From contig PXRM01000020.1 in NCBI GenBank assembly GCA_003020985.1, positions 21,771-85,770 of the forward strand: a stretch of DNA of 64,000 nt, read 5' to 3'. This stretch comes from Halobacteriales archaeon QS_4_70_19. Its GTDB lineage: Archaea > Halobacteriota > Halobacteria > Halobacteriales > Haloarculaceae. The notes under the pieces were generated by a model, which saw nothing but the letters and a program-made list of their open reading frames with translations, ran no database searches and was not told the origin of the DNA. The position numbers and the translations under genes are program-made. This document shows positions 1-64,000 of the stretch, one piece after another (position 1 is the stretch's first letter; each line of letters starts with the position of its first letter).

Positions 1-16
1 CGTGACACGCCGGCGT

Positions 17-481
17 ATGCCGTACAGCTACGAGCCACACCACTTCGAGGACATGGCCGAGGGGAAGACGTTCGAGAGCGCCGGACGCACCGTCACGGAG
101 ACCGACTTCGTGATGCACTCGATGTTCACCGGCGACTGGACGGAGCTCCACACCAACGAGGAGTACTCCCAGGAGGGGACCTACGGCGAGCGCATCGCCC
201 AGGGGCCGATGACGTTCATCCTCGCCACCGGCTTCGTCCAGCGGTGCGGGTTCGTCGAGCGGACCGTCGAGGCGTTCATCGGGATGAACTACATGGACAT
301 CCCGAACCCGGTCTACATCGGCGACACCGTGAGTGCCACCTTCGAGTGCACGGAGAAACGCGAACTCAGTTCGCGTGACGACGTGGGGCTGGTCGTCATC
401 GACACGTCGATGACCAACCAGGACGGCGAGTCGGTGTTCGAGGGAGACATGAAGTTCCTCTTCGAGCGACGCGAGGCGTAG
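17..481 (+). CDS. MaoC-like hot-dog hydratase (possibly incomplete at 5' end)
   Basis: MaoC-type hot-dog fold protein of about 154 residues, likely a (R)-specific enoyl-CoA hydratase or related acyl-CoA dehydratase. The hydratase motif is visible as Asp and His five residues apart in GDWTELHTNEEY (near residues 40-50), followed by the glycine-rich AQGPMTFILATGF helix. It sits beside a phenylacetyl-CoA epoxidase cluster, so a role in downstream acyl-CoA processing is a reasonable inference. I chose the ATG at 17. A GTG lies at 2 in the same frame, and an upstream start outside the window cannot be excluded. No signal peptide or membrane segment is seen. Confidence 0.85.
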   Translation: MPYSYEPHHFEDMAEGKTFESAGRTVTETDFVMHSMFTGDWTELHTNEEYSQEGTYGERIAQGPMTFILATGFVQRCGFVERTVEAFIGMNYMDIPNPVYIGDTVSATFECTEKRELSSRDDVGLVVIDTSMTNQDGESVFEGDMKFLFERREA

Positions 482-670
482 CCGAACGCTGCCGTCGGCG
501 GCGAACCGGTCCGGCGAGACCGCGATGGTCGGGGCCGCCTGCTCAGCCTGGTCCCCGGGTTCGAGCGAGAACGTGCCGACCAGCGCAGTCAGCACGACCG
601 TTACGGCCATCGGCAGGATTACGCCGACGACCGGGGAGGCCCCCCGGTCATCACCACCCCCAGTGCGCAT
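482..670 (-). pseudogene. Truncated type IV pilin (class III signal peptide) remnant
   Basis: From an ATG at 670 on the minus strand the translation begins MRTGGGDDRGASPVVGVILP and continues with a hydrophobic stretch (MAVTVVLTALVGTF), then LEPGDQAEQAAP. This is the classic haloarchaeal archaeal-pilin N-terminus: a basic or acidic leader, a small residue before the cleavage site, then the S-P-V-x-G-V-I-L hydrophobic helix. After about 63 codons the frame runs antisense into the 3' end of the MaoC-like gene and stays open to the window edge, so there is no natural C-terminus. I read it as a pilin gene that lost its 3' part by recombination. Expression is possible but a working pilin is unlikely. 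Confidence 0.55.
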
Positions 671-742
671 GGGGTCGCGTTCCCCGCCCATCGAACTGAA
701 CGTATCGACGAACCGGCTCCGTCCCGCCGGGGGCCCGGAGGT

Positions 743-1384
743 TCAGTCGTCGGCGAACAGCTGCCTGAACAGCGAGTCCTGGCCCCGGCGGAGCCGTTCG
801 AGGAACGCGGACTTCGAGATATCGAGGTCGGCGGCCACCTCGGCCGCTGTCGCCCCCCGGGGGACGGTGAAGTAGCCGGCAGCCAGCGCCGCGCGCACGG
901 CCTCCTCCTGGGCGGGGGTGAGGTCCCACCGTTGCGCGACGGGGCGGTCACCCTCCTCCCCCAGGGTGGTCACGCGTTCGAGCGAGACGCCGACCCGGTC
1001 GCCCGCCGCCTCGAGTACGGCGTCGAGGACGTCGTAGCCGACGACGGCCCCGACGTGACGCTCGACCCCCTCGCGGTGGTGGACGGACTCGACCAGAAAG
1101 CCCACGTCCACGAGCTCGTGGACGACGCAGGGGTCCTTCGAGAGACAGCGGTAGTTCCACCGGTCGTCGACGTGCGAGCCGTGGAGGTAACGGACGCGGT
1201 CGTCGTCGTCGAGCCGGGTGCCGACCTCCTGGTCCGGCGTACTGGCGCGGAGGAGGGTGTAGCCGTCGGTCCGGACGAGCGGCGGCGCGGCGTCGACAGT
1301 CGCGTTCGCCGCCCGCGAGGCTGCCGCCAGCGGGCAGTCGTCGCCGGTCACGCGGAACTCGACGACGAGACACTCCGACCGCAT
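743..1384 (-). CDS. Bat-type HTH_10 transcriptional regulator
   Basis: Regulator of 213 residues with an N-terminal sensory region and a C-terminal bacterio-opsin-activator HTH (HTH_10). The C-terminus reads LTPAQEEAVRAALAAGYFTV, then PRGATAAEVAADLDISKSAFLERLRRGQ, the standard haloarchaeal signature. It is transcribed divergently from paaA, with 84 bases between the two start codons, so it is the obvious candidate regulator of the epoxidase cluster (inference). The ATG at 1384 is preferred over upstream in-frame starts, which would run antisense into paaA. A TATA-like TTTTAAG on the minus strand near 1410-1418 lies about 28 nt ahead of it, which fits a leaderless transcript. Confidence 0.85.
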   Translation of the reverse strand: MRSECLVVEFRVTGDDCPLAAASRAANATVDAAPPLVRTDGYTLLRASTPDQEVGTRLDDDDRVRYLHGSHVDDRWNYRCLSKDPCVVHELVDVGFLVESVHHREGVERHVGAVVGYDVLDAVLEAAGDRVGVSLERVTTLGEEGDRPVAQRWDLTPAQEEAVRAALAAGYFTVPRGATAAEVAADLDISKSAFLERLRRGQDSLFRQLFADD

Positions 1385-1405
1385 GCCACGGCGTAACGTG
1401 CCGTT

Positions 1406-1420
1406 CGGACTTAAAACCGC
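1406..1420 (-). promoter_or_regulatory. TATA-box promoter of the Bat-type regulator
   Basis: On the minus strand the run GGTTTTAAGTCC is AT-rich against a very GC-rich background and is centred about 28-30 nt before the ATG at 1384. That is the usual spacing for a haloarchaeal leaderless promoter. A second AT-rich stretch, GCATAAGTAT at 1451-1460, lies only about 10 nt before the paaA ATG, which is too close for that start, so the paaA promoter is less clear. Confidence 0.4.
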
Positions 1421-1468
1421 CCCATGGACGGGCAAACCGGTTCGGTTCTCGCATAAGTATCTGCCGGT

Positions 1469-2407
1469 ATGGACCTGTCCACGGTGAAAGAACGGGCGGG
1501 CCCCCGGCAGTTTGGGCCCACGGACGACATGCCCCGGGAGTACCGCGAGGCGGCGACCCGGATGATCCAGTTCCACGCCAACAGCGAGATCATGGGTGCG
1601 TACATCGAGCGCCCGTTCGTCCGGCAGGCCCCGAGCCTGGACCGCAAACTCGCCGTCAGCGCGCAGGTGCAGGACGAGATCGGGCACGGCCAGCTGCTGT
1701 ACCGGGCCGCCGAGAACCTCGGCATCAAGACCCGCGAGGAGATGCTGGACGAGCTCGCGGCGGGCGAGGGGAAGTTCCTCAACTGCTTTCACTACCCGCT
1801 GGGCAACTGGTACGAGCTGCCGATGATCATGTTCTTCGTCGACGGGGCGGCGATGCGACGGCAGGCCACGCTCAAGCGGACGAGCTGGGAGCCGTACGCC
1901 CACGCCATCGACAAGATCTGCTTCGAGGAGGGGTTCCACATCAAGCACGGCGAGGACATCCTACGGGAGCTGGCGACGGGTAGTCGCCGGGACCAGGAAC
2001 TGCTCCAGCGGGCGTTCGAGAAGTGGTGGCCCCGCATCCTCCAGTTCTTCGGGCCGACGGACGACCAGTCGACGCACGACGACTTCTCCCAGGAGGTAGG
2101 GCTGAAGACGATGAGCAACGACGACCTGCGGAACGCCTTCCTCAACGCCTACCTCCCGAAGGCGGAGAAGTACGGGCTCGAACCGCCCGAGTACCCCCGC
2201 GTCGAGTACCACGAGGACCGGGACCACTACGAGGTGTACGAGGAGGACCTCGACTGGGACGAGTTCTTCACCGTCGCGCGGAACGAGCTGCCGACCGGAC
2301 GCGGCCAGATCGACAAGCGCCGCCGCTCACAGGACGCCGTCGCGTGGGTGCGCGAGGCCATCGAAACCACCCCGGCGAGCGGGGACACGCCCGCGGCTGC
2401 CGACTGA
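1469..2407 (+). CDS. paaA: Ring-1,2-phenylacetyl-CoA epoxidase subunit PaaA
   Basis: Catalytic subunit (312 residues) of the multicomponent diiron epoxidase that converts phenylacetyl-CoA to its ring-1,2-epoxide in aerobic phenylacetate degradation. The ferritin-like four-helix fold carries the diiron ligands: Glu in ANSEIMGAYIERPF, E-x2-H in QDEIGHGQLLY, and the second pair around CFEEGFHIKHGEDI. The length is the family norm. It is the first gene of a tight cluster: paaB follows after 2 nt, paaB and paaC overlap by 1 nt, and paaC and paaD overlap by 4 nt, so the subunits should be co-translated. A reductase (PaaE) is not in the window. Confidence 0.95.
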   Translation: MDLSTVKERAGPRQFGPTDDMPREYREAATRMIQFHANSEIMGAYIERPFVRQAPSLDRKLAVSAQVQDEIGHGQLLYRAAENLGIKTREEMLDELAAGEGKFLNCFHYPLGNWYELPMIMFFVDGAAMRRQATLKRTSWEPYAHAIDKICFEEGFHIKHGEDILRELATGSRRDQELLQRAFEKWWPRILQFFGPTDDQSTHDDFSQEVGLKTMSNDDLRNAFLNAYLPKAEKYGLEPPEYPRVEYHEDRDHYEVYEEDLDWDEFFTVARNELPTGRGQIDKRRRSQDAVAWVREAIETTPASGDTPAAAD

Positions 2408-2409
2408 CC

Positions 2410-2751
2410 ATGATCTTCGAAGTGTTCCGCCAGGAGACCGAGTCGGACTACCACGAGCACGTCGGCAACGTTCACGCACCGGACGAGGAGATGGCCCGGC
2501 TGTTCGCGCAGGTGATGCACGCGCGGCGGAAGCCGGCCAACTCGCTGTGGGTCGTCCCGAAAGAGGAGATATCGGAGGTCGACGCCGACGACCCCGGCGT
2601 CGCGATGGGCGGCACCACCCAGAAGGCCTACCGCTGGGCCACCAACTACAGCACCGGGCGGATGGCCGAGGAGATCGAGGCGAGCGAGGCCGAGCAGGTC
2701 GAGGCCGAGGCCCGCCGCCGGTCGACGCGGTCCGAGGGGGGGGACGACTGA
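2410..2751 (+). CDS. paaB: Phenylacetyl-CoA epoxidase subunit PaaB
   Basis: Small structural subunit of 113 residues. It opens MIFEVFRQETESDYHEHVGN, has the usual HARRKPANSLWVVPKEEI core, and ends in a Glu/Arg-rich tail. In the known complex PaaB bridges PaaA/PaaC heterodimers and is essential for assembly although it has no catalytic residues. The start lies 2 nt after the paaA stop, and the TGA overlaps the paaC ATG (ATGA-type junction), typical of translational coupling. Confidence 0.93.
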   Translation: MIFEVFRQETESDYHEHVGNVHAPDEEMARLFAQVMHARRKPANSLWVVPKEEISEVDADDPGVAMGGTTQKAYRWATNYSTGRMAEEIEASEAEQVEAEARRRSTRSEGGDD

Positions 2752-3674
2752 TGGCCACGGAGGACACCGACACGGGGCCGTGGAGCGACCGCGGGTTCGC
2801 TCTCGGCGGGCCGGACGAACTGTCCGAGCGCGAGCAGGCGGCCGTGGAGGCGTGCCTGCGGGCCCTCGCGGACGACGAGTTCGTCCTCGCGGAGCGGTAC
2901 ACGGAGTGGCAGGTCCGCGGCCCGACGCTGGAGGGTGACCTGGCTGTGGCGAACATCGCGCAGGACGAACTCGGGCACGCCCGGCTCTGGTACGACCTGC
3001 TAGAGGACTTCGGCCACACGGAGCCGGAGCTCATCTGGGAGCGACCCCCCGAGGACTTCCGGCACGCCACGCTCGTCGAACGGCCGTTCGCCCGTGGCGA
3101 CTGGGCCGACGCCGTCGTTCGCGGGTTCCTCTACGACGAGTTCGAGCGCCTCCGCCTCGACGCGCTGGCGGACACGGAGTACCCCCGCATCGCTGATCGC
3201 GTGGGCAAGGTCCAGGGGGAGGAGCACTACCACCGTGAACACGCCCGCAACTGGCTCGAACGGCTGGCCGAGGGGCGCGGCGACCCCGATAACGGCCACC
3301 GGCGGGTGCAGGAGGCCATCGACCGGCTGTTCCCGCACGCGCTGACGCTGTTCGTGCCGACGGCCTACGAGCCCGACATCGTCGAGTTCGGGGTGCGACC
3401 GGCGCCGCTCTCGGAGCTCCGCCAGGCGTGGCTCGACGAGGTGGTGCCCGTGCTGGAGGATTTCGGCTTCCGGCTGCCGGTCGCGGCGGACGCACACCCC
3501 GAGGCGGTGGACACGCTCCTCCCGACCGCGCGTGGCCGCGACGGGGAGCACACGGACGCGTGGGCGGACCTCCACGACGAGTTCACCTTCACGTACCGGC
3601 AGCTGGACCGCAGCGAGGCGCCGCGGCTGATGGTCGACCCGGACGATGCCGACGAGGGAGGTGACCACCCGTGA
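2751..3674 (+). CDS. paaC: Phenylacetyl-CoA epoxidase subunit PaaC
   Basis: Structural ferritin-like subunit (307 residues) that partners with the catalytic PaaA. Family hallmarks include LADDEFVLAERYTEWQVRGP, the helix AQDELGHARLWYDLLEDFG and the later GEEHYHREHARNWLERL. It retains several Glu/His positions of the fold but in this family does not carry the working diiron site. The ATG overlaps the paaB stop by one base and the 3' end overlaps the GTG of paaD by four bases. Confidence 0.93.
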   Translation: MATEDTDTGPWSDRGFALGGPDELSEREQAAVEACLRALADDEFVLAERYTEWQVRGPTLEGDLAVANIAQDELGHARLWYDLLEDFGHTEPELIWERPPEDFRHATLVERPFARGDWADAVVRGFLYDEFERLRLDALADTEYPRIADRVGKVQGEEHYHREHARNWLERLAEGRGDPDNGHRRVQEAIDRLFPHALTLFVPTAYEPDIVEFGVRPAPLSELRQAWLDEVVPVLEDFGFRLPVAADAHPEAVDTLLPTARGRDGEHTDAWADLHDEFTFTYRQLDRSEAPRLMVDPDDADEGGDHP

Positions 3675-4141
3675 GCGACGCCGAACGACCGGAGGACGGC
3701 GAGCACCCGGACGGTGGCGACCTCCCGGACGAGACGTTCGAGGACGAGCCGCGCTACTGCGCCTACACCGACTACGAGTCCGGGAGCGGCCACCCGGAGC
3801 TCCCTCGGACCGGCGCAGGCGCGAGCGGCATCGAGGCGCGCGTCTGGGACGCGCTCCACGACATCGAGGACCCGGAGATGCCCGTCTCCATCGTCGACCT
3901 GGGGCTCGTCTACGGTGTCTACGTCGACAGCGCCTCGGGCGAGGCCCGCGTCGACATGACGCTGACGTACACCGGCTGCCCCGCCCGGGACTACCTGCTG
4001 AGCAGTGTCGAGCGGGCCGTCGAGGACGTCGACGGCGTGGAGGACGTCCTGGTGAACCTGCTGTGGTCGCCCGAGTGGAGCGTCGAGATGGTGACCGAGG
4101 CGGGCCGCGAGGCGCTCCGCGAGTTCGGGGTGTCCGTATGA
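3671..4141 (+). CDS. paaD: PaaD, MIP18/DUF59 domain (iron-sulfur or metal maturation factor)
   Basis: Protein of 156 residues with an acidic N-terminal extension (about 55 residues), then a DUF59/MIP18 domain: VWDALHDIEDPEMPVSIVDL, a DMTLTYTGCPARDYLLSSVE segment containing the conserved Cys, and VEDVLVNLLWSPEWSVEMVTE. PaaD is thought to help mature the epoxidase or its reductase. Bacterial PaaD normally continues into a C-terminal zinc ribbon. Here that part is encoded by the next gene, whose ATG overlaps this stop (ATGA). The GTG start at 3671 overlaps the paaC stop. Confidence 0.9.
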   Translation: MSDAERPEDGEHPDGGDLPDETFEDEPRYCAYTDYESGSGHPELPRTGAGASGIEARVWDALHDIEDPEMPVSIVDLGLVYGVYVDSASGEARVDMTLTYTGCPARDYLLSSVERAVEDVDGVEDVLVNLLWSPEWSVEMVTEAGREALREFGVSV

Positions 4142-4302
4142 GGCGGCTCGACCCGAGCGTCGACGTGGGCGACACCGACCCGGCGGTCTGCCCCTACTGC
4201 GGGTCCGACGACACCCGGCGCGACCACCCGAAGGGCCCCTCGCTCTGCCGGTCCATCCACTACTGCAACGCCTGCGAGGAGCCGTTCGAGGCGATGGCCT
4301 GA
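4138..4302 (+). CDS. Zinc-ribbon protein corresponding to the PaaD C-terminal domain
   Basis: A 54-residue protein with two CxxC knuckles: VCPYCGSDDTRRDHPKGPS, then LCRSIHYCNACEEPFEAMA. The spacing and the final C-N-x-C-x-E-P-F motif match the zinc ribbon that ends bacterial PaaD proteins, so the ancestral gene appears split into a DUF59 gene and a ribbon gene overlapping by 4 nt. The likely role is in epoxidase cofactor maturation together with the upstream DUF59 protein (inference from family and position). Confidence 0.85.
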   Translation: MRRLDPSVDVGDTDPAVCPYCGSDDTRRDHPKGPSLCRSIHYCNACEEPFEAMA

Positions 4303-4478
4303 TCCGAGATAGCGTGACCGGCTCTTCTCCGCGGCTGTGGGCTACTGTGTAGTTCCGACTACAAATAGGTAAAGGAAGCAATCCAGAAGATATCTCTAAC
4401 TTACCCGAGAAACGTGGCTAAAGCGACCGTTCGTGCCTCCTGAAGGCACTTTTCTGTTCGGTGTGGACCTGCGGGTAC

Positions 4479-5060
4479 ATGCCCTCCAGACGAACGGTAC
4501 TTGCGGTCCTGGTCGTCGTCGCGCTCGCCGGCTGTGTCGGCGGGCTGCCCGGTCCCGGGTCGCTCGCGTCGCCGGCCGGGTCGCCCGACGGAACATCGAC
4601 CGCGACCCCGACCGAGTGTACCGGGCCGAACCAGACGCCGGTGGACCCCATCCGCGAGGACGTAACGCCGAGCGCGTACCCGGACGGGCCCGAGACGTGG
4701 GACGAGTCCTCGGTCCGCGCGTACGTCGTCGGGTTCCAGGAGGCGTGGTCGCGGAACCAGCACCTCCGCCCGGAGACGAAACGCGTGACGGTGAGCGTCT
4801 GGGACGTCTCGGTCACGTCCACGGACGACGGCTACCGCGTCCGGCTCACCTCGCAGACGAACACGTGGTACGGTGGCCCGGCCGAGGGGAACCGGACGGC
4901 GACCACCGTCCACGGTGACGGGCCGCACCTCTCGGTGGGCTACTACCTGTCGGACGACCGACTCGTCCGGACCGAGGGCGGTCGGGAGACGCCGACCGTC
5001 GGGCCGATGGCTGGACCGTCCGCTGCTTCGAGTGACACCCGCACCCCGGGTGAAATCTAG
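4479..5060 (+). CDS. Predicted haloarchaeal lipoprotein of unknown function
   Basis: Secreted, probably lipid-anchored protein of 193 residues. The N-terminus MPSRRTVLAVLVVVALAGCV has a double arginine, a hydrophobic stretch and a lipobox (L-A-G-C), followed by the Gly/Pro/Thr-rich linker usual for haloarchaeal cell-surface lipoproteins. The mature part has no domain I recognise. The ATG at 4479 places the lipobox correctly; a GTG six codons upstream would add residues before the signal. No operon partner is evident. Confidence 0.7.
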   Translation: MPSRRTVLAVLVVVALAGCVGGLPGPGSLASPAGSPDGTSTATPTECTGPNQTPVDPIREDVTPSAYPDGPETWDESSVRAYVVGFQEAWSRNQHLRPETKRVTVSVWDVSVTSTDDGYRVRLTSQTNTWYGGPAEGNRTATTVHGDGPHLSVGYYLSDDRLVRTEGGRETPTVGPMAGPSAASSDTRTPGEI

Positions 5061-5129
5061 ACGGAGTCGGGCGAGAATCAGTATGGAGGTCGGAAAACTG
5101 GTTTGAGCGGGCTCACCGACGACTGTACC

Positions 5130-5576
5130 ATGACCATCCCCGACCCCACACGCGAGACGTCGACCGAGGTGTTGCCGGTGGACCCACCGGAGCTGGAGAC
5201 GGTGCTACGCGCGGTCTTCGGCCTCCGGGGGAGCGAGAGCAGCGCCTACCTGGGCCTGCTCCGGATCCCGGACAGCTCCGCGGCCGAGGTGGCCGCCGAA
5301 CTCGACCGCGACCGCTCGAACGTCAACCGCTCGCTGCGGACGCTCCGCGAGCGCGGGCTGGCCGAGCGCCGCCGGGTCCTGCTCGAGGACGGCGGCCACG
5401 TCTACCGCTACAGCCCGACGCCGCTCCCCGTGGTCCGCGAGCGGATGCACGCCGCGCTCGCGGAGTGGACCGAGACCGCCCACGACCGGGTTGATGAGTT
5501 CGGCGCCGACACGGAGCCGGTGGCGACCGCCGACTCGGACCACGGCGACGTGTACGCGAGCCGGGCGGAGGACTGA
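5130..5576 (+). CDS. Winged-helix transcriptional regulator (TrmB/MarR-like)
   Basis: A 148-residue protein with a central winged helix: AVFGLRGSESSAYLGLLRIP, then DSSAAEVAAELDRDRSNVNRSLRTLRERGLAERRRVL and a beta-wing ending GGHVYRYSPTPLP. This matches the DNA-binding domain of haloarchaeal TrmB/MarR-type regulators. The C-terminus (VRERMHAALAEWTETAHDRVDEF) is helical and could dimerise. No ligand domain is present. The target is unknown; it lies convergent to the esterase gene downstream. Confidence 0.75.
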   Translation: MTIPDPTRETSTEVLPVDPPELETVLRAVFGLRGSESSAYLGLLRIPDSSAAEVAAELDRDRSNVNRSLRTLRERGLAERRRVLLEDGGHVYRYSPTPLPVVRERMHAALAEWTETAHDRVDEFGADTEPVATADSDHGDVYASRAED

Positions 5577-5609
5577 GCGAGCGGAGCCGGCCCCCGCGCC
5601 GACCGGTTC

Positions 5610-6695
5610 TCACTGCGGGTTCCGTTCGAAGAACGACCAGATGCGCGGCGTCACGGGCTCCCCGAGCGGGTCCGTGTTCGGGCCGTCCGCGTCGCCGCCG
5701 GACCAGTTGTGGCCCAGCTCGTCCTCGGTGACGTAGGTCACGACCGGATCGCCGCTCTCGTCCTCGTACCGCTCGACGGTGTAGTGGTAGCCGCCGTCCG
5801 AGGTCCCGGTCGTCGTCGTGTCGGGCGTGGCGTCGACGCTGTCGTCGTCGGCCCCGTCGTCCGCGAGGTCGTTCGTCTGGAGCCACTGCCTCGCCGTCTG
5901 CTCGCCGTTCACTGGCCGGACGGTCGTGTCGACGTCGCCGTGGACGACGTACGCAGGGACGACGCGGTCGACACCGTTCGAGACCATCTCCTCGTACGCG
6001 CGCTCGCCGGCGACGTCGGGGTCGGGCCCACCCGTCTCCATCGCCGCGACGGCCTCCGTGGCGTCGTTCGCGGCGTCGTACTCCAGGCCGGAGTGGGAGG
6101 CCACGGCCGCGTAGAGGTCGGGGTAGGTGACGGCCTGGTTGACCGCCTGCGCGCCGCCGGCTGACATCCCGCAGACGTACACCCGGTCGCCGTCGACGGC
6201 CCAGCGGTCCATCGCGTCCCGTGTCATCGTCGCGATGAGGCGGGCCTCCTTCCCCCCGCGGTGCTGGTTGTGGTCGTCGAACCAGTTCCAGCACTCGCTC
6301 GAGTTCGCGTCACGGGTCTGGTCCGGGTAGATGGCGAGGAACGTCTCCTCGTCGGCCAGTTCGTTCATCTCCGTCCCGACGGCGAACCCCTCGGGGTCCT
6401 GGTCGCAGCCGTGGAGCATCGTCACGAGCGGGACGACGGTGCTCGCGTCGTAGCTCGGCGGCAGGTAGGCGTAGTAGACACGCTCGGTCGTGTTCCCGTT
6501 GACGGTGTGGTCGACCGTCCGGCGGGTCCAGGTCCCGTCGCCCAGGTCGGCGCCGCTGTCAGTGTCCGCGAGTGCGGTCCGTACCGGTGTCGCTCCCGTC
6601 GCAGCGAGGGCGGTGACCGTACCGGTCGCCCGGACGCCGCGGAGGAACCGGCGGCGGGTGGCAGCCCCGTGACTCGTCTCGTCTCGATCCGTCAT
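5610..6695 (-). CDS. Tat-exported PHB-depolymerase/feruloyl-esterase-like hydrolase
   Basis: Alpha/beta-hydrolase of 361 residues in the PHB depolymerase/LpqC esterase family. The N-terminus has a twin-arginine signal (TRRRFLRG) followed by a hydrophobic stretch. Family marks are PLVTMLHGCDQDPEGFA (oxyanion region), the nucleophile elbow VCGMSAGGAQAVN, the acid region VVPAYVVHGDVDTTVRPVN, and a late His in DELGHNWSGG. It is likely secreted and acts on ester polymers or aryl esters; the substrate cannot be told from sequence. An acidic mature protein suits a high-salt exterior. Confidence 0.85.
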   Translation of the reverse strand: MTDRDETSHGAATRRRFLRGVRATGTVTALAATGATPVRTALADTDSGADLGDGTWTRRTVDHTVNGNTTERVYYAYLPPSYDASTVVPLVTMLHGCDQDPEGFAVGTEMNELADEETFLAIYPDQTRDANSSECWNWFDDHNQHRGGKEARLIATMTRDAMDRWAVDGDRVYVCGMSAGGAQAVNQAVTYPDLYAAVASHSGLEYDAANDATEAVAAMETGGPDPDVAGERAYEEMVSNGVDRVVPAYVVHGDVDTTVRPVNGEQTARQWLQTNDLADDGADDDSVDATPDTTTTGTSDGGYHYTVERYEDESGDPVVTYVTEDELGHNWSGGDADGPNTDPLGEPVTPRIWSFFERNPQ

Positions 6696-6779
6696 CGTGG
6701 ATAGGGGGTGGACACAGCGGCATTTCGTTCTGGCGGCACGTGTCGGTCCGGACGGGACAGGAGCGGGTGCCGACCCGAT

Positions 6780-8345
6780 TCAGCAGAGTAGCAGGAAGAA
6801 CCAGTAGGGGAGCCGGATCAGTCCGTCCTCGACGGTGATCGGCCGGGCGGCGCTCTGCACGGCATCGCCGGTGAGGACCAGGCCGACCGGCGCGTCGTAG
6901 GCGTCGAGGAACTCGCGGACCGACGCCGTCGCGTCGGGACCGGAGGGGCGATACGCGAGCCCGACGGGGACGGGTATGCCGTCGACCTCGAAGACGAAGT
7001 CGACCTCGCCGGCGCGCCCGCGCCAGAAGCCGACCGAGGGCGCCGACGCGACGCCCTGCGCGGCGTTGACGCCGTACGAGAACCGCATCGTGTGGTCGAA
7101 GGCGGCCACGCGGGCGAGCGCCGCCTCGCGCTCGAAATCGTCCAGCACACCGCGTGCCGTGCCGTCGGTGAGCGCCGTGATGAGGCCCGTGTCTCGGAGG
7201 TAGAGCCGGACCGCCCGGGGGCGACTGTTGTCGTACTCGGTCGCCCCGGTCAGCAGGTACAGCTGCGCGAGCGCCGGGAGGTAGCTGTCCGTCAGTGTCC
7301 GACGATCGACCGCGAACAGGTCCGCGAGGCGCTGGTAGCGGATGGGCTCGGCAGCACGGTTCCGGGCGGCGAGTGCGCAGAGCCGTTCCAGATCGGCGAT
7401 GGTCTGGACGGACTCGAGGTCGGGGACGTCCTGGTAGAGCGCGTCGCGGACGTTCTCCCGGAGCTGGGTGTAGGTGCCCGCGTCGAGTTCCCCGGCCGAC
7501 TCGACCGGCCCGTCGAGCCCGTAGCTGACGATGCCGCCCATCGCGAGGTAGTGGACCACCTGTGACTGGATGCGCCCCTCGACGGCGGAGACGCGGTCGT
7601 ACTGCTGCCGGAAGGTCTCCACCAGTCCGGCTACGTCACCGGTTTCGAGGGCGTGGGGGAGGCTGCCGTTACCTTCCCGCACCGGGGTCGGACTGACGCG
7701 GGTGTCGCCCTCCTCGAGGTCCGGGTAGAGGGTGAAGCAGTAGTCCCGGAACTTCTCCGGGAGGATCGGTTGGGTGTCGTACGCCTCCGTCGGGTAGTCG
7801 ATGCGGTCGAGTTCGCGCTCGACCTGGACGCCGGCGGTCGCGGTCACGACGACGTGGCGCTCGGGCGCGTCCTCGAGTATGTCGCTGACGGGCGTTCCCC
7901 AGCCCTCGATGGACGGTTTACTCGGGTGTTCCACGAGGTGCACGTCGTCGAGGAGGACGAAGTGCGGCGTCGGGTCCGGGACGCGACCGAGGATTCGACC
8001 CTCGTAGTAGCGGATGGCCTGCCGGAGCCCGACCTCGGAGTCGAGCTGGTACAGCGGGTCGGCGCCGAACGGCACGTAGCAGAACTGCTCCGGCGCAGCT
8101 CCCCGCTCGATGCGGTGGATGATGAACTGCTGGAGCAGGGTGGTCTTGCCGACGCCGCGCCGTCCCACGAGCCCGAGTACTCGCTGGTCCTCGAACTGGC
8201 TCCCGTCCCGTTCCGGACGGACGAGGTGGTAGAAGTCACTCTTCGTACGGGCCGGCAGATTCGGCATCTCACCACCGGGTTCCCACCACGGGTTGTGCTC
8301 GCCGAGCGCCCGGAGAAGCGCGTCCTCGGCGGCGTCAAACGTCAT
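6780..8345 (-). CDS. AAA ATPase with DUF4143-like C-terminal domain
   Basis: Protein of 521 residues. The N-terminal P-loop domain has a Walker A (GLVGRRGVGKTTLLQQF, about residues 57-73) and a Walker B (PHFVLLDDVHLVEH, about 135-148). The middle has a winged-helix region (RYQRLADLFAVDRRTLTDSYL). The C-terminus matches the DUF4143 nuclease-like fold: FWRGRAGEVDFVFEVDG. Where DUF4143 proteins normally show an E-x-K strand, this reads VPVGLAYR, so the nuclease catalytic residues look lost. The role is unknown; such ATPases are frequent in archaeal accessory regions. It lies just left of the CRISPR island. Confidence 0.75.
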   Translation of the reverse strand: MTFDAAEDALLRALGEHNPWWEPGGEMPNLPARTKSDFYHLVRPERDGSQFEDQRVLGLVGRRGVGKTTLLQQFIIHRIERGAAPEQFCYVPFGADPLYQLDSEVGLRQAIRYYEGRILGRVPDPTPHFVLLDDVHLVEHPSKPSIEGWGTPVSDILEDAPERHVVVTATAGVQVERELDRIDYPTEAYDTQPILPEKFRDYCFTLYPDLEEGDTRVSPTPVREGNGSLPHALETGDVAGLVETFRQQYDRVSAVEGRIQSQVVHYLAMGGIVSYGLDGPVESAGELDAGTYTQLRENVRDALYQDVPDLESVQTIADLERLCALAARNRAAEPIRYQRLADLFAVDRRTLTDSYLPALAQLYLLTGATEYDNSRPRAVRLYLRDTGLITALTDGTARGVLDDFEREAALARVAAFDHTMRFSYGVNAAQGVASAPSVGFWRGRAGEVDFVFEVDGIPVPVGLAYRPSGPDATASVREFLDAYDAPVGLVLTGDAVQSAARPITVEDGLIRLPYWFFLLLC

Positions 8346-8530
8346 GAGGCATTCTTGCTCGTGTCACGGCAGGCACCGTAATGGGCTTTCTGTCCACCGA
8401 AGCCGCGTCCCGATGCCGGTTGGCATCGAGAGCCCGGTCCGTGCCGGCCGTCGAACCGCGAGCCGATTCGAGAAGCCACACCGCGATGTGCGTAATTACG
8501 ATACTTCTGGAATAGAACTGAATATCGTCT

Positions 8531-8545
8531 CAGGATTTATGAATT
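8531..8545 (+). promoter_or_regulatory. TATA-box promoter for the 93-residue gene at 8571
   Basis: AT-rich GGATTTATGAATTTC lies about 30 nt before the ATG at 8571, in a locally AT-rich stretch (8495-8570). This fits a leaderless haloarchaeal promoter and supports the downstream start. Confidence 0.4.
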
Positions 8546-8570
8546 TCAAAGACGTAGCTATGGTTGATTG

Positions 8571-8852
8571 ATGTGCGTAACGCACGTGGGGGAGTCCCTG
8601 TTCATCGGTGCGAACCAGGACGCCGCGCTCACCGCCCAGGGGGTGGGGATGGAGGTGGACAAGCCCCTGAGCATGGCCCACAGCGGCGAGGGGGCGCAGG
8701 CGGCCTACGAATCCACGTCCCGCAACGTCCGCGAGGCTCGTCGCGAGGGCGAGGTCAGCGGCTACACCGACGCGGACCGGCAGCGACAGTCCGAGGCTGA
8801 CGACAGCCGAGCGGCGGCCGACTCCAGCGACGGCACCGGGACGCCTATGTGA
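8571..8852 (+). CDS. Hypothetical 93-residue acidic protein
   Basis: Unrecognised protein beginning MCVTHVGESLFIGANQDAAL, with a hydrophilic, Ser/Asp/Arg-rich C-terminal half. No transmembrane segment or motif. A TTG one codon upstream is also possible; the ATG is preferred because of the TATA-like box 30 nt upstream. Its stop codon (in CTATGTGAGCC) falls at the very start of an 84-bp sequence that recurs at 22896, so this is probably the natural upstream neighbour of nop5 before the CRISPR island arrived (inference). Confidence 0.5.
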   Translation: MCVTHVGESLFIGANQDAALTAQGVGMEVDKPLSMAHSGEGAQAAYESTSRNVREARREGEVSGYTDADRQRQSEADDSRAAADSSDGTGTPM

Positions 8853-8928
8853 GCCACCCCGCAACGGGGCCGCATGGACGGTACCGACTCCTCGGACCGC
8901 GGCTGGTTCGAGGGAATCGACCGCGACG
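8845..8928 (+). repeat. Left copy of 84-bp direct repeat (nop5 leader and first 18 codons)
   Basis: This stretch is identical to 22896-22979 except for one base (C at 8884, T at 22935). It runs from the last codon of the upstream gene, through a small hairpin (CCCCG-CAA-CGGGG, 8857-8869), over the nop5 ATG at 8874 and 18 codons. After it the two copies remain homologous at protein level but diverge strongly. The two copies flank the whole CRISPR-Cas/vapBC region. Confidence 0.9.
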
Positions 8929-9152
8929 CCGCGGCCGCGGCCATCCGGAGCGGGAGCGCCGAGGAGCCCGCCGACTGGCCGGCCCGCGCCGTTGAGGCCG
9001 GGTTCGCGGCCGACGAGGCTGACTACTACGACGCCCTCCACGAGACCACGGCGGCGCGGGTGGCCGTCGCCGTGGCCGAGGCGGAGCGCGCCGGCGACCG
9101 CCAGCTGGTCCACGCCGTCCGGGCAATGGACGACATAGTCAGAATACTATAA
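8874..9152 (+). pseudogene. Truncated 5' fragment of nop5 (displaced original head)
   Basis: A 92-codon frame starting MDGTDSSDRGWFEGIDRDAA and ending with AVRAMDD then IVRIL and stop. It aligns along its length with residues 1-89 of the intact Nop5 at 22925, then stops matching exactly after the sequence CGGGCAATGGACGAC (9120-9134). The fragment is GC-rich like host genes, whereas the corresponding part of the intact copy is less so. I read it as the original N-terminal part of the host nop5, cut from its body by insertion of the island. It lacks the coiled-coil and NOP RNA-binding domains, so it cannot work as Nop5. Confidence 0.85.
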
Positions 9153-9303
9153 TAGGCCTTGTTTAGACGCTATCGAATGGCAGAGTCAGGTGGCACTTCG
9201 CCTACTCCATACTCGGGAATGAACATTTCACGGACCAGTTTCGCACTGAGAGTACAACACCTGAGAGCCGATCGTGGTCGCGTCTAAACAAGGTTCTATG
9301 ATA
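9147..9303 (+). mobile_element. MITE-like element with 14-bp inverted ends and 8-bp target duplication
   Basis: CCTTGTTTAGACGC (9157-9170) and its exact reverse complement GCGTCTAAACAAGG (9280-9293) bracket about 110 bp with no coding capacity. Each inverted end is two bases inside an 8-bp flanking repeat: CTATAATA (9147-9154) and CTATGATA (9296-9303), seven of eight identical. The layout is that of a short non-autonomous insertion sequence derivative, about 141 bp without the duplication. It lies 12 bp after the end of the truncated nop5 homology. The family is not assigned. The stretch from 9304 to the array at 9468 holds no gene that I can see. Confidence 0.65.
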
Positions 9304-9467
9304 CTACTGAGAACAGATCACCGACGAGCCGTGCTCAGCTGTCGTCTGCCGCAGTTTACCTGAAACTGGTCGCGACCGGAAGTGATGGTTTTTCCCCGAC
9401 CCAACTCCGATCTCTGAAAGTACAGCCGAAATAGCAAGACCGGACTGATAATTATCGACCAGGACGG

Positions 9468-12400
9468 AATTCAACCCTACGAGGGTCCGTCTGTAACACC
9501 TCCGTCGTGTGGATTCCGCCGATGAGTCGCGGGCTTCAACCCCACGAGGGTCCGTCTGTAACCGCTGGATTGGTACGCCTCGAACAACGGCGCCGAGGCT
9601 TCAACCCCACGAGGGTCCGTCTGTAACGCGTCGGACGTTGTTCCGGAACTCGTCCGAGTCCATGCTTCAACCCCACGAGGGTCCGTCTGTAACGCGCCGA
9701 CAGGCCGAGATCGACGCCAAAGAGTCACAGCTTCAACCCCACGAGGGTCCGTCTGTAACGGTTCCTCCTCGGTGAGTCCGAGCGACTGGGTGAGTGCTTC
9801 AACCCCACGAGGGTCCGTCTGTAACTCGGTGTTCGGGCCGCCAGTGACCGTGAAGCCCTCGCTTCAACCCCACGAGGGTCCGTCTGTAACGCATCCAGCC
9901 CTTGTCGAGTTCGCCCTGTGCGTTGCTTCAACCCCACGAGGGTCCGTCTGTAACCAGCCGCTCGATCCTCCGGTTCACCGACTGCCGGCAGCTTCAACCC
10001 CACGAGGGTCCGTCTGTAACCCAGGGCCAACCCGGCGCCGGCGTGGACGTCGGCGAGCTTCAACCCCACGAGGGTCCGTCTGTAACGGGAGCGGACCGGA
10101 CAGACGGACCCCTCGGTGGTGGCTTCAACCCCACGAGGGTCCGTCTGTAACCGGCGGCACAGTAGCTAACGATACAAATTCTTAGCATGCCCCACCGAAA
10201 CGCTTCAACCCCACGAGGGTCCGTCTGTAACACTGGTCCGTGTCGACAGCGCCGCCGAAGCTGTCGCTTCAACCCCACGAGGGTCCGTCTGTAACTACGA
10301 CCAGTCCCACGACCGACGACCTGCTACCCCACGCTTCAACCCCACGAGGGTCCGTCTGTAACCCGCACCGCCCGTTACGCTCTCACAACACGAGGCGCTT
10401 CAACCCCACGAGGGTCCGTCTGTAACCAACTAAGTGGTTGGCGCTACTGGTGCTTAGGTAGGCTTCAACCCCACGAGGGTCCGTCTGTAACCAGCTCACT
10501 CAATCTCCAGCCAATAACACAGGAGGCTTCAACCCCACGAGGGTCCGTCTGTAACAGCTGTCGGGCGCGGAAGCCCAGCCAGTCGACGCCGGCTTCAACC
10601 CCACGAGGGTCCGTCTGTAACCATCCTCGGAATGAGCCAGCGCCCCGCGAACGTAAAGCTTCAACCCCACGAGGGTCCGTCTGTAACGCCGCGTGTTGGC
10701 CTCGTCCCAGGCCTCGACGATGCTTCAACCCCACGAGGGTCCGTCTGTAACCAGCACTGCCTGTCGGCCCGGGTCGACGTACCCCTCGCTTCAACCCCAC
10801 GAGGGTCCGTCTGTAACGCCGTCGGCCGCCCACGGAAGCTGCGCGCTCCAGGCGCTTCAACCCCACGAGGGTCCGTCTGTAACGAGGCTACATGAGTCCC
10901 ACGGAGCTCAAATGGATGCTTCAACCCCACGAGGGTCCGTCTGTAACTACCCCTGCAACCTGAACCGATGAAACAGAGAAATGGCTTCAACCCCACGAGG
11001 GTCCGTCTGTAACTCGTCCACCGTGCCGGTCAGGATGGCGTCGGCGTGCTTCAACCCCACGAGGGTCCGTCTGTAACTAGATTGCGACGCCGGAGTTCAC
11101 GTCCCACGTATTGCTTCAACCCCACGAGGGTCCGTCTGTAACCGCGGCCGTCGGGGAGAGTTGGCGCCCGGTCGCCGGCTTCAACCCCACGAGGGTCCGT
11201 CTGTAACTCGACGAGCCGCTGGTGCTGGTCGCGACGGATGCTGCTTCAACCCCACGAGGGTCCGTCTGTAACTAGTGACGTCCAGGCTGGTCGAACTGTG
11301 GTTGCTGTCGCTTCAACCCCACGAGGGTCCGTCTGTAACTGTTCGAGATCCGCGAGTCCCGCGGGACGGAGCTGATGCTTCAACCCCACGAGGGTCCGTC
11401 TGTAACCGACGCGAATCCCCGCTGCACCGCCGGTGATGCTGCTTCAACCCCACGAGGGTCCGTCTGTAACTCGTCGTGCTCGTCACCGTCGTGCCCGTGT
11501 CGTCGGGCTTCAACCCCACGAGGGTCCGTCTGTAACAGTACGACGTGACCTGGTTCTCCGCGATCTCCTCCAGCTTCAACCCCACGAGGGTCCGTCTGTA
11601 ACGAGGATGCAGAGATAGGGGCCGTCGACGACCGTGCGGCTTCAACCCCACGAGGGTCCGTCTGTAACCGGGCCCGCAGGATGTCCGCGAGGGCGTTGAC
11701 GCCGCTTCAACCCCACGAGGGTCCGTCTGTAACTGTCTTATCACTCATGCTCGCTTATTGGGGACAGAGGCTTCAACCCCACGAGGGTCCGTCTGTAACC
11801 CGATTCGACTGGGCCGAGACGAAGACGCCAGGCGGGCTTCAACCCCACGAGGGTCCGTCTGTAACGCCTCCCACCATTGGCGCGGCCTGTCGTAGCGGTC
11901 GCTTCAACCCCACGAGGGTCCGTCTGTAACCGCCGGGGCCTTTCGCAAAGGTTTCCACGGAGTGGCTTCAACCCCACGAGGGTCCGTCTGTAACAACCCA
12001 GCGTCAGCATCCCCGACGAACTGCTTGAGGCTTCAACCCCACGAGGGTCCGTCTGTAACGTGACGACCTCGCCGACCGCCAGCCCGGCGACGTCGCTTCA
12101 ACCCCACGAGGGTCCGTCTGTAACGGGCCTGCCGGCACTGCTGCTCGCGTTCCTCGAGCTGCTTCAACCCCACGAGGGTCCGTCTGTAACATCCGGCTGG
12201 CTGACGACCATGCTTACGGCGCCGTAGCTTCAACCCCACGAGGGTCCGTCTGTAACGCGGATGACTGATGCAGTCGATCGACTCCGCCGACGGCCTCGAG
12301 GGCGCTTCAACCCCACGAGGGTCCGTCTGTAACCCTCGATCTCATCCTCCAGCTCGCGCTTCTCCTCGCGCTTCAACCCCACGAGGGTCCGTCTGTAACC

Positions 12401-12727
12401 GTCGCGACGGCGACGGCCGGGGCCATGTGGGGCGGGCTTCAACCCCACGAGGGTCCGTCTGTAACTGGCTCGGGATGGGCCCCACGCTCGGCCGGGAGCT
12501 GCTTCAACCCCACGAGGGTCCGTCTGTAACGGCCTGTCGGTAATCAAACTCGTCGCGGCGAGGCTGCTTCAACCCCACGAGGGTCCGTCTGTAACGCAGG
12601 GCCCCGACCACACGGTGGTGCGGGTGCGATAGCTTCAACCCCACGAGGGTCCGTCTGTAACCGAGTCGCGTCCCCCTCGACCCCGCGGAGTCCATTGGCT
12701 TCAACCCCACGAGGGTCCGTCTGTAAC
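9468..12727 (-). CRISPR. Type I-B CRISPR array, 50 repeats and 49 spacers
   Basis: Fifty 30-bp repeats start at 9468, 9533, 9598 and so on to 12698. On the plus strand each starts GCTTCAACCCCACG and ends CCGTCTGTAAC. On the transcribed (minus) strand the repeat starts GTTACAGACGG and ends GGGTTGAAGC, giving the GTTGAAGC-type 8-nt crRNA handle usual in haloarchaeal I-B systems. Spacers are 34-37 nt, except one of 50 nt (10152-10201) and one of 47 nt (12257-12303). All repeats appear identical except the one at 9468, which differs at three positions (AA for GC at its edge and an internal C to T), marking the leader-distal end. The leader is therefore on the right, next to cas2. Confidence 0.98.
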
Positions 12728-12831
12728 CATAGCCGATTCACCGGCTGTATGGCTCTATATGCCCGAATGCATATCACGATTTCCATCGATTGTCAGTAAC
12801 CCGCTAACCCCCCGGGGGTCGATGGAAAGGG
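12728..12831 (-). promoter_or_regulatory. CRISPR leader with a 9-bp inverted repeat
   Basis: The 104-bp, relatively AT-rich spacer lies between the cas2 stop and the first repeat, on the side where new spacers should be added. It contains TTCCATCGA (12781-12789) and its exact reverse complement TCGATGGAA (12819-12827), 29 bp apart, and AT-rich CTATATG and GCATAT segments around 12754-12773 that could hold the array promoter on the minus strand. The palindrome may be a protein site for Cas1-Cas2 adaptation, or a stem that ends the cas mRNA; sequence alone cannot decide. Confidence 0.7.
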
Positions 12832-13101
12832 CTACAGGAACTGCTGGTCGTCCATCGGATCTTCACCGAATACGTGCCTCTCAACGTATTTTTCGGAGGA
12901 CATCCGGTACACCATCACCGATTCGCCAGCTTGGAGCATCGATTCGAGCTTCGATTTCACTTCTTCAAGAGTCCCCTCGGTGAGTTCCCCCTCGAATACC
13001 GAGTTCTGGACGTGAGTGAGATATCTCCGAAGGTACTTGAGGAACTTCGGCGTCCGATCAGCCTGCACGTCGTAGACGACGATGACGTAGGGCACAATCA
13101 C
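12832..13101 (-). CDS. cas2: CRISPR adaptation protein Cas2
   Basis: Small Cas2 protein (about 89 residues) with the ferredoxin-like start PYVIVVYDVQADRT carrying the conserved Asp, then KYLRRYLTHVQNSVFEGEL and a C-terminal DPMDDQQFL. It forms the Cas1-Cas2 integrase that adds spacers. Several in-frame GTG codons are possible starts (13107, 13104, 13101, 13095). I chose 13101 because GTG there overlaps the cas1 TGA (GTGA), the junction type also seen elsewhere in this operon; 13095 would give the shortest, family-typical N-terminus. It is the last gene of the operon and abuts the leader. Confidence 0.93.
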   Translation of the reverse strand: MIVPYVIVVYDVQADRTPKFLKYLRRYLTHVQNSVFEGELTEGTLEEVKSKLESMLQAGESVMVYRMSSEKYVERHVFGEDPMDDQQFL

Positions 13102-14090
13102 CACCACCGCTCGAAGGGAACGTACTCCTCACCGGTGAGGAGGTGCTTCTTCAGCTTGTACACCTCGATGCGGAGGAGATACTGGTAGCTCACTTTCCGA
13201 TTCAGTCGTGGATGTTCGATGGTCTCATCGAGTGTCTCCTCGAACGCCTTCGAGAACGTCTTCCGGCCGCTCTCGTTCAGTAAGCAGGCGTTGAGATCCT
13301 CCTCGAAATCGTCCAGTCCTAGCTGATTCCGATTCACGAGGCGGAAGATGACACGATCGGCCAGTAGTGGTTTGAACAGGTCTGCGATGTCGAGTGCGAG
13401 CGAGTAGCGTCGCTCCCCGGGTTCGTGGAGGAAGCTCACGGCCGGGTCAAGCGCAGTTGCCCGAATCGCGGACACGACGTTCGCGTACACCAGCGAATTG
13501 CCGAACGAGATGAGACTGTTCACCTCGTTGTTCGGCGGATTGTACTGGCGACCGGCGAAGACGAATCCCTCCGGGAGTACATTATCGAAGATGGAGTAGT
13601 ACGCCCGTCGAGCGGTGGCCTCGACACCCATCAACTCGTTCGTATCCATCTCCGAATCGAGAGCCGCCGATTGCGCCTCCAGTCGAGTGATGACGTCCCC
13701 GAACTCGTGGCCACGACCGTCGTAGTACTTTACGTTCGCCCGCATGTTGTGGATGCTCCCCTGGATGATCTTCCGGGCGATTGGGCGCCGGCGTTCGGGG
13801 TTGTCGTAGGCCCGCACCTGCTCGACGAGCGTTCGCCCGGAGGTCTGGCCACGTTCTGGCATGATCGAGCCGGCATAGTAGTCATTCCAGCCGAAGACGT
13901 GCATCGCGACGCCACTATCATTGAGGAACGAGATGAGCCGCGTGTTGAAGTCTATCTGCCCGTGTAGGAACAGGCCCTCGGCGTTCTCGATCGGGAGATA
14001 CTTTTTTTCGCCCTCCTCGGTGACGAGCCGGACGGTATCGTTGTGGCGTTCCAGGCGGCCGTCGGTGAAGACGTGGTAGTTATCGTTCAT
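13098..14090 (-). CDS. cas1: CRISPR integrase Cas1
   Basis: Cas1 of 330 residues, the usual size for type I-B. An N-terminal beta domain (NYHVFTDGRLERHNDTVRLV) leads to the helical catalytic domain. The metal-binding residues are expected in NPPNNEVNSLISFGNSLVY (Glu), FLHEPGERRYSLALDIADLF (His and Asp). It works with Cas2 and Cas4 in spacer integration. The ATG at 14090 overlaps the cas4 stop by one base (TGATG) and agrees with the normal Cas1 N-terminus. The longer upstream frame is antisense or shadow reading through cas4. Confidence 0.97.
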   Translation of the reverse strand: MNDNYHVFTDGRLERHNDTVRLVTEEGEKKYLPIENAEGLFLHGQIDFNTRLISFLNDSGVAMHVFGWNDYYAGSIMPERGQTSGRTLVEQVRAYDNPERRRPIARKIIQGSIHNMRANVKYYDGRGHEFGDVITRLEAQSAALDSEMDTNELMGVEATARRAYYSIFDNVLPEGFVFAGRQYNPPNNEVNSLISFGNSLVYANVVSAIRATALDPAVSFLHEPGERRYSLALDIADLFKPLLADRVIFRLVNRNQLGLDDFEEDLNACLLNESGRKTFSKAFEETLDETIEHPRLNRKVSYQYLLRIEVYKLKKHLLTGEEYVPFERWW

Positions 14091-14659
14091 CAGCAACTCC
14101 AGCAGAAGTCGTGGTAGGCGCACGAGTCGCAGAACGGTTTCTCCTCGGCGGGTGGCGGAGAATCGCTCGTGACGACATCGTAGACGTCTCTGATCGATTC
14201 CTCGACCCACTCGATGCGTTTCTCGGTGAGTTCGACTGTCTCTCGCTTGCGCTCGGTCGGATGCGCGAGCACGCCCTCACGTTCGACGCCTACGACCCGG
14301 TCGAGATACCAGAGGTAGTAACACAGCTGGAGCTTCGCGGGATCGACCAGCGACGAGGAGGGCTTTACCTCCATCACGCGGCCGTCATCGAGTACGTCGA
14401 TCGCGATGGTGCCGTCGATAGAGACGTTCCGGCGCTTCTCCTCGTAGGCCGACTCGTCGACCTGTGTTCCCCGGACGACAGCTGCGTTGTCCCGGTCGAT
14501 TTCCAGGTACCGGGACGCGAACCAGAGTTCGCGCTCACAGACCTCGTAGTACTGCATCATCACGCCGGTGACGTGGAACTCCTCGTCGACTGCCTCGTCG
14601 CGGGCTGATCTAAGGAGTTTCTCTACGGGGTCGTCGGGGACGGAACTGGAGTCGGTCAT
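14090..14659 (-). CDS. cas4: CRISPR adaptation nuclease Cas4 (RecB-like, Fe-S)
   Basis: Cas4 of 189 residues. A PD-(D/E)XK core is visible as TIAIDVLDDGRVMEVKPSSS (Asp and E-V-K). The four cysteines for a 4Fe-4S cluster are one in YYEVCERELWF and three in the C-terminal CDSCAYHDFCWSC. Family members trim pre-spacer ends and select PAM-bearing spacers for Cas1-Cas2. It overlaps cas3 by 4 nt (ATGA) and cas1 by 1 nt, so the three are translationally linked. A second, unlinked Cas4-like gene is at 39866. Confidence 0.95.
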   Translation of the reverse strand: MTDSSSVPDDPVEKLLRSARDEAVDEEFHVTGVMMQYYEVCERELWFASRYLEIDRDNAAVVRGTQVDESAYEEKRRNVSIDGTIAIDVLDDGRVMEVKPSSSLVDPAKLQLCYYLWYLDRVVGVEREGVLAHPTERKRETVELTEKRIEWVEESIRDVYDVVTSDSPPPAEEKPFCDSCAYHDFCWSC

Positions 14660-17250
14660 AGGAACTGATGTTCGACGCTGCTGTCGGGCACGACGAACCC
14701 CATCGTCGGGTCGAAATGCGCTCCCTGGTCCCGGACATCGAGATGGTAGAGTCCCTCGTCCTCGACCAGTAGTGGGAGCTCCCCGATGGCGTCCGCCGTT
14801 TCGCTGTCCTCTCGGTAGTACGGGACCGAGACCCGGAGTGGCTTCGTCTCATCGAGCAGTCGTCCGAGCCTATCGAAATCGTACCTTTGAGCCGCTTCAC
14901 TGATTTGCTCTGCCAGATCACGCTCGCGGTCGGTGCGGGAGATGAACACGTCGGCTGCTCGCCGCTGATCGATGAGTGACAGTTCCGCGAGTCGGTCACC
15001 GCGTACGTCGTCCACCCAGTCGACGTACTCCTGCTTGCCGACGTTCTTCTCCTCGTCCAGTCGCTCGTAGTACTGCTCGACGGCACGACGGGCCACCGCG
15101 ATCTCGGAGAGGACGCCGTCACCGTCGTCGTCACGGACCGAGGCGAGCGTGCTCGCGGCGACCGGGAGGAGCGATGTATCCCGGTTATACACCGCCTCGG
15201 CGGGCGTTCTCGACTGATTGCCGGGTGCGTCGAGCCACCAAACCGTGACTCGGCCGCGGTCTCGCTCGAACGAGCGGTTACAACGGCCGGCCGCTTGAAC
15301 GACCCCGTCGACCGGCGCCAGGTCCCGGTACACCCGGTCGAAGCTGATGTCGACACCGGCCTCGACGAGCTGCGTCGACACCGTGACGAAGGGGAAGTCG
15401 GGCTCGGTGAGCAGCTTCGCCGCCTCGATGAGTGTCAGCCGGTCAACCGGGCGGAGTCGGGTAGAGAGATGGAGGACGGCGGGTGGTCCTTCATCTTTGA
15501 CAGCCTCCATGATGGCCCCCGGATCGACCCCGTTTCCGGCGTCCATATCCAGGCAGTCGGCGTATACCGTTGCCACGTCCGTCACATCGGCAGTATCCGT
15601 GAGGTGTTCGGTGAGTTCGCGAGCGCTGTCGATGGTATTGCAGACCGCGAGTGCAGATTCTCCGTCGTCGAACGCTGTTCGGAGGTCGGCTGCTGCGGGC
15701 TCGTACGGTTTCGGCCCGGACTGCTCGGCGATGTACCGTTCCGTCGACGCGTCGAGTTCGTACCGGACCCGCTCAGTCGCCTTGAAGTACACCTCCGTGT
15801 CGTCGACCAACTCGGTAGCGTTCTTGAACAGTCGCGGCTGGGTCGCCGTCATCGCGATGACTGTCGCGCCGTACTGCTCGGTCAGTATCTCAACGAGCCG
15901 CGGGACGAGTTTCCACCAGTCCAGCGGGAGACTTTGGGGCTCGTCGAGGACGACGACGCTGTCCCGGAGAGCCGGGAGCTTCATCGACTGCCGGTTCGCG
16001 GGGCCGGCCAGACTCTCGAATAGCTGGACGAAGGTCGTCACGGTCAGTCCAGCACGCCAGCTCTCGGCGAGCATCGCCGCGACATCGTCGTTTTGGTCGG
16101 CTTTCTCGGCGTCCTGCTCGTCGTGGATTGTCGTCTCGGCGAGGTGGTGGTGTGCGGTGAGCAGTCGGCCGGTGGTATCCGTGTCGTAGATCTCCTCCAC
16201 CTCGTCGACCACTTGGTCGATGATGCTCGTGAACGGGAGTGCGTAGATGATCCGTTCGCCACCGAGTCGATTCCGGAGGTCAAACGCGGCAGAGAGCCCA
16301 GTTAACGTCTTTCCAATCCCCGTCGGGAGCGTGAGCGTGGCGACCCCGCCTCCGCCTTCGGCGAACGCCTCGCAGGCATCGAGGACCGAAGTCCTAGCCC
16401 GCGACCGGAGATGGTTTAACTGCTCCGAGCAGGTCCCGTCCGGATCGGCACTCACACCGGCTTCGATCTCGCTCACGTGGTCGTCGAGCCGTTCCAGGGA
16501 CGGCTGTTCCGCCGCGTACGTGCTCCGGTCGTCGGCCGCGCCCGCGGCGCTCGTCTTGTCCGCGAGCACGAGCGTACTCCAGCACTGTAGAGCGAGCCCG
16601 TAACAGGAGCTCGAGAGGGAATCGCGGTCGATCCCCGGAGCCGTTCCTGTCGTCGCGACCGTCGCGGCGATGTCACCGAGCAGTTCTTGGAACCCATCGT
16701 GGAACGCGCCCCAATCGGCCGCGCCCGCCGTCGCGTCCTCGAAGACCTCGGTGGCCATTTCCGGCGCGTTCTCGTCGATGTCTTTGATCTGTCTTGCGAT
16801 AGCGTTCTGTCGCTGCTCGTTCGCGTTCCGCTCCCCCGGATCGACCCCCGCCCGGCGATGGGCACGAGTGTGAACGTAGTCGGCGATATCGGGGAGAAAT
16901 CCGTGGTGTTTGGCGACGGACACGAATCCCGCCACGCAGGTCTCGGTGTCGAACCCGCGAGCGTCGAGGGTGAAGTACGCGGCGAAGGAACCGAGCGGGG
17001 AGTGGTGTCGGAGTAGCTCCGGATTCGGACTCCGGTCCTCCAACAGGTACTCCTGGAAGAACGTCGTGGCCTTCCCGAAGTCGTGGACGTACGCGAGTGT
17101 CTCCACGACAGTGCGGAGTGATTCACCTTCAGGAGTCGTCGCGTCCCCGGGAACGACGTGTTTGACACGCCCGGCAACATCGGTGAGGTGGTCAACCAGT
17201 TCGACGCCCGGTCGCCCGTCCTCCGGAGGGTGTGAGTAGACGATATCCAT
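14656..17250 (-). CDS. cas3: Cas3 HD nuclease-helicase
   Basis: Cas3 of 864 residues, combining an N-terminal HD nuclease with a DExD/H-type superfamily 2 helicase. HD-domain residues include SHP (6-8), DHL (20-22) and the His-Asp pair in AYVHDFGK (56-57). Helicase Walker A is TLPTGIGKT (308-316), and motif II reads DEPQ (436-439) rather than DEAD or DEAH. Motif VI is near VQAAGRCNRSFERDRG. It unwinds and degrades target DNA after recruitment by the Cascade complex. The ATG at 17250 begins MDIVYSHPPED and lies just after the cas5 stop; longer upstream frames read antisense through cas5. Confidence 0.96.
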   Translation of the reverse strand: MDIVYSHPPEDGRPGVELVDHLTDVAGRVKHVVPGDATTPEGESLRTVVETLAYVHDFGKATTFFQEYLLEDRSPNPELLRHHSPLGSFAAYFTLDARGFDTETCVAGFVSVAKHHGFLPDIADYVHTRAHRRAGVDPGERNANEQRQNAIARQIKDIDENAPEMATEVFEDATAGAADWGAFHDGFQELLGDIAATVATTGTAPGIDRDSLSSSCYGLALQCWSTLVLADKTSAAGAADDRSTYAAEQPSLERLDDHVSEIEAGVSADPDGTCSEQLNHLRSRARTSVLDACEAFAEGGGGVATLTLPTGIGKTLTGLSAAFDLRNRLGGERIIYALPFTSIIDQVVDEVEEIYDTDTTGRLLTAHHHLAETTIHDEQDAEKADQNDDVAAMLAESWRAGLTVTTFVQLFESLAGPANRQSMKLPALRDSVVVLDEPQSLPLDWWKLVPRLVEILTEQYGATVIAMTATQPRLFKNATELVDDTEVYFKATERVRYELDASTERYIAEQSGPKPYEPAAADLRTAFDDGESALAVCNTIDSARELTEHLTDTADVTDVATVYADCLDMDAGNGVDPGAIMEAVKDEGPPAVLHLSTRLRPVDRLTLIEAAKLLTEPDFPFVTVSTQLVEAGVDISFDRVYRDLAPVDGVVQAAGRCNRSFERDRGRVTVWWLDAPGNQSRTPAEAVYNRDTSLLPVAASTLASVRDDDGDGVLSEIAVARRAVEQYYERLDEEKNVGKQEYVDWVDDVRGDRLAELSLIDQRRAADVFISRTDRERDLAEQISEAAQRYDFDRLGRLLDETKPLRVSVPYYREDSETADAIGELPLLVEDEGLYHLDVRDQGAHFDPTMGFVVPDSSVEHQFL

Positions 17251-17251
17251 T

Positions 17252-18055
17252 TCAGACGAACACCACGGTTCGGCCGTCAACTCGTGACGCCTCGATATTC
17301 CGTATTTCGAGCGGCTCGGCGTCGGGACTGTACGCGTACGCCGTGAACGAGGTGGTCGTTCGACCCCCCTCGTCGGCAGCCATGAACGCTGGTGACTCCT
17401 CGATGCCACAGCGTGTGGCCGGATCGAGTACGACATCATCGACGGCATCCGGAACCGCCGAATCTATCGCGATGGTGTCCTCCTCGGGTCCGTCTTCGAT
17501 CTCGAACTCGCCGTGGTACTCGATTTGAGCGAGGTGCTCCGAGAGGCCGAGGCTCGGGATGTAGTGTGATTTCCCTGCTTCGAGTGTCTCGCGGAGCTGC
17601 TCGTACCGCTGGTCGTTCGCAAGCGCGATGTCGATCCGGTACGCAGGATCGACGAGTACCTCGTAGTTGTGTTGCTGTCTGAGATCCGTCGGGTCGGGGA
17701 GCTTCACGCTTATCTTTCCCCGACCGTTCAGCGAGTGGAGGTTCTCGGCCGCCGTGGAGAGGGCATTGACGGGCATGTTAACCGTCCGAATCTTCCGGAC
17801 GGGCTCGATGGCGATGCGTGAACTATCCGCCCCGAACAGGTCGTAGTAACCGTCTCGCTCGATACCGAGCACTGCAGCTAACAGCCCCGCGACGGTCGTC
17901 CGTGGGATGATCCGGTACGTCTGCTTGACGATGTTCCCCTCGATGCGCCGGAAGTGACCCCAGGGGCCACGGACGGTCAGCGAGAGACACCGATCCGAGC
18001 CTCCTTCGGACCCGCTGCCGGTCCACTCATCGAGCGAGTTCTGCTCCATTGTCAC
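17252..18055 (-). CDS. cas5: Cascade subunit Cas5 (type I-B)
   Basis: Cas5 of 267 residues. After a Ser/Glu-rich N-terminus the RAMP fold begins LSLTVRGPWGHFRRIEGNIV, with the expected PRTTVAGLLAAVLGIERDGYY segment. In type I complexes it caps the 5' handle of the crRNA and contacts Cas8b. The GTG at 18055 overlaps the cas7 stop (GTGA); an ATG two codons downstream at 18049 is an equally good start. It is followed immediately by cas3. Confidence 0.93.
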   Translation of the reverse strand: MTMEQNSLDEWTGSGSEGGSDRCLSLTVRGPWGHFRRIEGNIVKQTYRIIPRTTVAGLLAAVLGIERDGYYDLFGADSSRIAIEPVRKIRTVNMPVNALSTAAENLHSLNGRGKISVKLPDPTDLRQQHNYEVLVDPAYRIDIALANDQRYEQLRETLEAGKSHYIPSLGLSEHLAQIEYHGEFEIEDGPEEDTIAIDSAVPDAVDDVVLDPATRCGIEESPAFMAADEGGRTTTSFTAYAYSPDAEPLEIRNIEASRVDGRTVVFV

Positions 18056-19134
18056 GAGGTGTCGACATCCGCAGGCAGGGTTTCCGGATACTCCTCGTAT
18101 ACGTCCACCACTGCAACAATTTCCTCGCCGAGCGCCTCTCGGAGGGCATCGTACAACAGGTCGGGGCCGCCCAGTTCGTCGTCGTAGGTGAACTGTAGCA
18201 CGTCGCTGGCCACGACGCGAACACGCTCGATCTGTTCGCGTGCATTCCCGAGCCGCTCCACGAAGGCGTCCGTCTCGACTGCGAGGTCCCTGACGTTCCG
18301 GAGCTGTTCGTCCGGCTTCGACTCCGCTTCGTCGAGCACGAGGTCCTTATCGAACCCGCCGAGGTGGAAGCTCTCCTCGGCGTACTCGACGCGGCAGTAG
18401 AGGCGTGGCTCCTGTCCGACCTTGCTCCGGCTGATAGTCTGGTTCTTCAGCGCCCGCCAGCAGAGCGTATCCAGGCGCTCCACGTCCGCCGTCGTGAGCT
18501 TCGTATCGGCCGCGCCGTGCTCGTCAATCAGCCCGTGGAACCGGATCAGACCGTACTGGATGCGGTGGTCATCGAGGTCGAACCCACCCTGTTCCTTCCC
18601 TTCCTGTGTCGCGATGACGCTCGTGAGGCTGTCGTACTCCTCGTTCTCGTTCACCGCGTGCATCGTCTTCCCGGGCGAGAACTGGACCGGCCCCGTGAAG
18701 TGGTCGGGGAGGTGTTTTGCGTACTCGTTGTCAGTTTCGACCGACATCGTCGCCCCGAAGTAGCGAACGTCGACGCTCCTCTCCAGATACTCGCCGAACA
18801 CGGCTTCACGGAACGCCTCGGCGCCTTCCTCGTCGTCTAGGTCGAACTCGTCCGGCTCGACGGCCTTCAGCCGGTCTTCGAGGAGGTCGGCCCGGGTGTA
18901 CTGCTCACCCTCGTCCTGGACGTTCCGGATGTAGACGCCGTGGCCGTCGTCGTCGAGCTGGTCACGCAGGTACCGCTTCAGCCGCACGTCCGTGACGATA
19001 GCCTGCTGGGTCTGTGGATCGATACGCGGACGGTTCGAGCTGCTCAGTGGGTTCCCATTGGGGTTCGCGTCGACCGCATCGTACAGGAACACGATCTCGG
19101 AACGGTTCGTGACGGTGTCGGTGGAGTCGGTCAT
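18052..19134 (-). CDS. cas7: Cascade backbone subunit Cas7 (type I-B)
   Basis: Cas7/Csh2-type protein of 360 residues. It starts with the family-typical SEIVFLYDAVDANPNGNPLS, and has DVRLKRYLRDQL, the DVRYFGATMS strand and GPVQFSPGKTMHAVNENEE. Multiple copies form the crRNA-binding backbone of the surveillance complex. The ATG at 19134 is preferred to an upstream in-frame codon that would overlap the small ORF. One base separates it from the stop of that ORF. Confidence 0.96.
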   Translation of the reverse strand: MTDSTDTVTNRSEIVFLYDAVDANPNGNPLSSSNRPRIDPQTQQAIVTDVRLKRYLRDQLDDDGHGVYIRNVQDEGEQYTRADLLEDRLKAVEPDEFDLDDEEGAEAFREAVFGEYLERSVDVRYFGATMSVETDNEYAKHLPDHFTGPVQFSPGKTMHAVNENEEYDSLTSVIATQEGKEQGGFDLDDHRIQYGLIRFHGLIDEHGAADTKLTTADVERLDTLCWRALKNQTISRSKVGQEPRLYCRVEYAEESFHLGGFDKDLVLDEAESKPDEQLRNVRDLAVETDAFVERLGNAREQIERVRVVASDVLQFTYDDELGGPDLLYDALREALGEEIVAVVDVYEEYPETLPADVDTS

Positions 19135-19135
19135 G

Positions 19136-19327
19136 TTAGTTCGCCTCGGTGTCGTCGGTGTCATCGTCGGTTGCCACGCTGTCCCACTCCGGGTGGTCGT
19201 TCATTCCGTAGGTGACGCCCAAGGCGTAGTAGAAGCGTAGGTCGTCGGTATCGAGTTCCCAATCGTCTGGGTCCGGCTTGAGGATCGTCTCGCGGAGTCG
19301 CTCGACGACGTGTTCGAACAGAGTCAC
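19136..19327 (-). CDS. Small 63-residue Cas protein: split Cas8b C-terminus or Cas11-like subunit
   Basis: Short helical, acidic protein (starts MTLFEHVVERLRETILKPDP, then DDWELDTDDLRFYYALGVTYG, with an Asp/Thr-rich tail). It starts with GTG overlapping the Cas8b stop by 4 nt (GTGA) in the minus-one frame and ends one base before cas7, so it is clearly part of the operon. Cas8b-family proteins often end in a helical bundle, and in type I-B a small subunit (Cas11) can be made separately. I infer that this is either a detached C-terminal piece of Cas8b or a stand-alone small subunit. A frameshift in the genome or a sequencing error could also explain the split. Confidence 0.75.
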   Translation of the reverse strand: MTLFEHVVERLRETILKPDPDDWELDTDDLRFYYALGVTYGMNDHPEWDSVATDDDTDDTEAN

Positions 19328-21213
19328 CGTTCGATTCTCATTCGGGCACTAGTGACGGATTTCACCGGAAACTGGTCGATCAGCGTCGTGGAACGGCCTT
19401 CCCGGTATCCTTGGTAGCTACCTACTTCCCCGACTAGCGCGCCGAGCAGGAACGCGCCACGGCGCTGGTCGTTGCGCGGTGCGTCCTCGTCGCGAGCGAG
19501 TGCCGGCGTGTCTTCGATGAACGATTCGAGCTTCGCCGCGGCGGGGTGGCCGCCGTCGGCAGCGAGTATGTCGGTCGGTGGTTCCATGATGGTTTCCTCG
19601 TACGTTGGTTCGCGCGTAATCGGTCTTTTCCCCTCGTCGTCCGTCGTCAGCAGGTCGAGTTCGTCGGTCGCGAGCGCACAGAGCTGTGCGAACTGCCCGG
19701 CGACACGGAACGAGGGAAACCCCTCGATCTCCTCGTCGGTCTGCTCGCTGACGATGCGGTTGACGTACTCACCGAGCAGCGTCTCGACAGGAATCGACTC
19801 ACCCCCAAGCACGGCGACGAGCGCCTTGATCCGTGGGTCGTCGGCGTCCGCGTCCTCGTCGTCCCGCTCGGCGAACGTCTGGTAGAAGTACCAACCCGTC
19901 GAGACGGAGCCGAGACGCCCGTCGTCACCGGCGAGCAGACTCCAGTTCTCGTGGGTCGGGAGCGGTGCCGTCCAGTCCGTGTCGGACCGGAACGCGGAAG
20001 ACTTCTCGACGAGGCGGTTGTGCTCGGTGGCGAGCGCCTTCGGGTAGAGCAGCCGCCCGTTCAGCGTCTCGCCAAACACGTCGTAGCGCGACATCTGGTG
20101 GGGCATCACGGCTGAGACGTAGAACCGGAGTTCCGAATCACCGAACAGTGTCTCCCGGTTATCATACGCTCGCTCGACCGGAGTCAGGTCGTCGTCCTCG
20201 GTCACGGTATTGTACAACAGGGTGTACAGGTCCCGGAAGTTCTCCGGCGACGGCCGTCCCCAGACGTACGGTAGGTAGTACACCTTTGCGCCGAACGTCC
20301 GGTACGTGCACGACTCGACGAACGTTCCCGCGTTCATCACGGTCACCGCGGCGTCCTCGGAAATCGGGTGACTCCGCCATGCCTCCTCGATGTCGAGCCC
20401 AGGGAACGTCTCCAGTTGCTTGCCGAGAAAGTAGTTCTGCGGGTCCTCCGAGGTACCGACCGTTCTCGTCGCCTCACCGGTGACGAGGTCGGTCGCATCT
20501 CCGGAGGAGTCGTTGGCCTTGTTCTTCGTGACGAGCTTCGAGAGCTTCCGCGCCCGCATCGCGGCCAGGAACGCGTCAAGATCCCCCGGCCACTGATACT
20601 CGCCATCAGCGTCAAGGCGTACCTGCACTGTGAGCAACGCGGTCGTGGATTCGCCGCCGAGTGCCGTCGTCAGCGCTTCCTCGATCTCGTCCAGGGCGTT
20701 CTCGTTCTCCCCCAGTTCCGCCAGTCCCTTGACGACCCACCCGTCCTCGTGCGTCTCTACGGCCTCCTGCACGACCTCATTAGTCGCCCACCTCGTTAGT
20801 CGCTCCTTCGCGTAGCGGGCGAGTTTTTCGGGGTCGCTGTTCCGCCCGGCCTGGTGTGTGACGCTGTGGTCGATACCAGCGGCGGCTGAGAACTTGCAGT
20901 GAGCGACCTTCTGCACCAGTTCGTCGCTGTACCGTGTCACCCACACGGGCCCGCGATCGTCGGCAGCGAGCCCCGGATCGTCCCCCGAGAGGTCCACGCG
21001 GACGACGATGAGACTATCGTCGGTGTCAATCAGGTCGCCTGCCGCGTCCGGAGTGAGATACGGCGCGTACTCGCCGCCACCGGTCGTCGCCAGCGTGTAG
21101 AGCTTCCCGTAGAGGTACTGGATGTCCCGGAGCGACCCGACCGGTGAGTCCGGGAGTTCCTCGGCGAGTTCCGACTCCGGGTAATCCGTACGGAACTCGT
21201 CAGGCGAAAGCAT
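19324..21213 (-). CDS. cas8b: Cascade large subunit Cas8b (haloarchaeal Csh1 type)
   Basis: Large subunit of 629 residues. It opens MLSPDEFRTDYPESELAEEL and has the haloarchaeal Cas8b pattern: DIQYLYGKLYTLATTGGGEY, a middle with KVYYLPYVWGRPSPENFRDLY, and the C-terminal RRGAFLLGALVGEVGSYQGY. In I-B complexes it recognises the PAM and starts R-loop formation. It ends earlier than I would expect and is followed in another frame by the 63-residue ORF. Its start overlaps the end of cas6 by 14 nt. Confidence 0.92.
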   Translation of the reverse strand: MLSPDEFRTDYPESELAEELPDSPVGSLRDIQYLYGKLYTLATTGGGEYAPYLTPDAAGDLIDTDDSLIVVRVDLSGDDPGLAADDRGPVWVTRYSDELVQKVAHCKFSAAAGIDHSVTHQAGRNSDPEKLARYAKERLTRWATNEVVQEAVETHEDGWVVKGLAELGENENALDEIEEALTTALGGESTTALLTVQVRLDADGEYQWPGDLDAFLAAMRARKLSKLVTKNKANDSSGDATDLVTGEATRTVGTSEDPQNYFLGKQLETFPGLDIEEAWRSHPISEDAAVTVMNAGTFVESCTYRTFGAKVYYLPYVWGRPSPENFRDLYTLLYNTVTEDDDLTPVERAYDNRETLFGDSELRFYVSAVMPHQMSRYDVFGETLNGRLLYPKALATEHNRLVEKSSAFRSDTDWTAPLPTHENWSLLAGDDGRLGSVSTGWYFYQTFAERDDEDADADDPRIKALVAVLGGESIPVETLLGEYVNRIVSEQTDEEIEGFPSFRVAGQFAQLCALATDELDLLTTDDEGKRPITREPTYEETIMEPPTDILAADGGHPAAAKLESFIEDTPALARDEDAPRNDQRRGAFLLGALVGEVGSYQGYREGRSTTLIDQFPVKSVTSARMRIER

Positions 21214-22015
21214 CCTGTCCCTCCAGTTCCGTTTCCCCCGGTTGCGTCCGTTCGACGATGTTGACGAACCCGAACCCGAGTCCGTTGCGCCCGCCGATAC
21301 CCGTATCGAGCGCGAGATTCAGATGCTTGCGGTGGGTGTCGTCCCGAACGCGGTAGTCGAGGCGCCACTTGCTCACCACCATGTCTAATTCGACACCCTC
21401 GGTGACCGTCGTCGGCAGCGCATAGGTCTTGATGAGGTCGTACCCCGAAAAGAGGTCCTCGTCGACCGTTTCGGGACCGGGAAAGTACTCCGGAGCGAAC
21501 CGCTCGTGCTTCCCCTGGAGGTTCTCCGTGATCGCGTCCCGGAACGGTTCGATGGTGAACTCCGGCTGCCAGTACGTGGGCGAGTCCTCGTGTTCGTCGT
21601 CGATACCGTACTCTTCCCGGTGCTGATTGTACAGCCGAACGACGACGCCCGTGGCCGTCTCGATGACTCCACGCGTCCCAGGCTCCCCGACATCCACATC
21701 GAGAGGCGAGAGCCCTTCAACCTCGAAGGCCATCTCACCGATGTTAAACTCGCGGTCGGACTGGAAGTTTCCGGCGATGGTTGCGAGGAGCTCCTCGCGC
21801 GGGGATGCTAGGATCAGCTTCCGACCATCTCCCTCCGCTATCTCGCCCCACGGGAAGATGTTGGAAAACGAGAGCCCCATCGGCGCCCCATCACTATGCT
21901 CCTCCTCGAATCGGGTATCCTGTAGCGCGCGCCAGATCCGTCCGCGGAGTTTGTGGTGATAACTGGTCTGATACGTCGCGTCCGACTGGGCACGCAAATC
22001 GATCATCAATCGCAC
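21200..22015 (-). CDS. cas6: crRNA-processing endoribonuclease Cas6
   Basis: Cas6 of 271 residues, the first gene of the operon. The N-terminal ferredoxin-like domain contains TSYHHKLRGRIWRALQDT, and the C-terminus has the glycine-rich loop GIGGRNGLGFGFVNIVE that defines the family. It cuts the pre-crRNA within each repeat, leaving the 8-nt handle. The GTG at 22015 gives MRLMIDLRA, the family-typical beginning; an ATG three codons later (22006) is possible. Confidence 0.95.
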   Translation of the reverse strand: MRLMIDLRAQSDATYQTSYHHKLRGRIWRALQDTRFEEEHSDGAPMGLSFSNIFPWGEIAEGDGRKLILASPREELLATIAGNFQSDREFNIGEMAFEVEGLSPLDVDVGEPGTRGVIETATGVVVRLYNQHREEYGIDDEHEDSPTYWQPEFTIEPFRDAITENLQGKHERFAPEYFPGPETVDEDLFSGYDLIKTYALPTTVTEGVELDMVVSKWRLDYRVRDDTHRKHLNLALDTGIGGRNGLGFGFVNIVERTQPGETELEGQDAFA

Positions 22016-22180
22016 GTCAACTCCCCCACGCCTCCCTATCTATCCAGTAGGACAGCATAACCATGCGGTCAGGAACTATCTTAATAAAGGTGTGGGGCCG
22101 AACGCATGTTGGAGCCGATTCCCGGTTCGTCCGTAAAAGTGGGAACAGATGTTAAATATTCCCACTCCCTCGTTGCGGAC
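22016..22180. promoter_or_regulatory. Divergent promoter region between cas6 and vapB
   Basis: This AT-richer gap drives the cas operon leftwards and the toxin-antitoxin pair rightwards. On the minus strand a TATA-like CCTTTATTAAG (22080-22090) lies about 65-75 nt before the cas6 GTG, implying a short untranslated leader if it is used. On the plus strand GTTAAATATTCCC (22151-22163) lies about 25 nt before the vapB ATG, the usual leaderless spacing. No operator is obvious. Confidence 0.5.
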
Positions 22181-22429
22181 ATGAGTGGAGAAGTGCGAAC
22201 GGACGAGCGTGGGCGTGTGACGATTCCGAAGAAGGTACGCGACCGCTACGGCGAGAAGTTCCGCCTCGTCGAGCTGGACAGCGGTATCAAACTGGTGCCG
22301 ATCCCCGACGACCCGCTGGAGGAACTACGCGCAGCGGCTTCCGACGAGCTTCGCGAGGCGGCCCTCGATGATCTCGAAGAAGCGGCTCGAGAGGAGGCAC
22401 GTGAGCAGGCTAGTGAACATGTACGCTGA
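22181..22429 (+). CDS. AbrB/SpoVT-type antitoxin (VapB-like)
   Basis: An 82-residue protein with an N-terminal swapped-hairpin AbrB domain (VRTDERGRVTIPKKVRDRYG, then RLVELDSGIKLVPIPDDP) and an acidic helical C-terminus that would wrap the toxin. The ATG at 22181 lies about 25 nt behind a TATA-like box and starts just before the domain. It overlaps the downstream PIN-domain gene by 11 nt, the standard arrangement of a type II toxin-antitoxin operon, in which the antitoxin normally also represses the promoter. Confidence 0.88.
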   Translation: MSGEVRTDERGRVTIPKKVRDRYGEKFRLVELDSGIKLVPIPDDPLEELRAAASDELREAALDDLEEAAREEAREQASEHVR

Positions 22430-22805
22430 TCTCGACTTCTGGCTGGCGCTACTGAAAGACGACGACTGGCTGGCCGATCGAGCCGAGTCCCTTCTCGACG
22501 AATACGAGAACGAACTCGAGGTGTCGCTGGCGACGTTCATCGAGCTGTTCCTCATCGAAGCGCGGTTCGCCTTCGATCGCGAACGTGCCGTAACGGCAAT
22601 CCTCGAACTGGCAACCTGCGATGGCGATCCCGATGTCGTGTATCAGGCATCGGAGAACATCGACGAAGGGTTGAATACGTTCGATGCGTTCCATGCGGCT
22701 CTCTCCGGTGGAAGCATCATTTCCAGTGATCGGGCGTACGACGGACTCAGTGGTGTCGACCGCATCCGGCTCGAACCCGACGAGAACGAAGGTTCTACGG
22801 CCTGA
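22419..22805 (+). CDS. PIN-domain ribonuclease toxin (VapC-like)
   Basis: PIN-domain protein of 128 residues. Acidic active-site residues are visible: the first Asp in MYADLDFWLALLKDDDW, Glu in TFIELFLIEARF, Asp in NTFDAFHAALSG and the last Asp in IISSDRAYDG. It would act as an RNase toxin held in check by the overlapping VapB-like antitoxin. It lies between the cas operon and nop5, so it would help stabilise the island (inference). The ATG at 22419 fits the N-terminal beta-strand. Confidence 0.88.
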   Translation: MYADLDFWLALLKDDDWLADRAESLLDEYENELEVSLATFIELFLIEARFAFDRERAVTAILELATCDGDPDVVYQASENIDEGLNTFDAFHAALSGGSIISSDRAYDGLSGVDRIRLEPDENEGSTA

Positions 22806-22895
22806 GTTCGATGGCGTTCAGGTAGTGGAACAAGCTATCACTCTCGGCAACCGACTCGCCACGGTCGTCGGCACCCGAGCCAGTCTCCAGTACGT

Positions 22896-22979
22896 CTATG
22901 TGAGCCACCCCGCAACGGGGCCGCATGGACGGTATCGACTCCTCGGACCGCGGCTGGTTCGAGGGAATCGACCGCGACG
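22896..22979 (+). repeat. Right copy of 84-bp direct repeat
   Basis: Near-identical counterpart of 8845-8928 (one mismatch), spanning the nop5 5' flank, hairpin CCCCG-CAA-CGGGG (22908-22920), start codon at 22925 and 18 codons. The distance from repeat start to ATG is 29 nt in both copies. Here it leads into the full-length nop5. Confidence 0.9.
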
Positions 22980-23815
22980 ACGATGAGGCAGCCACACAGG
23001 CCATCCGCGATGGCACCGCCGACGCCACCGCGGACTGGCCCGCCCGCGCGGTCGAGTCGGGGTTCGCTGCCGACGAGGGAGACTACTACGACATCTTACA
23101 CGACGCGACGATGGCGGCCACGCGAGCGGCGGTACAGGAGTACGAGCGGTCGGATGACCGACAGTTGCAGCATAGTATTCGGGCGATGGACGACTGCGAG
23201 CGCGTCGCCAACGAGCTCGCCGAGCGCGTCGCCGAGTGGGCCGGGACGCTGGTCGACGACGGTGGGACCGGCGTCGGGTTCTGCCGCGACCTGGCCGACC
23301 GCGACCCGGCGCCGGCGGAGCGACGGGTCGTTGAACTCGCCCGGCGGGTGCGTGACCTCGACGACGAGGCCGCCGAACTGCGGGCCGGCATCGAGCGGAC
23401 CGCCCCCGAGGTGGCTCCGAACCTCTCGGCGCTGGCCGGGCCCGTCCTCGCGGCGCGGCTCGTCGCACTCGCCGGCGGGCTCGAGACGCTCGCCCGCAAG
23501 CCGTCGGGGACGGTGCAGGTGCTGGGGGCCGAGGAGGCGCTGTTCGCGCACCTCCGGGGGCGCGCGCCCTCGCCGAAGCACGGCGTCATCTACACGCACG
23601 AGGCCGTCCGGAACACGCACCCCGACGACCGGGGGTCGGCGGCACGGGCGCTCGCGGGCAAACTAAGCATCGCCGCCCGCGCCGACCACTACACCGGCGA
23701 GCGCCGGCCGGAGCTCGACGAGCAACTGCGCGAGCGCATCGCCACCATTCGGGCGCGGCGGGACGACGAGGCCGCCGAGGGTGCGGGGTCCGGCGCCGGA
23801 GGTGACGGCGCATGA
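22925..23815 (+). CDS. nop5: Nop5/Nop56/58-like box C/D RNP core protein (apparently chimeric)
   Basis: Nop5 of 296 residues, scaffold of the box C/D RNA-guided 2'-O-methylation complex with L7Ae and fibrillarin. Order: N-terminal fibrillarin-binding region (1-90), coiled coil (about 90-160), then the NOP RNA-binding domain, with GTVQVLGAEEALFAHLRGRA and SPKHGVIYTHEAVRN. It overlaps flpA by 4 nt. The first 89 codons use less GC-biased codons (TTA Leu, AGT Ser, ATT Ile) and match a second, truncated copy at 8874. After CGGGCGATGGACGAC (about 23176-23190) codon use becomes strongly GC-rich. The gene therefore looks like a fusion of an island-borne head and the host body. Confidence 0.93.
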   Translation: MDGIDSSDRGWFEGIDRDDDEAATQAIRDGTADATADWPARAVESGFAADEGDYYDILHDATMAATRAAVQEYERSDDRQLQHSIRAMDDCERVANELAERVAEWAGTLVDDGGTGVGFCRDLADRDPAPAERRVVELARRVRDLDDEAAELRAGIERTAPEVAPNLSALAGPVLAARLVALAGGLETLARKPSGTVQVLGAEEALFAHLRGRAPSPKHGVIYTHEAVRNTHPDDRGSAARALAGKLSIAARADHYTGERRPELDEQLRERIATIRARRDDEAAEGAGSGAGGDGA

Positions 23816-24447
23816 GCGACCTCCCGGCGGGCGTCGAGCGCCACACGTTCGACGGCGAGGAGCGCCTCGCCACGCGGGGGCCACCCGCGTACGGGGAGCC
23901 GACCGACGGCGAGTGGCGGGCGTGGGACACCGGCCGCTCGAAGGTCGGGGCGATGCTCGACCGCGGCCTGGATACCGGCCTCGCTGCGGACGCGACGGTG
24001 CTCTACCTGGGCGCGGCCGCGGGCACCACCGTCTCGCACGTCGCCGACATGGCGGGGCCGACGTACGCCGTCGAGTTCGCCCCCCGGCCGGCCCGGGACC
24101 TGCTCGACGTGGCGGCGGAGCGCCCGAACCTGTTCCCGCTCCTGAAGGACGCCCGCGAGCCGGGGACGTACGCGCACGCCGTCGAACCCGTCGACGTGCT
24201 CGTGCAGGACGTGGCGACCCGTGGCCAGGCCGACGTGGCGCTGCGCAACCGGCGGTTCCTCCGGGACGACGGCCGGCTGCTGCTCTCGGTCAAGGCCCGC
24301 AGCGAGGACGTCGTGGCGCCTCCCGACGAGGTGTTCGACCGGGCGCTCGCGACCCTGCGCGAGGGGTACGAGGTGCTCGCCACCGAACGCCTCGCCCCGA
24401 CCCACGACGACCACCTCGCCGTCGTGGCGGCGCCGCTGTCGGAGTAG
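23812..24447 (+). CDS. flpA: Fibrillarin-like rRNA/tRNA 2'-O-methyltransferase
   Basis: Fibrillarin homologue of 211 residues. The SAM-binding motif is TVLYLGAAAGTTVSHVADM, then TYAVEFAPRPARDLLDV, with VDVLVQDVATRGQADVALRN and the catalytic-core strand RLLLSVKARSEDV. Together with Nop5 and L7Ae it methylates ribose 2'-OH groups chosen by box C/D guide RNAs. Its ATG overlaps the nop5 stop (ATGA), so the two are made together. Confidence 0.95.
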   Translation: MSDLPAGVERHTFDGEERLATRGPPAYGEPTDGEWRAWDTGRSKVGAMLDRGLDTGLAADATVLYLGAAAGTTVSHVADMAGPTYAVEFAPRPARDLLDVAAERPNLFPLLKDAREPGTYAHAVEPVDVLVQDVATRGQADVALRNRRFLRDDGRLLLSVKARSEDVVAPPDEVFDRALATLREGYEVLATERLAPTHDDHLAVVAAPLSE

Positions 24448-24592
24448 ACGGGCGTTTTCGCTGCGGATTATCCTCGTATCCCGTAGATTATCGAGAAAAT
24501 CTCCGTATAAGGGTACAGTTTCGAAAGTACGGTTCTATGGCCGGCGACAGAACTGTTATCGGTCTGCCGACGGGACCCGTGCCCGTCCACCC

Positions 24593-25072
24593 CTAGCAGC
24601 GCTCCTCGCAGATGCGGTCGAAGATGCGGCCCGTCGACAGCAGTTCCTCCTCGAACCGCTTCTCGCGGCCGCTGGCGCGGCGGACGTCGCAGTCGAGGCC
24701 GCGGGCGTCCAGCGCCCCCTGGACCGCGTCCTCGTCGTGGTGCTGGTCGTGGCCCAGGAGGATGCAGCCGGGGTCGATGCGCTCGATGGGGACGAAGAAG
24801 TCCTCCAGGTGGCCCAGGTGGGCCTCCGTGACGGGGTCGAGCGCGTCGGCCATCTCGCGTCGCTGCTCGTCGGAGATCACCGGCGGGTCCTTGTGGGTCA
24901 CGTTCTCCCGGCGAGCGATGATGACGTGAACCTCCGTTCCGAGTGCGGCGGCCTCGCGGAGGTAGTGGAGGTGGCCGGGGTGGAGCACGTCGAACGTGCC
25001 CTGCGCGACGACGCGCCGGTACTCCGGGACGCTGTCGTCGTCCGGGGGGTGGGCGGCCCCGTCCTCGCTCAC
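24593..25072 (-). CDS. ribL: Archaeal FAD synthase RibL (nucleotidyltransferase)
   Basis: Protein of 159 residues with the cytidylyltransferase fold. It has [20 protein letters not shown] (the HxGH ATP-binding motif as HPGH), [17 protein letters not shown], and [13 protein letters not shown]. The C-terminus ends RICEERC with paired cysteines, a known feature of archaeal RibL, which makes FAD from FMN and ATP. A glycerol-3-phosphate cytidylyltransferase is the alternative, but the C-terminal cysteines favour RibL. It overlaps the upstream JAMM gene by 4 nt. Confidence 0.85.
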
Positions 25073-25593
25073 GCGCGGTCCCCCCCGAGCCGGCCGTCGC
25101 GGTCGTCAGCCTCGTCGCGGAGTTCGTCGTCGATGTCGGCCTGCGTGAAGTCGAAGAACTCCTCCTCGGGGAGTTCGACGTCGAGCACTTCCAGGTCGCG
25201 GGGATCGCCCTGGCGGTCGAACGCCTGCCAGTCGTCGCGGCCGTACGGGTAGCCGATGATGATGTGGACCTTTCCCTTCCCGAACGTCATCAGGTCGGCG
25301 TCGGAGGGCCGGAGGACGCCGTTCGGGTGTGAGTGAACGGAGCCCGCCGACCGGATGTTGTTCGGGACCATGTACTCCTGGACCGTGGCGCTCGTGGGGT
25401 TGGACTTGGTCCCCGGGATGACCAGGACGTCGGTGATGACGGTCCCGTCCCGGTCGAGGCCGAGGCGGGAGGCGCTCTCACCCCGGAGAAAGCCCATGTA
25501 CTCGTGTGGGTGGGCGTCCTCGGAGGCTTCGAGCGCGAACTCGAGGGCGTCCTCGGCGATGCCGACGACACCGCTCGACCGGAACAGCGGCAT
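25069..25593 (-). CDS. JAMM/MPN+ metalloprotease (desampylase-like)
   Basis: Protein of 174 residues with the JAB1/MPN/Mov34 metalloenzyme motif: Glu in [12 protein letters not shown] and the zinc site [19 protein letters not shown] (H-S-H-P-x7-S-x2-D). Archaeal members remove ubiquitin-like SAMP modifiers from proteins or process sulfur-carrier conjugates. The acidic C-terminal tail ([21 protein letters not shown]) is less conserved. It precedes and overlaps ribL; a ubiquitin-like partner gene is at 49751 (distant). Confidence 0.85.
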
Positions 25594-25755
25594 GCCACGA
25601 ACTCGTGTCGGCCGACGATTAGGCGTTTCGATGGTGGCGGCGTCCTCTCACCACCGGGCGCCCCGCCGGGCGTGACCTGTCGAGCGCCGGGTCGAGACCC
25701 TGATCTTCCCCCAGTTGACAACCCTTAAACGGTAACGGGACCGAACCCCGAGCAT

Positions 25756-27681
25756 ATGTCTCATTCGTCCGACGCCGACGAGAACGTCGGCGCCGACTCC
25801 GATACTGACGGGGCCCCGGACCGGGGGGCCGTCGTCTACCAGCTCGCGGACGCCTGTACGGTCGATACCCTGGAGCAGGGCGAGTACTACCACGCCACAG
25901 TCAACGGCGTCGTCGAGTACGGCGTCTTCGTGGACGTCTCGGCGGATGTCTCGGGGCTGGTCCACGACTCCGAACTGCAGGGCGACTACGACGTCGGCGA
26001 CGAGCTGGTCGTGGAGCTCATCGAGGTGCGCGAGGACGGCGACCTCGCGTTCGCCGAGCGCGACCCCGAGGACTACACCACCGAGTCCGTGGCGGCCGGC
26101 GCCGACGTGACGGTCGGTGAACTCCCCGACCACGTCGGCGAGGTCGTCACGCTGGAGGGTGTCGTCGTGCAGATCAAGCAGACCGGCGGCCCGACGCTGT
26201 TCCACGTCGCCGACGGCGAGGCCGTCGTCCCAGCGGCGGCGTTCGAGTCCGCCGGCGTCCGCGCGTACCCGAACGTCGAGGTGGACCAGGTCGTCCGCGT
26301 GACGGGCGAAGTCGAACACCGTCAGGAGGCGCTCCAGCTGGAGGTCGACGACCTCTCGCGCCTGCGCGGCGCGGCCGCCGACGAGGTACGCGAGGACTAC
26401 GAGGAGCGGCTGACCGCCGCCGCCGAGCCGCCGGAGGTCGAACCGCTCGTCGAGTGGGAGGCGTTCGAGCCCATCCACGAGGAACTCCGCGAGGTCGCCC
26501 GCCACCTCCGCCGGGCCGCGCTCGTCAACCGTCCCATCCGCATGCGCCACCACGCCGACGGTGACGGGATGTGCGCCTCGGTGCCGCTCCAGACCGCGCT
26601 CGAGCGGTTCATCGACGACAGCCACGAGGACACCCAGGCCTCGCGCCACCTCCTCAGGCGGCTCCCCTCGAAGGCGCCGTTCTACGAGATGGAGGACGTC
26701 ACGCGCGACCTCAACTTCGCCCTGGAGGACCGCGAGCGGCACGGGCAGAAGCTCCCGCTGCTCTGCATGCTCGACAACGGCTCCACGGAGGAGGACATCC
26801 CTGCCTACCGTGCGATGGCCCAGTACGACGTCCCCATCGTCGTCGTCGACCACCATCACCCCGACCCGGACGCGGTCGAGCCACTGCTCGACGCCCACGT
26901 CAACCCGTACCTCCACGACGAGGACTACCGCATCACGACGGGCATGATGTGCGTCGAACTGGCCCGGCTGGTCGACCCGGACATCACCGACGAGGTGCGC
27001 CACATCCCGGCCGTCGCGGGCCTCGCCGACCGCTCGAAGGCCGAGGCGATGGACGATTACCTCGACCTCGCAGCCGAGGCCGGCTACGAGGAGGCGGACC
27101 TGCGCGACGTGGGCGAGGCGCTGGACTACGCCGCCCACTGGCTCCGCTACAACGACGGCAACGGCTTCGTCAACGACCTGCTCGACGTCGGGACCGACGC
27201 CGACCGCCACGAGGACCTCGTCGCGTTCATGTCCTCGCGTGCCGAGCGCGACGTCGAACGGCAACTCGACGACGCGCTCCCGCACGTCGAGCACGAGCGC
27301 CTCGACAACGACGCCCACCTCTGCCGGCTCGACGTCGACGAGCACGCCCACCGCTTCATCTACCCGGCACCCGGCAAGACGACTGGCAAGGTCCACGACC
27401 GGAAGGTCGAGGAGACGGGCGACCCCGTCATCACCATCGGCTACGGCCCGGACTTCGCCGTCCTCCGGTCGGACGGCGTCCGGCTCGACATCCCCGAGAT
27501 GGTGACCGAACTCACCGAGGAGTTCCCGGGCGCGGGCGTCAGCGGCGGCGGCCACCTCGTCGTCGGCTCGATCAAGTTCGTCCCCGGCAAGCGCGCCGAG
27601 GTGCTGGACGCGCTCGTCGAGAGGATGGCCGACGCAGAACTCGACGAGGAACTGCGGAGCACGCTGGTCCGCGACGACTGA
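25756..27681 (+). CDS. RecJ-like DHH-family single-strand nuclease with S1 and OB domains
   Basis: Protein of 641 residues. An S1-type RNA-binding domain (GEYYHATVNGVVEYGVFVDV, about 38-95) is followed by an OB-like domain (about 118-190) and a DHH phosphoesterase core: IRMRHHADGDGMCAS, LLCMLDNGSTEEDIP and the signature VVVDHHHPDPDAVEP. The C-terminal DHHA1-type region ends FPGAGVSGGGHLVVGSIKFV. Family members act on single-stranded DNA or RNA ends; in archaea RecJ-like proteins join replisome or repair complexes. Cytoplasmic. Confidence 0.9.
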   Translation: MSHSSDADENVGADSDTDGAPDRGAVVYQLADACTVDTLEQGEYYHATVNGVVEYGVFVDVSADVSGLVHDSELQGDYDVGDELVVELIEVREDGDLAFAERDPEDYTTESVAAGADVTVGELPDHVGEVVTLEGVVVQIKQTGGPTLFHVADGEAVVPAAAFESAGVRAYPNVEVDQVVRVTGEVEHRQEALQLEVDDLSRLRGAAADEVREDYEERLTAAAEPPEVEPLVEWEAFEPIHEELREVARHLRRAALVNRPIRMRHHADGDGMCASVPLQTALERFIDDSHEDTQASRHLLRRLPSKAPFYEMEDVTRDLNFALEDRERHGQKLPLLCMLDNGSTEEDIPAYRAMAQYDVPIVVVDHHHPDPDAVEPLLDAHVNPYLHDEDYRITTGMMCVELARLVDPDITDEVRHIPAVAGLADRSKAEAMDDYLDLAAEAGYEEADLRDVGEALDYAAHWLRYNDGNGFVNDLLDVGTDADRHEDLVAFMSSRAERDVERQLDDALPHVEHERLDNDAHLCRLDVDEHAHRFIYPAPGKTTGKVHDRKVEETGDPVITIGYGPDFAVLRSDGVRLDIPEMVTELTEEFPGAGVSGGGHLVVGSIKFVPGKRAEVLDALVERMADAELDEELRSTLVRDD

Positions 27682-27766
27682 TCGGAGAGCCGACACGAGT
27701 ACCCGCACGACTTATCTTCCCCCGTTCCCCCGGTTCGACACAACCGCTACCGGCGGCGACCGAGCT

Positions 27767-29935
27767 ATGCCAGGAGGACACCAGCGGTCAGAGGGGGACA
27801 TCGAGGCGACAGCGACGGAGCCGTCGGCGACGGCGCTCCTGGAAGCACTCCGGCATCCGGCTTTCGTCCTCGACTCGACGGGTCGCCTCCTCGGGGGGAA
27901 CGAGCGGGCAGCCGGGCTGTTCGAGACGGCGCCCGACGACGGGGTCGGGTTCGACACCCTCGTCCGCCCCGGCCACCGGGAGCGAGTCCGGACGGCCATC
28001 GGGGAGGCAGCCGGCGGCGCCACCGTCGCGGCCGAACTGGACCTGCAGACCACTGGCGAGCACCGCCGACTCGTCCTCGACTGCGCCCCGGTCGACGGGA
28101 CGGGCCAGCCACCGGACGTACTGGCCGTGGCTCGCCCCGTCGAGGATTCGCCTCCGCGGGCCGACGGGCCTGAAGCCACGGGGACCGCGGCAGGCGACGG
28201 ACGCGAGGCGGCAGGGGACGCGTCCGCAGCACCGGAGGACTCCCCCGCGGCGACGGGGGACAGGGGCGACACGGCGGCGGGCGAGCGAGTGGGAGCGGAG
28301 ACGGCTGCCAGCGAGGAGCTGCTCCGGCGAGCCGACGTCGTCGACGCGGTCGGGGACGGGGCGTACGTCCTCGACCGGGACCGCCGGCTGGTAGCGGTGA
28401 GCGAGCGACTGGCGTCGACCCTGGGCCGTGACCGGGAGGCGCTGGTGGGCGAGCCCCTTCGGGTAATCCTGACCGACGACACCCGGGCTGCGGCTGTCGG
28501 GCTCCACGAGGCACTGCTCGCGGGCGACCGCGAGACCGGGACGGTCGAGCTGACCGTCCTCCCGGACGGGGAGACCATCCCCGTCGAGGTCCACGCGACG
28601 GCGGTCGGGGACGGCCCCGACCGGGTCGTCGTCGGTGTGCTGCAGGACATCTCCGACCGGCGCCGCCGGGAGCACCAGCTCGCGCGCCACCGCGATCAGC
28701 TGGCGACGCTGAACCGCATCAGCGAGGCCGTCGAGGGGGTCGTCCAGGGCATCGTCGAATCGGCGACCCGTGGTGGGATCGAGGAGACCGTCTGCGAGCG
28801 GCTGGCGGCGTCGGACCTCTACCGGACGGTCTGGATCGGCCGGATCGGTGCCGGGGGGCTGGAGGTGACGGTGTCGGCGGGCGAACCGCCCCTGTTCACG
28901 GACGACCCGGGGACGGCTCCCCCCGAGGGAACCGGCGACGCGGACGGGACGGACACACGGACGGTCGCCGGAGCGGACCCGGACCACCCTGCGCGCGTGG
29001 CCTTCGAGGACGGCGAACCGTGCATCCGCCGGGCGGGGTGGGTCGGCGGCCCCGGGATGGCTGACCGCGGGCTGGCAGCCGAACACGGCATCCGCGCCAG
29101 CATGGCGCTCCCCATCACGCACAACGATACGGTGTACGGGGTGCTGTGTCTCCAGTCGCCGCGGGCCGACGCGTTCAGCGACCGTGAACGGGCCGCGCTA
29201 AAGCGCCTCGCCCGTGTCGTCGGGTTCGCCATCAACGCCGCCGACACGGAACGCCTGCTCCACTCCGGGGCCACGACCGAACTGGAGTTCCGGGCCCGGG
29301 GGTCGTTCCTCGCGACACTCTCGGCCGAGGCCGGCCCGGTCGGCCTCCGCTGGACCGTCCCGGAGGACGGTGGGCTCCGGCACTACCTCGAGGTGGAGGC
29401 CACGGGCGAGGCGGCCGTCGCCGGCGCCGAGGCCGCTGGCGCCCGCGAGGTGCAGGTGGTGAGCGAGCGCGAGGCCACCGACGACGAGCCGACGGTCACC
29501 ATCCTCGAGGCGGTCCCGGAGCAGAGCGTCGCGGCTCGCCTGTCCGACGTCGGCGCGGTGGTCCAGCGGGGGAACGCCGAGGACGGCATCGCCGAGATCA
29601 CCGCGCGTATCGCCGGCCGGACCGACACGCGGACGGTGGTCGAGGCGTTCCGGACGGAGTTCGACGCGAACCTGAAGGCAAAGCGCCGCGTGGAGGAACC
29701 CGTCGAGACCGCCCGGGATCTCCGGCAGGCCGCCGACGAGCGCCTCACCGACCGCCAGAGCGACGTTCTCCGGACGGCGTACCTGATGGGCTACTTCGAG
29801 TGGCCCCGGGTCCACAACGCCGAGGAGGTCGCCGACCGGATGAACATCACCTCCGCCACGCTCCACTACCACCTGCGGGCCGCCGAACGGAACTTCCTCG
29901 AACTGTTCTTCGACGAGTCGCCGACCGGCGGGTAG
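27767..29935 (+). CDS. Bat-type regulator with PAS, PAS, GAF and HTH_10 domains
   Basis: Sensor-regulator of 722 residues. The first PAS is at about 20-120 (LRHPAFVLDSTGRLLGGNERA). A Gly/Asp/Ala-rich linker follows, then a second PAS at about 185-305 (VVDAVGDGAYVLDRDRRLVA, ending VVVGVLQDISDRRRREHQLA), GAF at about 325-500 (SMALPITHNDTVYGVLCLQS), the bacterio-opsin-activator domain, and the HTH_10 (LTDRQSDVLRTAYLMGYFEW, RVHNAEEVADRMNITSATLHYH). It has no histidine kinase or receiver domain, so it probably senses redox, light or ligands and binds DNA directly. Target unknown. Confidence 0.9.
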   Translation: MPGGHQRSEGDIEATATEPSATALLEALRHPAFVLDSTGRLLGGNERAAGLFETAPDDGVGFDTLVRPGHRERVRTAIGEAAGGATVAAELDLQTTGEHRRLVLDCAPVDGTGQPPDVLAVARPVEDSPPRADGPEATGTAAGDGREAAGDASAAPEDSPAATGDRGDTAAGERVGAETAASEELLRRADVVDAVGDGAYVLDRDRRLVAVSERLASTLGRDREALVGEPLRVILTDDTRAAAVGLHEALLAGDRETGTVELTVLPDGETIPVEVHATAVGDGPDRVVVGVLQDISDRRRREHQLARHRDQLATLNRISEAVEGVVQGIVESATRGGIEETVCERLAASDLYRTVWIGRIGAGGLEVTVSAGEPPLFTDDPGTAPPEGTGDADGTDTRTVAGADPDHPARVAFEDGEPCIRRAGWVGGPGMADRGLAAEHGIRASMALPITHNDTVYGVLCLQSPRADAFSDRERAALKRLARVVGFAINAADTERLLHSGATTELEFRARGSFLATLSAEAGPVGLRWTVPEDGGLRHYLEVEATGEAAVAGAEAAGAREVQVVSEREATDDEPTVTILEAVPEQSVAARLSDVGAVVQRGNAEDGIAEITARIAGRTDTRTVVEAFRTEFDANLKAKRRVEEPVETARDLRQAADERLTDRQSDVLRTAYLMGYFEWPRVHNAEEVADRMNITSATLHYHLRAAERNFLELFFDESPTGG

Positions 29936-30005
29936 CCCGGGATATCGTTGCCCCCGCGACTCCGGGGATAGACTTAACAGCCGGTCCCCCGCGACAACGA
30001 CTGTC

Positions 30006-31697
30006 ATGGAGTACCACGACGGCGCTCCCCTCCGGCACGCCGACGCCGTGCTGTCGATGGGGGCCCATCGGTACGGCGAGCAGGACGCCATCGTCTCCCT
30101 GGAGTACGGCGAGGCACGGAGCTTCGCGGAACTGGACGAGCAGGCGAGCCGCGTCGCGAGCGCGCTGACCGACCGCGGCGTCGACCCCGGCGACCGGGTC
30201 GCCCTGTTCCTGCCGAACACGCTCCAGTTCCCGGAGGCGTTCTTCGGCGCTATCCGGGCCGGCGCCGTCCCGGTCCCGCTCAACCTCAGGATGGACGTGG
30301 AGACGCTGGCGTACATCTGCTCGGACGCCGACGCCGACCACCTCGTCACCTCGCCGCTGCTCGTCGGCGGGATGGAGACGGACCGGGCGACCGTCGCCGC
30401 GCCCGCCGACATCGCCTCGGAGGCCGGCATCGGCACGCGCTGGATTCCGGGGATGGGCGACGCGGACGGCACGGACGGCGTCGTTGACTACGAGGCCGCG
30501 CTCGAGGCCGCCGACGCGGGCTTCTCCCCGCCCGCCCGCGAGGCCGACGACGTGGCCGTCCAGACCTACACGTCGGGGACGACCGGCCGCCCGAAAGGGG
30601 TGCTGCTCTCGCACCGGAACGTCCTCTCCGTCCAGGAGTCGATGGCGACCTCCGGGCCGAGCCCGGACCCCGACATGACAGGGCTGATGGTGCTGCCGCT
30701 GTTCCACGTCCCGACGCTGAACACGGTCATGGGGAAGTACCTCTACACCGGCGGCACGGTCGTCCTGCAGGCGCGTCCGAGCGGCGAGGGGATGCTCCAG
30801 GCCGTCCAGCAGTTCGACGTCACGGAGGTCCCGGCGGTGCCCGCGCTCCACACGATGATGTACCGGGCGTACCGCGAGAACCCGGACGCCTACGACGTCT
30901 CGTCGGTGGAGGCACTCGGGGCGGCCGCCGCGCCGCTGCCCGACGACACGAAGCGCAACCTGACCCGCGACTTCGACGTGTCGATGAGCGAGGGCTGGGG
31001 GATGACCGAGACCGCCGGGCTGGTGACGCTCCGCTCGCCCGCCGTCAACAAGGCCGCGGGCTGCATCGGGCAGCCGCTCCGCAAGCTCGAACTGGAACTC
31101 CGGGACCCCGACACCCACGAGACGGTCGTCCCCGCCGGGGCACTGAACCCGCGGACGGCACCCGTCGACCTCCCCGAGGACGAGGCCGGGCGCACCGGTG
31201 AGATCGCGGTGCGGGGTCCACAGGTGTTCGAGGGGTACCACGGGCTCCCGGAGACGAACGAGGCGGTGTTCGACGAGGACGGCTGGTTCCACACGGAGGA
31301 CATCGCCCGCGTCGACGAGGACGGCCACCTCTGGATCGTCGACCGGGCCGACGACATGATCATCGCCGGCGGAGAGAACATCTACCCCGCCGAGGTCGAG
31401 GACGCGCTCTACGACCACCCGGACGTCGCCGAGGCCGCCGTGGTGGCGGCCCCGCACGAGGTGAAGGGCGAGGCCCCCGTCGCGTTCGTCGTTCCCGAGC
31501 AGGACGCCGACCTCGGCGAGCGGGCCGTCCGGGAGTTCGCCCTGGAGCACGTGGCCTCGTACGCGCATCCACGGCGCGTCTGGTTCGTTGACGAACTCCC
31601 GCGCAGCGCGACCCAGAAGGTCCAGCGCTACCGGCTGGAGGAGCGGGTCGAGGACGAACTCGGCGGGGAGCCGCTGGCGTCGAGCGAACAGCTCTGA
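30006..31697 (+). CDS. Acyl-CoA synthetase / AMP-dependent ligase
   Basis: ANL-family enzyme of 563 residues. The AMP-binding P-loop reads YTSGTTGRPKGVLLSHRN, followed by SEGWGMTETAGLVTLRSPA (A5), GWFHTEDIARVDEDGHLWIV (A7), and the C-terminal hinge DRADDMIIAGGENIYPAEVE. The lysine-bearing end is RSATQKVQRYRLEE. It should activate a carboxylic acid, probably a medium- or long-chain fatty acid, to its CoA thioester with ATP. Cytoplasmic. The substrate is not determinable from sequence. Confidence 0.9.
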   Translation: MEYHDGAPLRHADAVLSMGAHRYGEQDAIVSLEYGEARSFAELDEQASRVASALTDRGVDPGDRVALFLPNTLQFPEAFFGAIRAGAVPVPLNLRMDVETLAYICSDADADHLVTSPLLVGGMETDRATVAAPADIASEAGIGTRWIPGMGDADGTDGVVDYEAALEAADAGFSPPAREADDVAVQTYTSGTTGRPKGVLLSHRNVLSVQESMATSGPSPDPDMTGLMVLPLFHVPTLNTVMGKYLYTGGTVVLQARPSGEGMLQAVQQFDVTEVPAVPALHTMMYRAYRENPDAYDVSSVEALGAAAAPLPDDTKRNLTRDFDVSMSEGWGMTETAGLVTLRSPAVNKAAGCIGQPLRKLELELRDPDTHETVVPAGALNPRTAPVDLPEDEAGRTGEIAVRGPQVFEGYHGLPETNEAVFDEDGWFHTEDIARVDEDGHLWIVDRADDMIIAGGENIYPAEVEDALYDHPDVAEAAVVAAPHEVKGEAPVAFVVPEQDADLGERAVREFALEHVASYAHPRRVWFVDELPRSATQKVQRYRLEERVEDELGGEPLASSEQL

Positions 31698-31870
31698 GAC
31701 GGCGGGCGTCTCGGAGGCAGGTCGGGGCGACCGCCGGAACCGGCGGTGGAGTACCGGCCGCGAGGTGTTCGTTTGTCTGTTTCTGCCGGAATATCAGATA
31801 CATGTGGGCTGTAATCAACTAAAAGAGGTACTAACGTAGCAATACGGTCGATTACGGATCTTCGGCGCTC

Positions 31871-33421
31871 TCAGGCCGTCCCGGTGACGAGGTCCGCCGC
31901 ACGCTCCGCGAGCATCATCGTCGGCCCGTACGTGTTCGTGCGGGTGACGGTGGGCATCACGGACGCGTCGACGACCCGGAGGCCGTCGACGCCGCGGACC
32001 CGGAGCTGCGGGTCGACGACGGCGTCCTCGCCCGTCCCCATCCGGCAGGAGCCGGCGAGGTGGTAGTACGAGCGCGTCCGCTGTCGGACGTGCTCCCGGA
32101 CGGTGGCCTCGTCGTCCCCCTCGGGGAGGTTCCGACCGCCGTAGACATCCGCGAGCGGGCTGGCCTCCGCGATATCTCCGGCCTTCCGTACGCCCCGCAC
32201 GAGCGCCTCGACGTCGGCGTCGGCGGTGAGATAGCCGGGGTCGATGACTGGGTCGTCGTCCGGGTCCGCCGAGCGGAGGCGGACCCGTCCGCGGCTCTCC
32301 GGCGCGACCAGCCCGACCCCGACGGTGAAGCCGCTCTGGTCGTGCCCCGCGAGCTCCCCCTCCTCGATCGTCGCCGGGACGAGCATGAACTGAACGTCCG
32401 GCGCGTCAAGTCCCTCGCGGGAGCGCCAGTACCCGACGGCCTCGGTCCCGTTGGAGGTGAGCGGGCCGCGCTTCAGGAGGAGGTACTTCGCCACGTTCAG
32501 CAGCGTCTCGGCGTCGTCGTACGTGTCGGTCGTGGCCCAGTAGCTCGTGTAGACCAGCGGGTGGTCCTGGAGGTGCTCCCCGACCGGCAGGTCGGCCCGG
32601 ACCTCGATGCCGTGCTCCCGGAGGTGGTCGGCAGGGCCGATGCCCGAGAGCAACAGCAGCCGCGGGGAGTTGATGGCGCCGGCCGAGACGACCACCTCCT
32701 CGTGCGCCGTCGCCTCGCGGGTCGCGCCGTCCTTGACGTACAGGACCCCCGTTACCCGGCCGTCCCCGTCGAACCGGAGCCGTCGGACCCGGGCCCCCGT
32801 CTCGACGGTCAGCGTCGACCGGTCGAGCACCGGCTTCAGGTAGGCGTCGGCGGCGCTACACCGCTCGCCGCCCTGCTGGATGACGTCGCAGTAGCCCGCC
32901 CCCTCGGCGTCGCGGGCGACCTGTTTTCCCCTGTCGAGCCCGGCCTCGACCGCCGCCTCGACCAGTGCGGCCGACACCGGGTGCGGGTCGGTCACCGCGG
33001 CGAGGTGCTGGGGACCGCCCGATGCGAGGTAGCCGCTCTCGGCGTCCTCCAGGCGCTCGTAGTACTCGGTCGCGCCGTCGACGCCCCAGGCCTCGTCACT
33101 CGTCGCGGCGGCCCACCCGTCGAAGTCCGCCTCGTGGCCCCGGAAGTACATCTGCGCGTTGATGGAACTGGAGCCGCCGAGCGTCCGTCCCTGTGCGAGG
33201 GTGATGCGCCGGCCGTCGAGCCCCTCCTGTGGGGTCGTCCGGAAGTCCCAGTCGTACTCGGTCCCCAGGAGGTCGACGTGTGCGATGGGAATCGAGATCT
33301 CACGTTTCTCGTCGGGACGGCCGGCCTCTAGGAGGAGGACGTCGTTCTGGGCACTCAGCCGGTTCGCCAGCACGCAGCCCGCAGACCCTGCACCCACGAT
33401 GACGTAATCGTACCCCGTCAT
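31871..33421 (-). CDS. GMC-family FAD-dependent oxidoreductase (choline-dehydrogenase-like)
   Basis: Protein of 516 residues. The N-terminal Rossmann motif YDYVIVGAGSAGCVLANRLS binds FAD; the GMC signature LGGSSSINAQMYFRGHEADF and the second GMC motif GAINSPRLLLLSGIGPAD are both clear. The C-terminal active site has YYHLAGSCRMG (His) and a final TNTYGPTMMLAERAADLV, where the second catalytic residue is Asn. It likely oxidises an alcohol such as choline or a related polyol. The ATG at 33421 begins MTGYDYVIVGAG and fits the family. Confidence 0.9.
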   Translation of the reverse strand: MTGYDYVIVGAGSAGCVLANRLSAQNDVLLLEAGRPDEKREISIPIAHVDLLGTEYDWDFRTTPQEGLDGRRITLAQGRTLGGSSSINAQMYFRGHEADFDGWAAATSDEAWGVDGATEYYERLEDAESGYLASGGPQHLAAVTDPHPVSAALVEAAVEAGLDRGKQVARDAEGAGYCDVIQQGGERCSAADAYLKPVLDRSTLTVETGARVRRLRFDGDGRVTGVLYVKDGATREATAHEEVVVSAGAINSPRLLLLSGIGPADHLREHGIEVRADLPVGEHLQDHPLVYTSYWATTDTYDDAETLLNVAKYLLLKRGPLTSNGTEAVGYWRSREGLDAPDVQFMLVPATIEEGELAGHDQSGFTVGVGLVAPESRGRVRLRSADPDDDPVIDPGYLTADADVEALVRGVRKAGDIAEASPLADVYGGRNLPEGDDEATVREHVRQRTRSYYHLAGSCRMGTGEDAVVDPQLRVRGVDGLRVVDASVMPTVTRTNTYGPTMMLAERAADLVTGTA

Positions 33422-33482
33422 GGGACGACGTATCAGGTCGCGGCAACAAAAACGTCGGCCGTACTGACGGCCGGTGCGGGGC

Positions 33483-34718
33483 CTAGAGGTAGCCCTCGTC
33501 GGCCAGTCGCTCGACGCCCTCGCGCAGTCGCTCGGCGCTCGCCGCGTACGACAGCCGCGCGAAGCCGGGCGTCCCGAAGGCGCTGCCCGGGACGGTGGCG
33601 ACGTGGGCGTCCTCGATGGCGCCCTCGCACCAGGACTGGTCCACCGGCTCATCGCCGGTTTCCGAGGCGCGGAGCGCCTCACAGTCCTCGGGAACCGGGA
33701 GCATCATGTAGAACGCGCCGTCCGGGACGGCCACGTCCTTGCCGTGGTCGGCGAACAGGTCGACCAGCATGTCCCGGCGCTCGTGGAAGGCGTCGCGCAT
33801 CTCGACGACGGCGTCGTCGGTGTTGCGGAGCGCCTCGACGCCCGCGTGCTGGACGAAGTGGGTCGCGCACGTGACGGAGTGGGAGTGGAGCTTGCCGGCC
33901 TGGCCGACGAGGTCCTCGGGCGCGGCGAAATAGCCCAGCCGCCAGCCCGTCATGGAGTAGGCCTTCGAGAAGCCGTTGAGTGTGATGGTGCGGTCGCCCA
34001 TCCCGTCGAGCGAGCCCAGCGAGGTCGGGGAGACGTCGTAGACGACCTCCTTGTAGATCTCGTCGGAGATGACCGCGACGTCGTGTTCGACGGCGAGGTC
34101 GCGCACGCCCTCCAGCGCGGCGTCGGAGTAGACCGCGCCGGTCGGGTTGTTCGGGGAGTTGACGACGAGCAGCTCCGTCTCGTCCGAAACCGTCTCGGCG
34201 AGGTCGTCGAGCACGGGCTTGAGCTGGAAGCCGTGGCCCGAGGTGTCGACGCGGGAGATGGAACCCCCGGCGAGCTTCGTCATCGCCTCGTAGCTGACCC
34301 AGGCCGGGTCCAGCAGGACGACCTCGTCGCCCGAGCGGGACTCCGTCCCGCTGCCGGACGGGCGCGGCCCGTCAGCGCCGTCGATGAGCGTCTGGAAGAC
34401 CTCGTAGAGGGCCTGCTTCCCCCCGGGCGTGACGATGATCTCGTCCGTCGTGTGGTCCAGCCCGTCGGCATCGAGCTTGTCGACGATGGCCTCCTTCAGC
34501 TCCGGGATGCCGTTCGAGGGCGCGTAGCCGGTGTGCCCGGCGTCCATCGCCTCCTTGCCGGCCTGGACGATGTTCCCGGGCGTCGGGAAGTCGGGCTCGC
34601 CCACCGAGAGGTCGACGACGTCGACGCCGTCGGCCTCCAGCTCCGCGGAGAGGTTCGAGATGGCGATGGTCGCGGAGGGCTCGACGCGACCGACGCGCTC
34701 GGCGAAGTCGAGGTTCAT
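33483..34718 (-). CDS. Class I/II pyridoxal-phosphate aminotransferase
   Basis: Aminotransferase of 411 residues of the aspartate-aminotransferase fold. It has VDLSVGEPDFPTPGNIVQAG, PNNPTGAVYSDAALE with Asn for cofactor, VISDEIYKEVVYD, and the Schiff-base lysine in TLNGFSKAYSMTGWRLGYF. The C-terminal Arg for the substrate carboxylate is in GFARLSYAAS. It probably works on aspartate or aromatic amino acids. The insertion of about 15 residues (GPRPSGSGTESRSG) before the cofactor region is unusual. Its ATG overlaps the ribH stop. Confidence 0.92.
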   Translation of the reverse strand: MNLDFAERVGRVEPSATIAISNLSAELEADGVDVVDLSVGEPDFPTPGNIVQAGKEAMDAGHTGYAPSNGIPELKEAIVDKLDADGLDHTTDEIIVTPGGKQALYEVFQTLIDGADGPRPSGSGTESRSGDEVVLLDPAWVSYEAMTKLAGGSISRVDTSGHGFQLKPVLDDLAETVSDETELLVVNSPNNPTGAVYSDAALEGVRDLAVEHDVAVISDEIYKEVVYDVSPTSLGSLDGMGDRTITLNGFSKAYSMTGWRLGYFAAPEDLVGQAGKLHSHSVTCATHFVQHAGVEALRNTDDAVVEMRDAFHERRDMLVDLFADHGKDVAVPDGAFYMMLPVPEDCEALRASETGDEPVDQSWCEGAIEDAHVATVPGSAFGTPGFARLSYAASAERLREGVERLADEGYL

Positions 34719-35071
34719 GCCTCCACCCCCGCGTCGGCGTCGTATGCATCGAGGTCGGCGCCGGGCTCCGGCAGGTTGCCGGCGAGGTCGAGCGCGGCGT
34801 CGACGGCGTCAGCGCCCACGTGGACGCGCTCGTCGGCCTCCGCGGCGCTCTGCCCGGGCCCCGTCACGCCGAGCGTGACGGGCGTGTCCCGGTCCAGCGC
34901 CACGTCGGTCAGCTTCGGCGCGATGGCGCGGCCGATGGCCTCGTCGTGCTTCGTGTCTCCCGTGACGATGGCCCCGAGTACGGCGACGGCGTCGACGTCG
35001 TCGCGGCGGGTCTCGTGCGTGACTGGTCGCTCCTTGTTGAACTGAGCGACCACCAGTCCGAGTGCTACCAT
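34715..35071 (-). CDS. ribH: 6,7-dimethyl-8-ribityllumazine synthase with internal deletion
   Basis: The 118-residue translation starts MVALGLVVAQFNKERPVTHE and then passes directly to DDVDAVAVLGAIVTGDTKHDEAI and DTPVTLGVTGPGQSAAEADER, unmistakable riboflavin-pathway lumazine synthase. Family members have some 35-40 more residues between the first strand and the DAVAVLGAIVTGDT strand, including the P-G-A-[YF]-E/D substrate loop. These are missing here without loss of frame. The catalytic His in GDTKHDE remains. I think the enzyme is impaired or degraded, unless another copy exists elsewhere. It overlaps the aminotransferase ATG by 4 nt. Confidence 0.75.
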   Translation of the reverse strand: MVALGLVVAQFNKERPVTHETRRDDVDAVAVLGAIVTGDTKHDEAIGRAIAPKLTDVALDRDTPVTLGVTGPGQSAAEADERVHVGADAVDAALDLAGNLPEPGADLDAYDADAGVEA

Positions 35072-35229
35072 GTCCGGAGGAAAGCGGAGCCGTCCCATAG
35101 AACTGCCGCTTCGACGGAGCCACGCAGGGACGAGGCGTCCGACCGTGGTCGCCCCCACGGACGGGCGTGATCGGTGCGGCCCCGAATGGCGCCTTTTAAC
35201 GGGGTCGATGGAGTACGGTCCGGGAACTG

Positions 35230-36423
35230 ATGGTTGGCACCGCGACGCTGGTGACGCTCCTTGTCGCGAGTCTGGCGAGTCTCTTCATGGCCTGGTCCAT
35301 CGGCGCCGGCTCGTCGGGGTCGACCCCCTTCGCGCCCGCGGTCGGTGCGAACGCGATCAGCGTGATGCGGGCCGGCTTCGTCGTCGGCATCCTCGGCCTC
35401 CTCGGGGCGGTCCTGCAGGGCGCGAACGTCACGGAGGCGGTCGGGAAGGAACTCGTCGTCGGGGTCACCCTCTCGCCCGTCGCGGCGACGGTCGGGCTCA
35501 TCGTGGCGGCGACGCTCGTCGCCATCGGCGTGTTCGCCGGCTACCCCATCGCCACCGCGTTCACCGTCACCGGGGCCGTCGTCGGCGCCGGCCTGGCGAT
35601 GGGGGGCGCGCCCGCGTGGGCGAAGTACCGGGAGATCGCCACGCTGTGGATGCTGGTCCCGTTCGTCGGCGGCGGCATCGCCTACGGGACGGCCGTAACG
35701 CTGCGCGACGAGCGCGTCCCCGAGCGCGTCGCCGTGCCGCTCCTCGCGGGCATCGTGGGTCTCATCCTCGCGAACGTCGGGTTCGTGCTGCTCGGCCCGG
35801 CCGGGGAGGCCGCCTCCGTGGCGGCGGTCACCGCGAGCCAGCTACCGGCGCCGGCGACACCGGCCCGCATCGGTGTCTCCCTCGTGCTCGCGGCCATCGC
35901 GGCGGTCGCCCTCGAACGCGACCTCGCACGTGACGAGGCCGCCGGCCAGCGACACTTCCTGCTCGCGCTGGGCGGCCTGGTCGCGTTCTCCGCCGGGGGT
36001 TCGCAGGTGGGACTGGCGCTGGGCCCGCTGCTCCCGCTCCTCGAGAAGACCACTCTTGCGCTCCCGCTGACTGCACTGCTGCTCGGCGGCGGAATCGGTC
36101 TGCTGGTGGGCTCGTGGACCGGCGCCCCGCGGATGATCAAGGCCATCTCGCAGGACTACTCCTCGCTCGGCCCGCGGCGCTCCATCGCCGCCCTCATCCC
36201 CTCGTTCGCCATCGCCCAGACCGCCGTCTTCTTCGGTATCCCCGTCTCGTTCAACGAGATCATCGTCTCGGCCATCGTCGGCTCCGGCTACGCCGCAGGC
36301 GGCGCCGGCGTCAGCCGCGAGAAGATAGCGAAGACGGTGCTGGCGTGGATCGGCTCGCTCGTGCTGGCGTTCGCTCTGAGTTACGGGACTTTCGTTGCTG
36401 TGAACATAATAATGAGAATATAG
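35230..36423 (+). CDS. PiT-family inorganic phosphate transporter
   Basis: Integral membrane protein of 397 residues with about ten hydrophobic segments. The family repeat is visible as FAPAVGANAISVMRAGFVVG near the N-terminus (the GAN-D/A signature) and as MIKAISQDYSSLGPRRSIAAL, then VFFGIPVSFNEIIVSAIVG near the C-terminus. It should import phosphate (or metal phosphate) with protons or sodium. An extra loop at about residues 170-260 separates the two halves. The start at 35230 gives a short N-terminus followed directly by the first helix. Confidence 0.88.
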   Translation: MVGTATLVTLLVASLASLFMAWSIGAGSSGSTPFAPAVGANAISVMRAGFVVGILGLLGAVLQGANVTEAVGKELVVGVTLSPVAATVGLIVAATLVAIGVFAGYPIATAFTVTGAVVGAGLAMGGAPAWAKYREIATLWMLVPFVGGGIAYGTAVTLRDERVPERVAVPLLAGIVGLILANVGFVLLGPAGEAASVAAVTASQLPAPATPARIGVSLVLAAIAAVALERDLARDEAAGQRHFLLALGGLVAFSAGGSQVGLALGPLLPLLEKTTLALPLTALLLGGGIGLLVGSWTGAPRMIKAISQDYSSLGPRRSIAALIPSFAIAQTAVFFGIPVSFNEIIVSAIVGSGYAAGGAGVSREKIAKTVLAWIGSLVLAFALSYGTFVAVNIIMRI

Positions 36424-36534
36424 CAGGCATTAATACATTGCTACGGGTTCGTTCCGAACAAGTTCCCGGGCAGCGGCGAATTTCCTCCTCGTCGCCGGCT
36501 GCCTGCAATCAGGTGAGCCCTGAGCGGAGCAGTA

Positions 36535-36715
36535 TCAGCCCGCCTCGCTAACGTCGATGACGGTCATCCCCTCCCGGAACAGCAGTCGAAGCTCGCCCCC
36601 GTCCCAGGTGGTGGTGACGCGGACGCGCGGCGGGTCGTCGAGACCACCTCCTCGTCGAACCCGTCGACGAGTTCCACGATTCGGGGAACCTGTTCCGGAT
36701 GAACCAGAACATCGA
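36535..36715 (-). pseudogene. Frameshifted small protein remnant
   Basis: On the minus strand one frame reads RFDVLVHPEQVPRIVELVDG and FDEEVV. Another frame then takes over with PRVRVTTTWDGGELRLLFREG, MTVIDVSEAG and a stop at 36535. Both halves have protein-like composition, and together they would give one small acidic protein. In the present sequence a frame change around 36640 breaks it, and no good start codon is visible. I call it a degraded gene; family not recognised. The upstream 36424-36534 holds nothing I can identify. Confidence 0.4.
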
Positions 36716-36743
36716 ACCGAGGGAGCGACCGGCGAGGCCGGCC

Positions 36744-38174
36744 TCAGTCCGTCGCGACCTCGTCGGCCTCCGTCTCGGCCCCGGACTCCTCCTCGTCCGG
36801 GTCCGGGGTGACGGTGATGCGGGCCTTCATGATGCGCGTGTTCTCGACCTCCTCGACGCGGATGTCGACGCTGTCGACGGAGATGACCTCGCCCTCCTCG
36901 ACGAGGCGGCCGGCGCGGTTGAAGATGAAGCCGGCGATGGTCTCGAACTCCTCGCCCTCGGGGAGTTCGATGTCCAGCGCCTCGTTGACCTCCTCGATGT
37001 TGAGCTCGCCGCGGACGAGCGCTGTCCGGTCGTCGAGGAACTCGATGGGCTCCTCCTCCTCGCCCTCGAGGATCTCGCCGACGATCTCCTCGGTGAGGTC
37101 CTCCATCGTGACGAGCCCCTCGGTGGTGCCGAACTCGTCGATGACGATGACCATGTGCATCCGGTTCTGGCGCATCTCCGCGAGGAGATCGTCCACGCTC
37201 TTCGACTCGGGGACGTGCAGCGTCGGCTCGATGAGCGACTCCAGCGTGAGATCCTCGGACTCGCCCTCGCCGTAGTTCAGGTCGCGCACCAGGTCGCGGA
37301 CGTGGACGACGCCGATGATGTTGTCCAGCGAGCCCTCGTAGATGGGGACCCTGGCGTGGCTGGACTGGACGGCGGTCTCCAGCGCCTCCTGGATCGAGGC
37401 CTCCTTGGAGACGGCGGTCATGTCGAGTCGCGGGGTCATCACCTCCTTGGCGATGGTGTTGTTGAAGCGGAAGACGCGCTGGAGGAGTTCACGCTCGTCC
37501 TCCTCGATGACGCCCTCGCGCTCGCCGGTCTCGATGATGTCCCGGATCTCGTCGCGGGTGACGTAGGAGGTCTCGATGGCCGACCGGCCGCCCGTCACCC
37601 GGTTGACGACGCGGGTGAGGTGGTCGAACAGGACGACCAGCGGCAGGAGGACGAGCTCGGCGATCTGGAGCGGCCGGGCGATGCGCAGTGCCCACGACTC
37701 CGTGTTCTCGACGGCGTAGGACTTGGGCGCGCTCTCGCCGAACAGCAGCACTAGCGCGGTGATGCCGAAGGTCGCGGCGGCCACGGCAGCCCCCTGTGAG
37801 AGGTAGAGCGCGAACAGCCCCGTCGCGATGGAGGACATGGCGATGTTGACGATGTTGTTGCCGACGAGGATCGTCACCAGCAGCCGGTGCGGGTTGTCCT
37901 TCAGCTCCGCCACCGCCTTCGCGCCGGGGATGCCGTCCTCAACCATCGACTCCACGCGGTGGGGGGCCAGCGAGAACATGGCGATCTCCGAGGAGGAGAA
38001 GAACCCGGAGAAGCCGATGAGGAGGACGATGGTCACGAAACCGAGCGCGGTCAGCGTCCCGGTCCCGATGGTCGGGAGTGACGGGAGCGACTGGAGCGAC
38101 TGGAGCGGCTGGAGGAGAGCGTCGCCGCTACCGGGTAGATCCGCGAACAGCGGGCTGAGAGGGCCTATACCCAT
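36744..38174 (-). CDS. CNNM/CorC-type membrane protein with CBS pair
   Basis: Protein of 476 residues. An N-terminal CNNM (DUF21) transmembrane domain of four segments spans about 35-215 (LIGFSGFFSSSEIAMFSLAP, NNIVNIAMSSIATGLFALYL). Two CBS domains follow, with motifs VMTPRLDMTAVSKEASIQEA and DLLAEMRQNRMHMVIVIDEF, then a C-terminal CorC/HlyC domain (ALVRGELNIEEVNEALDIEL). Related proteins export magnesium or cobalt, or regulate their transport. The ATG at 38174 gives a plausible hydrophobic N-terminus; longer frames are shadows. The C-terminal tail is acidic. Confidence 0.9.
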   Translation of the reverse strand: MGIGPLSPLFADLPGSGDALLQPLQSLQSLPSLPTIGTGTLTALGFVTIVLLIGFSGFFSSSEIAMFSLAPHRVESMVEDGIPGAKAVAELKDNPHRLLVTILVGNNIVNIAMSSIATGLFALYLSQGAAVAAATFGITALVLLFGESAPKSYAVENTESWALRIARPLQIAELVLLPLVVLFDHLTRVVNRVTGGRSAIETSYVTRDEIRDIIETGEREGVIEEDERELLQRVFRFNNTIAKEVMTPRLDMTAVSKEASIQEALETAVQSSHARVPIYEGSLDNIIGVVHVRDLVRDLNYGEGESEDLTLESLIEPTLHVPESKSVDDLLAEMRQNRMHMVIVIDEFGTTEGLVTMEDLTEEIVGEILEGEEEEPIEFLDDRTALVRGELNIEEVNEALDIELPEGEEFETIAGFIFNRAGRLVEEGEVISVDSVDIRVEEVENTRIMKARITVTPDPDEEESGAETEADEVATD

Positions 38175-38356
38175 CGGAATGGTGCCGCCTTGACCCGCCA
38201 CGGGATTAAGGGTTTGCCATCCGCCGTCGCCATGTCCGCGCCACACGCCGTCTCGCGCTGGGGTTCTCGGACGTCTCGCGACCGCGACTCGTCGACCGTG
38301 CACGACTCGCTTCCGCGGGCGATACGCTTACCGGGCGGTCGCGCGTACGTCGGGCC

Positions 38357-38728
38357 ATGAGTGACTCGACAATCACGCTGTACCGCCTGCAGGCGTGTCC
38401 GTTCTGCGAGCGTGTCGTCCGGAAGCTCGACGACCTCGGTATCGACTACCGCTCGCGGTTCGTGGAGGCGCGCCACTCCCGGCGCGACGTGGTCAAGCGC
38501 CTGACCGGCGCGCGGACGGTCCCGGCCATCGTGGACGAGGAGACCGGCGTCACGATGACCGAGTCAGCCAACATCGTGGAGTACCTCGACGAGACCTACG
38601 GCGACGGTGACGGGCCGGAGCCGACCCACGTCTCCGCGGACGCCGCCGGGGACGACGTCCAGCGGCTGGAGTCCGACGGCGACGACGAGGAGGCCGACGA
38701 ACAGGAGCAGGAGGTGGAGGCCGAATGA
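38357..38728 (+). CDS. Glutaredoxin / GST N-terminal-like thiol protein
   Basis: Thioredoxin-fold protein of 123 residues. The active site CPFC is in LYRLQACPFCERVVRKLDDL, with the cis-proline loop ARTVPAIVDEETGVTMTESA. This matches the glutaredoxin or GST N-terminal domain. The last 40 residues are a very acidic Asp/Glu tail without structure. It likely reduces disulfides or acts with low-molecular-weight thiols (gamma-glutamylcysteine in haloarchaea). It overlaps the redoxin gene by 4 nt, forming a redox pair. Confidence 0.88.
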   Translation: MSDSTITLYRLQACPFCERVVRKLDDLGIDYRSRFVEARHSRRDVVKRLTGARTVPAIVDEETGVTMTESANIVEYLDETYGDGDGPEPTHVSADAAGDDVQRLESDGDDEEADEQEQEVEAE

Positions 38729-39243
38729 ACCTCGGCTTCGAGGTGACTGAACTCCCACCGGCCGACCCGCTCGCCGAGGGCGAGACCGCGCCCGACTTCA
38801 CCCGGCCGCTCGTCACCGACGAGTTCTGGGAGGACGTCTCGCTCTCGGACCTGACCGACGAGTCGCCGGTCGTGCTCGTGTTCCACCGGATGGCCGGCGA
38901 CTTCCCGCCGACCTACATCTTCCAGCAGATCCGCGACGACGAGTGGACCGACTGGGACGCCGAGATCGTCGGCGTCTCCATCTCCTCGCCGTACGAGCTC
39001 AAGGGGTTCATCCGCGAGTGGCGCGACTTCGAGCAGTTCCGGTTCTTCTCGGACCCGGCCGCGGAAGTGGCCGAGGAGTTCGGCATCGCGACCGACGTCG
39101 ACGGGATGAGTGGCATCCGCGAGCCGCGGCCGGCCGTCTTCGTCCTCGACGAGGACCGGACGGTCCAGTACGCGTGGACCGCCAGGACGGACCCGGAGTT
39201 CCCGCCGTACGGCGAGGTCGAGGCGGCGGTCCAGGACCTGTAG
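38725..39243 (+). CDS. Redoxin-fold protein lacking the peroxidatic cysteine
   Basis: A 172-residue AhpC/TSA-type redoxin: APDFTRPLVTDEFWEDVSLS, DLTDESPVVLVFHRMAGDFP, and SDPAAEVAEEFGIATDVDGM, then EPRPAVFVLDEDRTVQYAW. The position that normally reads T-x-x-C (the peroxidatic cysteine) is AGDFPPTYI, and the whole protein has no cysteine. It therefore cannot work as a normal peroxiredoxin. It may be a redox-independent scaffold or partner of the overlapping glutaredoxin (inference). Cytoplasmic. Confidence 0.8.
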   Translation: MNLGFEVTELPPADPLAEGETAPDFTRPLVTDEFWEDVSLSDLTDESPVVLVFHRMAGDFPPTYIFQQIRDDEWTDWDAEIVGVSISSPYELKGFIREWRDFEQFRFFSDPAAEVAEEFGIATDVDGMSGIREPRPAVFVLDEDRTVQYAWTARTDPEFPPYGEVEAAVQDL

Positions 39244-39249
39244 ACGACG

Positions 39250-39852
39250 ATGTCGGCCGGGCCGGTCTCCGACGAGGCCATCGAGCGTGCCGCCGCCCGC
39301 ATCCACGACGGCGGCCTGGTCGTCTACCCCACGGAGACGGTGTACGGGCTCGGCGCTGACGCCACCGACCCGGACGCCGTCGAGCGAGTCTTCGCTGCGA
39401 AGGGACGCGACCGCGACAGGCCCGTGTCGATGGCCGTTCCCGACCTCGACGCGGCGGCCCCGTACGTCCGGCTGACCGACCGGGAGCGGGCCTTCGCGGA
39501 CGCGTTCCTCCCCGGCCCCGTGACGCTGGTCGTCGAGCGGACCGCCCGCGTCCCCGACGTGCTGGTCGCAGGTGGCGACCGCGTCGGCCTCCGCATCCCG
39601 GACCACGATATCTCCCGCCGCCTCGTCGCTGCCGCGGAGCGCCCCGTGACGAGCACCAGTGCAAACCGGAGCGGCGAACCGAGCGCCCGGACGGTCGCCG
39701 ACCTCCCTGCCGACCTCCGGGAGCGGGCGGTCGTGCTGGACGGTGGAGAGACGCCCGGCGGCGGCAGCACCGTCATCGACGTGATCGCCGGGACCATCCA
39801 CCGGCGCGGGGCGAGCGCCGACGCCGTCGAGCAGTGGCTGGCCGAGCACTGA
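39250..39852 (+). CDS. Threonylcarbamoyl-AMP synthase (Sua5/YrdC/TsaC)
   Basis: Protein of 200 residues of the YrdC family. It has GGLVVYPTETVYGLGADATD (the nucleotide/threonine site), FAAKGRDRDRPVSMAVPD (K-x-R-x3-P-V), LPGPVTLVVERTARVPD, and the catalytic-loop motif PVTSTSANRSGEPSA. It makes threonylcarbamoyl-AMP from threonine, bicarbonate and ATP, the first step of tRNA t6A37 modification. The protein has only the YrdC domain, without the Sua5 C-terminal extension, as in TsaC. Confidence 0.93.
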   Translation: MSAGPVSDEAIERAAARIHDGGLVVYPTETVYGLGADATDPDAVERVFAAKGRDRDRPVSMAVPDLDAAAPYVRLTDRERAFADAFLPGPVTLVVERTARVPDVLVAGGDRVGLRIPDHDISRRLVAAAERPVTSTSANRSGEPSARTVADLPADLRERAVVLDGGETPGGGSTVIDVIAGTIHRRGASADAVEQWLAEH

Positions 39853-39865
39853 TATCCCCTGACCG

Positions 39866-40531
39866 TCACCGCCCGAGCAGCGAGCGGAGCGTCCGGGTCC
39901 GTGTGCCACACTCCGCCCGGTAGTCGCACGGGGCACAGCGGTCGTCGTTCTCCAGCCGTGGCGGCGGCCCGTCCATCGACCGGGCCACGCGGAGCGCGTG
40001 GCGGTAGGCGGCGCACCGGCGTGTCCCGAGCGAGATGCGCCGCACCACACCGTGCGCTGGGTACTCCACGAACGCGTGCCCCGCCTCCGCCTCGCGCTCC
40101 CAGGCGAGCGCCTTCGCGGCTGCGACCGCGCGGACGGAGTCGGGCTCCCAGACGCCCCGGTCGGGTGGTTCCCCTGCGCTGACGATGGAGACGGTCGGTT
40201 GGCCGGGCAGGTCGCCATCGAGGACCTTGTGCGCGATGCCGCGTGCGTCCTTCCCCTCCAGCAGCATCTCGCGGCCGGCCGGGTCCACGAGTTCCGGCCA
40301 GGCGTCGAGCCGTTCCTTCGCGGCCGAGAGTCGGGCGCGGAACTGGGTCGGCGTCACGTCCACGGGCTCCTCGCGGAGGTCACGGCCCGGGTCGAGGAGT
40401 TCCTCGTAGCGGAACGCCAGCGTCCGTCGTCTCGCCGCCGCTTCCGGGACCTCGTGGTCCTCGTGCTTGCGCCGGTAGTAGAGCTGCCGCGGACAGTACG
40501 CCGCCGTCGCGAGTGCCGAGAACGCCTGCAT
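39866..40531 (-). CDS. Stand-alone Cas4-like RecB-family nuclease
   Basis: A 221-residue protein with Cas4-type iron-sulfur cysteines: one in AAYCPRQLYYRRKHE and three in the C-terminal DDRCAPCDYRAECGTR. The PD-(D/E)XK core is less clear: the regions SRKVLDGDLPGQPTVS-like (HKVLDGDLPGQPTVSIVSAG) and HAFVEYPAHGVVRRI are in the expected places, but no clean E-x-K strand is seen. It is 17 kb from the CRISPR operon, beside a threonylcarbamoyl-AMP synthase and a YkgJ protein. It could be a housekeeping DNA-repair nuclease rather than a CRISPR protein. Confidence 0.75.
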   Translation of the reverse strand: MQAFSALATAAYCPRQLYYRRKHEDHEVPEAAARRRTLAFRYEELLDPGRDLREEPVDVTPTQFRARLSAAKERLDAWPELVDPAGREMLLEGKDARGIAHKVLDGDLPGQPTVSIVSAGEPPDRGVWEPDSVRAVAAAKALAWEREAEAGHAFVEYPAHGVVRRISLGTRRCAAYRHALRVARSMDGPPPRLENDDRCAPCDYRAECGTRTRTLRSLLGR

Positions 40532-40646
40532 CGGGGACGGTAGCCGCGGCCTCCGGTTTCAAGTCTCGGCAGCCACCGTGGGCTGGACCGCACACGGTCG
40601 GCGCGGGGCGGAACGCCTTTGCCCACCAGTCTCCGAGAGCGAGGAC

Positions 40647-41213
40647 GTGAGCGATACGACGAGCGTCGACCGCAGTGACCCGGACGGCGACGGGACCGGA
40701 GAGTCCCGCGAGCCGCCGTTCCGGGTCGAGGTCCATCCCGGTCACGACGCGGTCGTGGAGTTCGACCCGTCGCTGACGTTCGAGTGTGTCGACGACTGCA
40801 CCTGGTGCTGCCAGCACGGCGTCCTCCTGTACGAGAAGGACCTGCTGGAGCTGGCCGCCCGCGAGTCCATCAACGACGCCGTGGCGCAGGCACACGGGCG
40901 CGACTTCGTCCAGCGGGAAGCGAAAGAGCGCGAGGAGCACGTCGACGAGGACGGCGCGGCCTGCTACTTTCTGCGCGACGACGGCCTCTGTGCCCTCCAT
41001 GACGAGCACGACTGGAAGCCGGCCCGCTGTTCCGTCTTCCCCCTCGAGGTGCACGTCGAGGACGGCGACATCCACGTCTCGGTCCGGGACAGCGCCCACG
41101 AGCACTGCGAGGGGCTGAACGTGAGCGAGCGCCGGGTGGTCGACAACCTCGACGCGTTCCTGCCGGAACTCCTGTGGGAGCTCGACGACCCGACGACCGA
41201 GGTAGAGCTGTAG
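40647..41213 (+). CDS. YkgJ-family cysteine-cluster protein
   Basis: Protein of 188 residues with the YkgJ-type metal-binding cysteines: ECVDDCTWCCQHGVLLYEKD, then ACYFLRDDGLCALHDEH and KPARCSVFPLEVHV, and a last Cys in SAHEHCEGLNVSERRVVDN. Members chelate zinc or iron; the precise role is unknown. I prefer the GTG at 40647; an upstream in-frame start at 40578 would add 23 residues of unlikely composition. Divergent from the Cas4-like gene. Confidence 0.8.
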   Translation: MSDTTSVDRSDPDGDGTGESREPPFRVEVHPGHDAVVEFDPSLTFECVDDCTWCCQHGVLLYEKDLLELAARESINDAVAQAHGRDFVQREAKEREEHVDEDGAACYFLRDDGLCALHDEHDWKPARCSVFPLEVHVEDGDIHVSVRDSAHEHCEGLNVSERRVVDNLDAFLPELLWELDDPTTEVEL

Positions 41214-41270
41214 AGTCGCGGTCGGGCCATCCAGTGGCTGGTCCCGCCGGCGGTTGCGGGACCGTGGTCG

Positions 41271-41651
41271 TCAGTCCTCCTTCGCCCGGTAGTACGTCCG
41301 CTTGCCGTCCGGCGTCTCGATGGTCCTAGACTCGATCCGCCCCTCGGCCTCCAGCTCCGCGAGCGCCTCGCTGATGTTGCCCGATCGCCGGAAGACGGTC
41401 CGGTTGACGCGGCTGAGGAACCGCTCGAACATCCCGCTCTCGCCGGGTGCATCGGGGCTGGTCCCCTCCGGGCTCTCCCCGGCGACAGCGTCACCGGCCA
41501 CGTCGCGCGCGTACACTTTCGCCAGCTCGTCGGCCGTGTAGGCACGGGTGTCGTTCAGCTCCAGGTACTCGAGGAGCTTCTCCTTCACGTGGGTGTCCTC
41601 CCCACCTTCCTCGGTCCGTCCAGCCTCCCACTCGTCGGCGTCGATCGGCAT
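41271..41651 (-). CDS. Small winged-helix-like hypothetical protein
   Basis: Haloarchaeal protein of 126 residues. The N-terminal half has a helix-turn-helix look (KEKLLEYLELNDTRAYTADE, LAKVYARDVAG), then a linker rich in Gly/Ser/Pro. The C-terminal part (NRTVFRRSGNISEALAELEA, EGRIESRTIETPDGKRTYYR) resembles a winged-helix wing. Probably DNA-binding; function unknown. Confidence 0.65.
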   Translation of the reverse strand: MPIDADEWEAGRTEEGGEDTHVKEKLLEYLELNDTRAYTADELAKVYARDVAGDAVAGESPEGTSPDAPGESGMFERFLSRVNRTVFRRSGNISEALAELEAEGRIESRTIETPDGKRTYYRAKED

Positions 41652-41699
41652 ACCTCGAATCTACTCGCCGGGCGAGTTTAGATTTCCGGGACGGCCGGA

Positions 41700-42293
41700 C
41701 TACGCGTAGCGGTCCTCGGCCCACGGGTCGGCCGTGACGGAGTAACCCCGCCGTTCCCAGTAGCCCCGGTCCGGTTCGGTGAGGAACTCGACACCCGTGA
41801 CCCACTTCGCCCCCTTGTAGGCGTAGCGGTGGGGGGTCACCACGCGGAGCGGGCCACCGTGGTCGGCAGGCAGCGGTTCGCCGTCGAACGCCCAGGCGAA
41901 CATGGTCTCGCGGCGGTCGCACGCCGCCAGCGGGAGGTCGGTCGTGTACCCGTCCGCCGCGTGGAACATGACGTGGACGGCGTCGTCCTCGATCCCGACA
42001 GCCTCGGCGAGCGTGGGGAAGGTGACGCCGGTGAACTCGCAGTCGAACTTCGACCAGCCGGTGACACAGTGGAAGTCCTGCCGCTGGGTCCCGCTGGGCA
42101 GGTCGCGGAACTCGTCGAAGGAGAACGTCGTCGGCTCCTCGACAGCGCCCCAGACCTCGATCTCCGGGTCGCTCACGGACGGGGTCCCCGACTTCGACAG
42201 GACCGGGAACGCGCTCGTCTCGCGCTGCCCGGGAGGGAGCCGCCCCTCCCCGAACTCGTGGTAGAGGTCCGTGATGTCTACGATGTCGGTCAT
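41700..42293 (-). CDS. Sulfite-oxidase-like molybdopterin oxidoreductase
   Basis: Protein of 197 residues of the oxidoreductase molybdopterin-binding fold. The molybdenum-ligand cysteine is in DFHCVTGWSKFDCEFTGVTF, and further family marks are VHVMFHAADGYTTDLPLAA and GGPLRVVTPHRYAYKGAKWV, then WERRGYSVTADPW at the C-terminus. No Tat signal or membrane anchor is seen, so it is probably cytoplasmic, in the YedY/MsrP-like group. Substrate unknown. Confidence 0.88.
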   Translation of the reverse strand: MTDIVDITDLYHEFGEGRLPPGQRETSAFPVLSKSGTPSVSDPEIEVWGAVEEPTTFSFDEFRDLPSGTQRQDFHCVTGWSKFDCEFTGVTFPTLAEAVGIEDDAVHVMFHAADGYTTDLPLAACDRRETMFAWAFDGEPLPADHGGPLRVVTPHRYAYKGAKWVTGVEFLTEPDRGYWERRGYSVTADPWAEDRYA

Positions 42294-42449
42294 ACGCCGA
42301 CTGCGTGCCCCGAGCCCGTAGACCTAGCGTTCTCCCACTCTACTATCAAATAAGCCTCATTTTCTTCCGGAACGAAAAATCATCCACGCGGAGTGCAAGC
42401 GAAAGTTCGCATCGGACCGAAGGGGTTTGTCGAAATCGCTACCTCCCCC

Positions 42450-42466
42450 GCCAAGTTTAAATAACC
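42450..42466 (+). promoter_or_regulatory. TATA-box promoter of the ribbon-helix-helix gene
   Basis: CAAGTTTAAATAACCGT holds a strong TATA-like TTTAAATAA about 30 nt before the ATG at 42492. This matches leaderless or short-leader haloarchaeal promoters. The wider gap 42294-42491 is AT-richer than the surrounding genes. Confidence 0.55.
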
Positions 42467-42491
42467 GTCAGTCGAACCTGCACCCATTCAG

Positions 42492-42704
42492 ATGCCGAAG
42501 GTAGAAATCACGGTCCCTGAACACCTGGAGATGCAGATCGCCCAGCTGGTCGAGCGGGGCGAGTTCGTCAACCGCGAGGAGGCCATCGAGGACCTCCTGT
42601 CGACCGGAATCCGGGCCTACAAGACAAGTGGTCCGATGGAGGACGAGGACGCCGGATTCGAGGACGACGGGATGATGGGCCACGACGACGAGTACGTCTT
42701 CTGA
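42492..42704 (+). CDS. Ribbon-helix-helix (CopG-like) DNA-binding protein
   Basis: A 70-residue protein with an N-terminal beta-strand (PKVEITVPEHLEMQIAQLVE) followed by the helices RGEFVNREEAIEDLLSTGIRAYK and an acidic tail with Met and His. The strand-helix-helix pattern fits a dimeric RHH transcription factor or antitoxin. No toxin gene is adjacent, so a regulator is likelier. Its own promoter is at 42450-42466. Confidence 0.75.
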   Translation: MPKVEITVPEHLEMQIAQLVERGEFVNREEAIEDLLSTGIRAYKTSGPMEDEDAGFEDDGMMGHDDEYVF

Positions 42705-42807
42705 CGACCGGCCGCCGTGGCCGTCTGCGGGAGCGACCGGTGTGCCCCGGGAACATGGTACCTCCCCCCGCACAACTGTTATGTCGGCGTACGGGCAACA
42801 CGCCACC

Positions 42808-43086
42808 ATGCACAAGGACGAACTGCTGGAACTCCACGAACAGATGGTCTCCATCATGGAGACGTTCGACGGGATGGACGACGTCGACTCCCGCGTCTTC
42901 GAGGGGTACAAGGGCCTCGACGTGACTCCGAACGACGTCCACAAGTCCAAGTCCGAACACAAGCACGCCGTCTTCGTGCTCGGCAACGCGCTCGCGAAGG
43001 TGATGAGCGAGGACGAGTTCTCCGACGCCGGCCGTATCGGCAAGCGGATGGAGGAACTGGCGGACGACGCCGAACGGAAGCTGTAA
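42808..43086 (+). CDS. UPF0058 family protein
   Basis: A 92-residue haloarchaeal protein beginning MHKDELLELHEQMVSIMETF, then DVTPNDVHKSKSEHKHAVFV and LGNALAKVMSED. The sequence fits the UPF0058 family, short metal-ligand-rich (His/Glu) helical proteins of unknown function. The ATG at 42808 is preferred to an in-frame upstream codon because it gives the family's exact N-terminus. Confidence 0.85.
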   Translation: MHKDELLELHEQMVSIMETFDGMDDVDSRVFEGYKGLDVTPNDVHKSKSEHKHAVFVLGNALAKVMSEDEFSDAGRIGKRMEELADDAERKL

Positions 43087-43403
43087 TCGCGGAATTACTG
43101 CGGAATTCGATGTATATCTCCCCGACTCGGCACGTATAGTATGAGAGATTCGGATATCGAATATATCTGCTCCTGAAACTTCAAGTACCATCCCGGGAGC
43201 ACCGTCCCCGTGACCTGACCTGGGTCGGCGGGGGCCCCGGGCGGTGCGGCGCCGTCCTCCGTCGTCGTTGCCGTGGCGCCGCCTGTTCGCAATCCACTGT
43301 CGGGGATGTTAACTCCGGCCCGGCCGGACGCGGGGTATGGACTCGTCCACGAGTGGGACCCCCGCCAGGGTGGCCCGGCACCGACTGTCGGAGGTGAGAC
43401 GGT
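43087..43403. other. Gene-free gap between the UPF0058 and S49 genes
   Basis: About 317 bp. The left half is AT-rich with a direct repeat GCGGAATT and a small palindrome (ATTCG-GATAT-CGAAT, 43148-43162), which looks regulatory. The right half is GC-rich. Candidate short reading frames here have no recognisable content, so I assign none. The start of the S49 gene (GTG at 43404) follows directly. Confidence 0.5.
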
Positions 43404-44408
43404 GTGAGTGACCGACTGCGGAGCGTCGGCCGTGTTCTCGTCGCCGTCGGTGTCGCGGTCGTGAGCGCTCTCGCCGGCTACGTACTGTTCGTCCGGTTCC
43501 CCGGGTCACTCGCAGAGCTACTGGGTGTACTGCTGGTGCTGGCGACGGCCGTGACGGGCCTCCGGTTCGGCGGTCGCATCGCCGGGTCGCTGTTCCCGAC
43601 GTACAACGTCGCCGAGGTGGCCGTCGAGGGGCCGATCACCCGCGACGGCGGGAGCAGCCCGGTCCCCTCCGGACCCACCTCCCCGGGGGCCGACGACGTC
43701 GTGGAGCAAATCGAGCGCGCTGACGACGCCGCCGCCGTCGACGCGCTGCTGGTCAGGCTCAACACGCCCGGCGGCAGCGTCGTCCCGAGCGACGACATCC
43801 GGCTCGCGGCCGAGCGTTTCGACGGCCCGACGGTCGCCTACGCCACGGACACCTGCGCGAGCGGCGGCTACTGGATCGCGTCGGGCTGTGACGAGCTGTG
43901 GGCCCGCGAGGGCTCCATTGTCGGTTCGATCGGTGTCCGGAGTCCCCGCTTCACCGCCACGGGGCTGCTGGAGAAGCTCGGTGTCGAGTACGAGCAGTTC
44001 GTCGCCGGCGACTACAAGGAGGCCGGCTCCCCGTTCACCGACGTCGACGAGGACCAGCGGGCCTACCTGCAGGGCATCACCGACGGGCTCTACGAGACGT
44101 TCGTCGAGACGGTCGCCGAGGGTCGCGACCTCGATCCGGCGTTCGTCCGGGAGACGGAGGCCCGCGTCTACCTCGGTGCGGAGGCCCACGACCTCGGGCT
44201 GGTCGACGACCTCGGCACCCGCGAGGACGTAGAGGACCGGCTGGCGTCGCTGCTGGACACGGAACCGGTGGTGCGGACCTTCGAGCCGCGGCAGGGGCTC
44301 GGCGCCCGGTTCCGGGGTGGTGCGAGCGGTACCGCCTACGCGCTCGGCCGCGGCCTCGCGGATGCGGTCACCCCCGACGAGGAGGTCGAACTCCGCGCCG
44401 AGCGCTGA
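43404..44408 (+). CDS. S49-family signal peptide peptidase (SppA-like)
   Basis: Membrane-anchored serine protease of 334 residues. Two hydrophobic segments (VGRVLVAVGVAVVSALAGYV; LAELLGVLLVLATAVTGLRF) precede the S49 domain: LVRLNTPGGSVVPSDDIRL, the nucleophile serine in DTCASGGYWIASGCDEL, and the dyad lysine in FVAGDYKEAGSPFTDVDED. It should degrade released signal peptides or membrane-associated peptides. The GTG start is in the right position for the first helix. Confidence 0.9.
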   Translation: MSDRLRSVGRVLVAVGVAVVSALAGYVLFVRFPGSLAELLGVLLVLATAVTGLRFGGRIAGSLFPTYNVAEVAVEGPITRDGGSSPVPSGPTSPGADDVVEQIERADDAAAVDALLVRLNTPGGSVVPSDDIRLAAERFDGPTVAYATDTCASGGYWIASGCDELWAREGSIVGSIGVRSPRFTATGLLEKLGVEYEQFVAGDYKEAGSPFTDVDEDQRAYLQGITDGLYETFVETVAEGRDLDPAFVRETEARVYLGAEAHDLGLVDDLGTREDVEDRLASLLDTEPVVRTFEPRQGLGARFRGGASGTAYALGRGLADAVTPDEEVELRAER

Positions 44409-44469
44409 CGCGCGCGGCGGCCTCCTCGCAGCCTGAACCCTTTTGTTCAGTGCCCACTACCTCCCGTGC

Positions 44470-45597
44470 GTGACCACGCTCGTCGTCTGTGTGGACCGTG
44501 GGGGGGGCCTCGCCGACGGTGAGCCGGTCGTGGGGCGCGACGCCATCGAGGCGCTGGTGATGCAGGTCGGCGTCGCGGACCCCGAAACCTCGCGCGTCAA
44601 CAGCTTCCTTGAGACCCTCCGCGTCGCCGACGACGTAGAGGTGGACGGCGAGGAGGCCGTCGTCGCGGTCGTCTCCGGCGGCGGCGACGGCGTCGACGCC
44701 GACCGCGCGGTCGCCCGCCAGACCGACCAGCTCGTCGCGGAGTACGACCCCGACTCCGCGGTCGTCGTCACGGACAGCGCGGAGGACGAGCGCCTGGTCC
44801 CCATCGTCGAGAGCCGCATCCGCGTGGACGCGGTCGATCGCGTCGTCGTCCGCCAGAGCCACGACATCGAGTCCACCTACTACGTGCTCAAGCAGTTCCT
44901 CGCCGACGAGGAGCTGCGCGCGACCGTGCTGGTCCCCATCGGGGCTGCCCTGCTCGCGTTCCCGGTCCTCCTGTTGCTCGCGGACTCACTCACCGTCGCG
45001 GTGTCGGCCATCGCCGCGGTCATCGGCGTCTTCCTCCTCTACAAGGGGCTGGGCGTCGACGACTGGCTGGCCGCCCTCCCCGGCGCCGTCCGGGACGCGT
45101 TCTACTCCGGCCAGGTGTCGCTGGTGACGTACGTCGTGGGCGCCGGACTCGCCACGGTCGGCCTCTTCGCGGGGGCCATCGACGTCTCGAACACGACCGC
45201 CAGCCCGGTCATCCTCGGGATGCGGTTCGTCTTCGTGGCGGTCCCCTGGCTCGCGCTGGCCGCGCTCACCGCCTCCACCGGCCGCCTCACCGACGAGTTC
45301 CTCGCCGAGGACCACGTGACGAACGCCTTCCTCAACCTCCCGTTCGGGGTGGTCGCGGTGGGCCTCGTCGTCCGGGGGTTCTCCGCGTACTTCCTCGAAC
45401 GGGCCGGCGAGATCGCGCCCCTGACCATCCCGGCCACGTCTCTCGGCCCCGTCAGTATCGTGGGGTTCGGCGTCAGTGTCTGGACCCGGCTGGCCGTCTA
45501 CGTCCTCCTGGGGATCGCCATCAGCCTCGGCGGGGTCCGGTTCAGCGCCTACGTCACCGCCGACGAGGGCGTCGACGAGGAGCTCCCCGAATCGTGA
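44470..45597 (+). CDS. DUF373 family membrane protein
   Basis: Archaeal protein of 375 residues. An N-terminal cytoplasmic domain (TTLVVCVDRGGGLADGEPVV through VRQSHDIESTYYVLKQFLAD) precedes a C-terminal region of at least six transmembrane helices (from ATVLVPIGAALLAFPVLLLL to VYVLLGIAISLGGVRFSAYV). Function unknown. I prefer the GTG at 44470 (VTTLVVCVDRG), which gives the family's N-terminus; an upstream in-frame start would add nine odd residues. Confidence 0.85.
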   Translation: MTTLVVCVDRGGGLADGEPVVGRDAIEALVMQVGVADPETSRVNSFLETLRVADDVEVDGEEAVVAVVSGGGDGVDADRAVARQTDQLVAEYDPDSAVVVTDSAEDERLVPIVESRIRVDAVDRVVVRQSHDIESTYYVLKQFLADEELRATVLVPIGAALLAFPVLLLLADSLTVAVSAIAAVIGVFLLYKGLGVDDWLAALPGAVRDAFYSGQVSLVTYVVGAGLATVGLFAGAIDVSNTTASPVILGMRFVFVAVPWLALAALTASTGRLTDEFLAEDHVTNAFLNLPFGVVAVGLVVRGFSAYFLERAGEIAPLTIPATSLGPVSIVGFGVSVWTRLAVYVLLGIAISLGGVRFSAYVTADEGVDEELPES

Positions 45598-45675
45598 GGT
45601 GAGGCGGGACGACCGCGGCCGTCGCCGACCGCGACGGAACGGTGTCGCTAAACCCCCTGGCCGGCTACCCGTGGT

Positions 45676-46431
45676 ATGACCGACGCGGCCGAGACAGTCG
45701 AGGCCGACTCCCTGCCCCGTGACGCGCCCTGGGTGAGCCTCTTCTCGGGCGGCAAGGACTCCGCGTGGGCGCTCCACCGGGCGCTGGAGGCCGACCTCCC
45801 CGTCGAGCGGCTGGTGACCGTCCACCCGGAGGGCGACTCCTACATGTACCACACTCCGGCCACGGACCTGACCGCGCTAGCCGCCGAGAGCATCGGGATC
45901 GACCTCGTCGACGTCCATCCCGGCGACCTCGCGGCCGAGACGGCGACGGATTCGGGCGCGCAGGGCGACCGGGAACTGGAACCCCTGGAGCGGGCATTGG
46001 CGGACCTCCGCGAGTCGCTCGGGGGCCTCGGTGGCGTCACGGCCGGGGCCGTCGAGAGCGAGTACCAGACCTCGCGCATCCGGGCGATGGCCGACCGCCT
46101 CGGCTGTGCGGTGTACGCGCCGCTCTGGCAGGCCGACCCCCTGGAACTGGCCGAGGCGATGCTCGTCGCCGGCTTCCGGATTCGCATCGTGCAGGTCGCC
46201 GCTGCCGGCCTCGACGAGTCGTGGCTCGGTCGCCCGCTCGACCGCGAGGCGCTGTCCGACCTCGAACGGCTCAACGAGGAGTACGGCGTCCACGTGCTGG
46301 GCGAGGGTGGCGAGTTCGAGACGTTCGTCGTCGACGGACCCCACATGGACCGCCGCATCGACCTCGCGTTCGAACGAGTCTGGGAGGGGACGCGCGGTCA
46401 CATCCGGGTGACGGACGCGTCGCTGGTCTGA
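45676..46431 (+). CDS. dph6: Diphthine-ammonia ligase Dph6 (PP-loop ATPase)
   Basis: A 251-residue protein of the PP-loop ATP pyrophosphatase fold with VSLFSGGKDSAWALHRALEA, then HTPATDLTALAAESIGIDLV, GAVESEYQTSRIRAMADRLG and the C-terminal VHVLGEGGEFETFVVDGPH. Family members use ATP and ammonia to amidate diphthine on elongation factor 2, the last step in diphthamide formation. The length suits archaeal Dph6. Confidence 0.88.
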   Translation: MTDAAETVEADSLPRDAPWVSLFSGGKDSAWALHRALEADLPVERLVTVHPEGDSYMYHTPATDLTALAAESIGIDLVDVHPGDLAAETATDSGAQGDRELEPLERALADLRESLGGLGGVTAGAVESEYQTSRIRAMADRLGCAVYAPLWQADPLELAEAMLVAGFRIRIVQVAAAGLDESWLGRPLDREALSDLERLNEEYGVHVLGEGGEFETFVVDGPHMDRRIDLAFERVWEGTRGHIRVTDASLV

Positions 46432-46467
46432 CGGGGAGCAGTCAGCCGAACCGACCCGGGGGATGGC

Positions 46468-47436
46468 TCAGTCGGACCCGTTGGTCAGTTGGGTGTGCGC
46501 ACCGACCAGCGCGCCCGCGAGGTCGATGTCCTCGACGCGGGTGCCCTCGTCGATGATGGAGTCGTGGATCTCGCAGTCCTCGATGTGGGCCTCCGGAAAG
46601 ACGAGCGAGCGCTCCAGCGTCGCGTCCTCGACGTGCGCGCCGGACATGACGTGGACGCTCTCGCCGATCTCCGAGTCGACGACCGACGCGTCGTCGGCGA
46701 CGATGCTGTCCCCGTCCAGGTACCAGGCGACCGTCTCAAGGTAGGACTCCGGAGTCCCGATGTCGAACCAGGCGCCGTCGAAGACGAACGCGTGGACGTT
46801 CGTCCGCTCCTGGAGCCACTGGAGGTACCAGCCCGGCTCGTCCGGGTTGTTGCCGCCCTCGAGGTACTCGTCGAACCGGAGCTGCTCCCGGGGGAACGCG
46901 TAGCAGGCGATGGAGACGAGCGTGCTGTTGGGCTCGTCGGGCTTCTCCTGGAAGTCGACGACGCGGTCGCCGTCGAGTTCGACCAGGCCGTAGGATTTGG
47001 CCTTCTCGCGCGACCCGACGTCGTAGGCCGCCAGCGAGGGAGCCGCCTGCCGCTCGAAGAAGTCGACGAACTCGCTCAGGTCGAAGTCGACGAGGTTGTC
47101 CCCGGCGACGACGAGCAGATCGTCGTCGATGCCTTCGCGGTCGACAAGCTGCCCGAGCGCACCGACGACGCCGAACTTCTCGTCCTCCTCGGTGGTGTCC
47201 TCGACGGAGATAACCGGCTTCTCGAAGTCGCTGTCGGCGAGGTAGTCGTGGAACTCGCCGGCGAACCGTTCGTTCGTGGAGACGTAGACGTCCTCGATGC
47301 GGTCGTCGCGCTCCAGCTCGTGGAAGATGCGGTCGACGACGGTCGTCTCGCCGACGGGGAGGAACATCTTCGGTCGATGCCTCGTGATGGGCCACAGTCG
47401 CGTCGCGTACCCACCAGCAAGGACGACAGCGTGCAT
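46468..47436 (-). CDS. Sugar-1-phosphate nucleotidyltransferase
   Basis: Protein of 322 residues. The N-terminal nucleotidyl-transfer motif is MHAVVLAGGYATRLWPITRH, followed by RPKMFLPVGETTVVDRIF, GDNLVDFDLSEFVDFFERQA and DFQEKPDEPNSTLVS. The C-terminal part (about 235-322) is a left-handed beta-helix-like repeat (VDSEIGESVHVMSGAHVEDA). It should form a nucleotide sugar (UDP- or dTDP-) for glycosylation or surface polymers. The ATG at 47436 gives the classical N-terminus. Confidence 0.9.
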   Translation of the reverse strand: MHAVVLAGGYATRLWPITRHRPKMFLPVGETTVVDRIFHELERDDRIEDVYVSTNERFAGEFHDYLADSDFEKPVISVEDTTEEDEKFGVVGALGQLVDREGIDDDLLVVAGDNLVDFDLSEFVDFFERQAAPSLAAYDVGSREKAKSYGLVELDGDRVVDFQEKPDEPNSTLVSIACYAFPREQLRFDEYLEGGNNPDEPGWYLQWLQERTNVHAFVFDGAWFDIGTPESYLETVAWYLDGDSIVADDASVVDSEIGESVHVMSGAHVEDATLERSLVFPEAHIEDCEIHDSIIDEGTRVEDIDLAGALVGAHTQLTNGSD

Positions 47437-47572
47437 ACCGAGCACCGTCGGTACCCCCGTCAAAGTCACTTTCCCTTCCTCCCGCAGGTTTCCGGTGAGA
47501 GCGGACGTACGGGGTCCGAACGGGGGGCGTCGGGGAGAAGGGATTTGCCGTCCGCCTCCCTACCCGGGCGGT

Positions 47573-47866
47573 ATGCAGGGTGTCGACGAGCCGACGACCC
47601 GCCAGCGCATCGCCGACCGGCTCCGTACGGGGGCGCTCCAGGCGGGAGCCATCGCGAACGAGTTCGATATCACGACGGAGCAGGCCCTCTCGCACGTCCG
47701 GCATATCGCCCGCTCGCTGGACGCTGCCGACGAGGAGCTGCTGGTGGCCCCGCCGGAGTGCCGCGACTGTGGGTTCTCGGCGTTCGACGACCCCGCCAAC
47801 CGCCCCTCCCGATGTCCCGAGTGTCGCTCGGAGGCCATCGAGGAGCCCGCGTTCCGGATCGAGTAG
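47573..47866 (+). CDS. HTH and zinc-ribbon transcription regulator
   Basis: A 97-residue protein: N-terminal helix-turn-helix (RQRIADRLRTGALQAGAIAN, EFDITTEQALSHVRHIARSL), then a zinc ribbon with ECRDCGFSAFDDPANRPSRC and PECRSEAIEEP (two CxxC knuckles). Such HTH-plus-ribbon proteins are common single-domain regulators in haloarchaea. Targets unknown. Confidence 0.82.
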   Translation: MQGVDEPTTRQRIADRLRTGALQAGAIANEFDITTEQALSHVRHIARSLDAADEELLVAPPECRDCGFSAFDDPANRPSRCPECRSEAIEEPAFRIE

Positions 47867-47895
47867 GGGGCGCCCGATCGTCGGCCGGCCGGTCG

Positions 47896-48396
47896 TCAGG
47901 AGCCCGTGAAGTCGATGCGGCCGCCGGGCGACCCGGTCGAGAGGTCCCGCTCCCCGTCCGGGCCGACGGACTCGAACTCGTATCGGTCGTCGGTGAGGTA
48001 GACCCCGCCGGCGTGGACCGTCACCTCGACCTCGTCGAGCACGGCCCCCTCGCAGGGCCCGTACGTGCAGACGCCGTCGTCCAGTCGGAAGGTCGCCGCG
48101 TGTTTCGTGCACCACAGCTCCCCGTCCCGGACGCGCGCGCCGCTGCCCTTGTCCAGGCGCACGTCGGTCCAGTGCTGGCAGTAGTTCTTCCAGCAGGCGA
48201 TTCCCGCGCCGGCCGCCGGCGGACCGTCGTCGCTGCCGCCGCCGTCCGTCTCGACCCTGCTCGCCGGCTCGTCGCCGCCGAACCGGACGAGGAGTGCCTC
48301 GCCCGTATCGAACCCGTCCCGGTAGGTGAACAGGAAGCTCCCCTCCGCGGGAACGTCCTCGACGTCGCAGATGCGACGGTCCTCGCTGACCTCCAT
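47896..48396 (-). CDS. Rieske [2Fe-2S] protein
   Basis: A 166-residue protein with one Rieske domain: the cluster ligands Cys-x-His in NYCQHWTDVRLDKG and Cys-x2-His in GELWCTKHAATFRLDDG, followed by CTYGPCEGAVLDEVEV. It has no membrane anchor, so it is more like a ferredoxin-type Rieske or a dioxygenase-partner protein than a respiratory subunit. The ATG at 48396 is preferred; upstream frames are shadows. Confidence 0.85.
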   Translation of the reverse strand: MEVSEDRRICDVEDVPAEGSFLFTYRDGFDTGEALLVRFGGDEPASRVETDGGGSDDGPPAAGAGIACWKNYCQHWTDVRLDKGSGARVRDGELWCTKHAATFRLDDGVCTYGPCEGAVLDEVEVTVHAGGVYLTDDRYEFESVGPDGERDLSTGSPGGRIDFTGS

Positions 48397-48531
48397 CGTG
48401 TCCGGTCGTTGACGACGGCGCGGTTCAACGTTTCCGATGACGGAACGGGGACGGCCGGCCCGGTGCCCGACCGACCGTCGTGGCGAACGGCTGCTCTCCG
48501 GATCGCTACTCCGCACCACCGGGAGCTACTA

Positions 48532-48741
48532 GTGGGCCCCCGACGCCGAGCTGGCGTCTCAACCCGTCCCACTGTCGCGCTGGTCCTGGCCCGTCTCGTC
48601 TTCCTCTCGGGGTGTTCGCTACTCGGCGGGCCCGCGGACACGCCGACGGACGCCGGCACGCCGACGCCGACGGACACCGAACGAGTATCACGGATAACAC
48701 AGATGTTCGACACGTTCGTCGTAGAGGCGCCGCAGAAGTGA
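48532..48741 (+). CDS. Possible short lipoprotein or lipoprotein remnant
   Basis: A 69-codon frame from a GTG at 48532: a basic N-terminus (GPRRRAG), a hydrophobic stretch (PTVALVLARLVFLSGCSLLG) ending in a lipobox-like L-S-G-C, then a Thr/Pro/Asp linker typical of haloarchaeal lipoproteins, and an abrupt end within the antisense 3' end of the class IV aminotransferase gene. It may be a truncated lipoprotein gene rather than a real one; the start codon is weakly supported. Confidence 0.35.
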   Translation: MGPRRRAGVSTRPTVALVLARLVFLSGCSLLGGPADTPTDAGTPTPTDTERVSRITQMFDTFVVEAPQK

Positions 48742-49599
48742 GGTGATCGGCCCGTTTCCGACTTCGATACCGTCGACGGACGCGATCGGGCGCAGCCCCC
48801 AGGTCCGGTTCGTGAGGAACGCCTCGTCGGCGTTGCGGACGGCGTCGAGGTCGTAGCGGCCGCGCTCGACGGGGAACGTCTCGTCCGCGGCCAGTTCGAG
48901 GACGACCTCGCGCGTGATACCGGGCAGCAGGTCACCCGCGGCCGGCGTCTTCAGCGTCCCGTCGTCGACGAAGAACAGGTTGCTCGTGGCCCCCTCCGCG
49001 ACGTGGCCATCGAGGTCACGCATGAGCGCCTCGTCCGGTGCGTACTCGTCGCTCGCTGCCCGCCGGAGTTCCAGCCGCGCCAGAATCCCGTTGAGGTAGT
49101 TGTGGGTCTTCGCGTCCGCGGGGAGCGCCACGTCGGGCATCCGCCGGGTCTTCACCGTCTGGACGATGGCGGGCTCGTCCCAGGCCCGTTCGCCGCCCTC
49201 GTCCGGGAGGCCGCCCCGGGGGAGGGGTCGGGTCACGACCACGACCGTCGGGTCGAGGTCGGACTCCACCGGCGGGGTGAGCTTACCCGCTGTCGGTCCC
49301 CGCGAGACCGAGACGCGGACGTACGCGTCCGCGAGCCCGTTCTCGTCGAGCGTCTCGGCCACCCGGACCGCGAGGTCGTCGGGGACGGCCGCGGCCATCC
49401 CGAGCGTCTCGCAGGTGCGTTCCAGCCGCCGGTAGTGGCGGTCCCAGTCGAGGATCTCGCCGCCGTAGGCCCGCATCGTCTCGAACGCCGCGTCGCCGTA
49501 GCGGAACCCGCGGTCCTCCACACTCACGCGGGCCGACCCGCGGGGAACCAGTCGCCCGTTCACGTGGTAGACGCGGTCGCCGCCGCCCGTGTCCGTCAT
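48688..49599 (-). CDS. Class IV aminotransferase (PabC-like or branched-chain)
   Basis: Fold-type IV PLP enzyme of 303 residues. It has VSVEDRGFRYGDAAFETMRA, the catalytic lysine in ADAKTHNYLNGILARLELRR, and EGATSNLFFVDDGTLKTPAA with DLLPGITREVVLELAAD. It could be 4-amino-4-deoxychorismate lyase (PabC) or a branched-chain amino acid aminotransferase; the sequence does not decide. The ATG at 49599 begins MTDTGGGDRVYHVNGRLVPR. Convergent overlap with a short lipoprotein-like frame at its 3' end. Confidence 0.88.
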   Translation of the reverse strand: MTDTGGGDRVYHVNGRLVPRGSARVSVEDRGFRYGDAAFETMRAYGGEILDWDRHYRRLERTCETLGMAAAVPDDLAVRVAETLDENGLADAYVRVSVSRGPTAGKLTPPVESDLDPTVVVVTRPLPRGGLPDEGGERAWDEPAIVQTVKTRRMPDVALPADAKTHNYLNGILARLELRRAASDEYAPDEALMRDLDGHVAEGATSNLFFVDDGTLKTPAAGDLLPGITREVVLELAADETFPVERGRYDLDAVRNADEAFLTNRTWGLRPIASVDGIEVGNGPITSLLRRLYDERVEHLCYP

Positions 49600-49750
49600 C
49601 GTCGGGGACGAGGAGCGGGGGACGCTTCGCTCTTGTCGTGTCCGGCGACGCCCGCAAGCCCCGGCCCCGCCGCCAGTACCGGCCGACGGTCGGGCCGGTG
49701 ACGTGCGCGCCACGCCAACACTCATGTCCCGCCCGCCCCTTCCGGTTCGC

Positions 49751-50347
49751 ATGGATATCGAGCTCCGGTTCTTCGCGACGTTCCGACAGGCGGTGGGGTC
49801 GAAGACCATCGACCGCGAGTTCGAGGACGGCGCCGACGTCGGGACGGTCCTCCGGGCGCTCGAGGCCGAGTTCGACGGGCTCGAGGGGCAGATTCTCGAC
49901 GACCAGGGGGAGCTGCGACCACAGCTCTCCGTACTGAAGAACGGCCGCGAGGTCGTCCACATGGACGGGCTGGCGACGCCGCTGGAGAGCGGCGACACCG
50001 TCTCGGTCTTCCCGCCGGTGGCCGGCGGCGAGGGGGACGCGGGTGTGACGGACGACCAGGGGGCCCCGGAGGCAGCCGACGACGAGGGCACCGTCACCCG
50101 GGGGAAGGCCTTCCGGGGCATCTCCGAGCGGCTGGCTCGCGAGTACCTCGTCACCCTCGGCGGGGAGACGGTCGGCGAGCACGTCGTCGAGGGGCCGGAC
50201 TGGCGGGTCGAGACCAGCGCGGAGAAGGTGCAGGTCGCGGGGTCGATGCGGTTGACGGAGGTGACGGTCGTGTTCACGGGGCCTCCGGAGACGCTAGATC
50301 CGCTCATGGAGAAGTTCGGCCGGAAGGCGATGCGCGCCGGCGGCTGA
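49751..50347 (+). CDS. Ubiquitin-like (MoaD/SAMP) protein fused to a C-terminal domain, two terminal-type GG motifs
   Basis: Protein of 198 residues. The N-terminal 92 residues are a beta-grasp MoaD/SAMP domain (MDIELRFFATFRQAVGSKTI, then SGDTVSVFPPVAGG with a diglycine). A linker leads to a second domain (FRGISERLAREYLVTLGGET, LTEVTVVFTGPPETLDPLME), and the protein ends KAMRAGG, a second diglycine exactly at the C-terminus. MoaD/SAMP proteins act as sulfur carriers or ubiquitin-like modifiers through a C-terminal GG; here the internal one would need cleavage, while the terminal one is free. The ATG at 49751 is chosen to match the domain start. Confidence 0.85.
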   Translation: MDIELRFFATFRQAVGSKTIDREFEDGADVGTVLRALEAEFDGLEGQILDDQGELRPQLSVLKNGREVVHMDGLATPLESGDTVSVFPPVAGGEGDAGVTDDQGAPEAADDEGTVTRGKAFRGISERLAREYLVTLGGETVGEHVVEGPDWRVETSAEKVQVAGSMRLTEVTVVFTGPPETLDPLMEKFGRKAMRAGG

Positions 50348-50349
50348 CG

Positions 50350-50712
50350 ATGGCCGGGGACGGCGACCCGATGGACGGGCAGGTCCTGCTTCTGACGGCC
50401 GCGAAGGCGAGCGTCAGCCCCCAGCGACTCCCCGACATCGTCGACCTGACGCAGGCCCACCTCGCCGACCGCCTCGACGAGTACCGCCGGGAGTACGAGG
50501 TCGCGTTCGACCAGCCCGACCGGGTCGGCTTCTTCGTCGACGACGGCCACTGGGAGACCCTCGGCCACCGGCTCGGGTTCGACGAGCAGGAAGCCGACGC
50601 CCTCCGCCGTATCCACGCGGCGCAGCTCCGCCGCATCGGCAAGGAGCTGGGACGGATGGAGGAGTTCGAGACGGCGCTCGACATCCGGGATGCCCTGGTG
50701 ATCGGCCGCTGA
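50350..50712 (+). CDS. Hypothetical haloarchaeal protein next to the ubiquitin-like gene
   Basis: A 120-residue helical protein, starting 2 nt after the previous stop, with VLLLTAAKASVSPQRLPDIV, DQPDRVGFFVDDGHWETLGH and RRIGKELGRMEEFETALDIR. No motif is recognised. Its tight spacing after the ubiquitin-like gene suggests a common transcript and perhaps a joint function. A start at 50371 (MDGQVLLL) is also plausible. Confidence 0.7.
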   Translation: MAGDGDPMDGQVLLLTAAKASVSPQRLPDIVDLTQAHLADRLDEYRREYEVAFDQPDRVGFFVDDGHWETLGHRLGFDEQEADALRRIHAAQLRRIGKELGRMEEFETALDIRDALVIGR

Positions 50713-50916
50713 CCGACCCGCCGGGAGCCATCCTGCCGGGGCCACGGGCTCGCCTCGGCCGCCGTTCCGTCTGTCTGACACGTCCGGCCGTCCCGTCGGC
50801 GTCGGCGACGCTGCCCGCGACCAGTTCCCACGGTAACGGCTCCATGCTACGGGGACCCACGCCGTCCGGTGGTCGACCCGCGGGCTTTTTGCCCCTCCGA
50901 GGCGGAACGGGAGCGT

Positions 50917-51942
50917 ATGGATATCTCGGTCGTCGTCCCGACCCTGAACGGGCGGGACCGCCTGGCGACCTGTCTCGACGCGCTCGCGGAGCGAGCACCG
51001 GGCGTCGAGACCGTCGTCGCCAACGGCCCATCGGCGGACGGGACCAGCGGGATGGTCCGCGACCGGGAGGACGTGGACGTGCTCGTCGAACTCGACGAGC
51101 GGAACGTGAACGTGGCCCGCAACGCCGGCGCGGCCCGCGCGAGCGGCGACGTCGTCGCCTTCCTCGGTGACGAACTCGTCGTGGCCGAGGAGTGGCTGGC
51201 CGCTCTCCGGAACCGGGTGCCCGACGCGGACGGGCCGGACGGTACCGCCGGGGCGCGGGTGGCCCCCGACGGAGGAGGGTCCGGGACGGGAGAGGAGGGA
51301 GACGACGTGGAGGCGAACACCCCTGACGGACCCGTGGGCGCTTTCTCCGGGCCGACGAACCGCCGGCTGCGTGCCGGTCTGGCGACCGAGGAGGTGGAGA
51401 CCCGCCGCATCGGTGGCCGGTCGGTCACCTACGTCAACCCCCGGAACGTCGCGTTCACGCAGGCGGCGCTGAACGAGATCGACGGGTTCGACGAGTACCT
51501 CGAGGTGGGCGGCGCCCGCGACGCGGCCCACCGGCTGGCCGCGACCGGCTTCGAGGTCGCCTGGCGGCCGTCGATGGCCGTCAGGTTCGACCCCAATACC
51601 GGGCCCGAGGCGCGCGCCGACGGCGGCGAGGAGTCGGACTGGCGCTGGCGCTACCGGTCGCTCGCCTACCGGCTGGTGAAGAACTACGGCCCCCGGCCGA
51701 CCGTCGGCTACCGCATCGCCCGCCACGCCATCGATGACGCGTGGACGGCCCTCCGCAGGGTCGCCAGCGGCGAGGGGCGGCCGTCCACCTGGCTCGGCAA
51801 CGGTCGGGACGTGGTCCTCGGCACGGGACGCGGGTCCGTCGACGGGGTCCGGGCCCGCTACCGTGACCGCGACCCCCGCCGAAACCCGAACGGGCTCTCC
51901 TCGCGGACGGACCGCGCGGTCACCGTTTTCGACCGGCGGTAG
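50917..51942 (+). CDS. Family 2 glycosyltransferase
   Basis: GT2-type glycosyltransferase of 341 residues. The GT-A fold starts ISVVVPTLNGRDRLATCLDA, with ETVVANGPSADGTSGMVRDR and VAFLGDELVVAEEWLAALR in the DxD-like position. The remainder (VNPRNVAFTQAALNEIDGFD, then WRWRYRSLAYRLVKNYGPRP) resembles polysaccharide or N-glycan glycosyltransferases. No transmembrane segment is clear. The ATG at 50917 is chosen since MDISVVVPTLN is the family start. The longer frame upstream adds 16 unlikely residues. Confidence 0.88.
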   Translation: MDISVVVPTLNGRDRLATCLDALAERAPGVETVVANGPSADGTSGMVRDREDVDVLVELDERNVNVARNAGAARASGDVVAFLGDELVVAEEWLAALRNRVPDADGPDGTAGARVAPDGGGSGTGEEGDDVEANTPDGPVGAFSGPTNRRLRAGLATEEVETRRIGGRSVTYVNPRNVAFTQAALNEIDGFDEYLEVGGARDAAHRLAATGFEVAWRPSMAVRFDPNTGPEARADGGEESDWRWRYRSLAYRLVKNYGPRPTVGYRIARHAIDDAWTALRRVASGEGRPSTWLGNGRDVVLGTGRGSVDGVRARYRDRDPRRNPNGLSSRTDRAVTVFDRR

Positions 51943-51990
51943 TTCCGACGCGGCGGGTGTCTGTCCGTCGAGAGTGCCCAGGGAGGCTGG

Positions 51991-52788
51991 TCAGTCCGTT
52001 GCCGCCAGCGCCGGCACTACCCGCGACGGGTTGGCGCCGAACGCGCGCCGCATCGTGTCCTCGGGGACTGAGCAGGTGAGCAGTGTCATCACCGCGACGT
52101 TCGGATGGGCCTCCCCGGCGCGGCTGGCGAACAGCACCCGGTCGGGGTGTTCGCGGAGGGCCCGCTCCAGCAGCGCCCGGGACCGGACCGTCCCGGTGTC
52201 GAGGTAGAGGTCGTCGTGTCGCTCCAGGAGGTCCACGGCGGTCGCGAACAGCTCGCGTGTGCCCGGGTCGCCGCCGATGCCGCCGAGCACCACCGGGAAT
52301 CCCCGTCCGCAGAGCCCGGTGACGCGCGATGGCGGGAGCCGCCGGCCGGCGGTTACGAGCACGGGGAGGCCCACGTTACCGAGCGCGTCCAGCGTCGTCG
52401 GCGCCGGGAGCCCGTCCCGGATCGGGTCCAGCGCGAACCCGTGGAACCGGTCGTCGTAGCCGTACTGGGCGACCGACTCCGGGTCCGGGTGGTCCCCCGG
52501 ACGGGAGCGCTCGCCCGGTGGGTCCGCCGGCTCGCGCGGTCCGGAGAGCCGGGCGAAGGGGAGGAACGGCCGGTCGACCGAGCGCCTGGCGACCGCGTTG
52601 TTGGCCGCCAGGTAGTCGCCGCCGCCCGGGTCGGAGGGCGGTGTGACGACAGCCCGGACCACCCCCGCCTGCCGGAGTTCGCGCTCCAGGCGGTCGGGTG
52701 CGACAGCACGACCACGGGAAGCGCCCCGCTCCGCGACCAGCGTCGCCCCGACGTCGACGACCCGGAACCCGTGCTCCAGTTCGAGCAT
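51991..52788 (-). CDS. Amidohydrolase-like TIM-barrel protein
   Basis: A 265-residue protein with features of the amidohydrolase_2/TatD-like barrel: FRVVDVGATLVAE (no H-x-H), DDRFHGFALDPIRDGLPAPT, TLDALGNVGLPVLVTAGRRL and YLDTGTVRSRALLERALREH, then HPDRVLFASRAGEAHPNVA. Several metal ligands normally seen in the family (H-x-H at the first strand) are absent, so the enzyme may be inactive or use another mechanism. Function not assigned. Confidence 0.65.
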   Translation of the reverse strand: MLELEHGFRVVDVGATLVAERGASRGRAVAPDRLERELRQAGVVRAVVTPPSDPGGGDYLAANNAVARRSVDRPFLPFARLSGPREPADPPGERSRPGDHPDPESVAQYGYDDRFHGFALDPIRDGLPAPTTLDALGNVGLPVLVTAGRRLPPSRVTGLCGRGFPVVLGGIGGDPGTRELFATAVDLLERHDDLYLDTGTVRSRALLERALREHPDRVLFASRAGEAHPNVAVMTLLTCSVPEDTMRRAFGANPSRVVPALAATD

Positions 52789-53099
52789 ACCGACCCCTCG
52801 GTAGCGGTCCGCAAAACCGTTCCCCCGACTTCGATGTCCCCGGTGGCGGCGCGTCCCGGTCCGACCGGGTCAGTGCGGGTGGAACTGTCAGGTGTCTGGT
52901 CGGTACGGCCGACGTCGCGACGGCGGGCCCCGAGAGATCATAAGCACCCCTGCAATCAGGGGGCTCACGTCGACTGTCGGTTCCGGCAACTTATGTCGCC
53001 CGAGTTTGTATAAGGGTCCCTTAGTCACATGGCAGTGTTCGTATTGTATTGTCACACATATAGCGAGGCTTTACGGAGGGGTCCACTACAAGGCACGGT
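52789..53099. promoter_or_regulatory. Regulatory gap upstream of an HTH gene: hairpin and palindromic operator at TATA
   Basis: This 311-bp gap has no convincing gene. It holds a hairpin CCCCTG-CAAT-CAGGGG (52947-52962). A perfect 11-bp palindrome AAGGGTCCCTT (53012-53022) overlaps a TATA-like TATAA (53009-53013), a layout typical of repressor control. A second TATA-like ATATAG sits at 53058-53063, about 40 nt before the ATG at 53100. The palindrome is a plausible operator for the small HTH protein downstream (inference). Confidence 0.55.
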
Positions 53100-53372
53100 A
53101 TGAGCACGACGCAGGAGGAGCAGGCGCCCGAGTCGCCCCTGACAGACCCCGAGTTCCGCGAGCGGCTTCGCGAGCTGCCGCCCAGCGCGAAACTGGTCGC
53201 GAAGGTCCTCGAGGACTCCTCGCCGCTCTCGCAGGGACAGCTCGCCGAGGAGTCGCTGCTCCCCGACCGGACGGTCCGCTACGCACTCAATCGCCTGGAG
53301 GAGGAGGACCTCGTCCGGTCCCGCTACTCCTTCCACGACGCCCGCAAGCAGGTCTACTTCCTCGCCGAGTGA
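53100..53372 (+). CDS. Small winged-helix (MarR-like) DNA-binding protein
   Basis: A 90-residue regulator. One winged helix covers most of it: LPPSAKLVAKVLEDSSPLSQ, QLAEESLLPDRTVRYALNRL, then EEEDLVRSRYSFHDARKQVY. Haloarchaea have many such single-domain MarR/HTH proteins. A palindromic, TATA-overlapping candidate operator lies about 80 nt upstream of its ATG, consistent with autoregulation. Confidence 0.8.
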   Translation: MSTTQEEQAPESPLTDPEFRERLRELPPSAKLVAKVLEDSSPLSQGQLAEESLLPDRTVRYALNRLEEEDLVRSRYSFHDARKQVYFLAE

Positions 53373-53414
53373 CCCCCGCCCACCCTTTTTCTCCTCCCCC
53401 GCCGACCCGCGGGT

Positions 53415-54218
53415 ATGGACTGCACACGCGTTCCGCTGCAGGTCGCGACCCGCGCGCCCACTGGCCGGACCGCCGCCTACTGTCTCGGGACCGACGAGGC
53501 ACTGCTGGTCGACCCCGCCGCCGGGAGCGACGCCCTCGACGACGTGCTCGCCGACCGGACCGTCGCCCACGTCGCCCTCACCCACCACCACCCGGACCAC
53601 GCGGGCGCCGTCGCCCACTACGCCGAAACCCACGACGCGACGGTCTGGTGCCGGTACGGCCGCCGGGCCGACTTCGAGGCCGCCACCGGCATCGCGCCGG
53701 ACCGGACGTTCGTCGACGGCACGACCATCCCGACGGCCGGGAGGGACGTGACCGTCATCGATCTGCCGGGTCACGCCCCCGAACACGTCGGCTTCCGGTT
53801 CGCGGACGGCGAGACGGGCGCGGCCCCCGGTGACGGCTACCTCGTCGGCGACCTGGCTGTCGCCGCCGGGAGCGTCGTCGTCGGCGCGCCGGAGGGGGAC
53901 ATGCGGGCGTACGTCTCGTCGCTCCGCCGGCTCTGGGCCCGCGACCCCGACACGCTCTATCCCGCCCACGGCCCGGTCATCGACGACCCCCGGGGGGCCT
54001 GCAGCCGTCTCATCGACCACCGCCGCGACCGGGAGGGCCGCGTCCGCGACGCCGTCCACGGCGGGGCCAGGACCGTCGCCGAGATCACCGACGCTGCCTA
54101 CGAGAAGGACCTCTCCGGGGTCCGCGACATGGCCGAGGCGACCGTCGTCGCCCACCTCGAGAAGCTCTCGGTCGAGGGACGCGTCCGCTGGGACGGGGCG
54201 GAGGCGGCGCCCGGGTAG
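53415..54218 (+). CDS. MBL-fold metallohydrolase with winged-helix tail
   Basis: A 267-residue metallo-beta-lactamase-fold hydrolase. Metal ligands are the H-x-H-x-D-H motif in HVALTHHHPDHAGAV, then His in IDLPGHAPEHVGFRF, Asp in DGYLVGDLAVAAGSVV and the late His in LYPAHGPVIDDPRG. The C-terminal 60 residues form a helical, HTH-like tail (MAEATVVAHLEKLSVEGRVR), as in LACTB2-like proteins. It may act on RNA, lactones or acyl esters; substrate unknown. Confidence 0.88.
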   Translation: MDCTRVPLQVATRAPTGRTAAYCLGTDEALLVDPAAGSDALDDVLADRTVAHVALTHHHPDHAGAVAHYAETHDATVWCRYGRRADFEAATGIAPDRTFVDGTTIPTAGRDVTVIDLPGHAPEHVGFRFADGETGAAPGDGYLVGDLAVAAGSVVVGAPEGDMRAYVSSLRRLWARDPDTLYPAHGPVIDDPRGACSRLIDHRRDREGRVRDAVHGGARTVAEITDAAYEKDLSGVRDMAEATVVAHLEKLSVEGRVRWDGAEAAPG

Positions 54219-54363
54219 CCCCCACCGGAGAAGGTGATATAGCCGCGGAGCTGCTCGTATCTCAACTAGGCGGCGGATTATCGGATAATCCGGCGGATTT
54301 CCGGGTCGTGTCACGAGTTCTCATCACACAACGACTATACTGCCGCCTGCCGAGTCCGGGCGT

Positions 54364-55041
54364 GTGTCCACCCTCGTCTCGCTGGTCGCCGGCATCGCCT
54401 TCGGGCTGGCGCTCGCGGCGCCCCCCGGGCCGATGAACGCCGTCATCGCCGAGGAGTCCGTCCTCCGGGGGTGGGGGTCGGGGTTCCGAGCCGGACTCGG
54501 CGCGGCCACGGCCGATCTCATCTTCTTCCTGCTGGCGGTGGCCGGTGTGGTCGCGTTCGTCCGCCGCTCGGCGCTCGTGACGGGACTGATGGTCGGTGTC
54601 GGCGGCATCCTGATGCTCTACTTCGCGTACGGGGCGGCATCGGGCGCTCGCGGCCGGTTCACCGATGTCGACGCCGCGCTGGACGAGTCCAGCCGTGGCT
54701 TCCGCAAGGCGTTCGTCCTCGCGCTCACGAACCCCTACCAGATCGTCTTCTGGCTCACGGTCGGCGTCGGCCTCCTCGAACCGGGGACGCTCGACGCGCT
54801 GGCGCCGCTCTCGGCGGCACTGGAGGGGCTGCTCGTCGTCGAGACCGGATCACCGGCGCTGCTCGTGGGCCTGTTCGCCGGCATCGGCGTCTGGATCGTC
54901 GGGTTCCCGGCGGCGCTCGTGGGAGCCCAGCGGCGCGTCGACCGGCTCGCGCCCGTCGTAGCCGGGGTCAGTGCCGTGGTGCTCGCGGGGTTCGGCGTCT
55001 TCTACCTCCTCCGGGCGGCCGAGACGCTGTCGGGCCTCTGA
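54364..55041 (+). CDS. LysE-family amino acid exporter
   Basis: A 225-residue membrane protein with about six hydrophobic segments, of the LysE/RhtB translocator family. It begins with the family pattern LVAGIAFGLALAAPPGPMNA (the P-P-G-P loop), and continues LIFFLLAVAGVVAFVRRSAL and AFVLALTNPYQIVFWLTVGV (the N-P sequence also typical). It should export amino acids or related metabolites. GTG at 54364 is the start used. Confidence 0.86.
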   Translation: MSTLVSLVAGIAFGLALAAPPGPMNAVIAEESVLRGWGSGFRAGLGAATADLIFFLLAVAGVVAFVRRSALVTGLMVGVGGILMLYFAYGAASGARGRFTDVDAALDESSRGFRKAFVLALTNPYQIVFWLTVGVGLLEPGTLDALAPLSAALEGLLVVETGSPALLVGLFAGIGVWIVGFPAALVGAQRRVDRLAPVVAGVSAVVLAGFGVFYLLRAAETLSGL

Positions 55042-55056
55042 CCCCCGTCCGGGCAG

Positions 55057-55752
55057 TTACTCCGGCTCGTCGGGCGTCGTCGGCTCCATGTCGGCGATCT
55101 CCGCCTCCAGCCACTCCTTGAACCACCGGACGCGTTTGAGGCGCTTGTGGGCGATGCTCTCGGCCGTGTTCGACTGGACGCGGGCGGCGGCGTCCTCGCC
55201 CCGCTCCAGTACGCGCCCGACCATCTCGTTGGCGTCCATGTGGGTCCGGGACTCGTAGCCCATCCGCAGCAGCATCAGCGCGGTCCCGTTGGCCCCGACC
55301 TTGTCTAGCAGGTCGGCCTCCATCAAGCAGCGCGACTCCAGCGTCACGTCGTCGAGGTCGCCCTGGTAGGAGTGCTCGCGCACCGCGCGACAGACCGCGT
55401 CGACGAACGAGGCCGGGTAGTCCCCGTGGGTGCCGAGATACTCCCGGGCGACGCGGGCCCCCTCCTCGGCGTGGACGTCCTGGTCGGCCTCCAGCTTCGA
55501 GATGTCGTGGAACAGCGCCGCGACACGGGTCACGTCCACGTTCGCTCCCTCCTCGCGGGCGATCTTGCTGGCGAGTTCGGTCACGTTGAGGATGTGGTTG
55601 AACCGGTACTCCGCGCTGTGCCACGGGTACCAGCGCATCCGACCGCCCTCCTCCTCGTTCTCGACTGACGCGGCGAGGTAGTCGTGGACGAACCGCTTCA
55701 TCGCGTCGAACTCCGCCTCGGTGACGGGAGATTCCTTGATTTCAACGCCCAT
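55057..55752 (-). CDS. HD-domain phosphohydrolase
   Basis: A 231-residue HD-superfamily metal-dependent phosphohydrolase. Metal residues are visible as His in YRFNHILNVTELASKIA, the His-Asp pair in AALFHDISKLEADQDVHAEE, and VREHSYQGDLDDVTLESR, with Asp in EADLLDKVGANGTALML. Substrate may be a nucleotide. The ATG at 55752 (MGVEIKESPVTEAEFDAMKR) is chosen. Confidence 0.88.
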   Translation of the reverse strand: MGVEIKESPVTEAEFDAMKRFVHDYLAASVENEEEGGRMRWYPWHSAEYRFNHILNVTELASKIAREEGANVDVTRVAALFHDISKLEADQDVHAEEGARVAREYLGTHGDYPASFVDAVCRAVREHSYQGDLDDVTLESRCLMEADLLDKVGANGTALMLLRMGYESRTHMDANEMVGRVLERGEDAAARVQSNTAESIAHKRLKRVRWFKEWLEAEIADMEPTTPDEPE

Positions 55753-56140
55753 CGACCCACCTCCGGGCTCCGCGTTCCGCGCGAACGTCAATCATGTTAC
55801 GTAAGTAAACGTGGTTTCGAGTCTTATGGATTATGGTACCGACCGGGGAACGAATCCGTCTCAAGACTGGTCGAGTAGCCCCAAAACGGGCGTAACGGCG
55901 GATGGTGGCTCCGCTCGACCACCGTTCGGGTGTTACTGGTTCCTGACACCACTGGATGGGCGGACAGTCACGGCGCGGCGCTTTTCCCGGCGCGCTCCCC
56001 GCCGTCCCGCATGAACGTCCGACAGGTCGTCCTCCGGACACGATTCCGAGCGTCGCCGACCCGGCCCGACTGGTGGACGCGTGTCCAGGGCCCCCACGTG
56101 CGAGGTGGTTTTATACTGGGTCCCGTCGTCATCCACAGAT
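55753..56140. other. Divergent intergenic region between HD and GNAT genes
   Basis: This 388-bp stretch has no gene that I can support. Near its left end TTACGTAAGTAAAC (55798-55811) contains a palindrome TTACGTAA and gives an AT-rich block about 45-60 nt before the HD gene on the minus strand. On the right, GGTTTTATACTGG (56106-56118) is a TATA-like box about 28 nt before the GNAT ATG, implying a leaderless start. Confidence 0.5.
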
Positions 56141-56803
56141 ATGCAGGTCCGAGAAGCCACTCCGGCGGACGAGTCGGCCATCCGGTCTATCGCGAAGCGG
56201 TCGATGGAGGCGTCGTACTCCCTCTCTCCGGGCGCGATCGAGGAGGCCATCGTGCGCTGGTACTCCAGCGAGACGTTCACCGAGCGGCTCGAGGACGACG
56301 ACGTTCTCTACGGCGACGTCAACTGGCTCCACGTCGACCCGATGCATCGGGGCGAGGGAATCGGCGAGGACCTGTTCAACGAGACCCGCAAAGCGCTCCG
56401 GAACCACGGCGCCGAGACCATCCGCGGGCGTGTCCTCTCGGACAACACGGAGGGGAACAAGTTCTACGAGCGCCAGGGGCTCGTCAAGAGCGGCGAGGGG
56501 AAGGTCGACCTCGACGGCCCCACCTTCGTCGAGAACGTCTACACGGACGCCGAGACGGACGACCTGGAGGCGACCGCGACGCCGGACGGCACCGAGGTCT
56601 TCGTCGACCACCTCGACACCGACCGTGGCTCGAAGGGGGCGTTCCACGTCGTCTACACGGACGAGGAGCGCGAGGACAAGTGGGGCTTCTTCTGTGGCAA
56701 CTGCGACTCGTTCATCACCTCGATGGACACGATGGGTCGGATGGAGTGTGACGCCTGCGGGAACCAGCGCAAACCGACGCGCTGGGACGCCGCCTACATG
56801 TAA
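56141..56803 (+). CDS. GNAT acetyltransferase fused to a C-terminal zinc-finger domain
   Basis: A 220-residue protein. The N-terminal GNAT domain (about 1-140) has MQVREATPADESAIRSIAKR, then WLHVDPMHRGEGIGEDLFNE (acetyl-CoA loop) and LSDNTEGNKFYERQGLVKSG. The C-terminal region (about 165-220) carries four cysteines as FFCGNCDSFITSMDTMGRME and CDACGNQRKP, forming a zinc ribbon. Such fusions occur in haloarchaea; the ribbon probably recruits a protein or nucleic acid. Substrate unknown. Confidence 0.88.
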   Translation: MQVREATPADESAIRSIAKRSMEASYSLSPGAIEEAIVRWYSSETFTERLEDDDVLYGDVNWLHVDPMHRGEGIGEDLFNETRKALRNHGAETIRGRVLSDNTEGNKFYERQGLVKSGEGKVDLDGPTFVENVYTDAETDDLEATATPDGTEVFVDHLDTDRGSKGAFHVVYTDEEREDKWGFFCGNCDSFITSMDTMGRMECDACGNQRKPTRWDAAYM

Positions 56804-56824
56804 CGTCGGGCTGACCCCCGTCGT

Positions 56825-57097
56825 TCAGTCCAGGTACTCCTCCTCCCAGTCGCGCCGGGCGTCGATCTCCCGGCGACCGCGGCGCGTCAGCGTGTAGTAG
56901 TTCGTGCGGCGGTCGTGCTGTCCCTTCTCGACCAGCCCCTTCTCGACCAGGGTGTCGAGGTTGGGGTAGAGTCGCCCGTGGTGGATCTCCTTCTCGTAGT
57001 AGTCCTCGAGCTCCTCCTTGATGGCCAGGCCGTGGGGCTCCTCGCGACCCGCGATGACGTACAGCAGGTCCCGCTGGAAACCGGTGAGGTCGTACAT
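56825..57097 (-). CDS. PadR-family transcriptional regulator
   Basis: A 90-residue PadR-type winged-helix protein: MYDLTGFQRDLLYVIAGREE, PHGLAIKEELEDYYEKEIHH, GRLYPNLDTLVEKGLVEKGQ and DRRTNYYTLTRRGRREI. The tail ends in an acidic helix. It lacks the long C-terminal dimer domain of full-length PadR, as in the short haloarchaeal versions. Target unknown. Convergent with the GNAT gene. Confidence 0.9.
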   Translation of the reverse strand: MYDLTGFQRDLLYVIAGREEPHGLAIKEELEDYYEKEIHHGRLYPNLDTLVEKGLVEKGQHDRRTNYYTLTRRGRREIDARRDWEEEYLD

Positions 57098-57494
57098 AGA
57101 CGAGTACCTATGAACGTTTTACTGTCGATATCGAATAAGTATACCGATTTCATCATGTCACTCCCCGAATCTGTACGGCGGGCCGATTCGTCCGGCCGCT
57201 GGACGCCGAGCAGCGCCCCAGCGGGCGCTCGTGCCCTTCGTGCCACGGCCGGGGAACGGACGGCGACCTACGTCTCCGGCTACTGACCTGTCGTCCCGCG
57301 CGACCATCGGCCGAACCGGTCGCTACGTGATACGTTCCGAAAGGAAAGCAAGGGCCGACCGGATGAAAAGGCCGGTCGGCCGTTGCCGCCCTGAATTGGT
57401 CCCCGCTGACGCTTCGGCCCTCCAAGCGAAGCGTCACTCGGTACGAGTCGTCGTTTCCACTTAAGCCTACCGACCGAAGACGGACCGCTGCCGG
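57098..57494. ncRNA. Gene-free gap with two strong hairpins (candidate structured RNA)
   Basis: About 397 bp without a credible protein gene. Two perfect 10-bp stems lie close together. In the first, GGCCGACCGG (57353-57362) pairs with CCGGTCGGCC (57372-57381) over a 9-nt loop. In the second, TGACGCTTCG (57407-57416) pairs with CGAAGCGTCA (57427-57436) over a 10-nt loop. They are GC-rich, near-tandem and about 25 nt apart, which is unusual for random intergenic DNA. They may be a small RNA or terminator pair; the transcribed strand is unknown. I see no RNase P, SRP or tRNA signature. Confidence 0.35.
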
Positions 57495-57641
57495 TCAGAT
57501 GTACTCCTCCTCGAGTACCCACCCGAGGGCACGCTTGTAGTACGTGAACATCTGCCGGACGCCCTCGTGGTTCATCTCCTCGTCGTCCAGTTCCGCCTTC
57601 AGAAACTCGTACTGCTCCCGGATCTCCTCTTCGTCTCGCAT
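57495..57641 (-). CDS. Conserved-looking 48-residue small protein
   Basis: ATG at 57641 on the minus strand gives MRDEEEIREQYEFLKAELDD, then EEMNHEGVRQMFTYYKRALG and WVLEEEYI before a TGA. The acidic composition, clean start and stop, and balanced helical pattern argue for a real small haloarchaeal gene. No motif; function unknown. It is divergent from the PAC2 gene downstream. Confidence 0.6.
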   Translation of the reverse strand: MRDEEEIREQYEFLKAELDDEEMNHEGVRQMFTYYKRALGWVLEEEYI

Positions 57642-57792
57642 GCGAATCCGGTACGGACGCCGGCCGGAAGAACCTGACCCCAGCGGCCGACGGGTCCGCC
57701 AGGTCCTGGGATTCGACCGGGCGCGGGCCGGACCGTCGGGACGACTTCTCCGACCTGTGGGGGTTCAAGTACCGGGCCTCCGACGCCGGAAT

Positions 57793-58551
57793 ATGGACGA
57801 GTTCGACGTCAAGGAGTACGCGACCCCCGAACTGGAGGAGCCGGTGCTCGTCGAGGGCCTGCCCGGCGTCGGTCACGTCGGGAAACTGGTGGCCGAACAC
57901 TTGCTGGAGGAGTTCGAGGAGGCCGAGCTCGTACGCCGGGTCTACTCGGAGCACTTCCCCCCACAGGTCGCCGTCGAGGACGACGGCACCACCACCATGG
58001 CCTCCGCGGAGTTCCACGCCGTCCGCACGGACGGGGCGGACCTGCTCCTGCTGTCGGGCGACCACCAGGCGACCGACGCCCCGGGGCACTACCGGTTGAC
58101 CGACCGCTTCCTGGACGTGGCCGACGCGTTCGGCGTCGAGCGCGCGTTCGCGCTCGGCGGCGTCCCCACGGGCGAACTCATCGAGGAGTACGCCGTCGTC
58201 GGCGCCGCCACCGACGACGAACAGGTCGCCGAACTGAAGACGGCGGGCGTGGAGTTCCGCGAGGACGAGCCCGCCGGCGGCATCGTCGGCGTGAGCGGCC
58301 TCCTGCTCGGTCTGGGCGAGCGCCGCGACCTGCCGACGGCCTGTCTCATGGGCGAGACCTCCGGCTACCTGGTCGACCCTAAGAGCGCCCGCGCGGTGCT
58401 CGAGGTGCTCCAGGAGGTCGTCGACTTCGACATCGGCTACGCCTCCCTGGAGGACCGGGCGGAGGAGATGGAGGAGGTCATCAAGAAGATCCAGGAGATG
58501 GAGCAGGGCACCCAGGCCCCCGCGGACGAGGACCTGCGCTACATCGGATGA
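57793..58551 (+). CDS. PAC2-family protein (proteasome-assembly-chaperone-like)
   Basis: A 252-residue protein of the PAC2 family. It has EPVLVEGLPGVGHVGKLVAE near the N-terminus, LLLLSGDHQATDAPGHYRLT, RAFALGGVPTGELIEEYAVV, and GIVGVSGLLLGLGERRDLPT. The C-terminus is a charged coiled-coil helix (SLEDRAEEMEEVIKKIQEME). Archaeal PAC2 proteins may be proteasome-related or ATP-grasp-like; exact role unknown. The ATG at 57793 is preferred to a longer upstream frame. Confidence 0.88.
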   Translation: MDEFDVKEYATPELEEPVLVEGLPGVGHVGKLVAEHLLEEFEEAELVRRVYSEHFPPQVAVEDDGTTTMASAEFHAVRTDGADLLLLSGDHQATDAPGHYRLTDRFLDVADAFGVERAFALGGVPTGELIEEYAVVGAATDDEQVAELKTAGVEFREDEPAGGIVGVSGLLLGLGERRDLPTACLMGETSGYLVDPKSARAVLEVLQEVVDFDIGYASLEDRAEEMEEVIKKIQEMEQGTQAPADEDLRYIG

Positions 58552-58604
58552 GGAGCCGGCGGACGGCGGACCGCGCCGCCGGTGGGAGCAGTTGACAGCC
58601 GGAC

Positions 58605-61600
58605 TCAGTCGTCGGTGAACCCGCGCGTGCCGGTCAGCGTCGATTCTGTCCCCGAACTCCCCGTGCCGCCGCCGACGACGGTGACATCGTTGGTGCCACC
58701 GAACGGCGTTCCGTCGGCCTCGGCGGGGCCGAAGGTGAACTGGCCGTTGGCATCGGGGACCTCGACGAAGTAGGTGAACTCGGCGGGGTCGTCGTTCTCG
58801 CCGATCGGACCGACCGTCCCGAAGTCGACCGTGTCGCCATCCTGGGTTCCATCGCCGCCGGTGACCTCCCAGTCGGCCGAGGGGAGCGAGTCGGTCACCC
58901 GCGCCGACTCGGAGAGCGCCGTGACGGTGACGTCGACCCGGTGGGTCGCGCCGGGCGTGTACGGGTCCCGTGGCTCCCCGCGCGAGCCCGAGACGGCGAG
59001 GCTGCCCGCGTCATCGTTCCACGCGTCGCCGCGGCCGAACCTGATCTCCTCGCCCTCGACCGTGCGGACCTGCTGGAAGCCCAGCGCCGAAGTGAACACG
59101 AGGTAGCCGAGGAAGGAGACGGTGTAATCGAGCAGGCCGAACGGGTGGAGGTTGGCCTGGCTCGCCGGCGGCAGCAGCGAGCCGATGACGTGGACGCCGG
59201 TCCCGTCGGTGCCCGAGGTGAGCGACCCCGTCGCGATGTCGCCCTCGATGCGGCCGGCGACCGACGCGGCCGCCGGCCCGTCGGTGAACGCCGACTCGGT
59301 GACGAGGTGGCTGGGGGCCTGGCCGCTCACGTTGTAGCCCATCGGCGCGACCTTCCAGAGCTGGTTCTGGATGGGTCGCACGTCCGTCATGAGCGGGTGC
59401 TCGAGGTCCTTGTCCGTGTAGCGGGCCACGTCCTGGGTGGTGGTGCGGACGGCGTCGTCCCCGAACTGGTCGCCGGCGACGAGCTCGTTGTCCAGCCCGC
59501 GGAGCAGGTTGACGCCCGTGTCCGTGAGGACGAGGTTCCCGCCGTCGTCGACGAACTGGTCCAGTGCGGCGTAGTAGGCCTCGTTGGTCGCGCTGGAGTC
59601 GGCGGCGCGCGCGCCCGACCCCAGGTAGTCGTGGATGACGACCGCCTGGTCGTACGCAGACAGCGCCCCGTCCGCCACGTCAGCGACGGGGACGGCGTCG
59701 ACCGTCCCGGCGTCCTCGATGGCCGCGTCGTAGTCAGCGAGGAACTGGAGCGGCGTCACCTCGTAGTCGCGCTGCTCGTACCCCAGCACCTCCTTCGGGT
59801 CCGGGTTCCGGCCGTCCGACGAGAGCGTGGCGAACTGCACGTCCACCTGCTTCGCCTCCACCATCTCGTTCGAGAGCCGGAGGGTCCACTGGCCGGGCTC
59901 GGGGTCCGCGACGTCCCACTCGGGGAAGCCACAGCACTTCCCGCCGACGCGCGTCCCGGTGATGCTCTCGAACTCGTGGACGATCTCGCCCGACGGCGAG
60001 ATGAGTTCGAGGTCCATGATGGCGCTGTGCGAGTGCGTGTGGACCTGCATGCTGTGCAGGCCCGGCGGCACCTCCTGCGAGACGGTCGAGACGCCCTCCG
60101 CCGCGACCACGGTGGATTCGGTCTCTCGACTGGTCGAGGTGCCACCGTCGCCGGTCTCGCCGAAGAACTCGGCCGTGATCTCGTACTGCGAGACGGTGTT
60201 CGCGTACGTCTCCGCGATGAACGTGTACGTCCCCGACTTCTCGATGGGGACGTTGCTCATCGTCTCCGGGTTGCTCGCCGTCACGGCGCTCCCGACCCGC
60301 TTGCCGTCGGGATCCTCGAGGTAGAACTCCAGGTCGTTCCCCGGCGGCGTCCAGCTCAGCGCGGCGTCGAGCTTGAACGGCTCGCCGTCCAGGTCCGCCG
60401 TGTCGAACGTCTCCTCGACGGTGGTCGTACCGGGCGCTCCAGGGCCGATGGTTCCCGACGCGGAGAACTCGTCCACCACGCCGACCGACGACGCGAAGTT
60501 CAGGTCGTCGGACGAGCGGGTGAGCGGGTCGTCCGGTGCGAGTACCTCGCCATCGACGACGTCGACCTCGGTCGGCGTGACGAACGCCACGGCCTCGCCG
60601 TCGTCGTCCGCAGCGGTCTCTACCTTCGTCTCGACGGTGGTGGCGAACTCGTCGTCGGTCGTCGGCGTGTCCGAGTTGCGGACGGCGAACTCCGAGATGG
60701 TCCGGATCGCCTCCCGGTAGCCCAGCACCTCCATCCGCAGCAGTTCGGGATTGTAGACGTTCCCGCCGGCTATGTGGGAGAACGACATCTCGAAGTCCAG
60801 CGTCGTCATCCCGAGCCCACCGAGTTCCTCGGGGTGGGCCATCCAGTCGAGCATGGCGCCGGAGACGGTGTAGCCGATGGTGTCGTAGATGGTGGCGTAG
60901 TCGAAGGCGTCGTCCGGCGGCGTCCCGCCGACGAGGGGGATGCTCGGGTTCCCGATGGCGTCCCGGAGTGGCTCCGTGAGGTCGCCCGCGGTCTGCCACT
61001 CCGTCAGCGCCGCGTCGAGGTTCTCCTTGATGACCTCGCACATCGCGTACACCTCGTGGGCCTCCTCCAGGGTGTACTGGTCCTGTGAGATGAGCCCGAG
61101 GACGAAGTCCTCGAACAGCGGGCCGCCGTGGAGGTCGGCGCCGTAGTTGAGGTTCTCGTACGAGCGGAACTGCTCGACCACGGAGACGGCGTCCGGGACC
61201 TTCTCGTAGATGTATCTCGGCGCGTCACGCGGCTCGGCCGGGTTGTGCGCCGTGGTGATGTAGCCGACCGTCGGGTACTGACGGTTGGTGTCGAAGACCT
61301 CGGCGTTCCCGCGCTCGTACAGCGGCCCGGCCGGGGCTCGCGGCAGGCCCGTCCCCGGGCCGCCGAGCTGCCAGCCCGAGTCGTACTGCGGGCTCCGGAC
61401 GGCCCAGCCGTCCGGGTTCGTGAACCCGAAGATGAGGACGGCGTCCTCGAGTAGCTGCGGCAGGTCGCCCGCGTACTGGTCGCCCCGGGCGATGTTCTCG
61501 ACGATCCGAGCACCGGCCTCGGCCCCCGCCCGTTCCAGGCCGTGGAGCGAACAGGAGAAGAACACCTTCTCCTTCTCCTCGAAGGAGGCCCCGGCGGTGA

Positions 61601-62210
61601 AGTCGGTGACCTCCGCGAGGTACATCCCCTTGGGGTCCACCCGGTCGGTGGCGTTGTTCAGGTGCCCCGGGGACTGCCCGAACCGCCTGACGCGAACGGT
61701 GTCGGGGTAGCGGTCCTCCAGCTCGTGGAGGCCGTCCTTGAGCTGCTCGAAGCCGATGAAGTCGACGGCACGGCGGGCCTCCGGGAAGACGCCGAACGGG
61801 TAGGAACCGACGCGCCAGAACGGGTTCGACCCGGGCGCGAACTGGAACGACTCCGCTTCGGGCAGTTCGGCGGCCGCCGTCTCGGCCTCCGTCGCCGTGA
61901 GCCGACCGTAGGCTGCCGGCTCCGGGTCCGTCATCGTGACGGCATTCTCGTCGAACGCCTCGAGCGCCCGCGGGTCCGCCCCGGCCCCGAACCTGACCAG
62001 TGTCGGGACCGCGTGGTCCGCGGGCGTGTGATTGAGCACGTACTCGTACTCGGCGTCGAACGCGTCGGCGCTCGCGCCGGCGGCCGCGTTCCCCGGCAGT
62101 GCCAGGGCGGTACCAGTCGCCGCCGACAGTTTCACGAACGTCCGGCGGTCGATGCCGGCGTCACTGAACCGACCCTCGTTCCCCTCGTCAGATGTGTGTT
62201 CTCGTACCAT
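58605..62210 (-). CDS. Tat-exported M14-family zinc carboxypeptidase, large
   Basis: Secreted peptidase of 1201 residues. The N-terminus has a twin-arginine signal (IDRRTFVKLSAATGTALALP). The M14 domain's zinc ligands are the H-x-x-E of SLHGLERAGAEAGA (His223, Glu226) and a late His in NLNYGADLHGGPLFEDF; the catalytic Glu is likely in TTLDFEMSFSHIAGG. C-terminal regions follow: a pre-peptidase-type domain (about 600-690, EKSGTYTFIAETYANTVSQY) and others of unknown fold, ending LTGTRGFTDD. It should digest peptides at the cell surface or in the medium. A paralogue lies directly upstream. Confidence 0.9.
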   Translation of the reverse strand: MVREHTSDEGNEGRFSDAGIDRRTFVKLSAATGTALALPGNAAAGASADAFDAEYEYVLNHTPADHAVPTLVRFGAGADPRALEAFDENAVTMTDPEPAAYGRLTATEAETAAAELPEAESFQFAPGSNPFWRVGSYPFGVFPEARRAVDFIGFEQLKDGLHELEDRYPDTVRVRRFGQSPGHLNNATDRVDPKGMYLAEVTDFTAGASFEEKEKVFFSCSLHGLERAGAEAGARIVENIARGDQYAGDLPQLLEDAVLIFGFTNPDGWAVRSPQYDSGWQLGGPGTGLPRAPAGPLYERGNAEVFDTNRQYPTVGYITTAHNPAEPRDAPRYIYEKVPDAVSVVEQFRSYENLNYGADLHGGPLFEDFVLGLISQDQYTLEEAHEVYAMCEVIKENLDAALTEWQTAGDLTEPLRDAIGNPSIPLVGGTPPDDAFDYATIYDTIGYTVSGAMLDWMAHPEELGGLGMTTLDFEMSFSHIAGGNVYNPELLRMEVLGYREAIRTISEFAVRNSDTPTTDDEFATTVETKVETAADDDGEAVAFVTPTEVDVVDGEVLAPDDPLTRSSDDLNFASSVGVVDEFSASGTIGPGAPGTTTVEETFDTADLDGEPFKLDAALSWTPPGNDLEFYLEDPDGKRVGSAVTASNPETMSNVPIEKSGTYTFIAETYANTVSQYEITAEFFGETGDGGTSTSRETESTVVAAEGVSTVSQEVPPGLHSMQVHTHSHSAIMDLELISPSGEIVHEFESITGTRVGGKCCGFPEWDVADPEPGQWTLRLSNEMVEAKQVDVQFATLSSDGRNPDPKEVLGYEQRDYEVTPLQFLADYDAAIEDAGTVDAVPVADVADGALSAYDQAVVIHDYLGSGARAADSSATNEAYYAALDQFVDDGGNLVLTDTGVNLLRGLDNELVAGDQFGDDAVRTTTQDVARYTDKDLEHPLMTDVRPIQNQLWKVAPMGYNVSGQAPSHLVTESAFTDGPAAASVAGRIEGDIATGSLTSGTDGTGVHVIGSLLPPASQANLHPFGLLDYTVSFLGYLVFTSALGFQQVRTVEGEEIRFGRGDAWNDDAGSLAVSGSRGEPRDPYTPGATHRVDVTVTALSESARVTDSLPSADWEVTGGDGTQDGDTVDFGTVGPIGENDDPAEFTYFVEVPDANGQFTFGPAEADGTPFGGTNDVTVVGGGTGSSGTESTLTGTRGFTDD

Positions 62211-62417
62211 AGTAGGTTCTGAATACCACGTCAGCTGCGGGTACTCGAAAGCCTACCTCGTCCAGGTAAACGATTCTGACAGAAGCGTCCAAACGGGGCG
62301 GACGGCGGCCGGAACCGCCGGACCGCTCGACCGACACGCGCGCCGCCTGCGGTCGGTACCACCGAAAGGAGGCGGCGGTGTACCGGGCCCCGATTCCGGT
62401 CGATCAGGTAGCCGGAT

Positions 62418-64000
62418 TCAGTCGTCGGTGAACCCGCGCGTGCCGGTCAGCGTCGAGTCCGTCTCGGAGCTGCCGGTGCCGCCGACGACGGTGACGTCGT
62501 TGGTGCCGCCGAACGGTGTCCCGTCGGCCTCGGCGGGGCCGAAGGTGAACTGGCCGTTGGCGTCGGGGACCTCGACGAAGTAGGTGAACTCGGCGGGGTC
62601 GTCGTTCTCGCCGACCGGACCGACCGTCCCGAGGTCGACCGTGTCGCCGTTCTGCTCGCCGTCGCCGCCGGCGACCTCCCAGTCGGCCGACGGGAGCGAG
62701 TCGGTCACCCGTGCCGAGTCGGAGAGCGCCGTGACGGTGACGTCGACCCGGTGGGTCGCACCGGGCGTGTACGGGTCACGCGGCTCCCCGCGGGAACCGG
62801 CGGCCGTGGGGCCGCCGCCGGTCAGGTGTTCGACCTCGCTGGTGTCCCACGCGTCGGTCCGGCCGTACCGACGGACCGTCTCCCCGGTCTCGCGGACCTG
62901 GACGAAGCCCAGTGCCGAGGTGAACAGCACGTAGCCGAGGAACGTCACCGTGTAGTTCTGTAGGCCGAACGGGTGGAGATTCCGCTGTGTCGGTGTCGGG
63001 AGCAGCGACGAGATGACGTGGACACCCGTTCCGGTCGAGTCGTCCGGGGTGATGGAGGCAGCCACGATGTCGCTGTCGCCACTCGGGGCCCGCCCGGCGA
63101 CGGTGGTCGTCGCGCCCGTGCCGGCCGCGCCGAGCGCCTCGGCGTCGGGGAGGAACATCGGTGCCTGTGTCCCGTTCGGGTCGTGACCCAGCGGCTGGAC
63201 CTTCCAGAGCTGGTTCTGGATGGGACGGACGTCACTCTCGGAGCCGAACAGCGGGTGCCCCAGGTTCTTCGTCCCGTCCTGGAACCGGGCGACGACGAAC
63301 TCCGGCGTCGAGATGTCGTCCCGGGAGATGGCGCTCCCGTCGACGAGGTCGTTGTCGAGTTCGGTCAGGAGGTTGACCCCGGCGTCCGTCAGAACGAGGT
63401 TGCCCCCCGCCTCGACGAACGTGTCCAGGGCGTCCGTGTAGCCGGCCTCGACGAACCCCTCGGCCGGGTGGTCGGCGTCCGTGTAGCCGGTGGTGCTGCC
63501 GAAGTACTCGGCGTCCTGGTTGGCCCCGTAGTCGTGGATGGCGACCACGTGGTCGTAGGCCAGATTCCCGTTCGTATCGAGGAGGGCACCGTCCGCCACC
63601 TCGGCGACCGTCACCGGCTCCATCGTCCCGCTGTCGATGAACTCGGCGTAGTCCTCGAAGAAGTCGAACGGGGTGACGTCGTACTCCCGCTGGAGGAACC
63701 CCTCCTCGCCCGGCCACGCGATCTTCGGGTCGGGGTTGGTACTCGTGGCCGCGAGCGTCCAGGCCTGGAACTCCGCCGGCTGTTCGACCTCGCGTCGATT
63801 GTCGACCCGGATGGTCCAGGTGCCGGGCTCCGGGTCCGTGACGGTGAACTCGGGGAGTCCACAGCACTTCCCACCGGCACGCTCCTCGGTGACACCCTCG
63901 TGGGTGGCGACCGTGTTCCCGCTCGGGTCGACGACCTCCAGATCCGCGACCACCTCGTGCGAGTGGAGGTGGAACCCCATGCTGTGGAGGTCGGCCGATT
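62418..64000 (-). CDS. Second M14-carboxypeptidase-like paralogue (incomplete at window edge)
   Basis: Only the C-terminal 527 residues or so are visible; the frame runs off the right edge without a start. It resembles the C-terminal half of the neighbour at 58605: ADLHSMGFHLHSHEVVADLE, GGKCCGLPEFTVTDPEPGTW, IQNQLWKVQPLGHDPNGTQA, and the near-identical end LTGTRGFTDD. It is a tandem duplicate, now diverged except in the last domain. The 207-bp gap to the left holds nothing else. The catalytic part lies outside the window. Confidence 0.85.
   Translation of the reverse strand, partial: SADLHSMGFHLHSHEVVADLEVVDPSGNTVATHEGVTEERAGGKCCGLPEFTVTDPEPGTWTIRVDNRREVEQPAEFQAWTLAATSTNPDPKIAWPGEEGFLQREYDVTPFDFFEDYAEFIDSGTMEPVTVAEVADGALLDTNGNLAYDHVVAIHDYGANQDAEYFGSTTGYTDADHPAEGFVEAGYTDALDTFVEAGGNLVLTDAGVNLLTELDNDLVDGSAISRDDISTPEFVVARFQDGTKNLGHPLFGSESDVRPIQNQLWKVQPLGHDPNGTQAPMFLPDAEALGAAGTGATTTVAGRAPSGDSDIVAASITPDDSTGTGVHVISSLLPTPTQRNLHPFGLQNYTVTFLGYVLFTSALGFVQVRETGETVRRYGRTDAWDTSEVEHLTGGGPTAAGSRGEPRDPYTPGATHRVDVTVTALSDSARVTDSLPSADWEVAGGDGEQNGDTVDLGTVGPVGENDDPAEFTYFVEVPDANGQFTFGPAEADGTPFGGTNDVTVVGGTGSSETDSTLTGTRGFTDD

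Follow-up and report, generated by a model that had tools for sequence, protein, structure and literature searches.

Attachment sites that lie inside genes are known in archaea, for instance that of halovirus BJ1 in the gene for HMG-CoA reductase and those of the thaumarchaeal iMGEs (PMC8371274, PMC6563490); the 14 reported thaumarchaeal insertions into protein genes are at the 3'-distal ends of their targets (PMC6563490). The pTN3-like integrases of Thermococcales target the 5' half of tRNA genes, and IntSNJ2 of the pleolipovirus SNJ2 shares its operon with two small genes, of which one has a coiled-coil motif (PMC8371274). Type I-B CRISPR-Cas systems encoded by proviruses have been described in haloarchaea, with integrases near some of the loci; the proviral system of Haloferax lucentense has no cas1, cas2 or cas4, and the paper does not mention nop5 (PMC12596717).

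In a literature search that left out most subscription papers and preprints, no paper describing integration into nop5 came up. The locus described here lies in a 64,000-nucleotide stretch of DNA from Halobacteriales archaeon QS_4_70_19, referred to as the window, in which a type I-B CRISPR-Cas island stands between two copies of the 5' end of nop5. As far as sequence comparison can establish it, this island is very probably a mobile element that carried a nop5 head of its own, integrated at a fixed site in nop5 and has since lost its integrase.

Two nop5 heads in the window

The nop5 gene, which serves in RNA methylation, is essential, and the nop5 head contacts fibrillarin. As the earlier note had observed, the 5' end of the gene occurs twice in the window. 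One copy is cut short, at 8874-9134, its ORF reading through to a stop at 9152; the other, from 22925 onward, begins an intact gene of 296 aa with a Nop domain (PF01798, E=1.4e-38). The features concerned, named as we interpret them, are as follows.

8845..8928, + strand: 84-bp block, left copy, a probable gene-conversion tract
8874..9134, + strand: displaced host nop5 head, 87 codons, now outside any complete gene; used in the head comparisons and tree
22896..22979, + strand: 84-bp block, right copy
22925..23194, + strand: element-borne nop5 head, the first 90 codons of the restored gene; used in the head comparisons and tree
23195..23815, + strand: host nop5 body (Nop domain)
23812..24447, + strand: fibrillarin gene, native right flank

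The two copies of the 84-bp block agree at 83 of 84 bases, the single difference being a C/T about 40 bases in. Past the block the protein identity of the two heads is ~65-71%, and their match stops exactly at GC(A/G)ATGGACGAC. The left head has a GC3 of 0.94 and the right head one of 0.82, compared with 0.92 for the nop5 body and 0.97 for fibrillarin, so that the odd part is the head of the intact gene. The earlier note had described all of this correctly: a block with one differing base, divergence thereafter to about two-thirds protein identity, the point at which the left copy stops matching, and a GC-rich left head set against an intact gene that begins with rarer codons and becomes host-like in its body.

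The same note had taken the 84-bp block for the core of the event, and here it was mistaken. The crossover maps to the opposite end of the head, in the 12 bp GC(A/G)ATGGACGAC, and the block is shared neither by the element heads of other loci nor by the genus relatives, so it was rejected as an attachment core. Because every other copy from the genus that we compared agrees with either window copy at only ~70 of the 84 positions, the block is best read, by inference, as the trace of a recent conversion event in which one window copy replaced the 5' end of the other. Both window copies have a host-type hairpin upstream of the start codon, and the element head of genome G001 has one of another type, suggesting that the host copy may have been the donor.

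The proposed attachment site and its recurrence

The ends of the proposed element, and the sites within them, were placed as follows.

9123..9134, + strand: attL core GCAATGGACGAC
9135..23194, no strand: integrated element, ~14.06 kb, with the exact crossover somewhere within the 12-bp core; GC mostly 0.58-0.65 against ~0.70 outside
9142..9150, + strand: element left-end arm GAATACTAT, which repeats the arm at 23172-23180 in inverted orientation
9157..9293, no strand: MITE-like insert with perfect 14-bp inverted ends CCTTGTTTAGACGC / GCGTCTAAACAAGG, directly after attL; read from the sequence
23153..23188, + strand: element-type head signature, 36 bp, present in 15 of 394 genomes of the order
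23172..23180, + strand: element right-end arm ATAGTATTC, within coding sequence
23183..23194, + strand: attR core GCGATGGACGAC, coding for AMDD of the RAMDD motif

The 12-bp core is present at both ends inside the target (9123-9134 and 23183-23194) with one synonymous difference, and is flanked by the inverted arms ATAGTATTC and GAATACTAT, perfect over 9 bp. RAMDD occurs also in a solved archaeal relative of Nop5, which places the core on a strongly conserved motif. When attP was built for each element by joining its right end to its left end, the joined site consisted of GC(N)ATGGACGAC bordered by the arms ATAGTATTCG and CGAATACTAT. In G069, G287 and G354 the arms match perfectly over 10-11 bp, and in G001, G036, G136 and G367 they are imperfect; summed over the eight elements the arm match is 65, against a shuffled mean of 47.1, and no shuffle out of 5000 reached it. 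In the restored gene the left attP arm is read as coding sequence, CAT AGT ATT CG; the AT-rich codons CAT AGT ATT thus belong to an attachment arm, which accounts for the rare codons that had been noticed there. Most native heads have CACGCNGTCCG or a close variant at the position of the arm.

A search with the head protein over 148 genomes of the family showed that the window genome, G001, G036, G069 and G136 each have a further, truncated head lying upstream of the intact gene. A 36-bp AT-rich DNA signature, derived from the terminal part of the element-borne heads, matched in 15 of 394 genomes of the order, from 10 genera (none for the reversed pattern used as control), and loci fetched from these matches added displaced heads in G287, G354 and G367. 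At eight loci, the window included, the displaced head is seen to end at the RAMDD codons, with small changes in some, and to be followed by an AT-rich element end. In all, seven other haloarchaeal genomes have the same crossover and a head left behind, with inserts of ~1 to 75 kb. A two-copy arrangement with an identical break point in seven other genomes excludes chance, and its presence on a 4.18-Mb contig of G001 excludes an assembly artefact. G287 and G354 belong to one genus, in which only 3 of 29 genomes carry the signature, and may share one insertion.

Unoccupied sites were found in relatives. In G003, which is of the same genus as the window genome, homologues of the genes at 3671, 4461 and 5103 are followed directly by nop5 and fibrillarin.

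5103..5576, + strand: native left-flank gene, whose homologue lies 449 bp upstream of the unoccupied nop5 in G003

At the other seven loci, the gene flanking the displaced head is directly or closely upstream of nop5 in element-free relatives. The earlier note had forecast that in relatives the gene at 8571 would adjoin nop5, which failed in G003, where the neighbour, 449 bp away, is the 5103 homologue. It had also held that a right-type head in relatives without CRISPR would count against an inserted element. Such heads do occur, in G001 and G002. The element in G001 has BREX genes in place of CRISPR, which ties the head to the element family and not to CRISPR.

In G002 and G004, ~13 and 19 kb of host-like DNA lie between the 5103 homologue and nop5, without a displaced head. 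Neither head has the attachment arm: the one in G002 (locus L126) is element-like, and the one in G004 (L128) is chimeric, element-like in its 5' half and host-like in its 3' half. It looks as though heads in this genus were often converted, or the site often occupied in the past; by inference, both loci look like relics of past occupancy. In the window, 6780-8345 encodes an AAA_14/DUF4143 ATPase and 8568-8852 is a short ORF that matches a vWA-like protein of G004 in its C-terminal part. In G004 the same gene set is found between the 5103 homologue and nop5, and similar genes are inverted inside the 74.5-kb stretch of G001. This stretch may be a composite, as it holds a gene set whose window counterpart is not part of the element and whose G004 counterpart is close to nop5.

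Most element-borne heads are closest to the heads of other elements, often from other genera, and the bodies that follow them are closest to host relatives. In G302 the head is nearest that of G367 (87%) and the body nearest that of locus L080 (88%), and the right head of the window is closest to the element head of G001 (87%, against 70% for the left copy). Several displaced heads pair with host relatives in the head tree (G001 with G003, G069 with L051, G367 with L080). The element heads require 5 label changes on this tree against 15.2 when labels are shuffled (0 of 500 shuffles as low); the tree rests on only 90 columns and has many open forks.

Integrases and cargo

Related tyrosine recombinases with the domains PF00589 and PF02899 are encoded upstream of the element-borne head. 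They are intact in G001, G069, G136 and G426, and broken or truncated in G225, G287, G354 and G367; the three first compared are ~57-64% identical, and in G136 nop5 starts ~9 bp after the integrase gene. In the family search the three integrases linked to nop5 scored closest, though the model had itself been built from these rows. Integrases of the wider group that are more distant, at fifteen fetched loci, were rejected, as none adjoins nop5; those at L163, L165 and L174 adjoin other conserved genes, the one in L163 for example being near a glmS-like gene. In G426 and G001 the integrase is preceded by two small ORFs (L148, 970-1940; L118, upstream of the G001 integrase), which have no family match above the cutoff.

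The window element has no integrase, and none of this subfamily was seen in its assembly (46 contigs, 82% complete). Since the gene is absent there and intact in G001, G069, G136 and G426, the window copy is an integrase-less derivative and not a self-mobile member of a family that itself qualifies as tyrosine-recombinase elements. Comparison of the family integrase with a phage collection gave no match at E 1e-5, the presence of SNJ2 in the collection being unconfirmed. No circular form, virus or plasmid with the head or a close integrase was found among phages, IMG/VR and PLSDB; a head match on a plasmid was set aside as belonging to a complete nop5 of the ordinary kind on a megareplicon of Natrinema, and the integrase matches were distant.

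The cargo of the window island was annotated as follows.

9468..12727, - strand: CRISPR array, 49 perfect 30-bp repeats and one degenerate
12832..13107, - strand: cas2
13098..14090, - strand: cas1; the ORF runs on to 14210
14090..14659, - strand: cas4
14656..17448, - strand: cas3, as ORF; the true start is probably near 17240
17252..18055, - strand: cas5b
18052..19164, - strand: cas7b
19324..21213, - strand: cas8b
21200..22015, - strand: cas6b
22106..22429, + strand: AbrB/MazE-like small protein, possible antitoxin; weak, sub-threshold match
22368..22805, + strand: possible PIN/VapC toxin, without family match

All cas genes have PADLOC matches, with I-B models for Cas5, Cas7 and Cas8b, and together with the array they make a complete type I-B set (cas6, cas8b, cas7, cas5, cas3, cas4, cas1 and cas2). 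The island had been said to carry the array, all cas genes and vapBC. Its first two items hold and can now be typed as I-B; vapBC could not be substantiated, as the AbrB/MazE match is below threshold and the ORF at 22368 has no match in Pfam, NCBIfam or PADLOC.

CRISPR-Cas I-B was found at four loci of the family, namely the window, G225 (at a contig end), G287 and G354. Elsewhere the cargo comprises the BREX genes PglX, PglZ, BrxC and BrxHII (G001), PbeA and PbeC with a methyltransferase (G136) or an Mrr-type nuclease (G367), and the family cargo is mostly made up of interchangeable antiviral or defence systems, whose activity is inferred. G287 and G354 (L154-L157) have very long CRISPR arrays, of 118 and 131 repeat matches, and broken integrases. 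The cas cassette of the window is oriented opposite to those of G287 and G354, and its Cas1 is closest to Cas1 of loci not seen at nop5 (86% for G024, 85% for G087), being only 75-76% identical to the nop5-borne Cas1 of G287, G354 and G225. A single origin of the CRISPR cargo finds no support in this, and the opposite cassette direction together with the closer Cas1 outside nop5 makes it likely, on these comparisons, that such cargo was captured at least twice. None of the four CRISPR-bearing copies has an intact integrase. Domestication of these copies by integrase loss is only suggested by this, as the cases are few and partly related, and G225 ends at a contig end.

Proposed integration by head swap and comparison with known systems

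In the mechanism that we propose, a family-specific tyrosine integrase would recombine attP, carried by the element in circular form, with the attB site of nop5, the attachment site being a 12-bp core in the 5' part of the gene with GCNATGGACGAC as the putative point of recombination. The element would supply its own upstream region and the first 90 nop5 codons, so that the head is swapped and a chimeric nop5 remains uninterrupted, while the old host head would be left at the far end, 14 kb away in the window. The circular intermediate, the action of the integrase and excision are inferred, as is expression of the chimeric gene. The window copy keeps both arms and has no integrase, so it would either stay where it is or depend for any movement on an integrase supplied in trans. 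The earlier note had proposed that an element with its own nop5 head displaced the old head and rebuilt the gene; eight loci, the inverted arms, integrases at the expected end and the empty sites uphold that proposal.

Haloarchaea recombine readily, and a foreign cas-bearing segment with a divergent nop5 might have been acquired by transformation and have recombined in the conserved part of the gene without any integrase. The absence of an integrase from the window element and the 84-bp near-identical tract shared by its two heads would fit such homologous recombination. We nevertheless hold it to be very unlikely: eight loci whose cargo is unrelated share one and the same break point, inverted arms surround it, related integrases, intact or broken, are at the expected end in eight genomes, and the element heads cluster across genera.

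The near-identity of the two 5' ends over 84 bp would equally suit a local tandem duplication of the nop5 5' end, into which the CRISPR island was inserted later. That account is scarcely credible when, beyond these 84 bp, the heads share only ~65-71% protein identity, the left copy lacks a nop5 body, the right head is closer to the G001 element head (87%) than to the left copy (70%), and the same arrangement recurs with other cargo. Next to no credence can be given to a transposon or casposon-like Cas1 insertion that chanced on nop5, with the head duplicated afterwards. In its favour are the presence of Cas1 and the MITE-like insert at the left end, but the repeat is a whole divergent head rather than a short target duplication, and the elements at the same site in G001, G069 and G136, which have a tyrosine integrase and no Cas1 match in the fetched stretch, largely refute it. 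Integration of an element with its own nop5 head by site-specific recombination remains our reading of the locus.

Whether this amounts to a dedicated family of haloarchaeal elements that shuttles interchangeable defence systems into nop5, with the head as a built-in, toxin-free safeguard and the CRISPR-bearing copies as domesticated members, is a tentative proposal that we ourselves regard as somewhat doubtful. If it were true, imprecise loss of a defence island would break nop5, and the island would be stabilised without a toxin. The loci offer a precise and recurrent vehicle and landing site for haloarchaeal defence, including complete CRISPR-Cas, where such mobility is elsewhere often inferred only from patchy trees. 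Occupied sites can be searched for in any haloarchaeal genome with the 36-bp signature. The loci also provide a clear example in which an element targets the 5' part of a conserved protein gene and supplies a head and upstream region of its own, so that expression coupling, exclusion and domestication become directly testable questions.

Like BJ1 and the thaumarchaeal iMGEs, the nop5 elements use a conserved coding gene and a short core, and keep the gene intact by means of element-borne sequence; unlike the thaumarchaeal 3'-distal cases, they replace the 5' part (90 codons and the upstream region) and leave the old head behind. Type I-B CRISPR-Cas would be mobile here as in the haloarchaeal proviruses, and the window differs from those in having all cas genes and a fixed nop5 site. 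A haloarchaeal integrase with two small ORFs before it, as in G426 and G001, recalls IntSNJ2, though SNJ2 targets the 3' end of a tRNA gene (PMC8371274) and the integrase of the nop5 elements would target nop5. The pTN3-like integrases resemble the nop5 elements in targeting the 5' half of a gene, so that the restored gene would be expressed from element DNA (PMC8371274); they are suicidal and use tRNA genes, whereas the nop5 elements keep the integrase gene apart from the att site and have a protein gene as their target.
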